From Acrocarpospora catenulata (lineage in GTDB: Bacteria > Actinomycetota > Actinomycetes > Streptosporangiales > Streptosporangiaceae), in the NCBI RefSeq assembly GCF_018476525.1, contig NZ_JAHCST010000018.1, forward strand, positions 1 to 64,000: DNA of 64,000 nt, written 5' to 3'. The position numbers were made by a program, and so were the translations under genes. The notes below the pieces were generated by a model that made no database searches, was not told the DNA's origin, and saw nothing but the letters and a program-made list of their open reading frames with translations. Each line of letters starts with the position of its first letter. The first letter of the stretch is position 1. Of the stretch, positions 1-64,000 are shown piece after piece.

Positions 1-222
1 ACATTGGCCGCGCCTCCGGCACGGCGGCCCGGCCGCTCTCAGCCGGCGTCTTCCCTCTCTCCGGTCGCTGCGCTCCCTACGTTCAGTCCAGACACCGGCG
101 CGGCCGGGCAAACCCCACATACGACTATGGGAAGTTGATTGCCGGGGATAATTCCGGACGTATTGCGGCCACCTTTTCGGTCTGAGCTCCGGCTTATCCG
201 GCTTTCGGTAGGGTCCAGCATC

Positions 223-882
223 ATGACCTCATTCAGCCGGATGGCCGTGCCCGCGCTGGCGGCGATGGCGCTGCTCGCCGCGTGCAGCGAAGCGACCCCG
301 GAAGCGTCGCCGACGACCTCCGCGCCAGCCGTGAGCTCCGCCGCCCCCACTCCGACGCCGGACGCTCCCTCGCCGACTCCGTCGCCCGTACCGGAAAGCC
401 CCACGCCGGATGCCGTGATCACGCCCGAAAAGGGCTACAACGAAGCCGACATCCAATTCGCGGCCTCGATGATTCCGCACCACCTCCAGGCTTTCGACCT
501 GACCCAGCTGGCCGCCACCCGGGCCGGGGACCAGTGGGTGCGTGACCTGGCTTCCCGCATCTACGGCCAGCTCGACCCCGAGGTCCGTACGCTCAAGAAC
601 TGGCTGGACGAATGGGGCGCCGAGCCGCTGCCGCGGGACCACAAGCTGCCCGGTGGGGTGAGCCGGGCCGACCTGGAGAAGTTGGCCGCCACCTCCGGGC
701 CCGCCTTCGACCGGCGCTTCCTCACGCTGATGATCGATCATCACGAGGGGGCGCTGACCCTGGCCAAGGCCGAGCAGGCCGAGGGCGCCTCCGCCGCCGC
801 CAAGGCCATGGCCGGCGGCATCGTGACCAGCCAGGAGGCCGAGATCAAGGAGATGAAGAAGTACCTGGCCCGGCTGAAGTAG
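223..882 (+). CDS. DUF305 family lipoprotein
   Basis: A 219-residue secreted lipoprotein. Residues 1-21 form a signal peptide ending in the lipobox LLAAC (lipidated Cys21), followed by a Pro/Ser/Thr-rich linker to about residue 65. The DUF305 domain then follows, with the paired motifs MIPHHLQAF and MIDHHEGAL. In this ferritin-like four-helix family these His pairs are thought to bind metal, often copper. The family's precise job is unknown; a role in periplasmic metal handling is inference. I chose the ATG at 223 rather than the upstream GTG at 139, because only this start puts the signal peptide at the N-terminus. It converges with the next gene 11 bp downstream. Confidence 0.88.
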   Translation: MTSFSRMAVPALAAMALLAACSEATPEASPTTSAPAVSSAAPTPTPDAPSPTPSPVPESPTPDAVITPEKGYNEADIQFAASMIPHHLQAFDLTQLAATRAGDQWVRDLASRIYGQLDPEVRTLKNWLDEWGAEPLPRDHKLPGGVSRADLEKLAATSGPAFDRRFLTLMIDHHEGALTLAKAEQAEGASAAAKAMAGGIVTSQEAEIKEMKKYLARLK

Positions 883-893
883 CCGCTGGGCCC

Positions 894-1481
894 CTAGGTC
901 TCGTAGGTGTCCAGCCGTGGGGGCAGCGCGTTCCAGGTGCAGAAGGCCGAGGACTCGTGCCCGGGGGCGAGGAAGGTGATCCGCAGCCAGTACGGCTCGT
1001 CCCAGACCTTCAGCTCGTAGCCGTCCGCCGGGGTGGCCGAGACCATGCGGCAGTCCCCGGCCCGGACGGCCACGACGGCCCGCCCGCCCTTCAACGTGAA
1101 GGTGTGCAGCACCTCGCCCGTCCCCGCCGAGGGCGTGCTCGGCGGCGGGGAGGGCCGGGGGGCCGGGTCCTGCTTGGCCGGGGCGGTCACCCTGACCGAC
1201 CGGGTCGGCCGGGGCGTGGGGCGCGTCTCCCGTGGGCTTGCCCTGGGAGTTTCCCGGGGGCGTGGGGTGCGCGTGGGCCGGGCGGTCGGGGTGGTCTCTG
1301 CCCGGGCCACCCCCGAGACCCCGGTCGGCGCCGCCACCACCATCGGAGCGGGCGGATCCTCGGCCAGCACGGTCGCGTGCAGTACCTCACCGACGCCCAG
1401 CCAGGCGACCCCCACCGCGAGCGCGGTGGCCCCGCACCAGGCGAGGGTGTAGCCGATTGCCCTGGGCAGGTGCATAAGCAC
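894..1481 (-). CDS. Secreted or membrane-anchored proline/arginine-rich protein
   Basis: A 195-residue protein of unknown function. One hydrophobic segment at residues 8-33 is a signal anchor or uncleaved signal peptide. Residues 45-120 are low-complexity Pro/Thr/Arg sequence, like a wall-spanning linker. The C-terminal 75 residues form a small globular domain with two cysteines (in GDCRMVS and AFCTWN) that could make a disulfide outside the cell. No family is recognised. It is transcribed away from the two-component pair and shares a divergent region of about 45 bp with it, so regulation by that system is possible but unproven. Confidence 0.7.
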   Translation of the reverse strand: MLMHLPRAIGYTLAWCGATALAVGVAWLGVGEVLHATVLAEDPPAPMVVAAPTGVSGVARAETTPTARPTRTPRPRETPRASPRETRPTPRPTRSVRVTAPAKQDPAPRPSPPPSTPSAGTGEVLHTFTLKGGRAVVAVRAGDCRMVSATPADGYELKVWDEPYWLRITFLAPGHESSAFCTWNALPPRLDTYET

Positions 1482-1525
1482 CGATTATGACCTAGATAAC
1501 CCGGATTGCCGTACCGTATCGGGCC

Positions 1526-2203
1526 ATGGCGACCGTTCTTGTGGTGGAGGACGACGAGTTCGTCCGCTCGGCGATCATCCGCGACCTGGTCGGGCGCAAC
1601 CACGCGGTGCGCAGCGCCGGGCGGGCCCTGGACGCGCTGCGTGACATCGCCCACTTCCCACCGGACGTGGTCATCCTCGACCTCGGCCTTCCCGACCTGG
1701 ACGGTTCCGAGGCGCTCAAGATGCTCCGCGCCATCTCCGACGTGCCGGTGATCGTGGCCACCGCGCGGGACGACGAACGGGAGATCGTGCGCATGCTCCG
1801 GGCCGGCGCCGACGACTACCTGATCAAGCCGTTCTCCGGTGAGCACCTGAACGCCCGCCTGGAGGCGCTGCTCCGCCGGGCCAGGTCGGCCCCCGCCGCC
1901 AAGGTCATCAGGGTGGGCGGCATCAGCCTCGACCCGGAGCGGCGGGAGGCGTACCTGGAGGGCGCGCCGCTGGAGCTCACCCGGCGCGAGTTCGACCTGC
2001 TCGCCTACCTGTGCGGGCGGCCCGGGGTGGTGGTCTCCCGCAAGGAGTTGCTGGCCGAGGTCTGGCAGCAGTCCTACGGCGACGACCAGACCATCGACGT
2101 GCATCTGTCCTGGTTACGCCGGAAGCTCGGCGAGACCGCCTCGCAGCCCCGCTACCTGCATACCGTGCGCGGGGTCGGCGTCCGGATCAGCGCCCCCAGG
2201 TAG
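1526..2203 (+). CDS. OmpR/PhoB-family response regulator
   Basis: A 225-residue DNA-binding response regulator. The receiver domain (1-120) has the acidic pair EDD near residues 8-10, phospho-acceptor Asp52 in ILDLGLPDLDG, and the conserved Lys101 in IKPF. The C-terminal winged helix (about 128-225) carries the family pattern LTRREFDLLAYL and the recognition-helix region QTIDVHLSWLRRKLG. The stop codon lies 6 bp before the histidine kinase start, so the two form one operon and should be cognate partners. The signal sensed is not evident; the neighbouring secreted proteins suggest an envelope theme only weakly. Confidence 0.93.
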   Translation: MATVLVVEDDEFVRSAIIRDLVGRNHAVRSAGRALDALRDIAHFPPDVVILDLGLPDLDGSEALKMLRAISDVPVIVATARDDEREIVRMLRAGADDYLIKPFSGEHLNARLEALLRRARSAPAAKVIRVGGISLDPERREAYLEGAPLELTRREFDLLAYLCGRPGVVVSRKELLAEVWQQSYGDDQTIDVHLSWLRRKLGETASQPRYLHTVRGVGVRISAPR

Positions 2204-2209
2204 GCCGCG

Positions 2210-3502
2210 GTGCGGCGGAGCCTGGCGCTGGTCGCGCTCGCGGTCACCGGCATGGTGGCCCTGGCCTTCCTCATTCCGCTGGCCGCCGTGGTCAAGGAGA
2301 TCGCCGAGACCCGGGCGCTGGCCGAGGCGGAACGCCAGGCCACCGCGCTGGTGCCCGCGCTGGTGGTGACCGGGGACGCCAAGCGCCTGGAACGCGCGCT
2401 GGCCAGCACGGCGGCCGGGGCCGCCGGGCGGCTGGCCGTGCACCTGCCGGACACCACCGTCGGCCATGCCCGGGCCTCGGCCGCCGACGTCGCCAGAGCC
2501 AGGGCGCAAACCCTGCGGGTCGCCGACGGCTACGTGCTGCTCCGCCCGGTCGCGCTGGACCGGGGCAGGACCGCCCTGATCGAGGTGTACGCGCCGGACG
2601 CCGACCTCACCCGGGGGGTGGCCACCTCCTGGGCGGTGCTCACCGGGGTCGCGGTGGCCCTGGTGGCCGGGTCCGTGCTGGTGGCCGACCGGCTCGGGGC
2701 CCGGGTGGTGCGGGCCACCCGGCGGCTCGGCGATGCGGCCACCGCGCTCGGCTCCGGCGACCTGTCGGTCCGCATCCAGCCGGACGGGCCGCCCGAGCTG
2801 GTCGCCGCCGGGCAGGCCTTCAACACCATGGCCGACCAGGTAGCCGGGCTGCTGGCGGCCGAACGCGAGCTGGCCGCCGACCTGTCGCACCGGCTGCGCA
2901 CCCCGCTCACCGCGCTCCGCCTCCAGCTCGGCGACCACGGCCCGGCCGCGGCCCAGGTGGACCGGCTGGAACGCGAGGTGGACGCCATCATCGAGGCGGC
3001 CCGCCGCCCGGCCCGCCCGGTGGCCGACCGGTGCGACGCGGCCGAGGTGCTCCGCGAGCGGCTGGCCTTCTGGTCGGCGCTGGCCGAGGACCAGGGCCGC
3101 CCGTGGGCCCTGTTCGGCGCCGACGCCCCGGCCCCCGTGCCGGTGGCCGCCGCCGAGCTGAGCGCGGTCATCGACGCCACCCTCGGCAACGTGTTCCGGC
3201 ACACCCCCGAGCGCACCCGCTTCACGGTCACCCTGCACCAGGGCAGCGGCATGGTCGGCATCCTGGTGGCCGACGCGGGCCCGGGCATCGCCGACCCGGA
3301 GGGCGCGCTGAAGCGCGGCCACAGCGGCGCCGGTTCGACCGGCCTCGGGCTGGACATCGCCCGCCGCCTGGCCGAGTCCACCGGCGGCAACGTCCGGGTG
3401 GAACGCTCGGCCCTGGGCGGCGCGGGAGTCCAGCTCTGGCTGCGCACCGACCCACCCAGGCCACGCTCCCGGCGGCTGCTCCGCCGATCGGGCATTTCAT
3501 GA
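2210..3502 (+). CDS. Two-component sensor histidine kinase
   Basis: A 430-residue membrane kinase starting at GTG. It has one transmembrane helix at residues 5-28, a short extracellular sensor of about 110 residues, a second helix near 138-160, and a HAMP region to about 215. The DHp domain has the H-box LSHRLRTPLTALR with phospho-acceptor His227. The catalytic ATPase domain shows N-box (ATLGNVFRHTP), DAGPGIAD and GLGLDIARRLAE motifs. Architecture and length match OmpR-type partner kinases. It follows the response regulator by 6 bp. The stimulus is unknown; the sensor is short and has no recognisable ligand domain. Confidence 0.92.
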   Translation: MRRSLALVALAVTGMVALAFLIPLAAVVKEIAETRALAEAERQATALVPALVVTGDAKRLERALASTAAGAAGRLAVHLPDTTVGHARASAADVARARAQTLRVADGYVLLRPVALDRGRTALIEVYAPDADLTRGVATSWAVLTGVAVALVAGSVLVADRLGARVVRATRRLGDAATALGSGDLSVRIQPDGPPELVAAGQAFNTMADQVAGLLAAERELAADLSHRLRTPLTALRLQLGDHGPAAAQVDRLEREVDAIIEAARRPARPVADRCDAAEVLRERLAFWSALAEDQGRPWALFGADAPAPVPVAAAELSAVIDATLGNVFRHTPERTRFTVTLHQGSGMVGILVADAGPGIADPEGALKRGHSGAGSTGLGLDIARRLAESTGGNVRVERSALGGAGVQLWLRTDPPRPRSRRLLRRSGIS

Positions 3503-3522
3503 CACTTCGGTAGAGTCGCCAC

Positions 3523-6500
3523 GTGGAATTCCGGGTGCTCGGCCCGATCACCGTGATCGGCGCGGATGGTGTGACGCTGGACCTCGGGACTTCCCAGCAG
3601 CGTGCCGTACTGGCGCTCTGCCTGCTCGCCGCGCCCCGGCCGGTCAGCGCGTCCCGGATCATCGACGCCCTCTGGGGCGAGGACCCGCCGCCCAGCGCGC
3701 TCAACACCGTGCAGTCGTACGTCTCCAAGCTCCGCCGTGTGCTGGAACCCGACAGGGTCCGGCGCGGCGCGGCGTCCATCCTGGTCAGCGGGCCGGGCGG
3801 GTACGCGGTGGACGTGCCGGCCGAACAGGTGGACCGGCGGCGGGCGGCGGCGCGGGCGGCCGAGGGGCGGCGGCTGCTGGCCGAGGGCGACCCCACACGG
3901 GCGGCCAGGCAACTGCGACTGGCCCTCAGCGAGTGGCGGGGCGACCCACTGACCGGATTCGAGGGCCAGCCCTGGGCCGAGGAGGAGCAGCCGGCGCTGG
4001 CCGAACTCCGGTTGGCCATCGTCGAGGACGCCGCCGAGGCCGAACTCGCCCTCGGCCGTGGCGCCGAACTGGTGTCCGAGCTGGCCCGGCTGGTCGCCGC
4101 GTACCCGACCAGGGAGCGGCTGCGGCGGCTCGGCGCGCACGCCCTCTACCAGGGAGGACGGCAGGCCGACGCGCTGGCCCTGCTGGCCGAGGGGCGGCGG
4201 CTGCTGGTCGGCGAGCTGGGCCTGGACCCCGATCCGCGCTCCCGGGAGTTGGAGTCCCGCATCCTCGCCCAGGACCCCGGGCTCATACCCACCCCGGCCA
4301 GCCCGGTGCCCGAACCTGCGGGGCCGGGCGGAGTGATCGGGCGGGACGCCGAGACCGCGCAGCTGCGGCGGGCCGTCGAGCGGCCAGGGCACCGGGTGGC
4401 GCTGGTCGCGGGGGAGCCCGGCATCGGCAAGACCAGCCTGGTCGAGGAGGTGGCCTGGAGCGTCCCCGACCAGCGGGTGGCCTTCGGGCGCTGCTGGGAC
4501 GGGGGCGGCGCGCCGCCGTTCTGGCCCTGGGTGCAGGCGCTGCGCGAGCTGACCGGCCGGGACGGCGAGTTGACCGAGATCACCGGCGCCACCGGCGAGT
4601 TCCCGATGTACGAGGCGGTGGCCCGGCTGCTCAACGGTGGCGGGCCCGTGCTGGTGGTGCTGGACGACCTCCAGTGGGCGGACGCCTCCTCGCTCCGGCT
4701 GCTGGAGTTCCTGGCCGCCACCCGGGCCTGCCCCGACCTGACCGTGCTGGCCACCTACCGGGACACCGAGGTGGGCGAGCCGCTGGCCCGGGCCCTGGCC
4801 GCGCTCTCCCGGCTGCCGCACGTGGAGCGGGTGACGCTCGGCGGGCTCTCGGAGGAGGCGGTGGCCGAATACCTGGCCCGGTCCGGCGCCGACCCCGCCC
4901 TGGCCGCGCGTGAGCACCGCCAGACCGGCGGGAACCCCTTCTACCTCGGCCTGCTCGGCTCCGGCGAACAGACGCCCGGCGCGGTGGCCGACGTGCTCAG
5001 GGGGCGGCTGGCCGCGCTGCCGCCCGGCGCCCACGACGTGCTCAGCACGGCCGCGCTGATCGGCAGGGAGACCGAGCTCGGCGTGCTGCTCGACGTGCTG
5101 GACGTGCTCGGCCTGCCCCGCGACCAGGTGCTCGACGTGCTGGACGCGGCGGTACGGGCCCGGCTGCTGACCGAACGTTCGCTTTCCTACGCCTTCAGCC
5201 ACGACATCGTGCGCGAGGTGCTCCGCGACGGGCTGGCCCCGCTGCGCCGCCGCCGCATGCACGCCCAGGTGGCGGCCGTGCTGGAACGGCGGGGCACACA
5301 TCTGGCCGAGCTCGCCTACCACTACCGGGAGGGGCTGGTCATCTCCGGCATGGCGGCCAAGGCCATCGACTACGCCCGCCAGGCCGCCCGGCACGCCTGC
5401 GACCAGTTCGCGTACGAGGACGCGGCCGCCCATCTGGCCTCGGCGGCAGAGCTGACCGGCCAGCTCCCGGTGACCGACCTGGCCCTCCGCTGCGACCTGC
5501 TCATCGAGCTGGCCGAGGCGCTCGCGGCTGCCGGGCTCAACTCGCGTGTGCACGCCGTACTGGACGAGGCCGCCGCCCTCGCCGACACCCTCGGCGACGG
5601 CGAACGCCTGGCCCGGGCCGCGCTCGGCTTCGCCGACCCGCTGCTGTGGGCCATGTACGAGGAGTGGACCGCCTCGGAGGCCTTGGTCGCCCGCATCGAC
5701 CTGGCCCTCCGGGACGACGCCGGGGACCGCTGGCGCTCGCCGTTGCTGGCCGCCTCCGCCATCATGGGCGCCTTCACCCGCCCGCTCGCGGAGAGTCGCG
5801 AACTGGCCGCCCGCGCCGTCACCGAGGCGACCGACGACCGCGCGTTGCTCCGCGCGCTGAGCGCCACCGAGATCCTCTCCCGAGGGCTGGCCTCCACCAC
5901 CGAACGGCAGGCCATCATCGCCCGCATGGCGGAAGCCGCCCGCGCCACCGGCGACCTGGTGGACGACTGGCTGGCCCGCGAAGCCGCCTACGTCGAACTG
6001 GTGGCAGAAGGCCGTCTCACCGAGGCCGACCCGATACTGTCCTGGCTCCGCGAAACCGCCACCGAACTCCGCCAACCCGCACTGATCGGCCTGGCGACCT
6101 GGCAGGCGGCCATCCGCGCCTACCTCGCCGGCGACCTGGACACCGCCATCGCCGAAGCCGACCAGGCCGCCCGCATCCACCCCGACGGCGCCCTCGGCCA
6201 GAACGGCCCTCGCCTCCGCGCCCTCCTCATGCGCGCCTTGTCCGCCCGCCTACACGGCGCCCCCGCCGAAGCCCTCACCCTCATCACCCAGGCGACCACC
6301 GACCCCACCGACAAGACGACAACCGCCCACGGCGCGACGACCACCCTTGCCGACGGTGCGACGACCACCCTTACCGACGGTGCGACGACCGCCCACGGTG
6401 TGACGGCCGCCCTTGTCGGCGGCGCGACGACCACCCTTGCCGACGGTGCGATGGCCGCCCTTGCCGACCAGCCGGCGTGGACCATCCTCCGCTGTCACGT

Positions 6501-6825
6501 CCTCCTCGACCTCGGTCACATCGACCAGGCCAGAAAGCTCTTCGCCACCTTCTCCGAAGACGGCTTCGCGGGTATCGACGGAGACCTCACCTACCGCTTC
6601 ATCCCCGACACCCTTACCCAGATCTGCCACACCCTCGCCGATCGCACCGCCGCCGAGGCCCTCTACACCCGCCTCCTCCCCAACACGGGCCGCCTCCTCG
6701 GCTGGTCGATCACCGACCTCTGCCTGTCCCGCCTCGCCGAAACCCTCAACCGCCCAGCCGACGCCGCCAGGCACCGCGCAGCGGCCCTGGATTTCATCAA
6801 CCGAGCCGGCTTGCCCCAGCCCTGA
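3523..6825 (+). CDS. AfsR/SARP-type transcriptional regulator with AAA ATPase and TPR regions
   Basis: An 1100-residue regulator. An OmpR-like winged helix lies at residues 1-95 and a bacterial transcriptional activation domain (BTAD) at about 100-245, together the SARP module. An AAA-type NTPase follows, with Walker A GEPGIGKTS near residue 300 and Walker B LVVLDDLQW near 385. The C-terminal half is a long helical TPR-like region. Such proteins activate nearby or distant genes, often for secondary metabolism; no biosynthetic cluster is seen here, so its target is unknown. It starts at GTG 20 bp after the kinase gene and could be co-transcribed. Residues about 935-985 hold an expanded 8-residue repeat, described separately. 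Confidence 0.9.
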   Translation: MEFRVLGPITVIGADGVTLDLGTSQQRAVLALCLLAAPRPVSASRIIDALWGEDPPPSALNTVQSYVSKLRRVLEPDRVRRGAASILVSGPGGYAVDVPAEQVDRRRAAARAAEGRRLLAEGDPTRAARQLRLALSEWRGDPLTGFEGQPWAEEEQPALAELRLAIVEDAAEAELALGRGAELVSELARLVAAYPTRERLRRLGAHALYQGGRQADALALLAEGRRLLVGELGLDPDPRSRELESRILAQDPGLIPTPASPVPEPAGPGGVIGRDAETAQLRRAVERPGHRVALVAGEPGIGKTSLVEEVAWSVPDQRVAFGRCWDGGGAPPFWPWVQALRELTGRDGELTEITGATGEFPMYEAVARLLNGGGPVLVVLDDLQWADASSLRLLEFLAATRACPDLTVLATYRDTEVGEPLARALAALSRLPHVERVTLGGLSEEAVAEYLARSGADPALAAREHRQTGGNPFYLGLLGSGEQTPGAVADVLRGRLAALPPGAHDVLSTAALIGRETELGVLLDVLDVLGLPRDQVLDVLDAAVRARLLTERSLSYAFSHDIVREVLRDGLAPLRRRRMHAQVAAVLERRGTHLAELAYHYREGLVISGMAAKAIDYARQAARHACDQFAYEDAAAHLASAAELTGQLPVTDLALRCDLLIELAEALAAAGLNSRVHAVLDEAAALADTLGDGERLARAALGFADPLLWAMYEEWTASEALVARIDLALRDDAGDRWRSPLLAASAIMGAFTRPLAESRELAARAVTEATDDRALLRALSATEILSRGLASTTERQAIIARMAEAARATGDLVDDWLAREAAYVELVAEGRLTEADPILSWLRETATELRQPALIGLATWQAAIRAYLAGDLDTAIAEADQAARIHPDGALGQNGPRLRALLMRALSARLHGAPAEALTLITQATTDPTDKTTTAHGATTTLADGATTTLTDGATTAHGVTAALVGGATTTLADGAMAALADQPAWTILRCHVLLDLGHIDQARKLFATFSEDGFAGIDGDLTYRFIPDTLTQICHTLADRTAAEALYTRLLPNTGRLLGWSITDLCLSRLAETLNRPADAARHRAAALDFINRAGLPQP
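6330..6470 (+). repeat. In-frame 24-bp tandem repeat inside the SARP-like gene
   Basis: About six copies of a 24-bp unit encode variants of the octapeptide GATTTLAD (GATTTLTD, GATTAHGV, GAMAALAD). The unit is a multiple of three, so copy-number change keeps the frame. It interrupts the C-terminal helical region and looks like a recent expansion. Effect on function is unknown. Confidence 0.8.
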
Positions 6826-6884
6826 GACGCCGCCGGCAAGTGGCAGCCAAGCCGCCCTCAAGCCCGCTCCGCGAAGGTGTCGGC

Positions 6885-7589
6885 ATGCTAGGACCACACC
6901 GCGTCGCACCCGACACCGTGCTCATTCCCCGCCTCGTCCCGCAGCCGGGCGGATTCGGCTACGTGAACTCGATGGTGATCACGGGCCGCGAACCGGTGCT
7001 GGTGGACACGGGCGCGGCCGAGCACCGCGATACCTGGCTGGAAGACGTCTTCTCCGTAGTCGACCCACCCGACGTACGCTGGATCTTCATCAGCCACCCC
7101 GACCCCGACCACATCGGCAACCTCCTCGTCGCCCTGAACCTCTGCCCCCAAGCCACCCTGGTGACCGCCCCCTCCCGCCACGCGCCCACCCACCAGCGCT
7201 CCCGCCCGATCACCGACGGCGAGTCCTTCCAGGCCGGCGACCGCGTCCTCACCGCCGTCCGCCCCCCGCTCTACGACGCCCCCACCACCTACGGCCTGTA
7301 CGACGACCGCAGCGGCGTCTACTGGTCAGCCGACTGCTTCGGCGCCGTGACCCAGACCCCCACCACCAACGCCACCGACCTCCCCGCCGACGACCACCTG
7401 GACGCCATCCACCACTTCGCCACCACCCTCAGCCCCTGGCACGCCTGGCTGGACCAGGCACGCTTCGGCCACTACCTCGACCACATCGCCACCATGGAAC
7501 TAACCGCCATCACCACCGCCCACGGCCCCACCATCACGGGCCACCGCATCTCCCGCACCTTCGAGACCATCCGACAGACCGCCTCATAA
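6885..7589 (+). CDS. Metallo-beta-lactamase-fold protein, flavodiiron-like metal site
   Basis: A 234-residue MBL-fold protein. The N-terminal strand region holds LVDTGAAEHRDTW. The metal motif reads HPDPDHIGN at residues 71-79, so the second His of the classical HxHxDH motif is replaced by Asp. In the oxygen-binding di-iron (ODP/flavodiiron) branch this position is Glu or Asp, which makes a di-iron site more likely than a zinc hydrolase site. There is no flavodoxin domain, so if redox-active it would need a separate partner. The substrate is unknown. The start is ATG at 6885, 59 bp after the SARP-like gene, and no better start is visible. Confidence 0.85.
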   Translation: MLGPHRVAPDTVLIPRLVPQPGGFGYVNSMVITGREPVLVDTGAAEHRDTWLEDVFSVVDPPDVRWIFISHPDPDHIGNLLVALNLCPQATLVTAPSRHAPTHQRSRPITDGESFQAGDRVLTAVRPPLYDAPTTYGLYDDRSGVYWSADCFGAVTQTPTTNATDLPADDHLDAIHHFATTLSPWHAWLDQARFGHYLDHIATMELTAITTAHGPTITGHRISRTFETIRQTAS

Positions 7590-7627
7590 GCCCGGCGCAG
7601 CGGAATGGTGAACGTGCCCGGCGGCCC

Positions 7628-7897
7628 TCACCGCGTGGCTGAGGACCGTGTCACCTTCTCGGGCGCAGTCCGCAGCTCACTCTCCAGGTCTTCGACAATT
7701 CGCTGGGTGAGCACCCGCAGGCGAGCCCTGCGCCCGGCCAGCTCCTCGGTGAAATCCCGCGCCGCCGGGCCCACCCACACCGCCTGGCCGGTGAACGCCG
7801 CATGGGCCGGATCCAGGGCCGTCTCCAGCTGTGCCGCGTGTGCCCGCACCTTCGTCAGCGCCCGCAGCAATTCCTCCCTACGGGGATTGGGCACCAT
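7628..7897 (-). CDS. Small WXG100-like helical protein
   Basis: An 89-residue, mostly helical protein. Two helices (about 5-28 and 42-78) flank a turn containing WVG at the middle, as in WXG100/ESAT-6-like proteins. The whole reading frame opens further upstream, but the ATG at 7897 puts the W-x-G motif in the expected central position. The upstream extension has a different, non-helical character and overlaps the divergent gene. It lies near a large protein with a similar helical N-terminus, on the same strand but separated by an oppositely transcribed gene. Type VII secretion is an inference from fold resemblance only; no ESX genes are in the window. Confidence 0.6.
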   Translation of the reverse strand: MVPNPRREELLRALTKVRAHAAQLETALDPAHAAFTGQAVWVGPAARDFTEELAGRRARLRVLTQRIVEDLESELRTAPEKVTRSSATR

Positions 7898-8007
7898 GTC
7901 CTGTGGTTCGGGGGCCAATGTTTCCCTCTCTCCCTGAAACAGCTGCGCGCTGTCCCCGGCGATATGAGATGGTGCGCTCAGACGGCCGACTCTTCGGAGG
8001 ATACCCA

Positions 8008-8478
8008 ATGCCCCGTTCCAACCGACGCCTTCTCGTACGGATCGGCGCGATACTTGCGGTGGCCGCTCTGGTTGTGGTGACCGCGCTGTACATGATTGGC
8101 TCCCCCCGTGAACAGGAACCAACGGCCGCCGAGGCGGGCGAAACCCTGAAGAAAGACATCCTTAAACTGCTCGAAGAGGTACGTGCTCGAAACATCCAGG
8201 TCACCGATCCTGGAGGTAAGGATGTTCCCTGCGGGAACGACGAGGTTAAACGCACCTTTGCTGCCACTGGTCTGGATTCCGCGCCGGAGCGGGAACCCAG
8301 CACTCTGAACTACATCATGATAGGCGCTATGGATCGGGTCGCCGACTACGCCCTCACCGACGTCCTGGACGAGCCGATTCGCATGGAAAACGAATCCACG
8401 AAAACAGCCATCCTGCTGAAGTCCACTGACGGAACTTATTCGGTGCAGGGCGAGACTGAGTGCCTCAGTCGGTCATGA
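8008..8478 (+). CDS. Membrane-anchored hypothetical protein
   Basis: A 156-residue protein with one N-terminal transmembrane helix (residues 9-31, preceded by basic residues) and an extracellular domain of about 120 residues. Two cysteines, in DVPCGND and GETECLS, probably form a disulfide. The start is fixed by a strong GGAGG ribosome site a few bases before the ATG. I recognise no family. It sits between two minus-strand genes with WXG-like features and converges with the larger one, the 3' ends overlapping by 14 bp. A partner role, for example immunity or anchoring, is speculation. Confidence 0.72.
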   Translation: MPRSNRRLLVRIGAILAVAALVVVTALYMIGSPREQEPTAAEAGETLKKDILKLLEEVRARNIQVTDPGGKDVPCGNDEVKRTFAATGLDSAPEREPSTLNYIMIGAMDRVADYALTDVLDEPIRMENESTKTAILLKSTDGTYSVQGETECLSRS

Positions 8479-10498
8479 GATCCGCGTTTGCATAATTCTT
8501 CCAACGCCTGAACCCGACATCCTTTCCGCCGCTGAAGGAATCCGAAATCTGTGCGGACAGCTCTCCCAGGGCCAGCGGGTTGCCTTTTCCCATACCATTG
8601 TCGACCATCCATTGGTCGAAGGCCTTCTGTCCAGCCATGCCTTGTTTCAAAATATCTGCGAACGGGAGAAATTCGCCATTTGAGTCGGCGATGACACCCG
8701 CGGGGGGCACCTGGGGGGCGAATCCTTGCTTCATGAGAAGCTGGGCCGTAGCTTGGCGACGCCCCAACATCTCCGCATCGTCCGACTTCAGGAGCTGCTC
8801 CGCCTCCTTTTTGGGATCCCGGCCGTAGGTGTAGTAGACGGAGACCCCAGTGGACAACACGGTCCAGGTCAGCGGGATGGCGGACAAGGGGTGAACCAGC
8901 CCAAGAGCCGCCATGGCAATCCCCGCGAGGAGACTCTCGGCTTTTTCGGCGTCCTCGATCTGCTTGTCCTTGAGTTCGGGCACCCGGACCGCAGCCGCCA
9001 GTTCGGTGCCCCGGACATTGCCGATTGCCTTGAAAAAGCTGTCCATCGGCTGGATATTTCCGCTGCTTTTCACGGCATTGGACACGATGGGAAGAACTCT
9101 GAAGAGCATTCTTCCCATGCCCTCGTCCAGCCGAAGCCGCGCCTCCTCGCCGTCGGCGAATGTGGTCATGAAGCGGAAGGTGTCCTCGGGACTCAACCGG
9201 AAAGCACCACGCAGCCCCGGAATGGACATCCACTCGAACAGACCGGGGGCAACCTGCAGTGCGCTTTCCTTGGCCATATCGGCGTCGTTGAGGTTCGCGC
9301 CCAGGGTGATCTCGGTCGCGTACGCTCCCGCGATCTCCCCCAGATGAATCTTGATCGCATCGTTCAACCGCCATTCGTCCACCGTGGTCATCACGGTGTA
9401 GGCGAAGAACGCCGCTTCCTGGCTGTGTTTGCCGTCCCGCTCGTCATAGGCACCGGAGGCCGCGGCCAGGAGTCTGCCGAAGGCGTCCGACATTTCCGGC
9501 GAACTCATCGCCCGCTCGTTGAACCCCTTGAGAAAAGCCACCAACTCGGGCCGCTTATCCCACTTCTCCGGGGACTGTGGAAGCTGACCGAATGGCAGGC
9601 CAAGGGTTGGCAGGGCGGGGAGGGGACTGAGCTTGGCCATTGAGCCGATCACCAGGCGGGCGGCAGCTGGGTTGTTGCCCAACGCGTTGAGCATCCCGGA
9701 CAGGATTGAGCTACTGGCTCCGCTCTCGGGCCGCAACACGGGCAGAGCGAGTTGGGCCAGCCAGACGTCCGGGTAGTTGCCGTGGCTCAGCAGGGTGGCG
9801 AAGGCCTCCATGTCTTTCGCGTTCTCGGGCTTCATGTTCTCCACCGCTTTTCGCACCGCGGCGAAGCCGGGAACCTTCGCCTCGCCGGTGATCGCGGTGG
9901 CGAAAGCCGTACCGAGGGTGAGGAGAGCATCCGGCCGCCCGTCCTTGGACAGACGTTTCAGAGTGGGGGTCACTTGACGGATCCCGGCGGGGCCAAGAGC
10001 TCCGAAGAACGCGGCGGTGAAGACGGCGTCGTGCTGATGTGCCGCCAACTCCTCAAGCAGGGTGGCTATGCGGTCGGGGGCGTACGGCCCTATCAGGCGG
10101 AACTCGTCTGGATCGATGGCCAGCAGTCGTTTGCCCAGTTCGGTGCCCTGGCGCTGGGCTTCGGCGGGGGTGAGTAGTGAGGCCTCCCGATACGGTCGCA
10201 GTCCTCCATCGAAAAGGCCGAGAATTCCGGGCACGGGAGCGGCGATGGCAGCCACTCGCTGTCGCAGTTGGGGCACCTGCTGTTCGGCCCAGCCGCCGAT
10301 CTCCCGGATGGGCGCAAGCCCGGCGGCAGGCAGATCGACGGCGGCCAGTTCTCGGCGGATGTGCTCGGCCTGCTCGGCGATGGCCTGTCCGGCCCGCTCC
10401 ATTTCGGTGATGAAGTCGTTCATCAGAGCCGGATCGATCCCGGAGAACTCCGGCGCGAGCGGTCCGGTCCCCGGTTGTACAGAGGGTCTCTCTGCCAT
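8465..10498 (-). CDS. Large hypothetical protein with WXG-like N-terminus and hydrophobic hairpin
   Basis: A 677-residue protein I cannot assign to a named family with confidence. Residues 15-95 form a helical hairpin resembling WXG/ESX substrates (DFITEMERAGQAIAEQ, then GGWAEQQV). The middle is a long, soluble, helix-rich region. Near residues 520-560 there is a hydrophobic, Pro-broken stretch (LLAGIAMAALGLVHPLSAIP) that may insert in membranes. The C-terminus is hydrophilic. I chose the ATG at 10498 over 10549, because the upstream codons have no family-like features. Base use is less GC-biased than the neighbouring trehalose genes. A secreted effector or a structural protein are both possible. 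Confidence 0.7.
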   Translation of the reverse strand: MAERPSVQPGTGPLAPEFSGIDPALMNDFITEMERAGQAIAEQAEHIRRELAAVDLPAAGLAPIREIGGWAEQQVPQLRQRVAAIAAPVPGILGLFDGGLRPYREASLLTPAEAQRQGTELGKRLLAIDPDEFRLIGPYAPDRIATLLEELAAHQHDAVFTAAFFGALGPAGIRQVTPTLKRLSKDGRPDALLTLGTAFATAITGEAKVPGFAAVRKAVENMKPENAKDMEAFATLLSHGNYPDVWLAQLALPVLRPESGASSSILSGMLNALGNNPAAARLVIGSMAKLSPLPALPTLGLPFGQLPQSPEKWDKRPELVAFLKGFNERAMSSPEMSDAFGRLLAAASGAYDERDGKHSQEAAFFAYTVMTTVDEWRLNDAIKIHLGEIAGAYATEITLGANLNDADMAKESALQVAPGLFEWMSIPGLRGAFRLSPEDTFRFMTTFADGEEARLRLDEGMGRMLFRVLPIVSNAVKSSGNIQPMDSFFKAIGNVRGTELAAAVRVPELKDKQIEDAEKAESLLAGIAMAALGLVHPLSAIPLTWTVLSTGVSVYYTYGRDPKKEAEQLLKSDDAEMLGRRQATAQLLMKQGFAPQVPPAGVIADSNGEFLPFADILKQGMAGQKAFDQWMVDNGMGKGNPLALGELSAQISDSFSGGKDVGFRRWKNYANADLMTD

Positions 10499-10678
10499 GC
10501 CCCCAATCATCGGCGACCGCGATGGGGGCGTGAAGGTTAACCAACACATTGGCCTGGGCTGTCAATCCTCACAAGCCGAAGGGGAAAGATCTCCGTGAAC
10601 CTCGCCGCCGTGCTGGACATCTGGGTGTAACACGGGATCACTGGGCAAACAGTGGCGATGGCGTGGAGCATGGAGAGT

Positions 10679-12787
<2,109 letters not shown>

Positions 12788-12815
12788 CCCGGCCGGAAAG
12801 GACAGAAGGGACGGT

Positions 12816-15011
12816 ATGGACGCTGTCACGTCGACCTACCGGGTGCAGCTGACGCCGGAGTCCGGCTTCCGCGAGCTCGCCGGCCTCCTCGACTACCTGC
12901 GGGAACTCGGGGTCGGGCACGTCTACCTGTCGCCGGTCCTGCAGTCGGTGCGGGACTCGCAGCACGGGTACGACGTCACCGACCACTCCAGGATCAGGGC
13001 GGAGTTCGGCGGCCGGCCGGGGCTGCTCGCGCTGGCGGGCCGCGGGATCGGGCTGATCGCCGACATCGTGCCCAACCACATGACCGTGCCGGTGCCCGAG
13101 TCGGAGAACGCCCCGCTCTGGTCGGTGCTGAAGGAGGGGCCGGACTCCCCGTACGCGAACTGGTTCGACCTGACCTGGCCGGTGGACCTGCCGGTGCTGG
13201 GGGACGACGCCACGTTCAGCGTGTCTGGCGGGTTGCTGCACTACCACGACCACGTGTTCCCGCTCCGGGCCGGGACCGAGGAGCTGCCGCTGGACGAGCT
13301 GATCACCGCGCAGCACTACCGGCTGGTCTCCTGGCGGGACTCGCCCGGCTACCGGCGGTTCTTCGACGTCTCGTCGCTGATCGGGCTCCGGGCCGAGGAT
13401 CCGGCGGTGTTCGAGGCCACCCACGAGGTGATGCTGGGCCTGGTCGCGGACGGGGTGATCGACGGGCTCCGGGTGGACCATCCGGACGGGCTCGCCGACC
13501 CGCGTGGGTACCTGCGGCGGCTGCGCGAGCGGGTGCCGGGGCCGGTCTGGGTGGAGAAGATCCTGATGGACGGCGAGCGGCTGCCGGCCGACTGGGACTG
13601 CGATGGCACCACCGGCTACGACGCGCTCAACATGGTGACCCGGCTGTTCGTGGACCCGGCCGCGCGGGACGCGCTGGTGGCGACCTTCACCCGGCACACG
13701 GGGATGCCCGACGACTACGAGCTGGTCAAGTACCAGGGCAAGAAGCACGTGATCGAGCTGTTCTTCCGCGGCGAGGTGGACCGGCTGGCGCTCGACCTCG
13801 GGGAGCCGGGGCTGCGGGAGGCGCTGGTGGAGCTGCTGGTGGCGATGCCCGTCTACCGGGCGTACGTGAACCCGGGGGAGCCGCCGGACGCCGAGGCGGG
13901 CCGGGTGATCCAGGCGGCGGCCTGGGAGGCGGCGGGGCACGCCGACCCGGCGGCGGTGGCGCGGGTGGCGCAGTTGGTGCTGAACGGGCCCGCCACGGCG
14001 GTCACCAGGTTCCAGCAGACCTGCGGTCCGGTGATGGCCAAGGGGGTGGAGGACACCGCGCTCTACCGGTGGTTCCCGCTGGCCTGCCTGAACGAGGTGG
14101 GCGGGGAGCCGGACCGGTTCGGGGTGGCGCCGGAGGAGTTCCACGCGTTCTGCGCGGAGCTGCGGCCGACCACGATGACCACGCTCTCCACGCATGACAC
14201 GAAACGGTCGGAGGACGTCCGGGCCCGCCTATCCGTCATTTCCGAAATGCCGGATATATGGGCTGATGCGGTGGATTCTTGGACGGCGGCGGTGCGGTTC
14301 GATCCGAAGCTGGACTATCTGGCCTGGCAGACGCTGATGGCGGCCTGGCCCATCAGCACCCACCGTTTCACGAAATATCTGCTCAAGGCGGCGCGGGAGG
14401 CGAAGACCTCGATCTCCTGGCAGAACCGGGATCAGGGGTACGAGACGGCGCTGCGGGAGTTCGCCGCCAAGGCGATCGAGCTCTGCGGGTACTCGGTGGC
14501 CGCCTTCACCGCCGTGGTGGACAAGTACGCGCGGGTCAACTCGCTCGGGCAGAAGGTGGTCCAGCTGCTGATGCCCGGCATTCCGGACGTCTACCAGGGC
14601 AACGAGATCACCGACTTCTCCCTGGTCGACCCCGACAACCGCCGCCCGGTCGACTACGCGGCACGGCGGGCCCTGCTGGCGGCTCCCGACGACAGCTGGG
14701 ACGGGCAGAAGCTCAGGGTCACCCGCGCCGCGCTCCACCTGCGGAAACGGCTGGAGCCCGGCCTGCCGTACCAGCCGATCGAGGCGGACGAGCACGCGAT
14801 CGCGTTCGCGCGCGGGGACCGGGCGGTGGCGGTGGCGACCCGGCTGCCGATGAAGCTGGAGCGGGCGGGCGGCTGGGGGAGCCAGACGCTCCGGCTGCCA
14901 CCGGGGAACTGGGTGGACCTGCTGACCGACGTGGAGCACACCGGGCTCATCCCGATGGCGCACCTGCTCGCCCGTTACCCCGTTGCAATTCTGGAACGGA
15001 ATACCCGCTGA
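12816..15011 (+). CDS. treY: Maltooligosyltrehalose synthase
   Basis: A 731-residue GH13 enzyme that isomerises the reducing-end alpha-1,4 bond of maltodextrins to an alpha,alpha-1,1 bond. It shows the TreY hallmarks: STYRVQL at the start, DIVPNHM (region I), GLRVDHPDGLADP (region II with the nucleophile Asp), WVEKIL (region III Glu) and STHDTKRSEDVRARL (region IV). The length is typical of the family. The ATG at 12816 follows a purine-rich AGAAGGG and lies 28 bp after glgX, so the genes are co-transcribed. Product passes to TreZ, encoded next. Confidence 0.96.
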   Translation: MDAVTSTYRVQLTPESGFRELAGLLDYLRELGVGHVYLSPVLQSVRDSQHGYDVTDHSRIRAEFGGRPGLLALAGRGIGLIADIVPNHMTVPVPESENAPLWSVLKEGPDSPYANWFDLTWPVDLPVLGDDATFSVSGGLLHYHDHVFPLRAGTEELPLDELITAQHYRLVSWRDSPGYRRFFDVSSLIGLRAEDPAVFEATHEVMLGLVADGVIDGLRVDHPDGLADPRGYLRRLRERVPGPVWVEKILMDGERLPADWDCDGTTGYDALNMVTRLFVDPAARDALVATFTRHTGMPDDYELVKYQGKKHVIELFFRGEVDRLALDLGEPGLREALVELLVAMPVYRAYVNPGEPPDAEAGRVIQAAAWEAAGHADPAAVARVAQLVLNGPATAVTRFQQTCGPVMAKGVEDTALYRWFPLACLNEVGGEPDRFGVAPEEFHAFCAELRPTTMTTLSTHDTKRSEDVRARLSVISEMPDIWADAVDSWTAAVRFDPKLDYLAWQTLMAAWPISTHRFTKYLLKAAREAKTSISWQNRDQGYETALREFAAKAIELCGYSVAAFTAVVDKYARVNSLGQKVVQLLMPGIPDVYQGNEITDFSLVDPDNRRPVDYAARRALLAAPDDSWDGQKLRVTRAALHLRKRLEPGLPYQPIEADEHAIAFARGDRAVAVATRLPMKLERAGGWGSQTLRLPPGNWVDLLTDVEHTGLIPMAHLLARYPVAILERNTR

Positions 15012-15054
15012 GCCCGATGGGAAATAGGTGGGATAGTCGATTTCCGGGAGCGGC

Positions 15055-16737
15055 ATGTACGAGGTCTGGGCGCCGCACGCGACCCGCGTGGAACTGGAGA
15101 GCAACGGCGTCCGGCGGGTGATGACCGCCGAAGGGGAGTGGTGGCGGGCTCCCGGGGACGAACACGGCACGGACTACGCCTTCCACGTGGACGGCGAGGG
15201 CCCGTTCCCCGACCCGCGCACGCGGCGTCAGCCGTACGGGGTGACGGGACCGAGCCGGGTGTACGACCACGCCCGGTTCACCTGGGGGGACCAGGACTGG
15301 CGGGGCAGGGACCTGCGCGGCTCGGTCATCTACGAGTTGCACATCGGCACCTTCACCCCCGAAGGAACCTTCGAGAGCGCCATCGAGCGGCTGGACCACC
15401 TGGTCGACCTGGGCGTGGACTTCATCGAGATCATGCCGGTGGCCCCTGTGCCCGGGCGGCGCAACTGGGGGTACGACGGAGTCGATCTCTACGCGGTGCG
15501 CGAGGACTACGGCGGTCCCGACGGGCTGAAGCTGCTGGTGGACGCCTGCCACCGGGCCGGGCTCGGCGTGATCCTGGACGTCGTCTACAACCACCTCGGC
15601 CCGTCCGGGAACTATCTGGCCAAGTTCGGCCCCTACCTGCATGACTACCGGGGTTCGTACTGGGGAGCGGCCGTCAACCTCGACGGACGGCACTCGGACG
15701 TGGTCCGCAGGTACTTCATCGAGAACGCGCTGCAGTGGCTGCGCGACTACCACATCGACGGCCTCCGGCTGGACGCGGTGCATGCCCTGCACGACAAGCG
15801 CGCGGTGCACTTCCTGGAGGAACTGGCCGGGGAGGTCGAGGCGCTGGCCACCACGCTCGGCCGCCCGCTCACGCTGATCGCCGAATCCGACCTGAACGAC
15901 CCCGCGCTGATCACCCGGTACGGCCTGCACGCCACCTGGAACGACGACGTGCACCACGCCCTGCACGTGGCGGTCACCGGCGAGACGCACGCCTACTACG
16001 CCGACTTCCACTCGCTCGGGGCGGTCGCCAAGGTGCTGACCTCGGCGTACTTCCACGACGGGAGCTACTCCTCGTTCCGCGGGCGCTCGCACGGCCGCCC
16101 CGCCGGGGACCTGCCCGGGTACCGGTTCGTCTGCTGTGTGCAGAACCACGACCAGATCGGCAACCGGCCGCTGGGGGACCGCATGCGCCCGGAGCGGCTC
16201 TGGCTGGCGGCCGGGCTGCTGCTCACCTCGCCGTTCACGCCGATGTTGTTCATGGGGGAGGAGTGGGGGGCCGGGACGCCGTTCTACTTCTTCACCGATC
16301 ACCACGAGCCCGAGCTGGCCGAGGGGGAGGGGGAGCGGCGGCGGCGCGAGTTCGAGGGCTTCGGCTACGACTGGAAGGCCCCGGATCCGCAGGACGAGGA
16401 GACCTTCCTTCGATCCAAGCTGGACTGGTCGGAAATGTCGGAGGACGGCGCGGCCTCGCTGCTGGGCTGGTACCGGGACCTGATCGCGCTCCGCAAGTCC
16501 CATCCCGACCTGACCGACCCCCGGCTGGACCGGGTCCGGGTACGGTACGACGACGACCGGCACTGGATCGTGGTGGAGCGGGGCTCGGTGCGGGTCGCGG
16601 TCAACGTCGGGGAGTTCCCCGTCCCGGTACGGCTCGCGCCCGGACACCTGCTGCTCGCCTCCGACGAGGGCATCGCCCTGCACGGCGCCGACCTCCACCT
16701 GCCGCCGCTCTCCCTCGCCGTGATCCAGCTGTCCTGA
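15055..16737 (+). CDS. treZ: Maltooligosyltrehalose trehalohydrolase
   Basis: A 560-residue GH13 enzyme that releases free trehalose from maltooligosyl-trehalose. It has a short N-terminal beta domain (EVWAPHATRVEL), then barrel motifs DVVYNHLGPSGNY, GLRLDAVHAL (nucleophile), LIAESDLNDP (acid/base) and QNHDQIGNRPLG. Its length is near the family norm. It starts 43 bp after treY and completes the glgX-treY-treZ operon. Together these convert glycogen to trehalose without phosphorylated intermediates, a known stress-protection route in actinomycetes. Confidence 0.96.
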   Translation: MYEVWAPHATRVELESNGVRRVMTAEGEWWRAPGDEHGTDYAFHVDGEGPFPDPRTRRQPYGVTGPSRVYDHARFTWGDQDWRGRDLRGSVIYELHIGTFTPEGTFESAIERLDHLVDLGVDFIEIMPVAPVPGRRNWGYDGVDLYAVREDYGGPDGLKLLVDACHRAGLGVILDVVYNHLGPSGNYLAKFGPYLHDYRGSYWGAAVNLDGRHSDVVRRYFIENALQWLRDYHIDGLRLDAVHALHDKRAVHFLEELAGEVEALATTLGRPLTLIAESDLNDPALITRYGLHATWNDDVHHALHVAVTGETHAYYADFHSLGAVAKVLTSAYFHDGSYSSFRGRSHGRPAGDLPGYRFVCCVQNHDQIGNRPLGDRMRPERLWLAAGLLLTSPFTPMLFMGEEWGAGTPFYFFTDHHEPELAEGEGERRRREFEGFGYDWKAPDPQDEETFLRSKLDWSEMSEDGAASLLGWYRDLIALRKSHPDLTDPRLDRVRVRYDDDRHWIVVERGSVRVAVNVGEFPVPVRLAPGHLLLASDEGIALHGADLHLPPLSLAVIQLS

Positions 16738-16749
16738 TCGTGATCTATC

Positions 16750-16763
16750 ACCCCTTTTGGGGT
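16750..16763 (+). terminator. Short hairpin after treZ
   Basis: ACCCC and GGGGT flank a TTTT loop, making a perfect 5-bp stem 12 bp after the treZ stop. There is no T-tract, so it is at best a weak terminator or pause. Confidence 0.35.
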
Positions 16764-16814
16764 ACGAGGGCAACTAATTACGATCCGTCCATGTCGATCG
16801 CCAGGTCAGCCACC

Positions 16815-17426
16815 ATGACCCGAAATTTCGGGATTTTGTTCTGGGGGTGTGCGGGGGTGCACCTCGGGTCCCTGGCGCTAGGGATAGCGCCGGTGGAGTG
16901 GGTGAGCAAGGCCCTGCTCATGCCGTTCCTGGCCGGGTGGGTGATCGCGCGGGGCGGGTCCCGGCTGCTGGTGGCGGCACTGTTCTGGTCCACCCTCGGG
17001 GACATCGGGTTGCAGGTGGACGGCCTGTTCCTGCCCGGCATGGTGTGCTTCGGGCTGGCCCACCTCTGCTACGTGACGATGTTCCTCCGCAGCGACATCG
17101 TCAGGGACTGGGCGGTCGCCGGGGTCTACGCCCTCGTCTGGCTGGTGCTGATCGTGCTGCTCTGGCACCGGCTGGGCGAGCTCCAAGTGCCCATCGCCGG
17201 GTACTCCCTGCTGCTCACCGCCACCGCCGTCACCTCGCTCTGGCGCAACGCGACCGCCGGCATCGGCGGCGGCCTCTTCCTGCTCTCCGACACGCTGATC
17301 GCATTCCGCCTCGCCGAGATCGAGATCCTGTACGGCGACCTGCTGGTGATGTCCACCTACATCCTGGCCCAGTACCTGCTCGCCGCCGGATCAACCCGGC
17401 ACGTGGTTGCGCAACCCCAAACCTGA
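16815..17426 (+). CDS. YhhN/TMEM86-family membrane protein (lysoplasmalogenase-like)
   Basis: A roughly 203-residue, very hydrophobic protein with seven or eight predicted membrane helices. Family signs include SKALLMPFLAGWV, ALFWSTLGDIGLQ and GLAHLCYVTMF, with conserved Lys and Asp residues inside the membrane helices. Mammalian TMEM86B hydrolyses lysoplasmalogens; bacterial substrates are poorly defined, so the enzymatic name is by homology only. An ATG at 16791 is also in frame; I prefer 16815, nearer a weak AGG and the family start. The 3' end overlaps the convergent DUF1722 remnant by 36 bp. Confidence 0.8.
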   Translation: MTRNFGILFWGCAGVHLGSLALGIAPVEWVSKALLMPFLAGWVIARGGSRLLVAALFWSTLGDIGLQVDGLFLPGMVCFGLAHLCYVTMFLRSDIVRDWAVAGVYALVWLVLIVLLWHRLGELQVPIAGYSLLLTATAVTSLWRNATAGIGGGLFLLSDTLIAFRLAEIEILYGDLLVMSTYILAQYLLAAGSTRHVVAQPQT

Positions 17427-17875
17427 CGGATAGGGCGCGAAATACGTCTGATCCCGGACGTAGGCGGCGGCCTCGCCCCTGGCGTGGTGGAGCAGCAGCG
17501 CCACCGGCACGCTCAGCGCGACCTCCCTGGCCCGGTAGGCGTCGATCACCGCCAGCAGGTCGGCGCGGCGGACCGGGTCGACGCCCGCGCCCACCATGCC
17601 CAGGCAGTGGTGGAGCACGTTGACGTGGCGACCGACGGTGGTCCTGCGGCTCATCGCGGACCGGAAGGCGGCGGCGTAGGCGTCGGCGAGTTCGTCCCGC
17701 GGCAGCGTGCCCGCCCGCGCGACGACCCCCCGGCCTCCATCTCCGGGCAGACCGGGACCCAGTCCACGTACTCCGCAAGCTCCCCCGTCAGGAACCTGTC
17801 CCTGCTGTGACCCCCGTTGAACCGTACGAGCTCGCCCAGCAGGCAGCTCGACACCGCCACCTTCGGCCGGATCAC
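17391..17875 (-). pseudogene. Decayed DUF523-DUF1722 (TudS/YbgA-like) gene with internal deletion and frameshift
   Basis: Two homologous parts lie in different frames. Residues 1-54 from GTG 17875 match the DUF523 N-terminus (KVAVSSCLLGELVRFNGGHS, then VPVCPEME), keeping two of the usual cysteines. From about 17712 the DUF1722 C-terminus continues in another frame (TLPRDELADAYAAAFRSAM, GRHVNVLHHCLGM, LGLRNHVPG). Intact fusions of this kind are roughly twice as long (my recollection of the family), so about 120-150 residues between the parts are missing. DUF523 proteins include thiouracil desulfurase TudS; DUF1722 includes E. coli YbgA, encoded beside the photolyase gene. The GTG overlaps the sigma-factor stop by 4 bp (GTGA), so it was the last gene of a light-type operon. 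Confidence 0.75.
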
Positions 17876-18384
17876 GCCGCCGCCCGGTCGAGCAGCGCGG
17901 CCAGCCGGTGCAGGGCCCGCGCGGTCCGCGCCTTGATCGTGCCGAGCGGGACGTCCAGCCGGGAGGCGATCTCCCGCTGGGTCAGCTGCCCGTAGTAGGC
18001 CAGCTCGATGGCCTGCCGCTGCGCGGCGGGAAGCCCGGCCAGCGCGCGCCGCACGGCGTCCCGCTGGTCGAGGCGGGCGGGCAGGTCCAGATCCTCGCTC
18101 GGCTCCGGCGCCGCGTCGAGCGGGACGGCGGCAGGGGGGCGGGCCCGCAGGTAGTCGATCGCCCGGTTGCGGGCGATGCCCTGCAACCACCCTTCCAGGC
18201 TGCGGGCCGGGTCGTAGCGGCCGCGGCACCGCCAGACCTCGGCGAAGACGACCTGCGAGACGTCCTCGACGTCCTGGGGCGGCACGAAGTGGCGGAGGTA
18301 GGCCCGGACGAGCGCGGCGTGCTCCCGGAAACACTCCGTCACCGCGTCTTCCTCGCCTGCCGCGAGGCGGAGGCCCAGCTTCAT
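17872..18384 (-). CDS. ECF-type RNA polymerase sigma factor, LitS-like by context
   Basis: A 170-residue sigma-70 family factor with only regions 2 and 4. Region 2 runs from about 15 to 85 (VEDVSQVVFAEVW, GWLQGIARNRAIDYLRAR) and region 4 from about 112 to 165 (LPAAQRQAIELAYYG, QREIASRLDVPLGTIKAR). The ATG at 18384 is preceded by GGGAGG at good spacing, better than an upstream TTG at 18414. It lies 78 bp downstream of a B12-type MerR gene and beside a photolyase. That arrangement matches LitR/LitS control in other actinomycetes, where light releases LitR repression and the sigma factor drives carotenoid or photolyase genes. No anti-sigma gene is present. Confidence 0.88.
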   Translation of the reverse strand: MKLGLRLAAGEEDAVTECFREHAALVRAYLRHFVPPQDVEDVSQVVFAEVWRCRGRYDPARSLEGWLQGIARNRAIDYLRARPPAAVPLDAAPEPSEDLDLPARLDQRDAVRRALAGLPAAQRQAIELAYYGQLTQREIASRLDVPLGTIKARTARALHRLAALLDRAAA

Positions 18385-18462
18385 GACGACCTCCCAACTG
18401 GGAAACTTACTCAAAACCTATTCATAGTCGCCCGTGGCCGATTATGCAAGGAACAGCAGTGA

Positions 18463-19536
18463 TCAGCGCAGCGCCGCGAGAATCCGGGAGATCGCCTCGT
18501 TCATCGAGGTCAGGTGGGTGATCGTGGGCGGGACGCCGTACCAGCCGGGGCCGCCGGTCAGCAGCGGGCTGGGCGGGCGGAGCACCGGCAGCCGGGTCAG
18601 CGGCTCGGGGTCGCCTGTCTCCGCCCGCTGCGACCAGACGACCACCAGGGCGGGGCCGAGCCGCCGCATCGCGTCCGCCAGCGCCGAGTACGGCGTGCGC
18701 GCGCCCAGCACCCGGACCTCCACCGCGTGCTCCGCGGCCAGGGCGGCGGCCAGCGCGAAGATCGGCAGGCTGTGCTGCTCGTCCTCGGCGCAGGCGAGCA
18801 GGACCGGACGGGGATGGATCGGCCGCGCGGGCCGCCCGATCAACGCGCCGAACGCCGTCATCAGCCGTTCGGTGAACAGGTGCTCCACATCCACCCCGAC
18901 GCCCGTGGCGGCCTGCCGCCGGCTGATCGCCGCGAACACCGGCCGGACCAGCCGGTCCCAGGTCTCGGCCACCCCGAACCTGCTCAGACCCCAGGCGACG
19001 ATCTCCGACACCGTCCACGAGTCCAGCGCCATCGCGGCCCGCCCCAGCCGCCCGGCCTCCCGCTCGACCGAACGTTCCCGGGACGCCGGGGGGATCTCCG
19101 CCAGGAACGCCGGATGCGCAGGCCCCTCGCCGACCCCGCGACCCGCCGGGACAGCCGTTTCCGCACCAGCCTCGCGACCGGCCTGGGCCGCCGTTTCCGC
19201 ACCGGCCTCGCGATCCGCGGTGGGTGCCGGGACCGCCGATTCCTCCTCGCCCCCGCGCCCCCCTGGTGTTCCCGCCTGCGGCTCCACCGGAAGCGACCGG
19301 ATGCGCAGGGCCGCCTGCGCGGCCTCCGCCGGTGGCACGCCCGCCTTGATCAGGCGGCTCATCTCCTCCAGCCGGCGCAGATCGAGCGCCCCGTACCGCC
19401 GGTGGCCGCCGGGACTCCGGGAACTCGGCCCGATGCCGTACCGGAGGTTCCAGGTCCGCAACGTGGGCGCGGGCACCCCGAGCCGCCGCGCGACCGCCCC
19501 GATCCCGTAACTCGGGGAGCTGTCCTCGTCCGCCAT
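18463..19536 (-). CDS. MerR-family regulator with cobalamin-binding domain, LitR/CarH-like
   Basis: A 357-residue regulator. The N-terminal MerR winged helix (about 8-75) reads GAVARRLGVPAPTLRTW and GGHRRYGALDLRRLEEM. A low-complexity Ala/Gly/Glu linker of about 60 residues follows. The C-terminal half resembles the helical-bundle plus B12-binding domains of LitR/CarH, with VEHLFTERL and ACAEDEQHSLPIFAL. The latter has the E-x-H-x-x-P form of the cobalamin-ligand motif seen in actinomycete LitR proteins. Known relatives bind adenosylcobalamin and leave DNA on illumination. The start is supported by GGAGGTGA 8 bp upstream. It is divergent to the photolyase gene and upstream of the sigma factor. 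Confidence 0.87.
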   Translation of the reverse strand: MADEDSSPSYGIGAVARRLGVPAPTLRTWNLRYGIGPSSRSPGGHRRYGALDLRRLEEMSRLIKAGVPPAEAAQAALRIRSLPVEPQAGTPGGRGGEEESAVPAPTADREAGAETAAQAGREAGAETAVPAGRGVGEGPAHPAFLAEIPPASRERSVEREAGRLGRAAMALDSWTVSEIVAWGLSRFGVAETWDRLVRPVFAAISRRQAATGVGVDVEHLFTERLMTAFGALIGRPARPIHPRPVLLACAEDEQHSLPIFALAAALAAEHAVEVRVLGARTPYSALADAMRRLGPALVVVWSQRAETGDPEPLTRLPVLRPPSPLLTGGPGWYGVPPTITHLTSMNEAISRILAALR

Positions 19537-19567
19537 GAGCGTGGTTCACCTCCGTCCCGGACGTTCC

Positions 19568-19577
19568 TGGTCGACCA
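19568..19577. promoter_or_regulatory. Palindrome in the regulator/photolyase intergenic region
   Basis: TGGTCGACCA is a perfect 10-bp palindrome 31 bp upstream of the MerR-type start and inside the 214-bp divergent region before the photolyase gene. It is a candidate half or whole operator for the LitR-like protein. The site type is inferred from position; LitR operators vary and no second copy was found nearby. Confidence 0.35.
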
Positions 19578-19750
19578 AGGTCGTGACTGACAAATCATGC
19601 CGTGTCGGAGGCTCACCGCATCCTTCGGACACCGCTGGGTGGGACGCCGAGTTCTCCGGGTGTCGCCTGGACGCGCATATCGGCTACTTCGGACGCCGCC
19701 CGGACGTGGATGCAACCCACCGGGCAGGACGCTCGAAGGGTGTTGTCGTG

Positions 19751-20959
19751 ATGGACACCGTCATCGTGCTGTTCAACCGCGACCTGCGGATTCACGACCA
19801 CCCGGCGCTCGCCGAAGCCTGCGCGCAGGCGCGGCAGGCGGTCCCGCTTTTCGTGCTCGATCCGGATATTTCCCCGCGTGGGAGGGTGGGCTTCCTGGCC
19901 GAGTCCCTGGCCGACCTGCGTACCTCGCTCCGCGAACGCGGTGGCGACCTGATCGTCCGCAACGGGGATCCGGTGGCGGAGACGGTGAAGCTCGCCCGCG
20001 AGACTGGAGCCACCGCCGTGTTCGCCTCGGCGGACGTGAGCGAATATGCCCGGAAACGCGAACGCCGCCTGGCCGCCGAACGGCTGGAACTCCGGCTCTT
20101 CCCAGGGGTGACCGTGGTTCCCCCTGGCCTGCTCACGCCCGCCAACGGGGATCACTACAAGGTGTTCACGCCGTACTGGCGAGTCTGGTCGCACACCCGC
20201 TGGCGGGAGGTTGTGGCGGCGCAGGAACGCATCGCGCTGCCACCGGACCTCGAACCAGGCGAAATCCCGGACGGCGCGCCCAGGCCATACCTGCCGGGCG
20301 GGGAGACCGCCGCCCGCCAGCGCCTGGACCACTGGCTCCACCGCCTCGACGACTACGCCGACGGCCACGACGACCTGGCCGGGGACCGCACCTCCCGGCT
20401 CAGCCCCTACCTGCGCTTCGGCTGCCTCTCACCCCTCGAACTCGCCCGCCGCACGAGCCGGAACGAGGACTTCGTCCGCCAACTCTGCTGGCGCGACTTC
20501 TACCACCAGGTCGCCCACGCCTTCCCCGCCATCTCCCGGCGCGACTACCGCCCGCGCGACCGCGACTGGCGCCACGACGAGGACCTCGCCCAGGCCTGGC
20601 GCGAAGGCATGACCGGCGTCCCGATCGTCGACGCCGGAATGCGCCAGCTCGCCGCCGAAGGCTGGATGCACAACCGAGCCCGCATGATCGTCGCCTCCTA
20701 CCTCACCAAAACCCTCGGCCTGCACTGGAAGATCGGCGCCGACCACTTCGCCGCCCTCCTCCTCGACGGCGACATCCCCAACAACTACGGCAACTGGCAA
20801 TGGTCCGCCGGCACCGGCAACGACACCCGCCCCAACCGCGTCCTCAACCCACTCCGCCAGTCCAAACGCTTCGACCCCGAGGGCGACTACATCCGCAGAT
20901 ACGTCCCCGAACTCGAGCACCTCTCCCCCCGAGAAATCCACGAACCCCGCAGCCTGTGA
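19751..20959 (+). CDS. phr: Class I deoxyribodipyrimidine photolyase
   Basis: A 402-residue photolyase that uses FAD and blue light to split cyclobutane pyrimidine dimers. The N-terminal Rossmann-like antenna domain (1-130) starts TVIVLFNRDLRIHDHPAL. The C-terminal FAD domain contains RLSPYLRFGCLSP, QLCWRDFYHQ, IVDAGMRQLAAEGWMHNR and GNWQWSAGTGNDTRPNR. The latter motifs match CPD photolyases more than animal-type cryptochromes. The ATG at 19751 is chosen because it begins exactly at the conserved first strand; the upstream open frame has no homology. It is divergent from the LitR-like gene, so light-induced expression through the regulator/sigma pair is expected. Confidence 0.95.
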   Translation: MDTVIVLFNRDLRIHDHPALAEACAQARQAVPLFVLDPDISPRGRVGFLAESLADLRTSLRERGGDLIVRNGDPVAETVKLARETGATAVFASADVSEYARKRERRLAAERLELRLFPGVTVVPPGLLTPANGDHYKVFTPYWRVWSHTRWREVVAAQERIALPPDLEPGEIPDGAPRPYLPGGETAARQRLDHWLHRLDDYADGHDDLAGDRTSRLSPYLRFGCLSPLELARRTSRNEDFVRQLCWRDFYHQVAHAFPAISRRDYRPRDRDWRHDEDLAQAWREGMTGVPIVDAGMRQLAAEGWMHNRARMIVASYLTKTLGLHWKIGADHFAALLLDGDIPNNYGNWQWSAGTGNDTRPNRVLNPLRQSKRFDPEGDYIRRYVPELEHLSPREIHEPRSL

Positions 20960-20967
20960 GCACGACC

Positions 20968-22128
20968 TCACGGTGCTGGAATGCGGACGGTTTCCACCCA
21001 GGCGGGGGGCTCCAGTGAGTCGGGGCGGATCAGGACGGCGATGAGGCGGCAGGAAGAGGGTTCGGCAGGCCAGGGGGTGTGGCCGTCGGTGAGGGTGATG
21101 ATCACGTGGGGACGGTCGGGCGCGGCGAGGGCCGCGGTGATGCCGACGCGCATGTCGGTACCACCGCCGCCGGCGAGGGTGACCTGGTCGACGGAGGTCA
21201 CCCGGGAGACGGCGTGGACGTCGGCGTCGCAGGCCAGGACGGTGACGCGGTTGCCGCGGACGCCGACTTCGCGGAGCACCCCGGTGACTTCGGTCAGGGC
21301 CGTGGCGAGTTCTTCTTCGCCCATGGAGCCCGAGGTGTCGATGACGATGGCCACACGCGGGAGCGGGCGGCGCAGGCTGGGCAGCACGACGCCGCGCAGG
21401 GCGGACGTACGGCGGGACGGGCGCCGGTAGGTGTAGTCGATCGCGCCACCGGCCCAGGCGACCGCCTCGCGGACGGCTCCGGCCAGCATGCGCCGCCAGT
21501 CCACGACAGGTTCGAGAACCTGGTCCGCCCAGCGCCTCCACCCCTCAGGGAGCGTCCCCCGCGCCCGCCGGTGGGCGCGCATCGCCTCGGCGGTCTGGCG
21601 GCGGAGGGCGTCCGCCTCGACCGGGCCGAGCCGGGCGGGACCCTCGCCGAGTTCCCAGGGCACCGCGTGGCCGTGCGCACCGGAACCGCAGTCGAGCAGG
21701 TGGGTCTGCGACGGCAGGTGGGGGACGTACTCCTCGAACAGCCCTCCCGTGGGCAGGCCGAACAGGCCGGGCTCCATCCGGCCGGGTGGCAGGGGCAGGT
21801 GGTCGGCGAGGAGGTCGTCGTTGATCTCGCAGTCCTGGGCGATGTTGATCCGGAGCCGGTCCCGCTGGTCGGCGGCGGGGAGCCGGTCGGCGCGGCCGTG
21901 GTGGTCGCGGAGCAGGTGCGCCACCTCGTGGATCCAGACCGCGGCGAGCTCCGGTACGGGCGTGGCGGCCACGAACGCGGGCGACACGTAACAGCGCCAG
22001 TGCCGGTCCACGCCCATGGTGGGCACCCGCTCGCTGGGCACGATCGACAGCGCGTACAGGGCGGTGGCGAGATAGGGCCGGTCGGTCGCCGCGCGGTAGC
22101 GGGCGGCGAGCAGCTTGACCCGGTCCAC
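20968..22128 (-). CDS. Metallopeptidase-like protein with C-terminal VWA domain (DUF2201-type)
   Basis: A 386-residue protein. The N-terminal half has a zincin-type HExxH motif (WIHEVAHLLRDHH, about residue 75) and the conserved QDCEINDDL that follows in DUF2201-like proteins. The C-terminal VWA domain (about 255-380) has a MIDAS metal site, DTSGSMGEEE, then GGGGTDM and TLTDGHTPWP. VWA proteins of this type work with MoxR-class AAA+ ATPases, as in RavA-ViaA or NorQ-NorD. Here the start (GTG) lies 2 bp after a MoxR remnant, so it is the last gene of the SDR-LRR-ankyrin operon. Whether the HExxH site cleaves protein is not known. Confidence 0.85.
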   Translation of the reverse strand: MDRVKLLAARYRAATDRPYLATALYALSIVPSERVPTMGVDRHWRCYVSPAFVAATPVPELAAVWIHEVAHLLRDHHGRADRLPAADQRDRLRINIAQDCEINDDLLADHLPLPPGRMEPGLFGLPTGGLFEEYVPHLPSQTHLLDCGSGAHGHAVPWELGEGPARLGPVEADALRRQTAEAMRAHRRARGTLPEGWRRWADQVLEPVVDWRRMLAGAVREAVAWAGGAIDYTYRRPSRRTSALRGVVLPSLRRPLPRVAIVIDTSGSMGEEELATALTEVTGVLREVGVRGNRVTVLACDADVHAVSRVTSVDQVTLAGGGGTDMRVGITAALAAPDRPHVIITLTDGHTPWPAEPSSCRLIAVLIRPDSLEPPAWVETVRIPAP

Positions 22129-22130
22129 GG

Positions 22131-22901
22131 TCAGCCCAGCGCGCCGGAGAGCTTGAGCAGGTCGAGGAAGCCGTCGATGCCGCTCGGCACCGGCCAGTCG
22201 GTGTCGCGCAGCGCCGCCAGGTCTGTGGCGGCCCTGGCCGCCACGTCGGGCACGCCCGCCTCGACGGCCTTGGCCAGCACCGCCCACCCCGCCTCCCAAC
22301 GGCGCCGCGTCAGGTCGCCCTGGACGGCGGCGACCACGGCGGTGAGGAAGGCGAGCTGCCGGTCGCCGCGGGTGGGCAGGGCGAAAGCGCCGGGGTCGGC
22401 GAGCACCCGGTCGGGGTCGGGCAGGTCGAGCTGGTCGAGGTAGGCGACCAGCTCGATGCCGGCGCCGTCGCCGACCGCGCCGACCAGCGCGGCCGCCAGC
22501 GCCTCCCCGCTCGCCTCCCCACTGGCCTCGGTCGCATAGCCGACCGCGAGCAGTCGCAGCGCCATCTCCCAGGTGCGCGGCGACGGCCAGGCCCCGCCGC
22601 GGCCCTCGGCGTCGGCGGGCAGGTGGTGCACCAGGCCGGGCCGGGCGGTGAGGAACCCGGAGATCGCGCCCCGGGCGCGCGCGACCGCGCCGGACACCTT
22701 GGCCGGGTCGACGCGGGGGATGGACACCGCGGGCCAGGTCCCCGCCAGGCCGCGGGCGACCGTGCGAGAGTCGTGCGTCCAGCGCAGGTGGACGAACCGG
22801 TTGGCCAGCGGCGGACTCAGATGCCAGCCGTCGGCGGCGCTCGACGGCGGGTTGGCCGCCGCGACGATCCGCACCGGTTCCGGGAGGGTCAGGCTGCCCA
22901 C
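22131..22901 (-). pseudogene. MoxR-family AAA+ ATPase, 5'-truncated (no Walker A or B)
   Basis: A 256-residue open frame that begins in the middle of a MoxR-type ATPase. The first residues (GSLTLPEPVRIVAAANPPS) are the sensor-1 region, followed by ANRFVHLRW and the C-terminal lid. Intact members have roughly 130 further residues before this point with the P-loop and Walker B. Homology starts at or one codon before the GTG at 22901, and an in-frame TGA lies just upstream, so the 5' part is gone rather than mis-called. The fragment overlaps the end of the ankyrin gene by 13 bp. ATP binding is not possible from this piece; a residual structural role beside the VWA protein is conceivable but unsupported. 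Confidence 0.65.
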
Positions 22902-24460
22902 CCGTCACCCAGGGACCATCCCCCGTCGTCGACCACGTCGATGCGCGCCCCGGCGTCGAGCAGCGCCCGGACCAGCGCCGTCGAACCGTAGTCGCCAACG
23001 GCCACGTGCAGGGGCGTACGTCCGAAATGGTCCTGAGCCTCCAGGTCCACTCCCGCCGCGAGCAGCCGGGAGAGCAACCGCTCATGGTCGAGCAGGTGGA
23101 GCGAGTGCAGGAGGTTCCGCCGCCTGCCGTCCTGTAGATGGGGGGACATCCCGGCATCGAGGAGCCGCAGCACTCCGGGGGTGTCCCCGTGCTGGACGCG
23201 CAGGAAGAAATCGTTCCGCTGCGCGCGCAAGGCCTTGGGCAGCCATCCCGTTCCGGACGTCCATGCCTGCTGTACGGCGAAGCACCCGGCCACCGCGCCG
23301 CCGAACGCCCGCATGGCGCGCTCGCGTTGCTGCTCCACCTCGGTGTGCGGGAGGTGGAGCGTACTGCCGGTGGCACGCACCTCGTGCCACTCGCCACGAC
23401 ACCGAACCCGGACCGGAGCGGGCGGTTCGGGATCGGGCGGCCCGGCGGGACCGGCCGGATGCCGGGGGAACAGGGCGTCGCGGACCAGCGGGTGCAGACG
23501 CTCCGGAACCGTACGGCCGTGGTGGAGCAGGTCGAGGTCGGGCAGACGTCGCCAGCAGGCGGTCGCCAGCAGGGGGAGGTCCCCGATGTCGTGGTCCCTG
23601 ATCAGCTTGACGCGCAGGCGTCCCGTGTCTTCGTGACGTTCGAGCATCAGGGAGGTGTACCGGTACCGGAGGTAGCAGCGGCCGCCGAGTCGCTGGGTCT
23701 CCGGGCCGAGCCGGGTGAGGGCCAGCGGGATCCAGTCCAGAACCCGGAACGGGTTGGACTCCCAGCACCGCATGTCCGGCCCCGTGGTCTCGAACTCGAT
23801 GTCCGCCGCGGCCAGGGCCGCCTCGATCTCGCCCCGCTCGTGCAGCGTGGTCACCCATTCCGTGTGCGCGGCCGGGTCGTCGCCGGTGGGGGGTGTGGCC
23901 GGCACCGCGCGCGGGCTGCCGTCGGCGTTGAAGAACGGGGGTCGGTCGCCACCTCCGCAGCGCTCAAGCAGGTCGGCGGAGTGCCATGCGTCCCACAGAT
24001 GCCGCGCCACGGACCAGTCCTGGACGTTGTGGCGCCGGTGGGGGGATCGCAGCCTGGGGCTGATCTCGCCGACCCGCAGGGTGAGCCGTTGCGGCCCGTC
24101 GGGAAACACGGGTGCGGTGAGGTGAAGACTCAGCCCGCCCGGCAGGGGCGAGCTGAGAATGATCACCTGCCCGGGCTCGATGGTCGAGTAGCCGTGCCGG
24201 ACCCGGGGGAGGTGCCAGCGCAGCAGATCCGGGGTGAACGCGTGGAGGTCGTCCTCGATCGCGTCCGCGAACTCCCGGCCGTACGCCTGGGCCAGCTCGG
24301 ACAGGGTGAACGTGACATCCACGTTGGCGGCGGCGCAGGCGCCCTGCCAGTCCCCGGCCAGGCGGTGAGCGGTGGCCTGTTCGATCATCGAGCGAGGCAC
24401 CGCGTACTGGCGGATCCGCTGCCAGCTCGCCGCCTCTTCGGGTGGACAGGAGAGGGTCAA
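22889..24460 (-). CDS. Ankyrin-repeat protein with large unassigned N-terminal region
   Basis: A 523-residue protein. Residues 1-400 are unrecognised, Trp/Arg-rich and soluble; they contain one internal near-repeat theme around ACAAANVDVTFT and ALAAADIEFETT. The C-terminal 120 residues carry about three ankyrin repeats (DTPGVLRLLDAGMSP, FGRTPLHVAVGDYG, ALVRALLDAGARIDVVD). The last repeat stops abruptly in SLGDGWAA just where the MoxR remnant begins, so the C-terminus may itself be truncated by the same deletion. Its ATG overlaps the LRR stop (ATGA), implying translational coupling. It probably mediates protein-protein contact; the target is unknown. Confidence 0.78.
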   Translation of the reverse strand: MTLSCPPEEAASWQRIRQYAVPRSMIEQATAHRLAGDWQGACAAANVDVTFTLSELAQAYGREFADAIEDDLHAFTPDLLRWHLPRVRHGYSTIEPGQVIILSSPLPGGLSLHLTAPVFPDGPQRLTLRVGEISPRLRSPHRRHNVQDWSVARHLWDAWHSADLLERCGGGDRPPFFNADGSPRAVPATPPTGDDPAAHTEWVTTLHERGEIEAALAAADIEFETTGPDMRCWESNPFRVLDWIPLALTRLGPETQRLGGRCYLRYRYTSLMLERHEDTGRLRVKLIRDHDIGDLPLLATACWRRLPDLDLLHHGRTVPERLHPLVRDALFPRHPAGPAGPPDPEPPAPVRVRCRGEWHEVRATGSTLHLPHTEVEQQRERAMRAFGGAVAGCFAVQQAWTSGTGWLPKALRAQRNDFFLRVQHGDTPGVLRLLDAGMSPHLQDGRRRNLLHSLHLLDHERLLSRLLAAGVDLEAQDHFGRTPLHVAVGDYGSTALVRALLDAGARIDVVDDGGWSLGDGWAA

Positions 24461-25587
24461 CGGTAGAGGCTTCCGATCGCGCGCAGGTCGGGATGGGCGG
24501 GGGCGGCTGGGCGCAGGCGGAAGGAGCGCTTCAGCTTGCGTGGCACGCCGGGGCCCAGGCCCACGTACTCCAGGCGGGTGTCGGCGGGGACGTGCGCCAG
24601 CAGGGATTTCGCGCCGCGCCCGGTGATCCCGGTGTGGCGGAGTTCCAGGCGGCGGAGCGGGCTGCCGGGCAGGGCGGTGGCCAGCGCTTCCGCCCCGGCG
24701 TCGCCAGTGATGTTGGCGGGCGCGCCAAGGCCGCGTTCCGACGGGGGCCGTCCCAGGTCGAGGGAGTCGATCCCGTCCAGGGCCTCGGCCAGGGCCCGCG
24801 CGCCGTACGGGCCGATTCCGTTGCCGCCCAGGCCGAGCCGTACCGGCCGGGCGGGATCGACGGCGGCCGCGAGGGTGGCCGCGCCCTCGTCGCCCAGGTG
24901 GTTGGCCGGGAGGTAGAGCTCGCGGACGCCCGTGTCGCGGATCAGCGCGGCCAGCAGTGGCGCGGCGTCGCTACTGAGGCCGTTTCCGCCGAGGAAAAGG
25001 CGTTCGAGCGGATATGGCCTGTTCATCAGGGCGGTGACCAGGACAGTCAGGCCCTCGGCGGTGAGTCCGGTATTGACCAGGTCGAGGGTGCGGAGGGCGG
25101 TGTTGCGGCGCAGCATCGCGGCCAGCGCGGCGACGCCCGCGTCGCCTGTCGGGTTGCGCTTGAGCCACAGGGCACGGACGGTGTCGTCCTCGGCCAGGCG
25201 GTCGGCCAGCGCCTGCGCCCCGGCGGCGTCGATCCGGTTGCAGCCGAGGTAGAGCGTGTGGACCCGGTGCCCGGGCGTCAGCACGTCGGCGAGCGCCCGC
25301 GCCCCCGAGTTCCCGATGGCGTTGGTGCCCAGCAGTAGGTGGCGGGCGTGCGGCGAGGCGGCGGCGACGGGCAGCAGCCGGAGCACCCCCGCCGGGCCGA
25401 GCCCCTGCTTGCACAGGTCCACCCGGCCGTCCGGTCGCAGGGCGCCCAGGGGGAAGGTCTCGTCGGTCTCGACCGGGGCCGGGTCGGCCAGCCGGGCCAG
25501 GAGCGGATCAAGCCCGGCCGGGTCGGCGGGCGGCACGTCGGGGTGCTCGATCGCCGGGCAGCGCACGGGGGTCTGCTTCACGCTCAC
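24457..25587 (-). CDS. Leucine-rich-repeat (ribonuclease-inhibitor type) protein
   Basis: A 376-residue protein made of about nine RI-type LRRs of roughly 28 residues, for example LYLGCNRIDAAGAQALADRL and LWLKRNPTGDAGVAALAAML. The N-terminal 70 residues are a non-repeat cap with a Pro-rich start. This fold gives a horseshoe that binds another protein. The start is the GTG at 25587, which overlaps the SDR stop by 4 bp (GTGA); the longer open frame upstream lies over the SDR gene and has no LRR character. Tight overlaps on both sides place it in one translationally coupled operon. Confidence 0.85.
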   Translation of the reverse strand: MSVKQTPVRCPAIEHPDVPPADPAGLDPLLARLADPAPVETDETFPLGALRPDGRVDLCKQGLGPAGVLRLLPVAAASPHARHLLLGTNAIGNSGARALADVLTPGHRVHTLYLGCNRIDAAGAQALADRLAEDDTVRALWLKRNPTGDAGVAALAAMLRRNTALRTLDLVNTGLTAEGLTVLVTALMNRPYPLERLFLGGNGLSSDAAPLLAALIRDTGVRELYLPANHLGDEGAATLAAAVDPARPVRLGLGGNGIGPYGARALAEALDGIDSLDLGRPPSERGLGAPANITGDAGAEALATALPGSPLRRLELRHTGITGRGAKSLLAHVPADTRLEYVGLGPGVPRKLKRSFRLRPAAPAHPDLRAIGSLYR

Positions 25588-26960
25588 CACTCCACCGGTC
25601 GGTAGTCCTTGAGGAACAGGCCGGATACCGGCCGGCCGCCGACACCCCGCACGATCGGGTCGTACACCCGCGCGGCCCCGTCGATGACGTCCAACGGCGG
25701 GCGGAACCCCGCCGCGCGCTGCGCGGTCTTCTCCGGATACGGCCGTTCGTCGGTCACCCATCCGGTGTCCACGCTGTTCATGTGGATCCCGGCTGCGGCG
25801 TAGTCGGCGGCGGCTGTGCGGGTCAGCATGTTCAGGGCGGCCTTCGCCATGTTCGTGTGCGGATGCCGTACGGTCTTGTGCGTCCGCGAGAAGCTGCCCT
25901 CCATGGCCGAGACCTGCACCACGTACCTGTCGGGGTACGGCGAGGCCGCCAGCAGCCCGCGCAGCCGCGAAGTGAGCAGGAACGGCGCGAAGGCGTTCAC
26001 CAACTGCGCTTCCAGCCACTCCGCGGGCTCCACTTCGTGCAGCCGCAGACTCCAGCTGTTACGTTCCCGCAGGTCCAGCGGTTGCCCGGTCTCGTCGGCG
26101 CGACCGGCGGGGAACAAAGACTCCAGTTCGGCGACCGGCTTGCCCGGCAGGGCAGGGGGTAACGCCGCGACGGCGCCCGTCACGTCGATCCGCGCGGCGA
26201 GTCCGCGCAGTGGCTCGCTCTCGGCCGAGCGGACCTCGCGGTAGTAGGCGGCGGGCCTGCGGATCGTCTGGGCCGCGTTGTTGACCAGGATGTCGAGGTG
26301 GTCGAAGCGCTGGTGCACCGAGTCGAGCAGACCGGCCACCCCGGCGAGGTCGAGCAGGTCCACGCCGTGGATGTGCAGGCGCGCCAGCCAGTCCTGGCAG
26401 TCCCGCACGGCCGCGAACCTGCGGGCGGCATCGCCGGGGAAACGGGTGGTGACCAGCACCTCGGCGCCGTCCCGCAACAGCTTCAGCGCCACCTGAAAGC
26501 CGATCTTCACCCGGCCTCCGGTGACCACCGCCCGGCGTCCCCGCAGATCGCATCGGGCGTGGCGGCGGATGAGGTTCTCCTGCGCGCACTCGGGGCAGAG
26601 CAGGTGGTAGTCGGGGTGAACCTCGCGGTAGCCGGCCTTGCAGACATAGCACCGCCGGACACCGAGCAGAGCCCGCTGCGCTGGCACGCCGCCGCTCGCG
26701 GGCGCGTCCGGCGAGGGATCCTGCTGCCGGTAGCGCTCGGTGGCGGCGGTGACCTGCCGATCACGTTGCCTCCGGTCGGTGTGGCGGGCGGCCTTCCGGG
26801 ATTTCTTGCCCGCGCGGTAGACCTGGGCGACGGCCTGGTGCACGGCCGCCCAGCGCGGATCGGCGGGGTCCGCCGTACTCGCCTGGGCCAGTACCCGCAG
26901 ACAGGCCTCGACATCCGGCTCGGCAGGGACGCCCGTGACACCACCAGGGCTGACAGCCAT
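25584..26960 (-). CDS. Short-chain dehydrogenase with N-terminal zinc ribbon
   Basis: A 458-residue SDR-fold protein. An N-terminal helical region (1-110) rich in Arg/Lys is followed by a zinc-ribbon-like pair, RCYVCKAGY and LLCPECAQ. The Rossmann domain follows with GGRVKIGFQVALKLL (an atypical Gly motif), ILVNNAAQ and a plausible catalytic Ser/Lys region (VQVSAMEGSF, TNMAKAALNML). The active-site Tyr of the usual YxxxK is not obvious in the latter, so catalysis needs testing. It starts the LRR-ankyrin-MoxR-VWA operon; ATG at 26960 follows GGGGGG, and an ATG 12 bp further up is possible. Only 23 bp separate it from the tRNA-like gene upstream. Confidence 0.8.
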   Translation of the reverse strand: MAVSPGGVTGVPAEPDVEACLRVLAQASTADPADPRWAAVHQAVAQVYRAGKKSRKAARHTDRRQRDRQVTAATERYRQQDPSPDAPASGGVPAQRALLGVRRCYVCKAGYREVHPDYHLLCPECAQENLIRRHARCDLRGRRAVVTGGRVKIGFQVALKLLRDGAEVLVTTRFPGDAARRFAAVRDCQDWLARLHIHGVDLLDLAGVAGLLDSVHQRFDHLDILVNNAAQTIRRPAAYYREVRSAESEPLRGLAARIDVTGAVAALPPALPGKPVAELESLFPAGRADETGQPLDLRERNSWSLRLHEVEPAEWLEAQLVNAFAPFLLTSRLRGLLAASPYPDRYVVQVSAMEGSFSRTHKTVRHPHTNMAKAALNMLTRTAAADYAAAGIHMNSVDTGWVTDERPYPEKTAQRAAGFRPPLDVIDGAARVYDPIVRGVGGRPVSGLFLKDYRPVEW

Positions 26961-26983
26961 CCATCCCCCCATCGCGGAAGCGG

Positions 26984-27056
26984 CACGGCTGGTCGGATTC
27001 GAACCGACGTCCTCCAGCTTGCTGCTAAGGCGCGACGACCTCTGCGCTACAGCCGT
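26984..27056 (-). tRNA. tRNA-like gene with irregular anticodon arm
   Basis: The 73-nt sequence has a perfect 7-bp acceptor stem (ACGGCTG with CAGCCGT), TA at positions 8-9, a 4-bp D-stem (GCGC/GCGC) and a canonical T-arm (GTCGG-TTCGAAT-CCGAC). The acceptor pairing extends outward to a perfect 11-bp inverted repeat. Between the D- and T-arms there are only 21 nt. They fold at best into a bulged stem with loop CAGCAAG, which lacks the invariant U33. No anticodon can be assigned. It may be a tRNA pseudogene or a non-coding tRNA-like RNA. Confidence 0.6.
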
Positions 27057-27200
27057 GCCGCCCCGAAAGAGTAGCGCCTTTCCGGATCTTCATCGCGGTA
27101 CGGCCATGTTCGAAAAAGCGGCCATTTTTGTTCGAATTGACGTATGTTGGCCGAGAGACCGTCACATTGGTCACACACGCAACTGTGAGGTGATTCCGCG

Positions 27201-27764
27201 ATGCGGAAGATCATTTTGTGGATGTCCGTCTCGCTCGACGGCTACATCGAGGGGCCGAACCGGGAGATCGACTGGCACATGGTCGACGAGGAACTGCACA
27301 GCCACTTCAACGACCGGCTGAGAAACATGGGCGGCTTCCTGAGCGGCCGCGTCACCTACGAGCTGATGGCCGACTTCTGGCCGACGGCCGACGCCGACCC
27401 GGCGAACGCCGGCCCGGTCGCCGAATACGCCGGAATCTGGCGGGACATGCCAAAGATCGTTTACTCCCGGACCCTGGAAACCGCGGACTGGAACACCACC
27501 ATCGTCCGAGACGTGATCCCCGAGGAGGTCCAGGCCCTCAAGGCCCAGCCAGGCGGAGACCTGTCACTGGGCGGCTCCGACATCGTCGCGCCCTTCCTCC
27601 ACCACAACCTGATCGACGAGTTCAACCTCTACATCCACCCGGTCACCATCGGCAGAGGCAAGCCCTTGTTCCCCGAGACAGACGCGAGAACCCAACTCCG
27701 CCTCACCGACACCCAGACCTTCGGCAACGGGGTCATCCGCCTGAACTACGTACGCGTCGAATGA
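27201..27764 (+). CDS. Dihydrofolate-reductase-like (RibD C-terminal family) protein
   Basis: A 187-residue protein of the RibD_C/DHFR-like superfamily. It starts MRKIILWMSVSLDGYIEGPN and has the NADPH-binding region DLSLGGSDIVAPFL, then IHPVTIGRGKPLF, both typical of stand-alone actinobacterial members. These are NADPH-dependent reductases of unknown substrate; a true role in folate synthesis is not implied. The start has a GAGGTGA site 7 bp upstream. The leader region contains two TTCGAA palindromes about 24 bp apart, which might bind a regulator. Confidence 0.88.
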   Translation: MRKIILWMSVSLDGYIEGPNREIDWHMVDEELHSHFNDRLRNMGGFLSGRVTYELMADFWPTADADPANAGPVAEYAGIWRDMPKIVYSRTLETADWNTTIVRDVIPEEVQALKAQPGGDLSLGGSDIVAPFLHHNLIDEFNLYIHPVTIGRGKPLFPETDARTQLRLTDTQTFGNGVIRLNYVRVE

Positions 27765-27797
27765 GTCCTCGCCAGGTTTCATGGTTGGGGACAACCG

Positions 27798-30224
27798 TCA
27801 CTGGTGTGCCGGATTCCTTTCCAGGATTCGGGCATGCAGGGCGCGGGCGCGGGGGTCGTCAAAATCGTCCAGCGCGGCCAGCGCCTCACGTAGGTAGGGG
27901 GTGGTGTCCTCGCCGGTTCCGGCCTGTTCGACTGCCGTGGCAGCGTTCTCCAGAGCGACCGCCAGTTGCCACGGGTCGGCCAGTTCGCGGTGGGTGGCGG
28001 CCGCGCGGCGGTGGAACTCCAGGGCCTCGGCGTGGCGGCCCAGCTTCCGGTAGGCCTCGCCCGCGGCGTCCAGCGCGCGTGCCTCGCGGCTGCGGTCGCC
28101 CAGGCGCCGGTGGATGCTCGCTGAACGCTGAAAGGAGACCAGGGATTCGGCGGATTCGGCGGATTCGGCAGCGTCGCCGCCGCTGAGCAGCACCTTGCCG
28201 TGTTCCAGCAGCCAGTACGCCTCCCACATCGGGTTGCCACGGTCACGCGCGATGGCGAGTGCCTGCTCGATGTGCTCCCGCGCCAAGGCGTTCCGGCCGG
28301 ACTCCCGATAGACCATCGACAGGATCCGAAGGGTGTTGCCCTTCCTGTCGGCGTAGTTCAGGCGGTGGAAGTAGTCGAGTGCGCGCGCGGCGGACTCCGC
28401 GGCGGCGTCGAGGTCGCCGAGCTCGAAGTTGATCTCGGCCAGGTTCGCCCGCACGGTCATCTCCCAGTTGGGCGCGTTCAGTGTCGCCAGCAGCGCCACG
28501 CTCTGCTCCAGGTGCGCGTGGGCCTGCGCCAACCGGCGGCGGCGAAGGGCCACCAGCCCGAGGGAGTTCAGCGAGAGCGCCTCGCCGAGGCGGTCGCCCA
28601 GCTCCCGCCAGAGGCCGAGCGCTCGCTCGTGCTGTTCCGCGCCCATGTCGAGTTGGTGGGACTGGACGTACGCCTTTCCCAGGCTGTCCAGGACCTCCGC
28701 CTCGCCATGCCGGTTCCCGGCGCGGCGAGCGGCTTCCAGACCGGACGTCGCCATCGCGAACCATGGCTCGAAGGTGTTGAACCGGCCGCAGTAGCTCCGG
28801 GTGACGGCGGCCAGTTGCCAGGCGAGGTCGTCCAGCCCCACCCGCGCCGCCGTGCGGACGGCGGCCGTCAGATTGGCGAGCTCGTCCTGGAACCAGCGCA
28901 GCGCCTCGGGGTAACCGGGAAACACCATGGCGCCGGTCACCATGGACTCGTCCACCCGGATCGGCCGATCGAACGGTGCCAGCCTCTCCTGCGCCCGGGC
29001 CGCGCTGTGCAGGTACCAGGTGATCACCCGCCGCAGCACGGCGTGGCGGCTCTCCGCGCTCTCCTCGGCCGCGGCCTGGTCCATCGCGTAGGCGCGCATC
29101 AGGTCGTGGAACTCATACCGGTCAGGTGCGGTCTGTTCGAGCAGGTACGCCCCCACCAACAGGTCGAGAATCTGCCTGACCTGCTCGGGTGTGCTTCCCA
29201 CGGTCGCGGCGGCGGCCGGTGCGCCGAACTCGGGGCCGGGGTGCAGGCCCAGCAACCGGAACGACCGGGCCGCCGGTTCCGGCAGTGCCCGATAGGACCA
29301 GGCGAAGACCGTGCGCACCGCGTCGGCCTCGTCGCCGTCTTCCGCGGTGAGCGCGTCCCACAGGGCCGACTCGTCGCGTAGGTCCCGGATCAGATCGCGA
29401 AGTGGCATCCACGGTCGGCTGGCGGCCCTTTCTCCGGCGATCCGCAAGGCCAGCGGAAGCCTGGCGCAGAGCCTCGCCAGCTCGGCCAGCTCCGCCGGGG
29501 AGTCCGCTTTCCGGTAGGGGGCGGTCACATTCCTGATCAGGTCCAGCGAGTCTGCCTCGGCGAGGAAGTCGACCGGAACACGGTTGGCCCCGTCCCTGGC
29601 CACCAGGCCGGACAGGCGGTTCCGGCTGGTCACGATCACCAGGCAGGTGTCGGTGCCGGGCAGCAGAGGGCGCACCTGGGCCGCGTTCGCCGCGTTGTCC
29701 AGGACGATCAGCATCCGCCGTCCCGCGAGCCGCGACCGGTAGAGCGTGGCGCGGTCCTCCAGTTCCGGCGGGATCGCGCCCACCGGCACGTCGAGCGCGC
29801 GCAGGAACCGGTCCAGGACCTCCTTTGCGGTGATCGGGGCGCCTGGGTCGTAGCCGCGGAGGTTCATGTAGAGCTGGCCGTCGGGGAAGCGGGGGGCGAT
29901 CTGGTGTGCCCAGCGCAGCGCGAGTGCGGTCTTGCCCACCCCGGCGGTTCCGGCGATGACGCAGACTCCCGCGGATCGGTAGAACTCCCCGTCGAGGATG
30001 AGCGCACTGCCGAGTTGCTCCAGCTCGTTCACCCGGTTGACGAAACCTCGCACGTCGCCGGGCAGCTGGCGCGGGATGTGATGCTCCGGCGGGTGGGGGC
30101 CGTGGAAGTGCACCCCACCGCTCACGTCCCGCGCCTGGACGACGTCGCCGGCGTTGCCGGACAGCTCGGAGTGCGTGTTCTCCCCGTGCGGGCTGCCTGG
30201 ACCGTCCGGCCTTCTGGGCCACAT
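27798..30224 (-). CDS. STAND-type NTPase: NB-ARC domain with TPR repeats and amyloid-like N-terminal motif
   Basis: An 808-residue signal-transduction NTPase. The N-terminus carries SGNAGDVVQARDVSGGVHF (about 22-40), a short motif found ahead of many actinobacterial NB-ARC and trypsin-like proteins and resembling RHIM-like bacterial amyloid signalling motifs. The NB-ARC domain has Walker A GTAGVGKTA (92-100), Walker B MLIVLDNAANA and the sensor region IVTSRNRLSGL. A winged-helix linker and about nine TPR-like repeats (490-800) follow. No SARP DNA-binding domain is present, unlike AfsR. The ATG shares one base with the upstream DUF6879 stop (TGATG), so it ends a three-gene coupled operon. Role inferred: ligand-triggered assembly in conflict or development signalling. 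Confidence 0.83.
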   Translation of the reverse strand: MWPRRPDGPGSPHGENTHSELSGNAGDVVQARDVSGGVHFHGPHPPEHHIPRQLPGDVRGFVNRVNELEQLGSALILDGEFYRSAGVCVIAGTAGVGKTALALRWAHQIAPRFPDGQLYMNLRGYDPGAPITAKEVLDRFLRALDVPVGAIPPELEDRATLYRSRLAGRRMLIVLDNAANAAQVRPLLPGTDTCLVIVTSRNRLSGLVARDGANRVPVDFLAEADSLDLIRNVTAPYRKADSPAELAELARLCARLPLALRIAGERAASRPWMPLRDLIRDLRDESALWDALTAEDGDEADAVRTVFAWSYRALPEPAARSFRLLGLHPGPEFGAPAAAATVGSTPEQVRQILDLLVGAYLLEQTAPDRYEFHDLMRAYAMDQAAAEESAESRHAVLRRVITWYLHSAARAQERLAPFDRPIRVDESMVTGAMVFPGYPEALRWFQDELANLTAAVRTAARVGLDDLAWQLAAVTRSYCGRFNTFEPWFAMATSGLEAARRAGNRHGEAEVLDSLGKAYVQSHQLDMGAEQHERALGLWRELGDRLGEALSLNSLGLVALRRRRLAQAHAHLEQSVALLATLNAPNWEMTVRANLAEINFELGDLDAAAESAARALDYFHRLNYADRKGNTLRILSMVYRESGRNALAREHIEQALAIARDRGNPMWEAYWLLEHGKVLLSGGDAAESAESAESLVSFQRSASIHRRLGDRSREARALDAAGEAYRKLGRHAEALEFHRRAAATHRELADPWQLAVALENAATAVEQAGTGEDTTPYLREALAALDDFDDPRARALHARILERNPAHQ

Positions 30225-30832
30225 CAACGGGTTCCCGCTTCGAGCCAGCGGCGGTGGCGATCGAAGAAGGAGGTGATGTCCTCACCTGCCGCGTAGAGGT
30301 CGGAAATCAGGTTCCGCCAGCGGGCGAGCAGACCGGGGTCGGTGTGACGGACGCCGCCGGCGAGCACTCCCGTTTCGTCATAGAGGACCTCGTACATCAC
30401 CGAGGAGCCCAGGGTGACGACTTCGGGAAGACCACGTCCAGTTTCCAGGTGCCGGATGGCATCGGGGCCGACGATTCGGACACACCCGCCGTACTCATGC
30501 CGGAGCCGGAGCAGATGAAGCTCCCACCGCAGGTAGGGGGTGACGGGTTCTTCGACCACGCGTACCCGCCAGGTGCGGAATCCGGCGCGGGCGATGCGTT
30601 CGTAATAGTTCTGGAGAGATTTGCGCCTTTGCTCTAGCAGTTGGAGTGACTTGTGCCAGTCGCCCTGGCGGAACGCTTCCCAGCTGTCGTCGCCTGGCTC
30701 CTGGAAGGTCTGCTGGCGCTCCAGCTTCCAGAAATCGTTGTCGCCGATCGTCCAGAAGTGCTCGGCGAAGTCGTTGCGATATTCCTCGATGGTCAGTCTT
30801 TCCCCACGCGATGCCTCAAGAAAATCAAGCAT
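30224..30832 (-). CDS. DUF6879 family protein
   Basis: A 202-residue protein with the family pattern FWKLERQQTFQEPGDDSW, WHKSLQLLEQRR, RVRVVEEPVTPYLRWELHL and the late LLARWRNLISDLYAAGE. These proteins are widespread in actinomycetes, often beside XRE regulators or small DUF397-type proteins; biochemical function is unknown. It overlaps the small upstream gene by 8 bp and the NB-ARC gene by 1 bp, so all three are made together. I infer that it is a partner or output of the NB-ARC switch. Confidence 0.85.
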   Translation of the reverse strand: MLDFLEASRGERLTIEEYRNDFAEHFWTIGDNDFWKLERQQTFQEPGDDSWEAFRQGDWHKSLQLLEQRRKSLQNYYERIARAGFRTWRVRVVEEPVTPYLRWELHLLRLRHEYGGCVRIVGPDAIRHLETGRGLPEVVTLGSSVMYEVLYDETGVLAGGVRHTDPGLLARWRNLISDLYAAGEDITSFFDRHRRWLEAGTR

Positions 30833-31148
30833 CCGGGATATCTGCTTTCGCTGCTATGAGCATGACGCGGGGGATGACCACGAGCTGCTCGTCGGCGGCG
30901 ATTGTCACACCTGTCGGCAGTTTGGCGCGGAAGGCGGTGGTGAGATCCCGTCCGATGACAGCGATGTCCCCATTATCGAGTTCCCATATGTCTGGACATC
31001 CGTCATCATTTCCGGTGCATCCCAGCTCAACCGCCGACTTGCCGAGTCTTCTGCTGAGTGTCGCCGACGCGTCGGCTTCCCATGCGCGAGTCACGATAAG
31101 TTCCTCCTCCGCGGAGCCGAACGGCCAATCGGAGCGTACATTCGACAT
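30825..31148 (-). CDS. Small hypothetical protein upstream of DUF6879
   Basis: A 107-residue protein. Its core (PDIWELDNGDIAVIGRDLT, then LVVIPRVMLIAAK) resembles small proteins that commonly precede DUF6879 genes, where an NGD-x-A-V-I-G motif recurs. The ATG at 31148 is preferred over 31187, because the first 13 residues of the longer form are unlike the rest. Its base composition is lower in GC than the genes around it. Function is unknown; the invariable pairing with DUF6879 suggests a complex. Confidence 0.7.
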   Translation of the reverse strand: MSNVRSDWPFGSAEEELIVTRAWEADASATLSRRLGKSAVELGCTGNDDGCPDIWELDNGDIAVIGRDLTTAFRAKLPTGVTIAADEQLVVIPRVMLIAAKADIPDA

Positions 31149-31218
31149 GACAGGAAGACAAGAATGCCCAAATGAGGTCATACACAATCACGAATATTGT
31201 GTTGGCCTCATCAAAGGC

Positions 31219-32082
31219 TCACCGATCAGGTGGAACCGCATCAACCGATTCGGTGACCCAGATAGGTCCGTCTGCGCAGTCGAACCGCAGGCCATTGGCT
31301 GGGTGCACACTGGTGCGTAACGCCGTGAGCCATTTATTGCCAATCTTGACATAAGGGCCGCGCAAGCCGAACAGATTGAAACGGAATGCGCGCACCTGGT
31401 TATGGGTCTCCCGGACACCGCGTGCGGGGTTCACGAACATGAAGTCCGGTTCCATCCATCCCGCGTAGCTGGCATCGCGATCGCTCTGGGGGTCGCCCGG
31501 GGCGCCGACTGCCGCGAGGTTCAGCGCTGGAACGAGCAACTCCTCGATCAGGTCGTCAACGTCTCGCCACAACGTGGCGGTGACGAGGTCCTCATCGATC
31601 CGGATTCCCCCGCGTTGTACCAGGATGTTCCCCGAGTCGAAGTCGTCGTTCATCCAGTGGATGGTGACCCCCACCTCGGGGTCTCCATTGCGCACGGCCC
31701 AGTGCACGGGGATCGGCCCCCGATACTTGGGTAGCAGCGACGGGTGCACGTTAATCGCGCCCAGGCGGACCGACCGCCGCACCTCCGGAGGAAGCTTCCA
31801 GGGGAACCCGTACGTCACGATCAGATCGGCCTGATAGCCGGCCAGCATCCTGGCGAGGCCGTCCGTCGTTCCGGGCAGCAGCAGATCCATGCCAGGGGGA
31901 AGCGATTCGGCGATTGCCTCAATGGCCGCGGCAGAAGGCTTACTGGTCGGCCTGTTCTGACGGAGCGAGCGGGCATGGACCATCGCGACCGGAAGGTGTC
32001 CGGCATTCTTGCAAGTTTCATACAGCAGCCTGAAGGCACTGGTGGCAAAGGAGATGAGAACCAAGCGCAATACGTTGGCCAC
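31219..32082 (-). CDS. Formyltransferase-like protein (Fmt/PurN fold)
   Basis: A 287-residue protein of the formyltransferase fold. The N-terminal Rossmann half holds the catalytic signature INVHPSLLPKYRGP with Asn and His of the active-site triad, followed by FDSGNIL with the Asp. These match methionyl-tRNA and sugar-amine formyltransferases that use 10-formyltetrahydrofolate. It is shorter than housekeeping Fmt and lies outside a def-fmt context, so a dedicated substrate such as an amino sugar is more likely. GTG start with GGGAG 7 bp upstream. It sits in a lower-GC stretch (about 31.0-32.5 kb) that looks acquired. Confidence 0.82.
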   Translation of the reverse strand: MANVLRLVLISFATSAFRLLYETCKNAGHLPVAMVHARSLRQNRPTSKPSAAAIEAIAESLPPGMDLLLPGTTDGLARMLAGYQADLIVTYGFPWKLPPEVRRSVRLGAINVHPSLLPKYRGPIPVHWAVRNGDPEVGVTIHWMNDDFDSGNILVQRGGIRIDEDLVTATLWRDVDDLIEELLVPALNLAAVGAPGDPQSDRDASYAGWMEPDFMFVNPARGVRETHNQVRAFRFNLFGLRGPYVKIGNKWLTALRTSVHPANGLRFDCADGPIWVTESVDAVPPDR

Positions 32083-32519
32083 ACTGGTTCACTCCCTTTC
32101 ATCGGCACTCGAACGGCATGCCGGTAGATTGAGTCGAGTGGTACGCGGTCACCTACTCAGCATCAATAGTGTGACGCTTGACCAGCCCCGGTCCGCGTGT
32201 GCGATGATCTTATACCTGAATATGGGCAACGCGTCACCGAACCTGGATTTGATTAACCGAAACAGATCGAATACCGCCGCCAGGCCATGGCCACACAGGA
32301 GATACATCCCTCGGCCCGGAGCGCCGGCGCGTCAGCGTATTCAACGACCTTCAAGCCAGGGAACTACCGGCAGACACCCACATAAGGGCATATTGCATGG
32401 AAATGGGGCAAACGTTAGCCGTGATGGCGGGTGGCCTGGGCGGCGAGGAGCGCCGGTGCAAATGAAGGAGAAGGCACGGCGGTCGGCCGGGGGTAGGCGA
32501 AGCCGTAACGAAAAGGAAG
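32083..32519. other. 437-bp gene-free interval of lower GC
   Basis: No convincing coding region on either strand; the open frames present have atypical composition and no start sites. It contains AT-richer patches (for example around 32165-32290) unlike the flanks. It may hold the promoter of the formyltransferase-like gene. I see no repeat, RNA gene or mobile element boundary. Confidence 0.5.
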
Positions 32520-34514
32520 TCAGAGGAGCGCGAGCGGCTCGGCGGGGATGTAGCCCTCCAGGACGGTGGAGTTGAAGAGGCGGCCTTCGGTGGTGTCGCG
32601 GCGGCAGAGGTAGGAGTAGCGGTCGGCGGAGTAGACGCGGATGCCGTCGGTGCGGCACTGGCGCATCAGGGTTTCGTCCCAGTCGTCGGTGGTGTCGGAG
32701 AAGCCGAGGGCGGTGAGGGCGGGGCGGCGGGCCAGGAGGGTGCCGCCGGTGATCTCGGCCAGGTAGCGGTGTTCCGCGGCGGGCTGGCGGAGGAGGGTGG
32801 CGCCGGTGACATGGATGTAGAAGGCGGCCTTGCCGATGACTTCGGCGTCGGTGGCGGCGAAGTGGCGGGTGAGGTCGGCCAGGTAGTGGTCGCCGTAGAG
32901 GTCGCGGGGGTCGAAGACGGCGACCTGGTCGCCTTCGGCCAGGCGGAGGGCGCGGTCCAGGGCGGCGCCCCGGGTGAGGGGGGTGGTCGTGGCGCGGACG
33001 ATCAGGTCCTCCAGGACACCGGCCGGTACCTCACCGGAGGCCAGGGCCTGGCGCACGGACTTCTCGACCACGGCGGCGTCCAGTCCGTCCGCCACGATGA
33101 CCAGCTGTTCGGGGCGGCGGACCTGCCGGGACAGCTGGGTGAGGAGCTGGTCGAGTTCGGCGGCCGTGGTCACGGCGGCGATGGCCGACACAGTGCCGTT
33201 GTTGCGCACGCTGGGCACGCCCAGGGTGTCCAGGATCGGGTCGAGCAGGGGGGTCACCGGGACGGAGGCGCGCCAGGCCAGGTGGGCCTGGCGGGCGCGG
33301 GCGGCCGTGTCGGTGAGCAGCGCCGCCGCGGCGGCGACGGTCTGATCGGGTTTGGGGGTGCCCTCCAGGAGGAGCACCGGCGTGCCGCAGGCTTCGATCT
33401 CGGCGATCACCCGCGGTTCCGCGTCCGCCCCGGCGACCACGAGCGCGGGTTCCCGGTAGGCCGTCAGCACGTCGTCGTAGGTGGTCTTGTCCGATCCCTG
33501 ACCTGGAAGCGGCGTCCAGGTCGAGTCCTCAGGGAGGTTGACCGGTCCCAGCGTCATGACGGCGTCGGTCCGGCCTGAGGAGGCGGGGAGCGGGTTGTGC
33601 ACCCGAGGCTGGACCGTGTGCGGGAGCACGCCGACCCGGTCGTGCCGGAGGGCGGCGCGCCACTCGCGGGCCCGGGCCTCGCTGGTGGCCAGCACGTAGT
33701 CGAAGAGTTCGGCGACCGGGACCGCCCGGCCGAGTGAACCGCCGGAGTGCCAGAAGACGGCGCGGATCCCCCGCTTCTTGCAGGCTTCCACCAGATCGCG
33801 GAGGTCCCGCGACTGCCCGGCCATCGCCTCCAGCCACCGCCCGCCGTTCCCCTGCCGGGGGCCGGACTGGACGGACTCGACGAACAGGACGTGCGGCTGG
33901 TGCTCGTCCAGCATGGTGGCCCAGTTGTCGGGGCCGAAGTTGGTGACCTGCCGCCATTCGTACCGCATGAGGGCCTCGGTCTGCCGGTCCACGATGGCCG
34001 CGACCGTCAGGTACGGCCGGGCCAGCGGCCCCTTGGGCACCACGAAACCCTCCGCCAGCGGCGCCGACACGAGAGGAGCCCGGGGATCGGGGGCGACCGG
34101 CTCGACGGGCTCGGAAACGGCCACCGGGTCGGGCCGGAAGTCGGCGCGTTTGGGCGCGGGGGTCTTCTTGACCGGGGACTTCAGGGTACGCGCCACCGTG
34201 CCGGGCTTCTTGGTCTGGATCGCGTCGCCCAGCTGGGACCAGCGGCTGTTCTGCACCGAGGCGAGCTTCCAGAGCGCCACCTCGGTCTGGTACCGCTGCT
34301 CGGCCAGCCCTTTGGCGAGCTGGGTCGCCTGCCGTTCGGCGGTGCGGGCGCGGGCCTCGGCGGCGCGGGCCTTGGTGAGCGCCTCGGCCTCGGAGCGGGC
34401 CGCTTCGTCCAGTCGGGCCTGGTACTCCGCGAGCAGCCGGGCCAGCTCGGCGGCGCCCGCGGCCTGCTCGACGGCCTGGGCGAGGGCCCGCCTGACGCTC
34501 TCCAGCTCACTCAT
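32520..34514 (-). CDS. Glycosyltransferase-like protein with N-terminal coiled coil
   Basis: A 664-residue protein. Residues 1-100 are an Ala/Glu/Arg-rich coiled coil. The middle (about 165-430) resembles GT-B type, CgeB/DUF3880-like glycosyltransferases (HVLFVESVQSG, GIRAVFWHSGGSL, YREPALVVAGADAEPRVIAEIE). The C-terminal 220 residues look like a GT-A-type fold (VIVADGLDAAVVEKSV, VAVFDPRDLYGDHYLADLTRH). So it may be a two-domain sugar transferase. The start ATG at 34514 follows GAGGAGT; a longer open frame upstream runs into the divergent promoter region. It is divergent from an asparagine-synthase-like gene, suggesting shared control. Confidence 0.7.
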   Translation of the reverse strand: MSELESVRRALAQAVEQAAGAAELARLLAEYQARLDEAARSEAEALTKARAAEARARTAERQATQLAKGLAEQRYQTEVALWKLASVQNSRWSQLGDAIQTKKPGTVARTLKSPVKKTPAPKRADFRPDPVAVSEPVEPVAPDPRAPLVSAPLAEGFVVPKGPLARPYLTVAAIVDRQTEALMRYEWRQVTNFGPDNWATMLDEHQPHVLFVESVQSGPRQGNGGRWLEAMAGQSRDLRDLVEACKKRGIRAVFWHSGGSLGRAVPVAELFDYVLATSEARAREWRAALRHDRVGVLPHTVQPRVHNPLPASSGRTDAVMTLGPVNLPEDSTWTPLPGQGSDKTTYDDVLTAYREPALVVAGADAEPRVIAEIEACGTPVLLLEGTPKPDQTVAAAAALLTDTAARARQAHLAWRASVPVTPLLDPILDTLGVPSVRNNGTVSAIAAVTTAAELDQLLTQLSRQVRRPEQLVIVADGLDAAVVEKSVRQALASGEVPAGVLEDLIVRATTTPLTRGAALDRALRLAEGDQVAVFDPRDLYGDHYLADLTRHFAATDAEVIGKAAFYIHVTGATLLRQPAAEHRYLAEITGGTLLARRPALTALGFSDTTDDWDETLMRQCRTDGIRVYSADRYSYLCRRDTTEGRLFNSTVLEGYIPAEPLALL

Positions 34515-34626
34515 TCGGTCACTCCTCGAAACGGGGCGAGAGTCACAATATTCGCAGACCATCCAGTTCACGAACTGGTCAATGCACCACCAAGCATCCG
34601 TATAACCTCCGTAAGCTCGTCGGAAC

Positions 34627-34658
34627 GTCGACCAGAACTCGACCAAGTCGACCAGAAC
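34627..34658 (+). repeat. Direct repeats just upstream of the asparagine-synthase-like gene
   Basis: GTCGACCAGAAC occurs twice, exactly 20 bp apart (34627 and 34647), with a third TCGACCA between them at 34639. The spacing is close to two helical turns. The repeats end immediately before the AAGGAGGT ribosome site. They may bind a regulator or affect the leader RNA. Confidence 0.5.
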
Positions 34659-34672
34659 AAGGAGGTCCCCAC

Positions 34673-36334
34673 GTGCGCAGGGGGGAGTGGCCGGTCTTCC
34701 AGGCCCGGCCGTATGTGTGCGGGGCGTTCGGGCCGTTCGATCAGGCCCGGCTGGACCTGCTGGCCCGTTCCGGCCCGCCGGTGGAGGCCGCGTACGTGAC
34801 CAGGGACGCGGCGGTGCTCAGCTCCGGCCCGCTGACCCCGTACGACAGCGGCCCGACCATGGCCGCGTTCTCCTGGGGGGACCGGCGGCCCATCCCGGGC
34901 GGGGACTGGCTGCACGTGGCGGAGACCTTCGAGGCGCCCGGCCTGATCGACGAGCCGGCCGCGGTCACCCTGCACACCGGCGCGTTCGGGCTGATCGACG
35001 TCTACTACCTGGCCGACGGGGACGCGGTCTACTTCTCTGGGCTGATCGAGCCGCTGCTGGCGCTGGCGCGCCGGCCGTACGAGGTGAACTGGAACGCCTG
35101 GGCGGCGATACTCAAGCTGACCTACCCGCTGCTGGAGGACACCCCGTACGCGCAGGTCAAGCGCCTGCCCGGGGCGACGGCGCTGAGCTGGTCGCGGAGC
35201 AGGCAGCGGCTGACGGTGGACCGGCGGGCGCCGCGCTGGGTGCGCGAGGAGCCGTTCGACCGGGGGATCACCGCGGGCGACATGGTGACCCTGCTGCACG
35301 AGGCGCTCAAGCCGTACGAGCGGGTGCTGGTGCCGGTGAGCGGCGGGTACGACTCGCGGCTGCTGGCCAGCGTGGCGGTGGCGCAGCGCAAGGACATCGT
35401 GTCCTGGACCACCAGCCCGGACGACGGGCTGGACAACGACCTGGACTTCGCCCGGTACATCACCCGCGAACTGGGCATCGAGCACCGCATCGTGCCGCAG
35501 CGGGCCGAGGACTACCCGGCCGAGGCGACCTGGGCGGCACGCCGGCTGGAGTTCCTGACCAGCCACCACGCCTGGTACTCGCCGTTCGCCCGTGAGGTGC
35601 ACCGGGAGGGGCGCCCGGTGGTGGACGGCCTGGCGGGCGGTCCCCTGATGAAGAACTTCCTGATCACGGCGGACGCGGTGGACGCCGGCACCGGCGAGGA
35701 GCGCCGGGCCGCGCTGCTGGCGGCGCTGGCCACCGGCGACCCGCACCTGCCCGTGCTCGGCGAGGCCGCCCAGAAGTGGCTGGACGGGACCGTGGAGTCG
35801 GCCTTCGACCAGGCCACCTCGATGCTGCGCGGGCACCGAAGCGAGCTGCCGCTGAGCGTGCTGCACACCCGGACCGCGCGCGGCATCGCCCGCTCCCCGG
35901 TCAACCTGGTCGGGCCCGAGGCCACCCCGGTCTTCCCGTTCCTGCACCCGGACTTCTTCGACGCGGCGCTGTCGGTGCCGGTGGGCCGGAAGGAGGGCGG
36001 AAAGTTTTACCGGGAGATTCTGCGCGCTGCCAACCCCCGGGTGGCCGCGCTGCCGTCCACCAACGGCGCGCTGCCGCACCGGCGCATGCCGCTGCGCTCG
36101 GGCGGCCCGGCCGCGCGGGAGTGGAACCACGGCATGCTGCGCCGCGCTGCCCGCATTCCGGGACTCATGTCATCTCAGATGCTGGACGTGATCAACGAGG
36201 GCCCCGACGCGCTGGCCGCCTTCGGGTCGTGGAACTCGCGGTTCTGGCTCCGCGGCCTGGTTCTGTTCGGCGCCTGGTTGTCGGACTATGAGGACGTTCT
36301 GGGCGATCTCACCCCTCCATGGCGCGCCAGTTAG
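34673..36334 (+). CDS. Asparagine-synthase-like ATP-dependent ligase without glutaminase Cys
   Basis: A 553-residue protein. The C-terminal two thirds hold an asparagine-synthase-type PP-loop, VPVSGGYDSRLLAS (SGGxDS), with the later GLAGGPLMKNF and FPFLHPDFFDAAL. The N-terminal domain has the NTN-hydrolase fold outline but lacks the catalytic Cys at position 2, so it cannot take ammonia from glutamine. Such proteins adenylate a carboxylate, as in AsnB-like lasso-cyclase or beta-lactam synthetase enzymes; the substrate is not evident. GTG start with a near-perfect AAGGAGGT. Divergent from the glycosyltransferase-like gene. Confidence 0.8.
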   Translation: MRRGEWPVFQARPYVCGAFGPFDQARLDLLARSGPPVEAAYVTRDAAVLSSGPLTPYDSGPTMAAFSWGDRRPIPGGDWLHVAETFEAPGLIDEPAAVTLHTGAFGLIDVYYLADGDAVYFSGLIEPLLALARRPYEVNWNAWAAILKLTYPLLEDTPYAQVKRLPGATALSWSRSRQRLTVDRRAPRWVREEPFDRGITAGDMVTLLHEALKPYERVLVPVSGGYDSRLLASVAVAQRKDIVSWTTSPDDGLDNDLDFARYITRELGIEHRIVPQRAEDYPAEATWAARRLEFLTSHHAWYSPFAREVHREGRPVVDGLAGGPLMKNFLITADAVDAGTGEERRAALLAALATGDPHLPVLGEAAQKWLDGTVESAFDQATSMLRGHRSELPLSVLHTRTARGIARSPVNLVGPEATPVFPFLHPDFFDAALSVPVGRKEGGKFYREILRAANPRVAALPSTNGALPHRRMPLRSGGPAAREWNHGMLRRAARIPGLMSSQMLDVINEGPDALAAFGSWNSRFWLRGLVLFGAWLSDYEDVLGDLTPPWRAS

Positions 36335-36339
36335 GTAAC

Positions 36340-36370
36340 GCACGGTATCCGCACGGAAACGCACGAAAAC
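36340..36370 (+). promoter_or_regulatory. Three GCACG direct repeats in the leader of treS
   Basis: GCACGGTATCC, GCACGGAAAC and GCACGAAAAC follow each other at 10-11 bp spacing, one helical turn apart, about 120-145 bp before the treS start. This phase would suit a regulator binding one face of the DNA. The function is inferred. Confidence 0.35.
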
Positions 36371-36486
36371 TCGTTGTAAGGGCTACGTAACCGTTATTTG
36401 TCAAGCTCCGTAAGGTGGTACGTTCTGCCGAACGCCAGCCGTTGAGCTGCGGACATGACACCCCATCTCCTGTAAAGCGATCGCCG

Positions 36487-38159
<1,673 letters not shown>

Positions 38160-38163
<4 letters not shown>

Positions 38164-40403
38164 CCAGCCGTCACCGGCACCCGGGCCCGTGCGGCCCGGC
38201 GGGCCGGGATGAGGGCGACCAGGAGCGCGGCGCCGACCGCGATCAGCACGGCGGCGGCGAGGGCGGCCGGGGCCGGGGCGCGGCCGATCCCGGCGCCCAT
38301 GCCGCTGCCGTGCCCCTCCAGGTCGATGAGCGCGGTGGACAGCAGGGCCCCGGCGGCGGCCCCGGCCAGCACACCGAGCACGGCGAGCAGCCCGGTCCCG
38401 GTGACCAGGGTGGCCATCACCTGGCGGGGCGTCAGCCCCATGGCCTGGAGCACCGCCAGGTCGCGTACGTGGTCGCGCAGGCCGAGCGCGCTGGCGGTGA
38501 GCAGGTTGGCCAGGCCGATCAGGGCCAGCACCACCACCAGCGCGACGATGATGACCCGGATCACGGCCAGCCGGTCGGCCGGGTTGACGGCCAGCGCGAC
38601 CTCCAGGTCGCGGGCGAGCAGCCGCGCCCTGACCTCGCCCGGATCGGCGCCGTCCCGGAGCACCAGGCTGTAGAAGTGGGGCGGCACGGCGTCCTTGGCG
38701 GCCAGGGTGTCCAGGCCGAGGGAGAGCACCTCGCCGTCCTGCTCGGGCTCCAGCACCCGGCCGACGATGTGCACGATCAGCGGGGTGCCGCCCACGGTGA
38801 GCCGGACCCGGTCGCCGACCCGGACGCTGAGCAGGTCGAGCAGGCCCTGCCCGGCGACGGCCTCGTAGCGCTCCCGGAACATGCGCCCTTCGACGACGTG
38901 GAACGGGTACGGCGTGGCGGAGGTGCCGAGCGCCCGGGTCCGCACCGTCCGGGTCTGCCAGGGAACGAGCGCGTCCAGTTCGACCCCGGGGTAGACGGCG
39001 GCCACGTCGGGGTCGGCCGCCGCCCGTCGCTCCGCCTCCCCGGCGGTCATCTCCCCTGGCCGGACCACCAGCGCCGCCGCCTGCCCCACTCTTTCCGGAT
39101 TTTTCGTGAAGTCGTCGAGGGTGGCCCAGCAGCCCAGGCCGATGGTGATCATCATCATCGGGATGGCCAGGCCGACGCTGGTCAGCGCCGCGGGGACCCG
39201 GCGGGTGAAGGCGTCCCTGGTGCCGAGGACCAGCGCGGGCGGGAGGCGTACCAGCAGGGCCAGGCGGGCCAGCCGGGAGAGGCGGCCGTGCGGCGGGAGG
39301 GCGGGGGTGGCCGGGATCGGGGTGGTCCTGCCACCGCGCCAGGCGGGCAGCCAGACCGCGACCAGCACGGTCAGGATGGTGCCCAGTGCGATCGCGCCCA
39401 GTTGGGCGGGGGAGGGCGGCACCCGGAGCGCGGCGATCGTGATCAGATGCCCGGCGGTCAGGCCCCCGGCGATGCCGAGCAGGCCCAGCAGCCCGTGTTC
39501 GGCCAGCAGCATGCGGGAGATCTGCGGTCCGGTGAAGCCCAGCGACTTGAGCGTGGCCAGGTCGCGGAGCTGGCCGAGCACCCGGCCGCCGGTGGCGTTG
39601 GCCAGCGCCAGCGCAGCCCCGACCAGGCCCGCCCCGCCGAACAGCGCCAGCAGCAGGCCGAGCAGCCGGTTGTCCAGCTCCATCGAGGCCCGCGCCTCGC
39701 GCCAGGTGGAGACCCGCTGCACCTGCCCGGCCAGTACGGTCACCGCCCGCTGGACCACCAGTGTGGTGTCCCCGGGGTCGGCCAGCCGCAGCCCGGTGAC
39801 GTGCTCCCGCCGTCCCGGGGCGGGCTCGACCCTGGTCAGGGTCTCCCGCAGGGTCCAGGCCAGGCCGGGCGTCCACTCCGGATAGAAGCCCTGGTCGCCG
39901 CTCTCGGCCACGCCCTTGACGAACAGGGCGTGGGTGGCGCCGCTGAGCCCGGTCACCGTGAAGGGGCTGCCCGGCCGCAGGCCGAGGGCCTGGGCGAACG
40001 AGCGTTCCACCACCACCCCGTCCGGGTCGCTCCGGTCCAGCCAGCGGCCCTCGGTGAGCAGCGGGGTGGCGATCTCCGGCGGGGTGGCCGGGGCCTCCTG
40101 CAACGCCACGGGGACCTTCCGGCCGTTGCCGGTGAGGGTGGCGGGGGCGCTGCCGTACGGGCCGGCCAGGTCCGCGCCGAGCGAGCGTAACGCGGCGGTG
40201 TCGGGGGTGTCCTTGGTGTGGATCCAGACGTGCGCGCCGTGGCCCCGGGTGAACAGGCCGCGCCACGGGTTGGTGCCCTCCTCCAGCAGGGTGGCCGCCG
40301 TCACCAGCGCGGCCACGATGCCCGCCACCGCCAGCACGGTCAGCGCGACCTGCGTGCGGCGGGCGCGCAGATCGGCCCTGATCCACCGCCATTCAGCGAT
40401 CAC
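38160..40403 (-). CDS. FtsX/MacB-type ABC transporter permease
   Basis: A 747-residue membrane protein with one N-terminal helix (about 15-37), a large extracytoplasmic domain, a first FtsX-type helix trio (about 250-370), a second extracytoplasmic domain and a final FtsX trio (about 620-740). This duplicated layout is usual in actinobacterial permeases of the macrolide/lipoprotein exporter type. It starts at GTG, 3 bp after the ATPase gene, forming a PadR-ATPase-permease operon. Likely function is export of a peptide, lipid or drug-like compound; the substrate is unknown. Confidence 0.88.
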
Positions 40404-40406
40404 GCG

Positions 40407-41137
<731 letters not shown>

Positions 41138-41141
<4 letters not shown>

Positions 41142-41647
41142 GTCACGAGGTCCTCCTGGCAGCGTTCCAGCCAGTCGAGGTCGGCCTGCAGGTGCAGCGT
41201 GGCCCCCTCGATCAGCAGGAGAGCGACCCGATCCCCCGGGTCGGTGCGCTCGGCGAGTTCGGTGAGATCCCGCATGAGCGAGAGATAGTGCCGGCGTTGC
41301 CGGTTGATCAGCGCCATCCGGTCGGCGATTCCGGTGAGCGGGGCGAGCACCAGTTTCATGAAGAACTCGTCCCGGACCCTGGGCCCCTCGGTGGGCTCGT
41401 CGACCCATTCCTCCAGCGCCTCCCGCCCGGCGGCGGTGAGGAAGTAGACCTTCTTGTTCGGCCGGTTGGACTGCTCGACGTCCACCACCCGGACGTAGCC
41501 GTCCTTCTCCAACCGGCCCAGGGTCACGTAGATCTGCCCGATGTTGGGCGAAGGGTAGGCTCCGCCGAACGTCTGCTCCAGCGCCTGTTTGAGTTCGTAA
41601 CCGTGGGCGGGTTCCTTCGCCAGGAGCGCCAGCAGCGGTAGCCGCAC
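41138..41647 (-). CDS. PadR-family transcriptional regulator
   Basis: A 169-residue PadR repressor. The N-terminal winged helix starts RLPLLALLAKEPAHGYEL and contains SPNIGQIYVTLGRLEKDGYV; the C-terminal half is the helical dimerisation region (EEWVDEPTEGP onward). GTG start with GGAGGTGGGC just upstream. Relatives repress their own exporter operon and release DNA on binding its toxic substrate. It is divergent from a sugar-binding protein gene and could control both directions. Confidence 0.88.
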
Positions 41648-41675
41648 CGCCCACCTCCGTTACCGAATTGCTGGG

Positions 41676-41710
41676 TTGACGCCAACATTAGCGCTATGCA
41701 TAACATGCAT
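41676..41710 (+). promoter_or_regulatory. Candidate promoter and palindromic operator, padR/sugar-binding intergenic region
   Basis: TTGACG (41676-41681) and CATAAC (41699-41704) are 17 bp apart, a good sigma-70-like spacing for the rightward gene. Overlapping the -10 is ATGCAT-AAC-ATGCAT (41696-41710), two copies of a palindromic hexamer, an arrangement that could serve as a repressor site, plausibly for PadR. This AT-richer patch stands out from its GC-rich surroundings. Confidence 0.45.
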
Positions 41711-41756
41711 GCACTTACCTAACACGTATGTAATGCGAAGTTCACAGGGAGGTGAC

Positions 41757-42998
41757 GTGCTCAGACGGCTGCTTCCCATGGTGGTCACGCTGGTGGCGGG
41801 GTGTACCGCGCTGGGATCCCCCAGCGAGGAGCCTCCTGCGGCCGGTCCGATCACGCTCGCCATCGGCAAGGACACCACCGCCTTCCTTCGCCCCCAGCTC
41901 GACCGGTGGAACGCCGCTCACCCCAACGAACCGGTCACGCTGCTCGAGCTACCCGAAGCGTCGGATGAGCAGCGCGCCCAGATGGTGGCCAACCTTCAGG
42001 CGCACAGCGACCGGTACGACGTGCTCGGCCTCGACGTGGTGTGGACGGCCGAGTTCGCCGACGCCGGGTGGATCATCCCGCTGGACCGCGGCCAGTTTCC
42101 GCTGGGCAGGTTCCTGCCGCCGGTGGTGGACACCGCGGTCTACCGGGACAAGCTCTGGGCGGTGCCGTACTTCAGCAATGCGGGCCTGCTCTACTACCGC
42201 ACCGACCTGCTCGGTGCGGAGAAGCCGCCGCGGACCTGGGCCGAGCTGCGCGACCAGGCCATCCGGCTCGGCCGCGACCAGGGCATCGGCGGCTACGCCG
42301 GGCAGTTCCTCCCCTACGAGGGACTGACCGTGAACTTCGCGGAGGCCGTGCAGTCCGCCGGCGGGCAGATCCTCAGCCCGGACGCGCGGCAGGTCACCAT
42401 GGATCCGGCCATCGCCAGGACCGCCCTGGACCACCTGGTCACGGGCGTCCGGGAGGGCTGGATCCCGCAGGAGGCCCTCTCCTACAAGGAAGAGGAATCA
42501 AGGCTGGCGTTCCAGGAAGGGCGGCTGCTGTTCGCCCGGAACTGGCCGCACGCCTACGGCCCGGCCACGCACTCGGCCGTGGCCGGCAAGTTCGCGGTCA
42601 CCCGCCTGCCAGGGCTGGACGGTCCCGGGTCCAGCACGCTCGGCGGGGTGAACCTGGCGGTCAGCGCCTTCTCCCGGCGCCAGCAGTCCGCCCTGGACTT
42701 CATCCGGTACTTCACCGGCCTGGAGAACCAGCGGCTGGTCCTCACCCAGGGCTCCTTCCCGCCGGTGTGGACCGAACTGTACGACGATCCCGCCCTGATC
42801 AAGCGGTTCCCGTACCTGCCGGTGCTCAAGGAGGCCATTCTCACCGCCCGTCCGCGGCCGGTGACCGCCAACTACAACCAGGTCAGCCTGGCTATTTCGA
42901 GTGCTGTATCGGGCGCGCTCGCCCGTACCACCCCCGTCGACGAGACCGTTGCCGACCTGCGGCAACAACTCGGCGAGGTCATCCGCTCAGGAGGATAA
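41757..42998 (+). CDS. Sugar ABC transporter substrate-binding lipoprotein (first of two)
   Basis: A 413-residue family 1 solute-binding lipoprotein. The signal peptide ends in lipobox LVAGC (Cys16). The mature protein shows typical sugar-binder segments: DVLGLDVVWTAEFADAGWIIPL, VPYFSNAGLLYYRTDLLG and LGGVNLAVSAFSRRQQSAL. GTG at 41757 is chosen because GGGAGGTGAC precedes it and it places the signal peptide at the start. It is first of a four-gene importer operon, 2 bp before a second binding protein. The sugar is unknown; the overall pattern resembles trehalose/maltose binders. Confidence 0.87.
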   Translation: MLRRLLPMVVTLVAGCTALGSPSEEPPAAGPITLAIGKDTTAFLRPQLDRWNAAHPNEPVTLLELPEASDEQRAQMVANLQAHSDRYDVLGLDVVWTAEFADAGWIIPLDRGQFPLGRFLPPVVDTAVYRDKLWAVPYFSNAGLLYYRTDLLGAEKPPRTWAELRDQAIRLGRDQGIGGYAGQFLPYEGLTVNFAEAVQSAGGQILSPDARQVTMDPAIARTALDHLVTGVREGWIPQEALSYKEEESRLAFQEGRLLFARNWPHAYGPATHSAVAGKFAVTRLPGLDGPGSSTLGGVNLAVSAFSRRQQSALDFIRYFTGLENQRLVLTQGSFPPVWTELYDDPALIKRFPYLPVLKEAILTARPRPVTANYNQVSLAISSAVSGALARTTPVDETVADLRQQLGEVIRSGG

Positions 42999-43000
42999 CC

Positions 43001-44314
43001 ATGCGCAGAAGCGCTGTTCTGATGATCGCCGCGCTCGCCCTCACGGCAGCCTGCGGCGGCGAGGCCGCCGCCCCCACCCCCTCCGGCTCCGCGCCCGCCC
43101 CGGCGGCGAAGCCGCTGGCCGGCACCAAGATCGAGATCGCCGCCAAGTGGACCGGCGACGAACAGGCCAGCTTCGAGAAGGTGCTGGCCGCCTTCGAGGC
43201 GAAGACCGGCGCCGAGGTCACCTACGCCTCCACCGGCGAGGACACCGGCGCCTACCTCGGCCCCAGGATCGAGGGCGGCAATCCGCCGGACGTGGCCATC
43301 CTGCCGCAGCCCGGCCTGGTCCAGCAGTACGCCGCCCAGAACGCCCTCAAGCCGCTCAGTCAGGGCGTGCTCGCACAGATCGACCAGAACTACACCCCGT
43401 ACTGGAAGGAGCTGGGCTCGGCGGGCGGCCAGGTCTACGGCGTGCTGGTGAAGGCCGCGCACAAGTCGCTCATCTGGTACCGCGCCCCGGCCTTCGAGGA
43501 CGCCGGCGCCGCCGAGGCCACCACCTGGGACGACCTGATCGGCAAGACCGCGCAGACGCTGGCCGACGCCGGCACCCCGCCGTTCTCGCTCTGCGGCGCC
43601 TCCGGCTGGACCCTCACCGACCTGTTCGAGAACGTCTACCTGTCCAGCGCGGGCCCGGAGAACTACGACAAGCTGGCCAAGCACGAGATCCCGTGGACCG
43701 ACCCGTCGGTGACCACCGCGCTGGAGAAGATGGCGCAGATCTTCGGCAAGCCCGACTTCGTGCTCGGCGGGGCCTCCGGCGCGCTGCAGACCGACTTCCC
43801 CACCTGTGTCACCCAGGTCTACGGCGAGAAGAAGGCGGCCATGGTGATCGAGGCCGACTTCGTGGCCTCCTCGGCCACCCAGTCCGGCGCCGTGATCGGT
43901 GAGGACGCCAAGGCCATGCCGTTCCCGAAGGCCGGGGACACCGCGCCGGTGGTGCTCGGCGGCGACGTCGGGGTGGCGATGAAGGACAATGCGGGCGCCA
44001 TGGCGCTGCTGGAGTTCCTGGCCTCCAAGGAGGGCGGCGACATCTGGGCGAAGGAGCCCGGCTACCTGTCCCCGAACCGGAACGTCTCGCCCGACAACTA
44101 CCCGAGCGAGCTCACCAAGCAGCTGGCCCAGACCATCATCTCGGCCGGTGAGGCCGTCCGGTACGACATGTCCGACCTGGCCCCCAGCGCCTTCGGCGGC
44201 ACCGACGGCAAGGGCGAGTGGAAGCACCTCCAGGACTTCCTGCGCAACCCGTCCGACATCAAGGGCACCCAGGAGAAGCTCGAGGCCGACGCGGCGAAGG
44301 CCTTCAAGGAGTAA
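43001..44314 (+). CDS. Sugar ABC transporter substrate-binding lipoprotein (second of two)
   Basis: A 437-residue solute-binding lipoprotein with lipobox LTAAC (Cys18) and a Pro/Ala-rich linker. It belongs to the alpha-glucoside-type branch (DVAILPQPGLVQQYA, VKAAHKSLIWYRAPAFEDAG, LCGASGWTLTDLFENVYL). It is clearly distant from the first binding protein, so this is not a recent tandem duplication. GGAGG ribosome site 5 bp before the ATG. Two different binding proteins serving one permease pair is unusual and may widen the substrate range. Confidence 0.9.
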   Translation: MRRSAVLMIAALALTAACGGEAAAPTPSGSAPAPAAKPLAGTKIEIAAKWTGDEQASFEKVLAAFEAKTGAEVTYASTGEDTGAYLGPRIEGGNPPDVAILPQPGLVQQYAAQNALKPLSQGVLAQIDQNYTPYWKELGSAGGQVYGVLVKAAHKSLIWYRAPAFEDAGAAEATTWDDLIGKTAQTLADAGTPPFSLCGASGWTLTDLFENVYLSSAGPENYDKLAKHEIPWTDPSVTTALEKMAQIFGKPDFVLGGASGALQTDFPTCVTQVYGEKKAAMVIEADFVASSATQSGAVIGEDAKAMPFPKAGDTAPVVLGGDVGVAMKDNAGAMALLEFLASKEGGDIWAKEPGYLSPNRNVSPDNYPSELTKQLAQTIISAGEAVRYDMSDLAPSAFGGTDGKGEWKHLQDFLRNPSDIKGTQEKLEADAAKAFKE

Positions 44315-44316
44315 CC

Positions 44317-45618
44317 ATGGCCGCGTTACCCAAACGGCAGCGGCTGGGGCCGTCCCCATCGCTGGCCTGGCTCTTCCTGGCCCCGGCGCTGGTGCTGCTG
44401 GCCGCCTGGATGATCTATCCGGTGGTGTACTCGCTGTTCCGCAGCCTGCACGACGCCACCGGGAACACCTTCGTCGGACTGGCCAACTACGGCGCCATCT
44501 TCAGCGACTCGGCCACGCTCATCACGATCCGCAACAACGTCATCTGGGTCGTGGTGGCACCGCTGCTGGTGACCGTACTCGGGCTGATCTTCGCGGTGCT
44601 GACCGAGCGCATCCGCTGGGCGACCGCGTTCAAGCTGGTGCTGTTCATGCCGATGGCCGTCTCGCTGCTGGCCGCCGGGGTCATCTTCCGGCTGGTCTAC
44701 GAGCAGGCGCCGGACAGGGGCGTGGCCAACGCCATCATCACCACGGTGCACGACGCTTTCGCGGGCTCCCAGGGTTACCCTGGGGCCCGCCCCCGGGAGA
44801 ACGACGCCGCGCCCGCCTCCGTCGAGAACGGCGCGGTGGTGACCAAGCAGGTCGTCCGGACCGGGCAGCCCGCGCTGATCCCGCTGGTCGGCCTCAGCCC
44901 GGACGCGGTCGCCGGCTTCGCTCCCGCCCGCCCCGCCAGTGGTGACGGCCTGACCGGCACGGTCTGGATCGACACCGTGCGCGGGGGCGGCGGCACCGTC
45001 AACCAGATCGACCCGGAGGAGAAGGGCCTGGCCGGGATGACCGTCGAGGCCCTCCAGGGCGGCGCCGTGAAGGCCACCACGGAGACCGCCGCGGACGGCA
45101 CCTTCGCCTTCACCGGCCTGCCGCCCGGCGACTACCAGGTACGGCTCCCGCAGTCCAACTTCACCGCCGCCTTCAACGGCCTGACCTGGCTGGGGCCGAC
45201 GCTGATCACCCCGGCCATCATCGGCGCCTACATCTGGGTCTGGGCCGGGTTCGCGATGGTGCTCATCGCGGCCGGTCTGTCGGCCATCCCCAGGGAGGCG
45301 CTGGAGGCGGCCCGGATCGACGGCTGCACCGAGTGGCAGGTGTTCCGCAAGATCACGGTGCCGCTGCTGGCGCCGGTCCTGCTGGTGGTCTTCGTGACGA
45401 TGATCATCAACGTGCTGAAGGTGTTCGACCTGGTCTTCATCATCGCGCCGGGCTCGGTGCAGCCCGACGCCAACGTGGTGGCACTGGAGATGTGGCGGGT
45501 CTCCTTCGGCGGCGGCGGCGACCAGGGCCTGGGCAGCGCGCTGTCCATCTTCCTGCTGGTCCTGGTGCTGCCGTTCATGGCCTTCAACATCCGCCGGTTC
45601 CGGAGGGATGAACGATGA
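44317..45618 (+). CDS. Sugar ABC transporter permease (MalF type) with inserted Cna-B-like domain
   Basis: A 433-residue inner-membrane permease, over 120 residues longer than usual. Membrane helices lie at about 17-40, 66-92, 105-122, 283-310, 330-352 and 388-410. The EAA loop for the ATPase is EALEAARIDGCTEWQVF. Between the third and fourth helices, on the outside, residues about 130-275 form an insert. Its second half (about 203-272: GLTGTVWIDT, GLAGMTVEAL, DGTFAFTGLPPGDYQV) has the pattern of a Cna-B/SpaA prealbumin-like domain. E. coli MalF also carries an outer domain (P2) that touches the binding protein, but after a different helix. No ATPase gene is nearby; a shared MsiK-type ATPase is expected. 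Confidence 0.88.
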   Translation: MAALPKRQRLGPSPSLAWLFLAPALVLLAAWMIYPVVYSLFRSLHDATGNTFVGLANYGAIFSDSATLITIRNNVIWVVVAPLLVTVLGLIFAVLTERIRWATAFKLVLFMPMAVSLLAAGVIFRLVYEQAPDRGVANAIITTVHDAFAGSQGYPGARPRENDAAPASVENGAVVTKQVVRTGQPALIPLVGLSPDAVAGFAPARPASGDGLTGTVWIDTVRGGGGTVNQIDPEEKGLAGMTVEALQGGAVKATTETAADGTFAFTGLPPGDYQVRLPQSNFTAAFNGLTWLGPTLITPAIIGAYIWVWAGFAMVLIAAGLSAIPREALEAARIDGCTEWQVFRKITVPLLAPVLLVVFVTMIINVLKVFDLVFIIAPGSVQPDANVVALEMWRVSFGGGGDQGLGSALSIFLLVLVLPFMAFNIRRFRRDER

Positions 45619-46484
45619 GCCACTCCGCCGCTTCTTTCGGCCGCCCTCGCGTCCGGGTGATGGACCGGGTGGGCAGCGGGCTGCTCCAGGTGGTGCTGGT
45701 GCTGGTGGCGCTGTTCTGGCTGATCCCCACGCTGGGGCTGCTGGTGGTCTCGCTCCGCGCCGAGCAGGACAACAACTCCTCCGGCTGGTGGACCTTCTTC
45801 AGCAAACCCGCTCAGATCACCTTCGACAACTACAGCAACCTGCTGGCCTCCGGGTTCAGCTCCTCCTTCTGGAACACGATCCTGATCACGGTCCCGGCCA
45901 CCCTGCTGGTCATCGGGATCGGGGCCATGGCGGCGTACGCGTTCGCCTGGATCGACTTCCCCGGTCGGGACGCGCTGTTCCTGGTGGTGGTGGCGCTGCT
46001 GGTGGTGCCGGTCCAGATCGCGCTCATCCCCATCGCCAAGCTCTACGGCGCACTGGGCATCTTCGGCTCGGTCGCCGGCGTCGTGCTCTTCCACGTCGCC
46101 TTCGGCCTGCCGTTCGCCATCTTCCTGCTCCGCAACTTCTTCACCGGCATCCCCAGGGAGCTGATGGAGGCGGCCAGGATGGACGGCTCGCCGGAGTGGA
46201 AGATCTTCGCCACCATCGTGTTCCCGCTGGCCAAACCGGCCATCGCGTCGCTGGGCATCTTCCAGTTCCTGTGGGTCTGGAACGACCTGCTGGTGGCCCT
46301 GGTCTTCGCTGACACGGGCAGCCAGCCGATGACCAAGGCGCTGCAATCCCAGATGCGGCAGTTTGGGACGAACGTCGACATCCTCGCCCCCGGGGCGTTC
46401 CTGTCGCTGATCATCCCGCTCATCCTCTTCTTCGCCTTCCAGCGGTACTTCGTACAAGGCCTGCTGGCGGGCTCGGTCAAGTAA
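45615..46484 (+). CDS. Sugar ABC transporter permease (MalG type)
   Basis: A 289-residue permease with six membrane helices and the EAA loop MEAARMDGSPEWKIFATIVFP. It ends with the conserved QRYFVQGLLAGSVK typical of MalG-class proteins. Its ATG overlaps the stop of the first permease by 4 bp (ATGA), so the two subunits are made in equal amounts. Last gene of the importer operon. Confidence 0.93.
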   Translation: MSHSAASFGRPRVRVMDRVGSGLLQVVLVLVALFWLIPTLGLLVVSLRAEQDNNSSGWWTFFSKPAQITFDNYSNLLASGFSSSFWNTILITVPATLLVIGIGAMAAYAFAWIDFPGRDALFLVVVALLVVPVQIALIPIAKLYGALGIFGSVAGVVLFHVAFGLPFAIFLLRNFFTGIPRELMEAARMDGSPEWKIFATIVFPLAKPAIASLGIFQFLWVWNDLLVALVFADTGSQPMTKALQSQMRQFGTNVDILAPGAFLSLIIPLILFFAFQRYFVQGLLAGSVK

Positions 46485-46599
46485 CCCTCTGGTACGGCTC
46501 GCGCGGCCCTTCCCTGGCCCAGCTCATTAGCGGGGGCATCTGGGTCAATTCGGTCGCGTGAGCCGTACCAGGGCGGGAAAGCGGATAAGCTCCGCGACC

Positions 46600-47277
46600 A
46601 TGACCGCACGTCCGTTACACGAGATCATGGAAGCAGACTGGGCGAAAGCCCTGGAGCCCGTAGCCGGGCGAATAGCCGCGATGGGGGACTTCCTGCGGCA
46701 GGAGATCGCCGACGGCCGGCAGTACCTGCCCGCCGGGGCGAACGTGCTCCGCGCGTTCCAGCAGCCGCTGGCCGACGTACGGGTGCTCATCGTGGGTCAG
46801 GACCCGTATCCGACACCCGGGCATCCGGTCGGCCTCAGCTTCTCGGTGGCGCCCGACGTCCGCCCGCTGCCGGGCAGCCTGCGGAACATCTACCAGGAGC
46901 TGACGACGGACCTGGGGCTGCCCATGCCGTCCAACGGCGACCTCACCCCGTGGACGCAGCAGGGGGTGCTGCTGCTCAACCGGGTGCTCACCGTGATGCC
47001 CGGCAAGCCCGCCTCGCACCGGGGCAAGGGCTGGGAGGAGGTGACCGAGCAGGCCATTCACGCGCTCGTCGAACGCGGCGGCCCGCTGGTCGCCGTGCTC
47101 TGGGGCCGCGACGCCCGCAACCTGCGGCCGATGCTGGGCCAGGTGCCCTGCATCGAGTCCGCCCACCCGAGCCCGCTGTCGGCACGGAGCGGCTTCTTCG
47201 GCTCCCGCCCGTTCAGCCGCGCCAACGCCCTGCTGGCCGAGCAGGGCGCATCTCCGGTCGACTGGAAGCTCCCCTAG
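46600..47277 (+). CDS. ung: Uracil-DNA glycosylase, family 1
   Basis: A 225-residue enzyme that removes uracil from DNA. The active-site motif reads [17 protein letters not shown], the actinobacterial variant in which the usual His after Tyr is Pro; the catalytic Asp is kept. The leucine-loop motif HPSPLSAR follows near the C-terminus. The ATG at 46600 gives the usual family start; an upstream GTG at 46558 adds a basic extension unlike relatives. Probably monocistronic or with the small gene 10 bp downstream. Confidence 0.94.
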
Positions 47278-47287
47278 GATCACCACC

Positions 47288-47614
47288 ATGAGCGATGCAA
47301 CGGATACCGGACGCTATCTCCGGTTGACGGTAGATCTTGTAGTTGAGGTCACGGACGTGGCCGCCCTCCAGGCGGCCGCGCTCAAGGAGATCAGCCACCC
47401 CGAGGCCGATCTCGACGCCGCCGAGCGTCAGGAACAAATCGACCTCGTCAACGGCGACGAAACCGGCGCCGCCGCACTTCAATGGCTCATCGAGCCCGAT
47501 CATGTCCTCAGCCTGGTCGACCACATCGAAGAGGTCGAACCCCGGGAGGCCATGCTCGGCGTCGAGCCCTCCGACGGCACGCTCGAAGACGAAGACGACG
47601 ACCACGACGACTGA
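47288..47614 (+). CDS. Small acidic hypothetical protein
   Basis: A 108-residue, strongly acidic protein that ends in DEDDDHDD. The N-terminal half has alternating hydrophobic pattern (YLRLTVDLVVEVTDVAAL) suggesting beta-strands and a helix. No family is recognised. It begins 10 bp after ung, so the two may be co-transcribed, but no functional link is known. Confidence 0.72.
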   Translation: MSDATDTGRYLRLTVDLVVEVTDVAALQAAALKEISHPEADLDAAERQEQIDLVNGDETGAAALQWLIEPDHVLSLVDHIEEVEPREAMLGVEPSDGTLEDEDDDHDD

Positions 47615-47689
47615 GTTCGTTTCTATTTTTTAGCGGCTCTATTTTTTACGGCTTCGCCTACCCTGGCGCCGACGTCTCCACTCCACCGC

Positions 47690-47723
47690 GCCTCGCACGG
47701 CGCTCCTCACCGCCGTGCGAGGC
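47690..47723. terminator. Strong hairpin between convergent genes
   Basis: GCCTCGCACGGC and GCCGTGCGAGGC form a perfect 12-bp stem with a 10-nt loop, between the convergent small acidic gene and lacI-type gene. Upstream, at about 47622-47650, two copies of CTATTTTTTA give T-tracts. Together they fit a bidirectional transcription end. Confidence 0.7.
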
Positions 47724-47762
47724 CGCCGTAACGACGGGCGTCATTAACCGGTTTTACCGGTT

Positions 47763-48851
47763 CTATCGGTGGCGGAGGGGGACTGTTCGGCCGGCGGTGC
47801 TTTCGCGGATTACCAGGCGGTGGTCGACGAAGATTTCCTGGGTGGCGCCGAGGGTCGCGCCTGACATTCGTTCCACCAGTAGGTCGACGGCCTGGATGCT
47901 GAGCTGTTGCTTGTCGGGGGAGATGGTGGTCAGGGTGGGGGTGCCGTAGCGGCCGTCCTCGATGTCGTCGAAGCCGGCCAGGGCGACCTCCTCCGGCACG
48001 GCGTAGCCGCGTTCCAGGAGGGTGCGGAGGGCGCCGAGGGCGAGTAGGTCGTTGAAGCAGAAGACCGCGTCGGGCGGGTCGCCCGCGTCACTCGCGTCCA
48101 GCAGGCGGGCCATCGCCCTGGCGCCGTCGGCGCGGTGGTAGGCCTCGACTGAGGCGATGAGACGCTCGTCGGCGGGCAGACCGGCCTGGGCCAGGGCCTG
48201 GTGGTAGCCGGTGAGGCGGAGCCGGGCGGTTTCGGCGGCGGGGGAGTCCTGGGCGCCGATCGCGGCGATCCTGCGGCGGCCGAGGCCGATCAGGTGCAGG
48301 GTGGCCTCCCTGGCCGCGGCCACGTTGTGCACCACGACGTGGTCGGCGGGGCCGTGGTGGATGCGCTCGCCGAGCAGGACCATCGGGGTGTCGTCGGTAC
48401 GGGCGCTCAGATCGTCGGCGGTCAGCGCGAGCGGGCTGAAGATCAGGCCGTCGATCATGTGGTCCCGGATGCCCTCGGCGACCTGCTGTTCGCGTTCCCT
48501 GGTGCCGCCGGTCTGGTCGATGAGCACGGTCAGGCCGTGTTTCTCCGCGGCGTCCACGACCAGCCGGGCGAGTTCGGCGAAGTAGGGGATGTCCAGTTCG
48601 GGGACGGCCAGGGCGATGATCCCGGAGCGGCCTCTGCGCAGGTTGCGGGCGGACAGGTTGGGCCGGTAGTTGAGCTCCTTGATGGCCTGCTCGACCCGGG
48701 CGCGGGTGCGCGGGGTGACGTGCACGTAGCCGTTGACCACGTTGGAGACGGTCTTCACCGAGACGCCGGCCAGGCGCGCCACGTCCTTCAGCCCGACCCG
48801 GTGCCGCTCCTCGGGGCCGGTCGCCGAGGTCGATCCCGTCTGGTCCCCCAT
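47763..48851 (-). CDS. LacI-family transcriptional regulator
   Basis: A 362-residue LacI/GalR repressor. The helix-turn-helix reads VGLKDVARLAGVSVKTVSNV and is followed by the hinge RPNLSARNLR. The periplasmic-binding-like sugar domain follows (GIIALAVPELDIPYFAELAR, PDAVFCFNDLLALGALRTL, VALAGFDDIEDGRYGTP). I prefer the ATG at 48851, which has AAGGAT upstream, over two earlier in-frame starts. It is divergent from an arabinofuranosidase operon and very likely represses it through the palindrome in between, being induced by an arabinose- or glucose-containing oligosaccharide. Confidence 0.92.
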   Translation of the reverse strand: MGDQTGSTSATGPEERHRVGLKDVARLAGVSVKTVSNVVNGYVHVTPRTRARVEQAIKELNYRPNLSARNLRRGRSGIIALAVPELDIPYFAELARLVVDAAEKHGLTVLIDQTGGTREREQQVAEGIRDHMIDGLIFSPLALTADDLSARTDDTPMVLLGERIHHGPADHVVVHNVAAAREATLHLIGLGRRRIAAIGAQDSPAAETARLRLTGYHQALAQAGLPADERLIASVEAYHRADGARAMARLLDASDAGDPPDAVFCFNDLLALGALRTLLERGYAVPEEVALAGFDDIEDGRYGTPTLTTISPDKQQLSIQAVDLLVERMSGATLGATQEIFVDHRLVIRESTAGRTVPLRHR

Positions 48852-48909
48852 GCCTGATCCTTCGCTCCACTGTGGCACGAGATCAATCATACGACCCATT
48901 TACAACGTT

Positions 48910-48927
48910 ATATACAACGATGTATAT
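48910..48927. promoter_or_regulatory. LacI-type operator palindrome
   Basis: ATATACA-ACGA-TGTATAT is a perfect 7-bp inverted repeat with a 4-bp spacer. It lies 39 bp before the GH51 start and 58 bp before the lacI-type start, in a conspicuously AT-rich patch. Position and symmetry fit the operator of the adjacent regulator. Confidence 0.75.
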
Positions 48928-48965
48928 CTCGTAACCAGCACGAAACACAGCAGGGAGGACAGCCT

Positions 48966-50468
48966 GTGGAGCCCGCCAAGCTCACCCTCGACCCGGCCTT
49001 CACGATCGGTCCGGTCGAGCGGCGCCTGTTCGGATCGTTCGTCGAGCACATGGGCCGGTCGGTCTACACGGGCGTGTTCGAGCCGGGGCACCCCGCCGCC
49101 GACGAGACCGGCCTGCGCCGCGACGTGGTCGACCTGGTCCGCGAGATGGGCGTGACGGTGGTCCGCTACCCGGGGGGCAACTTCGTCTCGAACTACCACT
49201 GGGAGGACGGCGTCGGCCCCGCCGACGAGCGCCCGGCCCGGCTCGACCTGGCCTGGCGCCAGATCGAGAGCAACGCGTTCGGCCTGGACGAGTTCATGAC
49301 CTGGTCCGCCGAGGTCGCCGCCGAGCCGATGCTCGCCGTGAATCTCGGCACCCGGGGCCTGCGCGAGGCCTGTGACCTGCTGGAGTACGCCAACCACCCG
49401 GTCGGCAGCCGCTGGTCGGACCTGCGCGTCAAGCACGGCAGGCGGGAGCCGTACGACATCCGCCTGTGGTGCCTGGGCAACGAGATGGACGGACCGTGGC
49501 AGATCGGCGGCAAGACCGCCGAGGAGTACGGCCGGCTGGCCGCCGAGACGGCCAAGGCGATGCGGCGGGTGGACCCCCGGGTGGAGCTGGTCGCCTGCGG
49601 CAGCTCCAACAGCCGGATGCCCACCTTCGCCTCCTGGGAGGCGACCGTCCTGGAACACTGCCTGGAGCACGTGGACTACATCTCGGCACACGCCTACTAC
49701 GACCCAGCCGGCGGCGACCGCGCCAGCTACCTGGCCTCGGCCGTCGAGATGGACGCGCACATCGCGGCGGTGCTGGCCACCGCCGACCACGTCGCCGCCA
49801 AACTGGGCAGCCGCAAGCGGCTGCGGCTGGCCTTCGACGAGTGGAACGTCTGGTCGAACAGCCTGTTCGGCGGCGAGGCGAGCCTGGACTGGGCCGAGGC
49901 GCCGCGGCTCATCGAGGAGGAGTACGACGTGGCCGCCGCGGCGGTGGTCGGCAGCCTGCTGATCACCCTGCTCAACCACGCCGACCGGGTCGGCATCGCC
50001 TGCCAGGCCCAGCTGACCAACGTCATCGCCCCCATCCGCACCGAACCGGGCGGCCCGGCCTGGCGGCAGACGATCTTCCACCCGTTCGCGCTCACCGCCG
50101 CCCACGCGCGCGGCCGGGTGCTGCGGACCGAGGTCACCGCGCCCGGCTTCCCGACCGAACAGTACGGCGAGGTCCCCGTACTGGCCGCGGCCGCCACGTA
50201 CGACGACGACGAGGGCGAACTGACGGTCTTCGCGGTGAACCGCGGCGACCGCCCCCTTCCACTCGATGCCGACCTGCGCGGCCTGCCCGGGTTCGCCGAC
50301 GTCCGCCATGTCGCGGTCGCCGACGCCGACCCGGGCGCGCGCAACACCCAGGAGACACCGCACCGGGTCACCCCGCACCCGGTGCCCGGGACCGCGCTGC
50401 ACGGCGACCGCCTGTCCGCGCTGCTCCCGCCCGTCTCGTTCAACGTCGTGCGGCTCACCCGAGGCTAA
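48966..50468 (+). CDS. Alpha-L-arabinofuranosidase, GH51
   Basis: A 500-residue intracellular glycosidase with no signal peptide. The N-terminal barrel contains GSFVEHMGRSVYTG and VRYPGGNFVSNYHW. The acid/base Glu is in WCLGNEMDGPWQ and the nucleophile Glu in LAFDEWNVWSN, both GH51 hallmarks. A C-terminal beta-sandwich completes the family fold at normal length. It removes arabinose side chains from imported arabino-oligosaccharides. GTG start, GGGAGG 8 bp upstream; first gene of the LacI-controlled operon. Confidence 0.94.
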   Translation: MEPAKLTLDPAFTIGPVERRLFGSFVEHMGRSVYTGVFEPGHPAADETGLRRDVVDLVREMGVTVVRYPGGNFVSNYHWEDGVGPADERPARLDLAWRQIESNAFGLDEFMTWSAEVAAEPMLAVNLGTRGLREACDLLEYANHPVGSRWSDLRVKHGRREPYDIRLWCLGNEMDGPWQIGGKTAEEYGRLAAETAKAMRRVDPRVELVACGSSNSRMPTFASWEATVLEHCLEHVDYISAHAYYDPAGGDRASYLASAVEMDAHIAAVLATADHVAAKLGSRKRLRLAFDEWNVWSNSLFGGEASLDWAEAPRLIEEEYDVAAAAVVGSLLITLLNHADRVGIACQAQLTNVIAPIRTEPGGPAWRQTIFHPFALTAAHARGRVLRTEVTAPGFPTEQYGEVPVLAAAATYDDDEGELTVFAVNRGDRPLPLDADLRGLPGFADVRHVAVADADPGARNTQETPHRVTPHPVPGTALHGDRLSALLPPVSFNVVRLTRG

Positions 50469-50551
50469 CCTCAAGCGACGCCGCACCCACCGGGGGCTGG
50501 AAGAACGGCTGGCCAGAAGGCCAGTGAAGATCGGGGGGAGAGGAGATTCTC

Positions 50552-51871
50552 ATGAGATTGCGCAGCCGGGTACGGCTCGTCACGATGACTGCCGCGATCG
50601 CCCTGATGTCGACGGCCTGCGCGGGCCAGGGACAGGGCAGTGGCGGCACCCCAGCGGAGACCGGCGGTGCCGGCGGATCCGCCGCCCCGGTCACGCTCAA
50701 GTTCTGGAACGGCTTCACCGGTCCTGACCGGCCCGCGGTCGAGGCCATCGTGTCCAAGTTCAACGCGTCGCAGACCAAGGTGAAGATCGAGATGGAGATC
50801 ATGCCCTGGGACGTGTTCTATGACAAGCTGCTGCCCAGCCTGGGCTCCGGCACCGGCCCCGACATCACCGCGATGGACACCGCGCAGATCCCGCAGTACG
50901 CGGCCCGCTCGGTCTTCCAGCCGCTGGACGACATGTACGGCCCGCAGGCCATCGACCCGGGCGTGCTGGTCGCCTCGGCCGTGGACGCCACCTCCTTCAA
51001 GGGCAAGAAGTACGGCGTCCCGATGAACTTCACCACCCTGAAGCTCTACTGGAACAAGGACATGTTCCGCGAGGCCGGCCTCGACCCGGAGAAGCCCCCG
51101 GCCACCTGGGCGGAGTTCGGTGACTACGCCAAGAAGCTCACCAAGGACACCGACGGCGACGGCAAGCCGGAACAGTACGGCCTGGCCATCGCCGACCACG
51201 CCACCGTCCCGATGTGGCCGATCCTGTTCTGGCAGAACGGCGGCGGCGTCGTCTCCGCGGACGGGCGCACCGCCACCCTGGCCGACCCGGCCACCATCGA
51301 GGCCGCCCGGCACTGGGTGGACCTGGTCACCAAGGACAAGATCGCACCGATCGGCCTGGGCGGCGCCGACGCCGACAAGCTCTTCCAGAGCAAGAAGGCG
51401 GCCATGGAGATCGTCGGACCGTGGATGACGACCGGCTTCAAGGAGGCCGGCATCGACTTCGGCCTCGCCATGCCGGCCGCCGGACCGAAGGCCAACGTGA
51501 CCCTCGGCACCAGCGTGGCCTTTACCCTCAGCGCCCGCGCCGACGCCGCCAGGAAGCAGGCCGCGCAGGACTTCTTCGCCTACTGGAACAACAAGGAGTC
51601 GCAGGTCTACTGGGCGGTCAACTCCGGCTTCCCGCCGAACCGGACCGACCTGACCGCCGACGACCTCAAGGAGAGCCCCTACTCGGCCGTCTTCGGGCAG
51701 GACGCCGACAAGTCGCGGTTCTACCTGGCGGGCGTGCAGGAGTTCCAGAAGGTCAACGAGACGATCTTCGAGCCCGCGCTCCAGCGGGTGCTGAACGGCC
51801 AGGGCGACCTCGAACAGGTCTTCGGCCAGGCCGCCAAGGAGATCCAGGCCGTACTCGACAGCGCCCAGTAG
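50552..51871 (+). CDS. Sugar ABC transporter substrate-binding lipoprotein
   Basis: A 439-residue family 1 solute-binding lipoprotein. The signal peptide ends at lipobox MSTAC (Cys23), followed by a Gly-rich linker. The binding domain begins VTLKFWNGFTGPDRPAVEAI and includes NFTTLKLYWNKDMFREAGLD and MEIVGPWMTTGFKEAGID. Located 83 bp after GH51 and followed by two permeases, so it captures an oligosaccharide for degradation by the flanking glycosidases, probably an arabinose- or xylose-containing one. Confidence 0.92.
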   Translation: MRLRSRVRLVTMTAAIALMSTACAGQGQGSGGTPAETGGAGGSAAPVTLKFWNGFTGPDRPAVEAIVSKFNASQTKVKIEMEIMPWDVFYDKLLPSLGSGTGPDITAMDTAQIPQYAARSVFQPLDDMYGPQAIDPGVLVASAVDATSFKGKKYGVPMNFTTLKLYWNKDMFREAGLDPEKPPATWAEFGDYAKKLTKDTDGDGKPEQYGLAIADHATVPMWPILFWQNGGGVVSADGRTATLADPATIEAARHWVDLVTKDKIAPIGLGGADADKLFQSKKAAMEIVGPWMTTGFKEAGIDFGLAMPAAGPKANVTLGTSVAFTLSARADAARKQAAQDFFAYWNNKESQVYWAVNSGFPPNRTDLTADDLKESPYSAVFGQDADKSRFYLAGVQEFQKVNETIFEPALQRVLNGQGDLEQVFGQAAKEIQAVLDSAQ

Positions 51872-51888
51872 ACCGGGAGAGGGCAACC

Positions 51889-52815
51889 GTGACGACCTCC
51901 GTACCCACGGCGAGGCGACCGCGTGGCAGGCGCGCCGGACTCGCCGGCCGACGGCAGGCCAGGGCGGCATGGCTGTTCATGCTGCCCACCCTCGCCGTGC
52001 TCGCGGTGTTCGTGGTCTGGCCGATGCTGCAGGCGCTGTACCTGTCGTTCACCGACTACCAGGTGTTCTCACCGGCCCGCTGGATCGGCCTGGAGAACTA
52101 CGGCAGGCTGGTGTCCGACCCGGCGTTCGGCAACGCCCTGGTCAACACGCTCTACTACGCGGCGGTGACCACGCCGGTCTCGGTGGGGCTGGCCCTCGGG
52201 CTCGCGCTCATGCTGAACCGGCGGATGCCACTGCGGGGGTTCGTGCGGACCGCGGTCTTCGTCCCGGTTGTCATCTCGCTCGCCGTCGTGGCCATCGCCT
52301 GGAGCTTCCTGCTCGACCCCAACATCGGGCTGCTCAGCCACTGGCTGTCCGAGATCGGCATCGTCTCCGAACAAGGCTGGCTCCGCGACCCGGCGCTGGC
52401 CATGCCCGCGGTGATGGCCGTGGGAGTCTGGAAGAACGTCGGCTTCTACATGGTGATGTACCTGGCGGGACTGCAGTCGATCCCGGCTGTGCTCTACGAG
52501 GCGGCCCGGGTCGACGGGGCGGGCACCTGGCCCCGGTTCCGCCGCATCACCTGGCCGCTGCTGTCCAACCAGACCATGCTCATCGTGATCATGGCGGCCA
52601 TCGCCACCCTCCAGGCGTTCGACCAGATCTTCGTGATGACCCGCGGCGGGCCGTTCTTCCGTACCGAGACCCTGGTGATGATGACCTACCGGGTCGGGTT
52701 CAAGGAGTTCCAGTTCGGCTACGCGGCCGCGGTGTCCTGGGCGCTGGTGGCGCTGATCTTCGTGCTCAGCATGCTGCAGTTCGGATATTTCAGGAAGCGG
52801 GCGGTGACGTACTGA
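51889..52815 (+). CDS. Sugar ABC transporter permease (MalF type)
   Basis: A 308-residue, six-helix permease with EAA loop YEAARVDGAGTWPRFRRITWP. Length is normal, in contrast to the long permease at 44.3 kb. GTG at 51889 is supported by GGGAGAGGG just upstream and lies 17 bp after the binding protein. The stop TGA overlaps an ATG (TGATG) that opens a 14-codon frame, noted separately. Confidence 0.92.
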   Translation: MTTSVPTARRPRGRRAGLAGRRQARAAWLFMLPTLAVLAVFVVWPMLQALYLSFTDYQVFSPARWIGLENYGRLVSDPAFGNALVNTLYYAAVTTPVSVGLALGLALMLNRRMPLRGFVRTAVFVPVVISLAVVAIAWSFLLDPNIGLLSHWLSEIGIVSEQGWLRDPALAMPAVMAVGVWKNVGFYMVMYLAGLQSIPAVLYEAARVDGAGTWPRFRRITWPLLSNQTMLIVIMAAIATLQAFDQIFVMTRGGPFFRTETLVMMTYRVGFKEFQFGYAAAVSWALVALIFVLSMLQFGYFRKRAVTY

Positions 52816-52859
52816 TGCCGGAAGACAGCCGCCTGACGTGGCGGGGGGCGAGCCGCTGA
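52815..52859 (+). CDS. 14-codon leader-like frame, near-copy of the next gene's start
   Basis: This frame encodes MPEDSRLTWRGASR and then stops. The following permease begins MPRDNRGLRLTWRVLS, so the short frame looks like a duplicated and degraded copy of that start. Both of its ends are TGATG, overlapping the previous stop and the next start. It may couple translation from one permease to the other, or be a harmless duplication scar. Confidence 0.4.
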   Translation: MPEDSRLTWRGASR

Positions 52860-53695
52860 TGCCCCGTGACAACCGTGGGCTCCGCCTGACCTGGCGGGTG
52901 CTGTCCACCGCGACGGCGCTGGCGATCGGCCTGGCCATGCTCTTCCCGCTGGTGTGGATGGTGGCCACCTCGGTCAAACCCGAGGCGGAGATCGTCTCCT
53001 TCCCGCCCCGGCTGCTGCCGGACACCTTCACCCTGGAGAACTACGCCGCGGTGTGGGAGCGCCTGCCGTTCACCCGGCTCTTCGTCAACACGGTGATCTT
53101 CGCGGGCACGGTCACCGTCTGCTCGCTGCTGCTCGACTCGATGACCGCCTACGCCCTGGCCCGGCTCCGCTTCCGCGGCAGGGGAGTGGTCTTCGTCCTG
53201 ATCCTGGTCCTGCTCATGGTGCCCTTCCAGGTCACCCTGATCCCGCTGTACGACCTGCTGGCCGGCCTCGGCTGGATCAACACCTACCAGGGGCTCATCG
53301 TGCCGAGGCTCACCAACGCGTTCGGCATCTTCTTCCTCCGCCAGTTCCTGCTGTCGATCCCGCGCGACCTGGAGGACGCCGCCCGCGTCGACGGTGCCTC
53401 CGAGCTGCGGATCTACTGGCGGATCGTGCTGCCGCTCGCGGTCCCCGCCCTGCTCACCCTGGGCCTGTTCCACTTCATGTACAACTGGAACGACCTGCTC
53501 TGGCCCCTGATCATCGGCCAGGACTCCACCCGGCAGACGCTGCCCGCCGGGCTCGCCCTCTTCATGGGGCAGCACGTGGTCGAGTACGGCCCGCTGATGG
53601 CCGCCAGCGTGCTGACCCTGCTGCCGGTGGTCGTCTTCTTCATCATCATCCAGCGCCGGTTCGTGGCCGGCATCGCGACGACGGGAATCAAATAG
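52859..53695 (+). CDS. Sugar ABC transporter permease (MalG type)
   Basis: A 278-residue, six-helix permease with EAA loop EDAARVDGASELRIYWRIVLP and the usual C-terminus RRFVAGIATTGIK. I chose the ATG at 52859 because it overlaps the preceding TGA and matches the start of relatives; a GTG at 52838 is in frame. It pairs with the MalF-type subunit upstream. No ATPase gene follows. Confidence 0.92.
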   Translation: MPRDNRGLRLTWRVLSTATALAIGLAMLFPLVWMVATSVKPEAEIVSFPPRLLPDTFTLENYAAVWERLPFTRLFVNTVIFAGTVTVCSLLLDSMTAYALARLRFRGRGVVFVLILVLLMVPFQVTLIPLYDLLAGLGWINTYQGLIVPRLTNAFGIFFLRQFLLSIPRDLEDAARVDGASELRIYWRIVLPLAVPALLTLGLFHFMYNWNDLLWPLIIGQDSTRQTLPAGLALFMGQHVVEYGPLMAASVLTLLPVVVFFIIIQRRFVAGIATTGIK

Positions 53696-53697
53696 AC

Positions 53698-54921
53698 ATG
53701 CGGTGGTTCGAGGACGGCCGGCTCCGGTTCGCCGTCGGGATCGAGGACACCTTCGTCCCCCAGGAGTACCCCGGCGCCCGCCGGCTCGACGAGTACGAGC
53801 TGACCCAGCACTACCACCAGTGGCACGCCGACCTCGGCCTCGCCGCCGCCACCGGCGCGGAGCTGATCCGCTGGGGCATCCCCTGGTACCGGGTCGAACC
53901 CGAGCCAGGCACCTTCCGCTGGGACTGGCTCGACCAGGTCGTCGACCGCCTCGCCGAACTCGGCCTGACCTGCGTCGTCGACCTGATGCACTACGGCACC
54001 CCGACCTGGCTGGACAACCAGTTCCTCAACGCCGACTATCCGGCCCGAGTCGCCGAGTACGCCACCCGCGTCGCCGACCGCTACCGGGACCGCCTGCACA
54101 TCTGGACCCCCCTCAACGAGCCCACCATCAACGCGATCTACTGCGGCGAACAGGGCACCTGGCCACCCCGCCTCACCGGCCACGACGGCTTCGTCAAACT
54201 CGCCACCACCATCGCCCGCGGCATCACGGCCACCCAACGCGGCATCGCCCAGATCCAGCCAGAGGCGACCTTCGTCCACGTCGAGGCAAGCTTCCGGTAC
54301 GCGGGCGACTGGTTCCCCTTCGACCTCAACCTGATCAACGAACGCCGCTACCTAATCATGGACCTGGTCACCGGCGCGGTCGACGACACCCACCCCCTCC
54401 GCGCCTACCTGTCCACCCACGGCGTCAGCGACACCGACCTCGCCCACTTCCGCGACTCCGCAGTCACCCCCGACGTAATCGGAGTCAACTACTACCCAGC
54501 CTTCACCACCACCCGCTACGAGCCCGGCTCACCCACCCCCCTCCCGGTAGAAGCAGGCACATCCGGCCTCGAAGAACTACTCCACGAGTTCGCCACCCGC
54601 TACGGCCGCCCCCTCTTCCTCACCGAAACCAGCAGAGCCGGCACACCAGAGGAGCGCATCACCTGGCTCCGAGACAGCGTCGCCCTGATCCACCGCCTCC
54701 GCGAGAAGGGCCTCCCCATCGTCGGCTACACCTGGTGGCCCCTGTTCGCCCTGATCGACTGGCTCTACCGCCAGTCCACCGAGCCAGCAGAACACTGGCT
54801 CATCCAAATGGGCCTCTACAACCTGGAACCCGACGGCGCCGGAATCCTCCAACGCGTCCCCACCCCAGCAGCCGAGGAGTACCGCCGCCTGGCTCATCCC
54901 CGGCGTGATGCCTCGACCTAA
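53698..54921 (+). CDS. GH1-type beta-glycosidase
   Basis: A 407-residue intracellular glycosidase of the GH-A clan, GH1-like. The acid/base Glu141 is in WTPLNEPTINAIY and the nucleophile Glu310 in PLFLTETSRAG. The ITENG of classical GH1 enzymes is TETS here, and the protein is about 40 residues shorter than usual. It belongs to a divergent branch; a beta-glucosidase or beta-xylosidase activity fits the operon. ATG 2 bp after the permease stop. Last gene of the LacI-controlled operon. Confidence 0.82.
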   Translation: MRWFEDGRLRFAVGIEDTFVPQEYPGARRLDEYELTQHYHQWHADLGLAAATGAELIRWGIPWYRVEPEPGTFRWDWLDQVVDRLAELGLTCVVDLMHYGTPTWLDNQFLNADYPARVAEYATRVADRYRDRLHIWTPLNEPTINAIYCGEQGTWPPRLTGHDGFVKLATTIARGITATQRGIAQIQPEATFVHVEASFRYAGDWFPFDLNLINERRYLIMDLVTGAVDDTHPLRAYLSTHGVSDTDLAHFRDSAVTPDVIGVNYYPAFTTTRYEPGSPTPLPVEAGTSGLEELLHEFATRYGRPLFLTETSRAGTPEERITWLRDSVALIHRLREKGLPIVGYTWWPLFALIDWLYRQSTEPAEHWLIQMGLYNLEPDGAGILQRVPTPAAEEYRRLAHPRRDAST

Positions 54922-55280
54922 TCAACGGCCCCTCCTCGCTGCGACGTGCCGAGGCCATAGGTCGGGTTCTCGCCGAACCCCCGGTTTGGTCCGACACTGC
55001 CCAACGTGGCAGCCCAGTTGCTCGCTGCCGTGGGAATTTGTACATGCAGTCGTGGAAGCGGGAGGCGGGGCAGTTCCTCCGGCCATGTAGCGATTACGTG
55101 TCTCTGGTGCACATCTCCTAATGGCGAATCCTCCCGTTGGCGGAGCATTCGCGCATGTCACGCTGCCGCTGACTGTTCTCGGAACCCATGAGGGTGCTCA
55201 GGGCTGGGTAGAACGGTGTATGGATGCGGTGCTTTCTCGACGTCCAGGACGTCAGTGGAGTTCTCGGAATTACGCCAATC
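54922..55280. other. Gene-free interval, entry to the lower-GC island
   Basis: About 360 bp with no supported gene; short frames on both strands lack ribosome sites. GC drops visibly here compared with the sugar operon to the left, marking the left edge of the acquired Septu-like segment. No inverted repeat or tRNA attachment site was recognised. Confidence 0.5.
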
Positions 55281-56000
55281 TCACAGGAGATCCGGATGCT
55301 CTTTGAAGGCGTTGATGACATCTTCAGACAGCAACAGCGCTGGATCAGCTGATTCTTGAAAGATCCGAGACATCCTGGAGCGAACCGACTGGAACGGATG
55401 CTCCCGCAACACGTCCATGATTTTCTCGGCCTGCTTCAAACGCCCTTTGGAAAGGGCCGTAGAGTATAGCGGGATAAGGCACTCCATGGTAGTCCACGTA
55501 TGTACCCTGCCCCGCGCGCATACGTCGCGATTGAGGCCGCATATTTCAATGGTGGTCGTGCCCTTGTCGTCCAGAGCTATGTAGATTCCCGTCGTGGGGG
55601 TCAGTAGTAGATGATCGACCGGATCGTCAATCGTCGGATCGATCAACAATGGATTTCCTTCGATGTCCAGGGGAAATCGAGTGCGTTTATAGTTGCTGTT
55701 GCAGCGAGCGCAGGCAAGCAAATAATTAGCCCAAATAAAGGTTTGATCAGGGTGGGTTGATTTCGGTCGAAAATGCTCGATATCTGTTCCCTGGCTGTCC
55801 TCGCAATACATACACCGTTCTAGTCCGGTGCTCATCTGGGCTAAGATCTTTTGGATCTCGCCCCTGATTCCTCTGGCCAGACCTATCCAAAGCCTCTGTG
55901 CTTCCGCCTTGGGGTTATCGGCCGACGTCACGCGCAGCGTCAACTCGGCAAGTTGCCGCGCCGCCTTGGCGCTGAGCGGAAGTCTGTTAATCTTCTGCAT
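55281..56000 (-). CDS. ptuB: HNH nuclease, PtuB-like (Septu)
   Basis: A 239-residue HNH endonuclease. The zinc/active-site pattern is CMYCEDSQ (63-70), DIEHFRPKS (73-81) and WANYLLACARCNSNYK (90-105), the form seen in PtuB and retron-associated HNH proteins. The ATG at 56000 overlaps the ATPase gene by 14 bp, so both are translated together; a longer frame to 56039 is less likely. In Septu, the ATPase PtuA holds PtuB and the complex degrades DNA after phage infection. No reverse transcriptase is nearby, so this is plain Septu rather than a retron. GC is clearly lower than the flanks. Confidence 0.85.
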   Translation of the reverse strand: MQKINRLPLSAKAARQLAELTLRVTSADNPKAEAQRLWIGLARGIRGEIQKILAQMSTGLERCMYCEDSQGTDIEHFRPKSTHPDQTFIWANYLLACARCNSNYKRTRFPLDIEGNPLLIDPTIDDPVDHLLLTPTTGIYIALDDKGTTTIEICGLNRDVCARGRVHTWTTMECLIPLYSTALSKGRLKQAEKIMDVLREHPFQSVRSRMSRIFQESADPALLLSEDVINAFKEHPDLL

Positions 56001-57330
56001 CGTCGATGTTGAGTGCAAGCTGGTGAATGGCATCCGCAACGTCTGCCGACAGAGTTCTCGGCAGTTTGGATCTGATCTCTTTCAGGCGGTCACGCTCGGA
56101 TGGCGAAATCTGCTCAGCCGCCGCTTTCCTTTCCAGCGTGGCCACCTCGTTCCGGAGGGCTACAGTCTGCTGTGAGTAAGGAGTATCCAGCCCGAAAAGA
56201 TCGCTGAGAACGGCATCGTCCGCAGTTCCATTGACCACCCGATTGAACAACTCTCCCTCCACGATGCGAGCTCCCTCGCCCTCACCTGGAGCGGACAGGC
56301 GAACCAGTCCTCGATCATCCGCAGCCTGGCAGATAAAAGGGCTGTGAGTACTGACAATGAATTGGAGGTTCGGAAAGTGCTCCTTGAGCCAGAACCCTAT
56401 TCTTTGCTGCCACGACACATGGAGGTGCACGTCGATCTCATCAATCAAGACCACCCCTTCGTGTCCGAAGGCTACTTTGTCCCCTCCCGTCTCCTTCAGG
56501 TCCCCATATACCGAATACAGTTGCTTGACTAGATCCAGTACCAAGGCTGCGACCGTACGATAACCATCACTTAGCGATCGAAGTGGAAGTTTGACGCCGT
56601 CTGGAGTCCTGACCCACAGTCCATCCGAAGTGACCCGCTCGACGGCCATGCCTTCCGGCAAAAGTCCATCAGCCAGTAGTCTGAGAACTGCTCTTTCGAC
56701 TTTTGCCGCGTCCTCGGCGCCCTCAAGTCTGCGCAGATACAGTTGCTGAAGCCAAAGAACTGACTCGGAAAGAGACGCCTCTTCCCTGAAGAGACTGGCG
56801 AGGCTTGCGGGCCTGCCGGGAGTCATCATCAGCCGCTGAGCTTCCGTGGGAGCAAGTGAGAGGCGCCGAAATGGTCCATAACCGGCAAGAAACCAGCCCT
56901 GAGGGTTTGCGGACCAGGGGCCGCGGAATGGATCCCATGCTTTACCCCCACCCTTCGCTATCTCGATCGAAGGCTCCGGTCCCTCGTCTTCACGAACCCA
57001 CTTCAGACCTGTCCAAGGATCGAAGTCGGCCTGCCGTTCAGGTGCGAACGAATCAAAATCTGAATCTTTCAGAAGAACCTTTATCAGGCCTTCGGCTGCG
57101 CCTTTCCGAATCCAATCGGAGTAGGTCTCTCGCAGAGTTCGAGCCACTGAGGGACCTGCAATCGCAAGGGCAATTGCCTGGAGAAAGGAAGACTTTCCGG
57201 CTCCGTTGCGGCCGGCAATCACAATCCAGCGTGGCAGGGTTCCGTCTTCTCGGACAAAATTGAGAGAGACCCCCGACTCCTTCTCCCCGAAGCCTTTAAT
57301 GTTTTCAAGTACAAGCTCGCTGATCAGCAT
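55987..57330 (-). CDS. ptuA: AAA/ABC-type ATPase, PtuA-like (Septu)
   Basis: A 447-residue SMC/ABC-like ATPase of the OLD/PtuA group. It has Walker A GRNGAGKSS (40-48), signature-like LSDGYRTVAAL (253-263), Walker B VVLIDEIDVHLH (293-304) and the switch His in STHSPFICQAA (327-337). A coiled or helical insert lies between, and the C-terminus is charged. Length and order fit PtuA, the sensor and scaffold of Septu. Upstream partner of the HNH nuclease. No TOPRIM domain follows, so it is not a Gabija GajA or OLD nuclease. Confidence 0.86.
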   Translation of the reverse strand: MLISELVLENIKGFGEKESGVSLNFVREDGTLPRWIVIAGRNGAGKSSFLQAIALAIAGPSVARTLRETYSDWIRKGAAEGLIKVLLKDSDFDSFAPERQADFDPWTGLKWVREDEGPEPSIEIAKGGGKAWDPFRGPWSANPQGWFLAGYGPFRRLSLAPTEAQRLMMTPGRPASLASLFREEASLSESVLWLQQLYLRRLEGAEDAAKVERAVLRLLADGLLPEGMAVERVTSDGLWVRTPDGVKLPLRSLSDGYRTVAALVLDLVKQLYSVYGDLKETGGDKVAFGHEGVVLIDEIDVHLHVSWQQRIGFWLKEHFPNLQFIVSTHSPFICQAADDRGLVRLSAPGEGEGARIVEGELFNRVVNGTADDAVLSDLFGLDTPYSQQTVALRNEVATLERKAAAEQISPSERDRLKEIRSKLPRTLSADVADAIHQLALNIDDAED

Positions 57331-57996
57331 CTTGCTGCCTGACTCTCAGATAACTTTATGGGCCGCATGATCAGTGTGGAGGGCTATCCACTCCTTATCG
57401 TTGCAGCTCTGCGGCGGCACTTCTCTACAGCATCGTGACATCCCACATGGGTACTCTGCCAGTTGGGCTGCAAAGAGGTGCCGTGGCTATGCCATGCCAA
57501 GGCTTCATAACGGCAGTTGAAGGTCACGGCCGCACTGGCCGGTGATCCGTCGGTGACGCCCTTCCAGCGCCGGTGGTATCGGACTGCGAGATATTGGCGG
57601 TGAGGTCGCATCAGCGACCAGCGTCAGGAATGCCAAGATTATGGCCCGGGATGATGAGGCAGCGCAGGAGTTTGGCCAGTTCCTGGCGGCTGAGCAGGGT
57701 CTGCTCTTGCACCGGCTTCCCGCACAGTGCCGTAAGGTGCAAGCCCTTCGGCAGCGGGCCACTTGAGCAACGCGTCGATGCGGCCGGACGTCGTCCGGCA
57801 CTGTGACCAAGCTGCTCCTGCCCAGCCATCTGCCCGACACTCGCCGCCAGTTGAACGGTCGAGTGCGCCCTTGGCCGGGCTGATGTTCCACCCACACCGG
57901 ATCAGCGGCTACGAAGCGCACCCTCTCGTTCGGCCCGACCGAACCGCAGAAGCAATGACTGACTTGGCTTGGTGAGGGGCTCTGGGGCGTGGTGGG
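57331..57996. other. 666-bp gene-free interval with possible mobile-element debris
   Basis: No intact gene is supported. On the minus strand a short frame near 57611-57895 includes LLSRQELAKLLRCLII, which faintly recalls the C-terminal part of some IS transposases, broken by frameshifts. I cannot confirm this. If true, it would mark the right edge of the Septu-like island. No terminal inverted repeats were found. Confidence 0.35.
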
Positions 57997-58536
57997 TTAG
58001 ACAGGTTGTAGGGCGTGGTGGGGTTCTGGAGGTAGTTCGATGGTGATGGTGTCGCCGGGGTGGATTTTGCCGCCTTCGAGAACGATGGCCATGACTCCGG
58101 CTTTGCGGATGAGAGTGCCGTCCTCCGCTCGGTCGAGGACGGCTTTCATTAGGCCTGGTTGGAAGGTGTCCAGTTGGGTGCAGGGGTTGCGTAGGCCGGT
58201 TACCTCTATGACGGCTGTGGGGCCGAGGTGGAGGTGGGTGCCGGTGGGGAGGGCGAGGAGGTTGATGCCTCTTGTGGTGATGTTTTCGCCCATGTCGCCT
58301 GGGTGGACGGTGAAGCCGTGGTCGGTGAGTTCGTCGTGGAGTTCGGCGTGGATGAGGTGGACCTGGCGGAGGTTGGGGGCGGTGGGGTTGCGGGCTACCC
58401 GGGCGCGGTGTTTTACCGTTACGCCGTTGTGGATGTCGCCTGCTACGCCGAGGCCGGCCAGGAGTTGGATGCAGTCGCGGGATGGCTTGCTGAAGGTATA
58501 GGCGCCGCTGCTGTTGACCGCCGTCACGAAACCCAT
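57997..58536 (-). CDS. MOSC domain protein
   Basis: A 179-residue stand-alone MOSC protein. It has the family markers VHLIHAELHDEL, GDMGENITTRGI and the conserved Cys in GLRNPCTQLD. MOSC proteins bind molybdenum cofactor or carry sulfur; stand-alone members such as YiiM reduce N-hydroxylated compounds. The electron donor is not encoded here. It is in the normal GC range, outside the Septu-like segment. Confidence 0.88.
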   Translation of the reverse strand: MGFVTAVNSSGAYTFSKPSRDCIQLLAGLGVAGDIHNGVTVKHRARVARNPTAPNLRQVHLIHAELHDELTDHGFTVHPGDMGENITTRGINLLALPTGTHLHLGPTAVIEVTGLRNPCTQLDTFQPGLMKAVLDRAEDGTLIRKAGVMAIVLEGGKIHPGDTITIELPPEPHHALQPV

Positions 58537-58584
58537 GGAATCAGGGTAAAACGGGCGGGGCGGTTGGGCTTGGGGTGAGGGCGG

Positions 58585-59370
58585 TTATGGCTTGCGGGCC
58601 AGGGCGCCCCAGCCGAGGGCGGCGAAGCGGCGGAGGACGGATGGGGCGATGAAGGCGGTGTCGTCGAGGAGGTCGAAGTCGCCGAAGAAGCGGGTGATCT
58701 CTTCGACGGTGCGGGGGAACAGGCCGACGCTGCGGGGAGAGTCGTACGTGCTCTGGAGTTTGGTGGTGTCGTCGCGGCGGGAATCGGCCATAGAGAGGTG
58801 GCTGATGGCCAGGTAGCTGCCGGGGGCCATCGCCTCGCGGATGCGGGCCACCTCCGCGTACGGGTTGGGCAGGTGGTGCAGGATGGCCACCATCAGGACG
58901 CCGACCGGCTGGGACCAGTCGATCAGGCCGGTTTCGGTGGCGCCGATGAGGATCTTCTCGGCGTCCGCCATGTCCGCCTCGATCATGGCGACTCCCGGGG
59001 CGGCGGCCAGGATCGCCCGGCCGTGTACGCAGACCACGGGGTCGTTGTCGACGTAGACCACCTTGGCCTTGGGGTCCACCGACTGCGCCACCTGGTGCAC
59101 GTTGTCCTGGGTCGGCAGGCCTGCGCCGATGTCCACGAACTGGCGGATGCCCGCCTCGTTGGCCATGTACCGCACCACGTCGCCGAGGAACTTCCGGTTG
59201 ACCCTGCAGCCCTCGCGCGACTCGGGGAACGCTCGCAGGATCTCCGTCGCCGCTGCCCGGTCCGCCGCGAAGTTGTCTTTGCCGCCCAGCATGAAGTCAT
59301 AGATCCGCGCGGAATTCGGCGTGCTGGAATCCACCCCTCCTGGGGGTACGCGGTCGGCCATGCGCGTCAT
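58585..59370 (-). CDS. SAM-dependent methyltransferase (DUF574 / Methyltransf_19 type)
   Basis: A 261-residue methyltransferase of a family expanded in actinomycetes. It begins PPGGVDSSTPNSARIYDFML with GGKDNFAADR, the standard family N-terminus. The SAM-binding motif I is FVDIGAGLPTQDN and motif II is VVYVDNDPVV; the loop VGVLMVAILHHLPN follows. The substrate is unknown. An ATG 9 bp inside is also possible. The upstream region is a noncoding repeat field. Confidence 0.9.
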   Translation of the reverse strand: MTRMADRVPPGGVDSSTPNSARIYDFMLGGKDNFAADRAAATEILRAFPESREGCRVNRKFLGDVVRYMANEAGIRQFVDIGAGLPTQDNVHQVAQSVDPKAKVVYVDNDPVVCVHGRAILAAAPGVAMIEADMADAEKILIGATETGLIDWSQPVGVLMVAILHHLPNPYAEVARIREAMAPGSYLAISHLSMADSRRDDTTKLQSTYDSPRSVGLFPRTVEEITRFFGDFDLLDDTAFIAPSVLRRFAALGWGALARKP

Positions 59371-59496
59371 GGTACCGCCTGGTATGCCAGATTAACCGGC
59401 AATGTGGGCCCAATCCTGTCCGGATTGCTTGGCACCTCCAGATTGCGCACTTTCCACCCCAACCCCCCACACACCACGCATCCCATTGGGCATGCG

Positions 59497-59895
59497 GGGG
59501 GATGGTTGCCGTGGGACTCCCACCCACCCTTCCGATCCCCGGGGTCCGGGCTCGGCTCCGCCGGAATGGATTGCAGGGGAACTCCCGCCCACCCACCCTT
59601 CCAACCCTCCGGGTCCGGGCCCGGCTCCGCCGGGTCCGGGTCCGGGCCCGGCTCCGCCGGGAGGGTTGGCTGCCGTTCCGGCATACGAGGGAGTGGTTGC
59701 CGGGAAACTCCCGCCCACTCGCCCTTCTGACCTCGGGTCCGGGCCTGGTTCCGTCGGGAGGGGGTGGCTGCTGTTCCGGCATGCCAAGGAGTGGTTGCCG
59801 GGAAACTCCCGCCCACTCGCCCTTCTGACCTCGGGTCCGGGCCCGGCTCCGTCGGGAGGGGGTGGTTGCCGTTCCGGCATGCCAAGGATGGTTGC
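59497..59895. repeat. About 98-bp imperfect tandem repeat
   Basis: Four to five degenerate copies of a unit beginning near GAGTGGTTGCCGGGAAACTC are present; the clearest start at 59691 and 59789 and a partial one at about 59886. The period is 98 bp, not a multiple of three, so the frame changes in each copy and a protein-coding role is unlikely. Inside each unit the run CCCGGCTCCG(C/T)CGGG is self-complementary and could form hairpins. It lies between a methyltransferase gene and an unassigned gene transcribed away from each other. Confidence 0.8.
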
Positions 59896-59977
59896 GTGAA
59901 ACTTTCGCTCACATCCCGGCCCCTCGCACTCACCCTGAAAGCTCGTTTCGCACCGCTTATGGGCTGGCTGCAGAGAG

Positions 59978-59986
59978 TTATCCACA
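59978..59986 (+). promoter_or_regulatory. Single consensus DnaA box
   Basis: TTATCCACA matches the E. coli DnaA-box consensus exactly, 65 bp before the next gene start. Only one copy was found, so this is not an origin; it may be chance or a DnaA-responsive promoter element. Confidence 0.3.
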
Positions 59987-60050
59987 GAGCGGGATTCGGC
60001 CAACTACGAGGGCCGCTTTCACGTGCATGCTGAGGGTGCCCGGAGGGATC

Positions 60051-61085
60051 GTGGCGAGGGAGGGGCCAGTGGGTGTTCGTTACGTGGTGCCCGGTGAGAG
60101 CACCTCGGTTTTTGTGGTGGTAGCCGATCGGCTTCCCGCTGATGTGGGGGCTGTGGTGCCTTGGCGCATGGAGCGGCCGTTTCGGCGGGTGGCGCCGGAG
60201 GCCGTGGGGAACGGCCGGCTGACGATCGATACGTTCCGGACGGCTCGGTCACCGTGGCGACGTGCCTCGTTCGCCGAAGATGCAGGCGGCGTGGTTCGGC
60301 GCGCCGCGTATCACGTCGTCGTCACCAGCAGGGCACCCGTGACGGCCCAGCCGATCGCTGCCCAGACGGCCCGGGCGGCCGCACGGGCGGTGGCCGACGC
60401 CTGCCGCGGGCAGGTGCTCGACCCGGCCACCGGCGAGCTTCTGTGCCACTGCCTGGGATGTCCCGGCGAGTGCCCCGAATTCCGGCTGGAGGATGACTGG
60501 CTGGCCTGGACCGTCATAGAGAGATCAGAAAGACCGGAGGGATCGCAGGGATCGCAGGGATCGTGGGGAGCGGAGGGACTGGAGGGATCACACGCCACGG
60601 CGGACGCAGCGGTGTCGGCCCAGGGACCGGAGAGACCGGAGGGACTGAAAGGGCTGGAGGGATCACAAGGATCGGGGGGATCAGCGGGGCCGTCGCACGG
60701 CGAGTCGATCGTGACGCGGGGCCTGGCCCGGTTGGGAATGCCTGAGATCGAGCTGGTGGCAACGGGGTGCGGTCATCGCCTTTGTTCGCTGAGCCTGCTG
60801 AGGGCCATAGCCGATCGGCTGCTCATTGGACATCTGGCCTGGGTAGGAGCCAATCCCGGAGTGCGGTTCCGGCCCCTTGAGGAGCGCCTGCGGCTGGACG
60901 GAACTGGGGCGGTGCTGCTGGATCCAGGAGTGGTGCGCTCCGGCGAACTATTGCGAGCACGCGTCGACGGCGCCCTGACGAAGCGGGTCTGCTTGCGGGT
61001 GGGAGAGCGAGGGGGAACGCGGGCGAGCCTGACGGTAAGCCAGGCGGGCTTGTTAGCAGGGTCACCGGATGCCGTGTGCGCTTAA
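60051..61085 (+). CDS. Hypothetical protein with Cys cluster and Gly/Ser/Glu repeats
   Basis: A 344-residue protein of unknown function. Residues 135-150 hold a metal-ligand-like cluster, CHCLGCPGEC. Residues about 160-212 are a low-complexity stretch (RPEGSQGSQGSWG, RPEGLKGLEGSQG) encoded by GGGATC-rich short repeats. A second conserved-looking region follows (RLGMPEIELVATGCGHRLC), then a C-terminal domain. GTG at 60051 has CGGAGGGATC directly upstream; an ATG at 60027 is in frame but has no ribosome site. It sits between two tandem-repeat fields. Confidence 0.65.
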   Translation: MAREGPVGVRYVVPGESTSVFVVVADRLPADVGAVVPWRMERPFRRVAPEAVGNGRLTIDTFRTARSPWRRASFAEDAGGVVRRAAYHVVVTSRAPVTAQPIAAQTARAAARAVADACRGQVLDPATGELLCHCLGCPGECPEFRLEDDWLAWTVIERSERPEGSQGSQGSWGAEGLEGSHATADAAVSAQGPERPEGLKGLEGSQGSGGSAGPSHGESIVTRGLARLGMPEIELVATGCGHRLCSLSLLRAIADRLLIGHLAWVGANPGVRFRPLEERLRLDGTGAVLLDPGVVRSGELLRARVDGALTKRVCLRVGERGGTRASLTVSQAGLLAGSPDAVCA

Positions 61086-61154
61086 CAGGCTTAAATAGGG
61101 CGTTGTGTCCAGCTCAGAGGGGCCCCAGTGTCCGGCTCAGGGATAGTCCCTAGA

Positions 61155-61605
61155 AGTGATGACACCGGAGCGATGACACCGAAGTGTTGGTGCCGGAGTG
61201 TTGGTGCCGGAGTGATGACACCGAAACGATGGCGCCGAAACGATGGCACCGAAGTGATGGCGCCGAAGTGATGGCACCGGAGCAATGACATCGAGCGATG
61301 GTGTCGAGTGACGATAGGCAAGCGATGGTGCCGAAGTGATGGCACCGGAGCAATGACATCGAGCGATGGTGTCGGAGTGACGATAGGCAAGCGATGGTGC
61401 CGAAGTGATGGCACTGGAGCCTTGACACCGAAGCGATGGTGCCGGAGCGATGGCGCCGGAGCAATGACATCGAGCGATGGTGTCGGAGTGACGACAGTTT
61501 GAGCAATGGTGCCGAAGTGATGGCACTGGAGCGATGACACCGAAGCGATGGTGCCGAAGCGATGGCGCCGAAGTGATGGTGCCGAAGTGATGGTGCCGAA
61601 GGATG
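61155..61605. repeat. 14-bp minisatellite (about 30 units) with higher-order repeats
   Basis: A run of variants of GATGGTGCCGAAGT (for example GATGGCACCGGAGC, GATGACACCGAAGC) fills about 450 bp. A longer block, AATGACATCGAGCGATGGTG plus GTGACGATAGGCAA, recurs near 61285, 61350 and, altered, 61462, showing higher-order duplication. The 14-bp unit is not a multiple of three, and the frames across it contain repeats in all phases, so it is probably noncoding. Composition is lower in GC than around it. Confidence 0.85.
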
Positions 61606-61772
61606 GCTAGGGCACCCTTGCGGAGCGTGCCACGGGAAAAGTGATCCGGCGGGTAGGTAGGGCTGCCGTATCGGTGGTCAAGCGGAGTTCGGGGAGGAGC
61701 GCCGGGGGTGAGGGAGGGGAGTGGACGGTGGTCGGTGGGGGGTGGCGGTAGCCGTAAAGGAAGGGAAGAAAA
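61606..61772. other. Short gene-free spacer after the repeat field
   Basis: Together with the minisatellite this leaves 687 bp without a gene between 61085 and 61773. The spacer itself is G-rich (for example around 61690-61750) and may include the 3' end region of the convergent phosphatase. No hairpin with T-tract was recognised. Confidence 0.4.
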
Positions 61773-62555
61773 TCACCCGACCGTATCTTGTTGGAGACCT
61801 GCTGCGCCGACCATGATGGGGTGCTCGTCCTCGGCCCCTTGGACCACATCCGCCACCACACAGGTGATGTTGTCCGGCCCGCCGCCCCGGTTGGCGAGGT
61901 CGACCAGCGTCCGGGCGACGGTGTCGAGGTCGGCGACGGAGGTGAGGATCTCGTGCAGGGTGTCGGCCGACACCACGGCGGGCAGGCCGTCGGAGCAGAG
62001 CAGGTAGCGGTCGCCGGGATAGGCGCCGCGGGCCGACATGTCGGGATTCACGTTGCCGGTGCTCTCCAGGGCGCGCATGAGCATGGAACGGCGGGGGTGT
62101 TCCGCGGCCTGTTCGGGGGTCATGCGGCCGTCGTCGACCAGGGACTGGACCAGGGTGTGGTCATGGGTGATCTGGTAGAGGACCCCGTCGCGGAGCATGT
62201 ATCCCCGCGAGTCGCCGACGTGGGCGAGGGCGAAGCCGCTGCCGTCCCAGAGCATTGCGGTGAGCGTGGTGCCCATGCCGTTCATGGTCGGGTCGGCCTC
62301 GGCCATGTTCTTCAGGGTCTGGGCCGCGGTGCGGACGGCGGCCTCCAGCGCGGCCACCGGTTCGCCGTCCATGGGCTGGCTGGACAGCACTCTGATCGCG
62401 GTGGCGCTGGCGACCGCGCCGTGCGAATGGCCGCCCATGCCGTCGGCGATGGCGAGCAGGCGGCTGCTCGCGTAGGCCGAGTCCTCGTTCTTCTGGCGGC
62501 GCTGCCCGACATCGGATCGAGCCGCGTACCGTAGCCCCAGGGTGCTGTGTTTCAT
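61773..62555 (-). CDS. PP2C-family serine/threonine protein phosphatase
   Basis: A 260-residue Mn/Mg-dependent phosphatase of the PstP/Stp1 type without a membrane segment. Metal-site motifs are IADGMGGHSHG, AHVGDSRGYML, LLCSDGLPAVV and GGPDNITCVV; all acidic ligands are intact. It removes phosphate from Ser/Thr residues, opposing PknB-type kinases; no kinase gene is near. I chose the ATG at 62555 as matching family starts; 11 codons further up are in frame. No clear ribosome site, so it may be leaderless. Divergent from the DNA methylase, 61 bp apart. Confidence 0.9.
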   Translation of the reverse strand: MKHSTLGLRYAARSDVGQRRQKNEDSAYASSRLLAIADGMGGHSHGAVASATAIRVLSSQPMDGEPVAALEAAVRTAAQTLKNMAEADPTMNGMGTTLTAMLWDGSGFALAHVGDSRGYMLRDGVLYQITHDHTLVQSLVDDGRMTPEQAAEHPRRSMLMRALESTGNVNPDMSARGAYPGDRYLLCSDGLPAVVSADTLHEILTSVADLDTVARTLVDLANRGGGPDNITCVVADVVQGAEDEHPIMVGAAGLQQDTVG

Positions 62556-62616
62556 ATGCACAGTAAAACATTGGTTGAAGGACTTCACAAGTAGGCTTGT
62601 CGTGTAGAGTGATGAC

Positions 62617-64000
62617 GTGACTTACGTTAACGCTGGCGACATCGCCCGGCTGGCCGATGTCGGCCGGGCCGCGGTGAGCAACTGGCGGCGCCGGCATGAC
62701 GACTTCCCCCAGCCGGTCGGCGGAACCACCGCGAGCCCGCTGTTCTCGCTCAGCGAGGTCGAAGCCTGGCTCCGGCGCAACGGCAAGTCCTACGAACTCT
62801 CCCTCGGCGATCTGGCCTGGCAGCGGCTGCGGGCCGCCGGTGACGATCTTAAACTCGGCGAGCTGGTCGCGGCGGCGGGCGACTTCCTGGAGGGCCGCCC
62901 GAGCGGGCTGGACGCCGAGGTCACCGAGCTGATCGCCGATCTGGCGGCGGAGCGCGGGCCCGGGGACGCCTTCGAGTTACTCTGCGAGCGCTACGTGGAG
63001 GCGCACTCCCGCCAGCTCTCGGTCACCCCGCCCGCCCTGGCCGACCTGATGGTGCGGCTGGCCGACGCGGACACCCTGTTCGACCCGGCCTGCGGCATCG
63101 GCACCCTGCTGCTGTCGGCCAGGAAGGCCCGCGGCCAGGAACTCCTCGGCTCCTCCGCCAGGATCGCCGAGATCCGGCTCCGCATGCGCGGCATCGACGC
63201 CCGGATCGCCTCGGGCGACTCCCTCAGGGACGACGCCTTCCCGGAGGCCCGCGTCGACGCGGTGGTCTGCGACCCCCCGTTCAACGAGCGCGCCTGGGGC
63301 CACGAGGAACTCGCCGGCGACACCCGCTGGGAGTACGGCCTGCCGCCCCGCGGCGAACCGGAGCTGGCCTGGGTGCAGCACTGCCTGGCCCGCGTCCGGC
63401 CCGGCGGCACGGTGGTGATCCTGATGCCTCCGACGGCGGCCACCCGGCGTCCAGGGCGGCGGATCAGGGCCAACCTGCTCCGCGCCGGGGCGCTGCGCGC
63501 GGTGATCGCCCTCGGCGCGGCCGACCTGTGGCTGCTCCGCCGTCCCGTGCGCACCGAGCGCGTCCCCGCCCAGGTGCTCATGCTCGACGCCGGCGAGGAC
63601 CTGTCCGGCGTCGAGGCCGCCTGGCGGGAGTTCCAGGAGGACCCGCGCGGGGTCCGGGTCGTGGACCTGCTCGACGACGAGGTGGATCTCAGCCCACCGC
63701 GGTTCGACCGGGGGATCGCCCCCGCCGACTTCGTGGCCGTGCGGGAGGAGTTCCGCCAGGCGACGAGCGCGCTGGCCGGGGCGGTGCCCGCGATCAGCGT
63801 GCTGGACCGGCCCCGCGACCTGACCATGACCACCGTGGGGGAACTGGCCAAAGCGGGGCTGCTGGCCGTCCACCATTCGGCGATGCGCCCGGGCGAGGTG
63901 AGCGAGGAGGGCGAGGTGCCCGTGCTGTCCGGGGATGACGTGCTGCTCGGGAGAGCGTCCTCCGGCCGGGTGGGCTCGGCCGAGGGGCAGGTCGTCGTGG
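62617..64000 (+). CDS. N6-adenine DNA methylase with N-terminal HTH (partial, cut by window edge)
   Basis: The open frame runs from GTG 62617 past the window end (at least 461 codons). Residues 5-60 form a DNA-binding helix-turn-helix with AGDIARLADVGRAAVSNWRR. The HsdM-like methylase domain follows with SAM motif I FDPACGIGTLLL (about 150-161) and motif IV DPPF near residue 217, in VVCDPPFNERAWG. Near the window end there is a sequence like the start of a target-recognition domain (TVGELAKAGLLAVHH). This suggests a single-chain methylase with its own specificity region. No restriction subunit is visible; it may be an orphan or part of a system beyond the edge. Confidence 0.85.
   Translation, partial: MTYVNAGDIARLADVGRAAVSNWRRRHDDFPQPVGGTTASPLFSLSEVEAWLRRNGKSYELSLGDLAWQRLRAAGDDLKLGELVAAAGDFLEGRPSGLDAEVTELIADLAAERGPGDAFELLCERYVEAHSRQLSVTPPALADLMVRLADADTLFDPACGIGTLLLSARKARGQELLGSSARIAEIRLRMRGIDARIASGDSLRDDAFPEARVDAVVCDPPFNERAWGHEELAGDTRWEYGLPPRGEPELAWVQHCLARVRPGGTVVILMPPTAATRRPGRRIRANLLRAGALRAVIALGAADLWLLRRPVRTERVPAQVLMLDAGEDLSGVEAAWREFQEDPRGVRVVDLLDDEVDLSPPRFDRGIAPADFVAVREEFRQATSALAGAVPAISVLDRPRDLTMTTVGELAKAGLLAVHHSAMRPGEVSEEGEVPVLSGDDVLLGRASSGRVGSAEGQVVV

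Follow-up and report, generated by a model that had tools for sequence, protein, structure and literature searches.

RavA-ViaA and NorQ-NorD are chaperone pairs of a MoxR-type AAA+ protein and a VWA protein, and this pairing recurs in the unit described here; we know of no HExxH/DUF2201 domain, RNA, or LRR, ankyrin or SDR partner in either of them. Transcripts headed by a tRNA or a mimic of one are also familiar: the E. coli nusA operon opens at its 5' end with metY, a functional tRNA, and the thrS operator shows tRNA mimicry that is not a full cloverleaf. Both share with the tRNA-like RNA (TLR) reported below the position of a tRNA or tRNA-like element before protein genes in one transcript, which in our case is predicted; to our knowledge neither is common to several unrelated genes, unlike the TLR. 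Rsr (Ro60), which is associated with the Y RNA YrlA, has a vWA domain.

MoxR-vWA ternary conflict systems pair a MoxR AAA+ protein and a vWA protein, described as chaperone couples, with extra partner genes in multicellular bacteria including actinobacteria, according to the main text of PMC7159879. The third components given there are VMAP, iSTAND, FtsH and beta-propeller proteins, whereas the present unit has SDR, LRR and ankyrin proteins, its vWA protein carries an HExxH domain, and a tRNA-like RNA heads it. That main text uses none of the words ankyrin, leucine-rich, DUF2201 or short chain. VMAP, iSTAND, FtsH and beta-propeller families were not named among the Pfam hits of the window genes, and bpMoxR scored 19.7 bits against the MoxR of Acrocarpospora pleiomorpha, below the cut-off of 27. 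The rsr-yrlBA-rtcBA operon likewise places a tRNA-like RNA beside a protein system, as set out in PMC7790460; in contrast, the TLR forms a compact cloverleaf of only 78 nt and occupies a predicted mRNA 5' end. The five genes gave no TROVE or RtcA/RtcB-like Pfam hits, and an Rfam scan of positions 18000-32000 at E<=1 listed RF00005 alone and no Y RNA family (one overlapping, lower-scoring match of the same clan being omitted). The Bacillus cereus pseudo-tRNA tRNA-Other is also a non-translational tRNA-like element inside a larger RNA, but PMC3399842 presents it as a single island-flanking element, whereas TLRs form a family that accompanies the same genes in different genera. No description of such a leader on these genes was found in the accessible open-licence literature, which is not a claim of its absence from print.

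The locus lies in a 64,000-nucleotide stretch of Acrocarpospora catenulata DNA (hereafter the window) and comprises five minus-strand genes, whose presence as originally predicted was upheld when the open reading frames were re-examined. An SDR-fold protein with an N-terminal zinc ribbon (25584-26960, with an alternative ATG at 26972; Pfam adh_short, 1.8e-17) is followed by an LRR protein (24457-25587; LRR_6, 2.1e-16), whose GTG start overlaps the SDR stop in GTGA as had been noted, and by an ankyrin protein (22889-24460; ankyrin, 2.4e-9), which begins in TTGA with a TTG start, not in the ATGA proposed earlier. The 13-bp overlap (22889-22901) with the next gene, a MoxR-type AAA+ remnant (22131-22901), and the 2-bp gap before the last gene were both as described. 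That last gene (20968-22128) is apparently intact and encodes an HExxH domain (DUF2201_N, 2.5e-26) joined to a VWA-like domain (DUF2201, 1.3e-18); VWA models match the protein too. The MoxR piece had no Pfam match, and an NCBIfam search of the genes was uninformative. PADLOC models matched none of the SDR, LRR, MoxR and VWA products; two models matched the ankyrin repeats alone, so that beyond generic repeats no catalogued anti-phage system was recognised. The first zinc-ribbon pair of the SDR protein is kept in 24/24 copies, as are TGGRxKIG and NNAA, which correspond to the NAD(P)-binding and NNAG-like motifs of classical SDR proteins. The earlier doubt about its catalytic YxxxK proved justified, since all 24 copies carry TNMAK at that place.

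"Remnant" was the right word for the MoxR gene, which corresponds to about residues 136-391 of its 391-residue relative in Acrocarpospora pleiomorpha (locus L003). Compared with that locus, 4 bp at the minus-strand junction (22904-22909) stand in place of 523 bp, a net loss of 519 bp that removed Walker A and Walker B, left the AANP region and took the last ~36 residues of the ankyrin protein. The motif GEPGIGK[ST] is kept in 82/83 compared MoxR copies, the lone exception being the window; the relatives, then, combine a MoxR whose Walker A is intact with a neighbouring vWA protein, and in the window strain the ATPase core is lost and the motor broken. The VWA relatives retain the MIDAS residues DxSxS, T and D in 82/82 sequences, and HExxH in the 81 listed of those 82. 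Because its MoxR protein has no ATP-binding core, the system cannot be judged fairly from the window copy. At its N-terminus the ankyrin protein has a domain of ~410 residues for which no relatives were recognised and whose fold is predicted with high confidence. Foldseek returned no PDB match for the predicted domain at E<=0.001 (best E 0.089), the best matches listed for the full protein being ankyrin-repeat proteins; a profile search of PDB sequences gave no match at E<=1, and Pfam assigned 0 families to 35 such domains. As modelled, the fold offers no functional clue.

The gene order recurs widely in actinobacteria, as the original prediction had proposed checking. The MoxR piece has 386 relatives, and the best 80 were kept for locus comparison. 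Among these 80, SDR-LRR-ANK-MoxR-VWA was found in 20, LRR-ANK-MoxR with no SDR within the fetched flank in 52 (51 with VWA), ANK-MoxR-VWA in 6 and MoxR-VWA in 2. These relatives rule out that the genes stand together only in this strain, and the recurrence of the order in many actinobacteria indicates that the gene row is a genuine unit. The unit also moves: alignment of the window with L003 is confined to the stretch from the TLR promoter through the VWA gene, with unalignable flanks, and window DNA at 27837-31497 matches contig C30 of genome G004, whose own unit sits on contig C69. When neighbours were clustered for the 80 loci and the window, non-operon clusters held at most 11 loci each; operon positions were taken from tblastn because ORFs were otherwise picked with a crude filter on GC position. 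A phage- or plasmid-borne system was considered and rejected: the window TLR had no match in phage records, the TLR pattern no exact match in viral contigs, and the LRR protein no relative on plasmids at E<=1e-5. TLR-like DNA was present in 7 Streptomyces plasmid records, of which 4 were opened and had no common neighbour.

Directly upstream of the gene row, and overlooked in the original prediction, lies the TLR itself (26982-27059, minus strand, 78 nt; 103.7 bits), which ARAGORN calls tRNA-Cys(gca). Its cloverleaf fold has a 10-bp acceptor stem, a T-arm of tRNA type and a D-arm characteristic of its family, and a 5-nt loop, AGCAA, replaces the anticodon loop. With its tRNA-type D and T arms it matched RF00005 at 43.2 bits (gathering score 29), and it was the lowest of 57 matches to that model. 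The D-loop GG and the T-loop TTC are invariant in the family. In the alignment, 98.4% of 1216 cells were paired, a value reached in 0/500 shuffles; the three outer of the ten acceptor positions pair in 54, 63 and 62 of 64 distinct copies, and for 9/10 acceptor pairs there is at least one copy with both partners changed. The fold is thus shown with covariation. In loci L249 and L251, substitutions fall within the TLR core itself. Identity among copies is 99.4% in the D-arm stretch and 98.8% in the variable loop, as against 61.8% in the anticodon arm. A column test favoured a 5-nt over a 7-nt loop for 47 of the 64 distinct copies and a 7-nt loop for 10, and gave no assignment for the other 7. 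The 7-bp acceptor and the 7-nt loop with U33 that mark an elongator tRNA are absent from the window TLR. Conversely, among 54 tRNAs called by ARAGORN in 40 stretches of the same genome, 0/54 extend the 7-bp acceptor by pairing at each of the three outer positions, 0/54 have the TLR D-arm core, and 53/54 have U33.

An ordinary tRNA gene serving as the integration site of an island would accord with the mobility of the unit, its differing flanks in the window and L003 and its placement in G004. This explanation was rejected, and we consider it extremely improbable: the own genome holds two other tRNA-Cys(gca) genes, the loop, acceptor and private D-arm of the TLR set it apart from the own-genome tRNAs, and the same TLR body stands before the same genes with many "anticodons". 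A tRNA finder labels family members as tRNA Cys, Sec, Asp, Arg and others.

Linkage of the TLR to LRR loci is near-obligate. A TLR was found upstream in 69/69 LRR loci having upstream DNA (two of them placed by eye, because the TLR and the extrapolated start of the SDR gene meet there), at 18/18 LRR places of 199 Streptomyces genomes (<=500 bp upstream, in 17 genomes), and at 38/39 LRR places of 200 genomes of the window's order (same strand, <=4.5 kb upstream), counts that include related copies and are not independent events. In the same 200 genomes, searched at E<=1e-9 with strict filters, TLR and LRR lay near MoxR genes of at least 76% identity in 28/33 places, and in 0/23 at 57-62% and 0/12 at lower identity. 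The TLR is the most constant part of the unit. Upstream of the window TLR, a -10-like box, TACTCT (27068-27073, minus strand), ends 8 nt before its first base, and TANNNT ends 7-11 nt before the TLR in 103/108 distinct upstream stretches, compared with no more than 9/108 in any of 200 shuffles and with 0 or 1 in the six control windows. This position predicts a transcript start at the TLR 5' end or close to it. The median gap between the TLR and the extrapolated first start is 42.5 nt at 18 SDR-first loci and 109 nt at 49 LRR-first loci. The box is evidence on where the transcript starts, but not on tRNA sensing.

The TLR also precedes solitary ankyrin genes (L189, L190, L191, L195, L237 and L242), an SDR gene alone (L240 and L246) and SDR-LRR pairs without the remaining genes (L250-L253). 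The locus therefore consists of separable modules sharing a leader. The original prediction had named unrelated neighbours of the ankyrin and LRR genes as evidence against itself, and these separate modules go part of the way towards that. A view of the five proteins as one obligatory machine was not supported, since ankyrin, SDR and SDR-LRR modules occur without MoxR/VWA in the stretches opened.

We favour, at a probability of about 45%, a reading in which a tRNA-mimic leader tags a mobile, modular actinobacterial regulon whose motor is the MoxR/HExxH-VWA pair. Transcription would begin around the first TLR base, or exactly there, and continue into the genes, so that the mRNA has the TLR as its structured 5' end. 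Each of the SDR-LRR, SDR and ankyrin modules would bear this leader, and the full system would add the MoxR AAA+/HExxH-VWA remodelling pair. A factor that acts on tRNA (a processing enzyme, a tRNA-cleaving nuclease or a protein of the module) may recognise or cut the leader and so set the expression of a stress or conflict response, which the MoxR/VWA pair would carry out. The transcription start itself, action in cis, tRNA sensing and the remodelling of LRR and ankyrin partners are what we infer here. Several observations speak against the leader reading. Rows of up to six TLRs in tandem (L185) exceed the needs of a cis leader. Solitary Streptomyces TLRs mostly lack module genes: of 11 places opened, 2 stand before ankyrin, 1 before SDR and 8 before no recognised module gene. 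The linkage is broken where SDR-LRR is kept and no TLR is detectable (G671), where MoxR genes of at least 76% identity have neither TLR nor LRR (G641 and G570), and where ANK-MoxR-VWA has neither LRR nor a detectable TLR (L023, L024 and L032).

In a rival reading, TLRs are separate small bait RNAs, the varied anticodon arms of which would imitate many tRNAs and absorb or report attack by anticodon nucleases, with the proteins answering a cleaved TLR. At least two copies lie within 4.5 kb upstream in 15 of 38 linked LRR places, 7-nt loops bearing different anticodons occur in several TLRs of multi-copy loci, the six in L185 differ in their arms and each have a -10-like box, and the anticodon arm is far less conserved than the D-arm stretch and the variable loop. 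Many orphan TLRs also have no gene behind them (a crude filter showed no codirectional ORF closer than 350 nt for 11 of 29 entries, two places being entered twice). However, most copies, with their 5-nt loop, would be poor anticodon mimics, and TLRs stand directly before genes; in L186 they precede SDR, ankyrin and MoxR within one operon, three internal TLRs having no box. We judge bait RNAs unlikely. Alternatively, the TLR may be the RNA subunit of an RNP, bound by the LRR protein, the SDR protein or the N-terminal domain of the ankyrin protein and remodelled by MoxR/VWA, by analogy with Ro60/Rsr and Y RNA. This is also unlikely. The conserved TLR body is what a binding surface would require, and the TLR accompanies SDR, LRR and ankyrin genes even without MoxR/VWA, but no RNA-binding domain was recognised in the proteins and more distant ankyrin-MoxR systems have no detectable TLR. 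The original prediction, in which LRR and ankyrin proteins pick targets for remodelling by MoxR/VWA or cleavage by HExxH, now appears improbable if the neighbouring tRNA is taken as irrelevant. The conserved gene order, the retained HExxH and MIDAS residues and the MoxR-vWA chaperone couples of conflict systems in the main text of PMC7159879 are in its favour, but the proteins split into independent modules while the TLR persists.

Returning to the tRNA-mimic leader, the TLR, and no protein, is the constant link between otherwise separate modules, which points to a regulon or RNP system that protein-only annotation does not see; calls by tRNA finders hide a family of structured RNAs that is distinct in D-arm, acceptor length and loop. 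The modules concerned are a zinc-ribbon pseudo-SDR, an LRR protein, an ankyrin protein with a putatively new fold and the MoxR/HExxH-VWA pair. We suggest tentatively, with the odds somewhat against it, that these loci may represent a new class of gene control or immunity, in which tRNA-mimic RNAs with an invariant body and a hypervariable anticodon arm form the first nucleotides of mRNAs, tag separable modules and sense attack on, or mishandling of, the tRNA pool. The question raised is whether an mRNA may begin with a decoy tRNA, so that tRNA damage would be read out directly as expression.

The five genes of the original prediction were found on the minus strand, where gene calling and Pfam place the SDR (25584-26960), LRR (24457-25587), ankyrin (22889-24460) and HExxH-VWA (20968-22128) proteins, and gene calling places a MoxR piece (22131-22901) that has no Pfam match. 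The GTGA junction, the 13-bp overlap and the 2-bp gap described there are present, and the junction read as ATGA is TTGA in the sequence. The observation is partly confirmed, and the locus is richer than stated: directly upstream, on the same strand, lies a tRNA-like RNA (TLR; 26982-27059), called tRNA-Cys(gca) by ARAGORN and matched in Rfam by RF00005 alone (43.2 bits). Its 3' end is separated by 21 nt from the SDR ATG at 26960 and by 9 nt from an alternative ATG at 26972. Upstream of the unit, a large ORF (27798-30227, minus strand) reads, judged from its translation, like an NB-ARC/TPR regulator.

The interpretation of the five genes as one machine found partial support: they form a real unit that is spread over many genera, yet it is patchily distributed, with LRR in 17/199 sampled Streptomyces genomes and a corresponding figure of 39/200 for the window's order. 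Scanning species genomes with the MoxR piece gave 386 relatives, and gene content around the best 80 (L003-L082) was scored by tblastn. Among these best 80 of 386, SDR-LRR-ANK-MoxR-VWA was present in 20 loci, LRR-ANK-MoxR without SDR in the fetched flank in 52 (51 with VWA), ANK-MoxR-VWA in 6 and MoxR-VWA in 2. One of the six, L050, is so classed solely because its stretch ends early; it is evidently the same contig as L185 (equal length, identical ankyrin genes), where LRR and six TLRs are present. HExxH is kept in 81 shown of 82 VWA sequences, and MIDAS DxSxS, T and D in 82/82. The SDR retains its first zinc-ribbon pair and NAD motifs and, as predicted, lacks a clear YxxxK, with TNMAK at that place in 24/24. 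The ankyrin of L003 (Acrocarpospora pleiomorpha) was modelled by AlphaFold2 with mean pLDDT of 90.7 for the full protein and 89.0 for the N-terminal 412 residues; for this N-terminal domain, no Pfam family was matched by any of 35 members (E<=0.05), and the closest PDB hit, with E 0.089, lies outside the limit of E<=0.001. Seven such domains stand in tandem beside a MoxR (2370-3527) in G662:C233:3845-14693, which suggests expansion of the ankyrin component. The HExxH-VWA protein of L003 (10759-11910) matches phage family phrog_1314 nearly full length (2e-47); the family's label "HNH endonuclease" looks wrong, and phages carry relatives of this protein.

The "MoxR remnant" of the original prediction was borne out. 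Walker A is kept in 82/83 compared MoxR copies, the window being the sole exception. In blastn, L003 5308-9474 and 9998-11903 align with only 4 bp between them in the window, a net loss of 519 bp that removes the ankyrin's last ~36 residues and about the first 136-139 of 391 MoxR residues, including Walker A and B. The genome is a draft of 181 contigs, and an assembly error is a conceivable but unlikely cause. Among five genomes of the genus, MoxR is intact in that of L003, broken in the window and without a close copy in one; two have a ~60% relative, matching in two pieces in one of them. The two overlapping pieces in which the MoxR relative matches at G001:C39:20919-22044, in a genome of the genus other than the window's own, may reflect a frameshift.

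The key component of the unit is an RNA readily taken for a tRNA. A pattern search of the 80 loci and the window yielded 79 TLR copies (64 distinct), and the covariance model built from them found 80, one with an insertion. The U8-A9 and D-arm stretch is identical in 60/64 distinct TLRs, and mean pairwise identity there is 99.4%; the T-arm reaches 92.5%, the acceptor strands 76-77% and the anticodon arm 61.8%. Nine of the ten acceptor pairs are changed on both sides in some copy, with 98.4% of cells paired versus 92.1% in shuffles (0/500 as high). Folded singly, the window TLR forms a cloverleaf whose acceptor has 10 bp and whose loop reads AGCAA. Of three others folded in this way, L005 does likewise, L028 is also a cloverleaf but differs in its anticodon arm, and L047 gave no cloverleaf. 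By a column test, 47 of 64 loops fit 5 nt, 10 were assigned 7 nt and 7 were unassigned; ARAGORN named twelve amino acids, with a few calls unresolved. As a control, 40 own-genome stretches around other RF00005 matches contained 54 ARAGORN tRNAs, two of them tRNA-Cys(gca). None carried the TLR D-arm core or paired at all three positions beyond a 7-bp acceptor (5 paired at two, 20 at one), and 53/54 had U33. A second odd tRNA of the own genome, a Leu(gag) call among other tRNA matches (G000:C13:62835-62908; only 49 bits against RF00005), lacks U33 by the test used.

A TANNNT motif whose end lies 7-11 nt ahead of the TLR's first base was present in 103/108 distinct upstream stretches (at -8 in 62), versus 0 or 1 in six equal-width control windows and at most 9 in 200 shuffles; in the window it is TACTCT (27068-27073, minus strand). 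If this -10-like box is right, transcripts start at the acceptor stem or close to it, and hardly any RNase P leader, if any, is left. The box is missing before the three internal TLRs of L186, where SDR, ankyrin and MoxR of one operon are each preceded by a TLR.

The RNA is closely linked to LRR. Of 72 loci with LRR, 3 start inside it, and a TLR lies just upstream of SDR or LRR in the remaining 69/69 (two assigned by eye). Across 199 Streptomyces genomes, LRR (E<=1e-60) occurred at 18 places in 17 genomes, with a TLR of >=98.8 bits <=500 bp upstream in 18/18; only one further TLR, in G379, exceeds 98 bits, and it stands in front of a solitary ankyrin gene; counting lower scores, TLRs occur in 52/199 genomes. 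Among 200 genomes from the window's order, a same-strand TLR lay <=4.5 kb upstream in 38/39 LRR places, with a single copy at 23 of them, a pair at 11, three copies at 3 and six at 1; at the exception, an SDR-LRR on a 5.5-kb contig (G671), no TLR-like match was found upstream. MoxR in this sample forms three identity groups. TLR and LRR were near in 28/33 places at >=76% identity, with both on another contig of the same genome for 3/5 misses, and in 0/23 at 57-62% and 0/12 below, by a search (E<=1e-9, strict filters) that weak TLRs could escape.

The modules are separable. LRR lacked MoxR within 16 kb on the same contig at 11/39 places; in four of five examined (L250-L253), TLR-SDR-LRR stands by itself in ~7 kb, and the fifth, L249, retains a VWA fragment. 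The TLR cores of L249 and L251, beside SDR-LRR pairs, carry two and four substitutions, so the TLR may decay together with the unit. In the order sample, 15/78 TLRs, at fourteen places, were not next to LRR matches. Ten places were examined, leaving out G548, G611, G647 and G663 (all <66 bits): an ankyrin gene follows in four (L189, L190, L191, L237), a diverged SDR-LRR pair follows two TLRs in L187, SDR follows in L240, a 196-residue ORF of unknown type in L238, and no recognised gene in L188, L193 and L239. At 11 solitary Streptomyces places examined, two TLRs precede ankyrin (L195, L242), one precedes SDR (L246) and eight have no recognised module gene behind them. Recurrent Streptomyces orphans (L149, L175, L178, L180; L150, L169, L170, L172, L174, L176, L177, L179) show two repeated arm types, one like the Trp CCA anticodon arm, and no shared neighbouring gene was seen around them.

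According to Kaur et al. (PMC7159879), MoxR-vWA couples serve as threshold switches within conflict systems; the main text of that paper contains none of the words ankyrin, leucine-rich, DUF2201 and short chain. The nearest precedent, in PMC7790460, is a tRNA-like RNA located next to a response to tRNA damage. Rather than leaders of mRNA, TLRs could be trans-acting baits, which fits better with the orphans and with arrays in which several copies have -10 boxes of their own; these are the strongest objections to a leader. TLR function within a ribonucleoprotein is a third option. In L185 (10846-11589), six TLRs in a row, all with a -10-like box to themselves and differing in their anticodon arms, precede LRR and three copies of ankyrin. 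A leader is favoured because, as its strongest support, the TLR accompanies SDR, LRR and ankyrin in several separate arrangements and was not found beside the distant MoxR groups. We therefore tentatively propose, at a probability of roughly 45%, that the TLR may be a tRNA-mimic 5' leader of mRNA marking a regulon, in which it would tag SDR, LRR and ankyrin modules, and that in the complete form of the unit the MoxR/HExxH-VWA pair would act as an ATP-driven effector.
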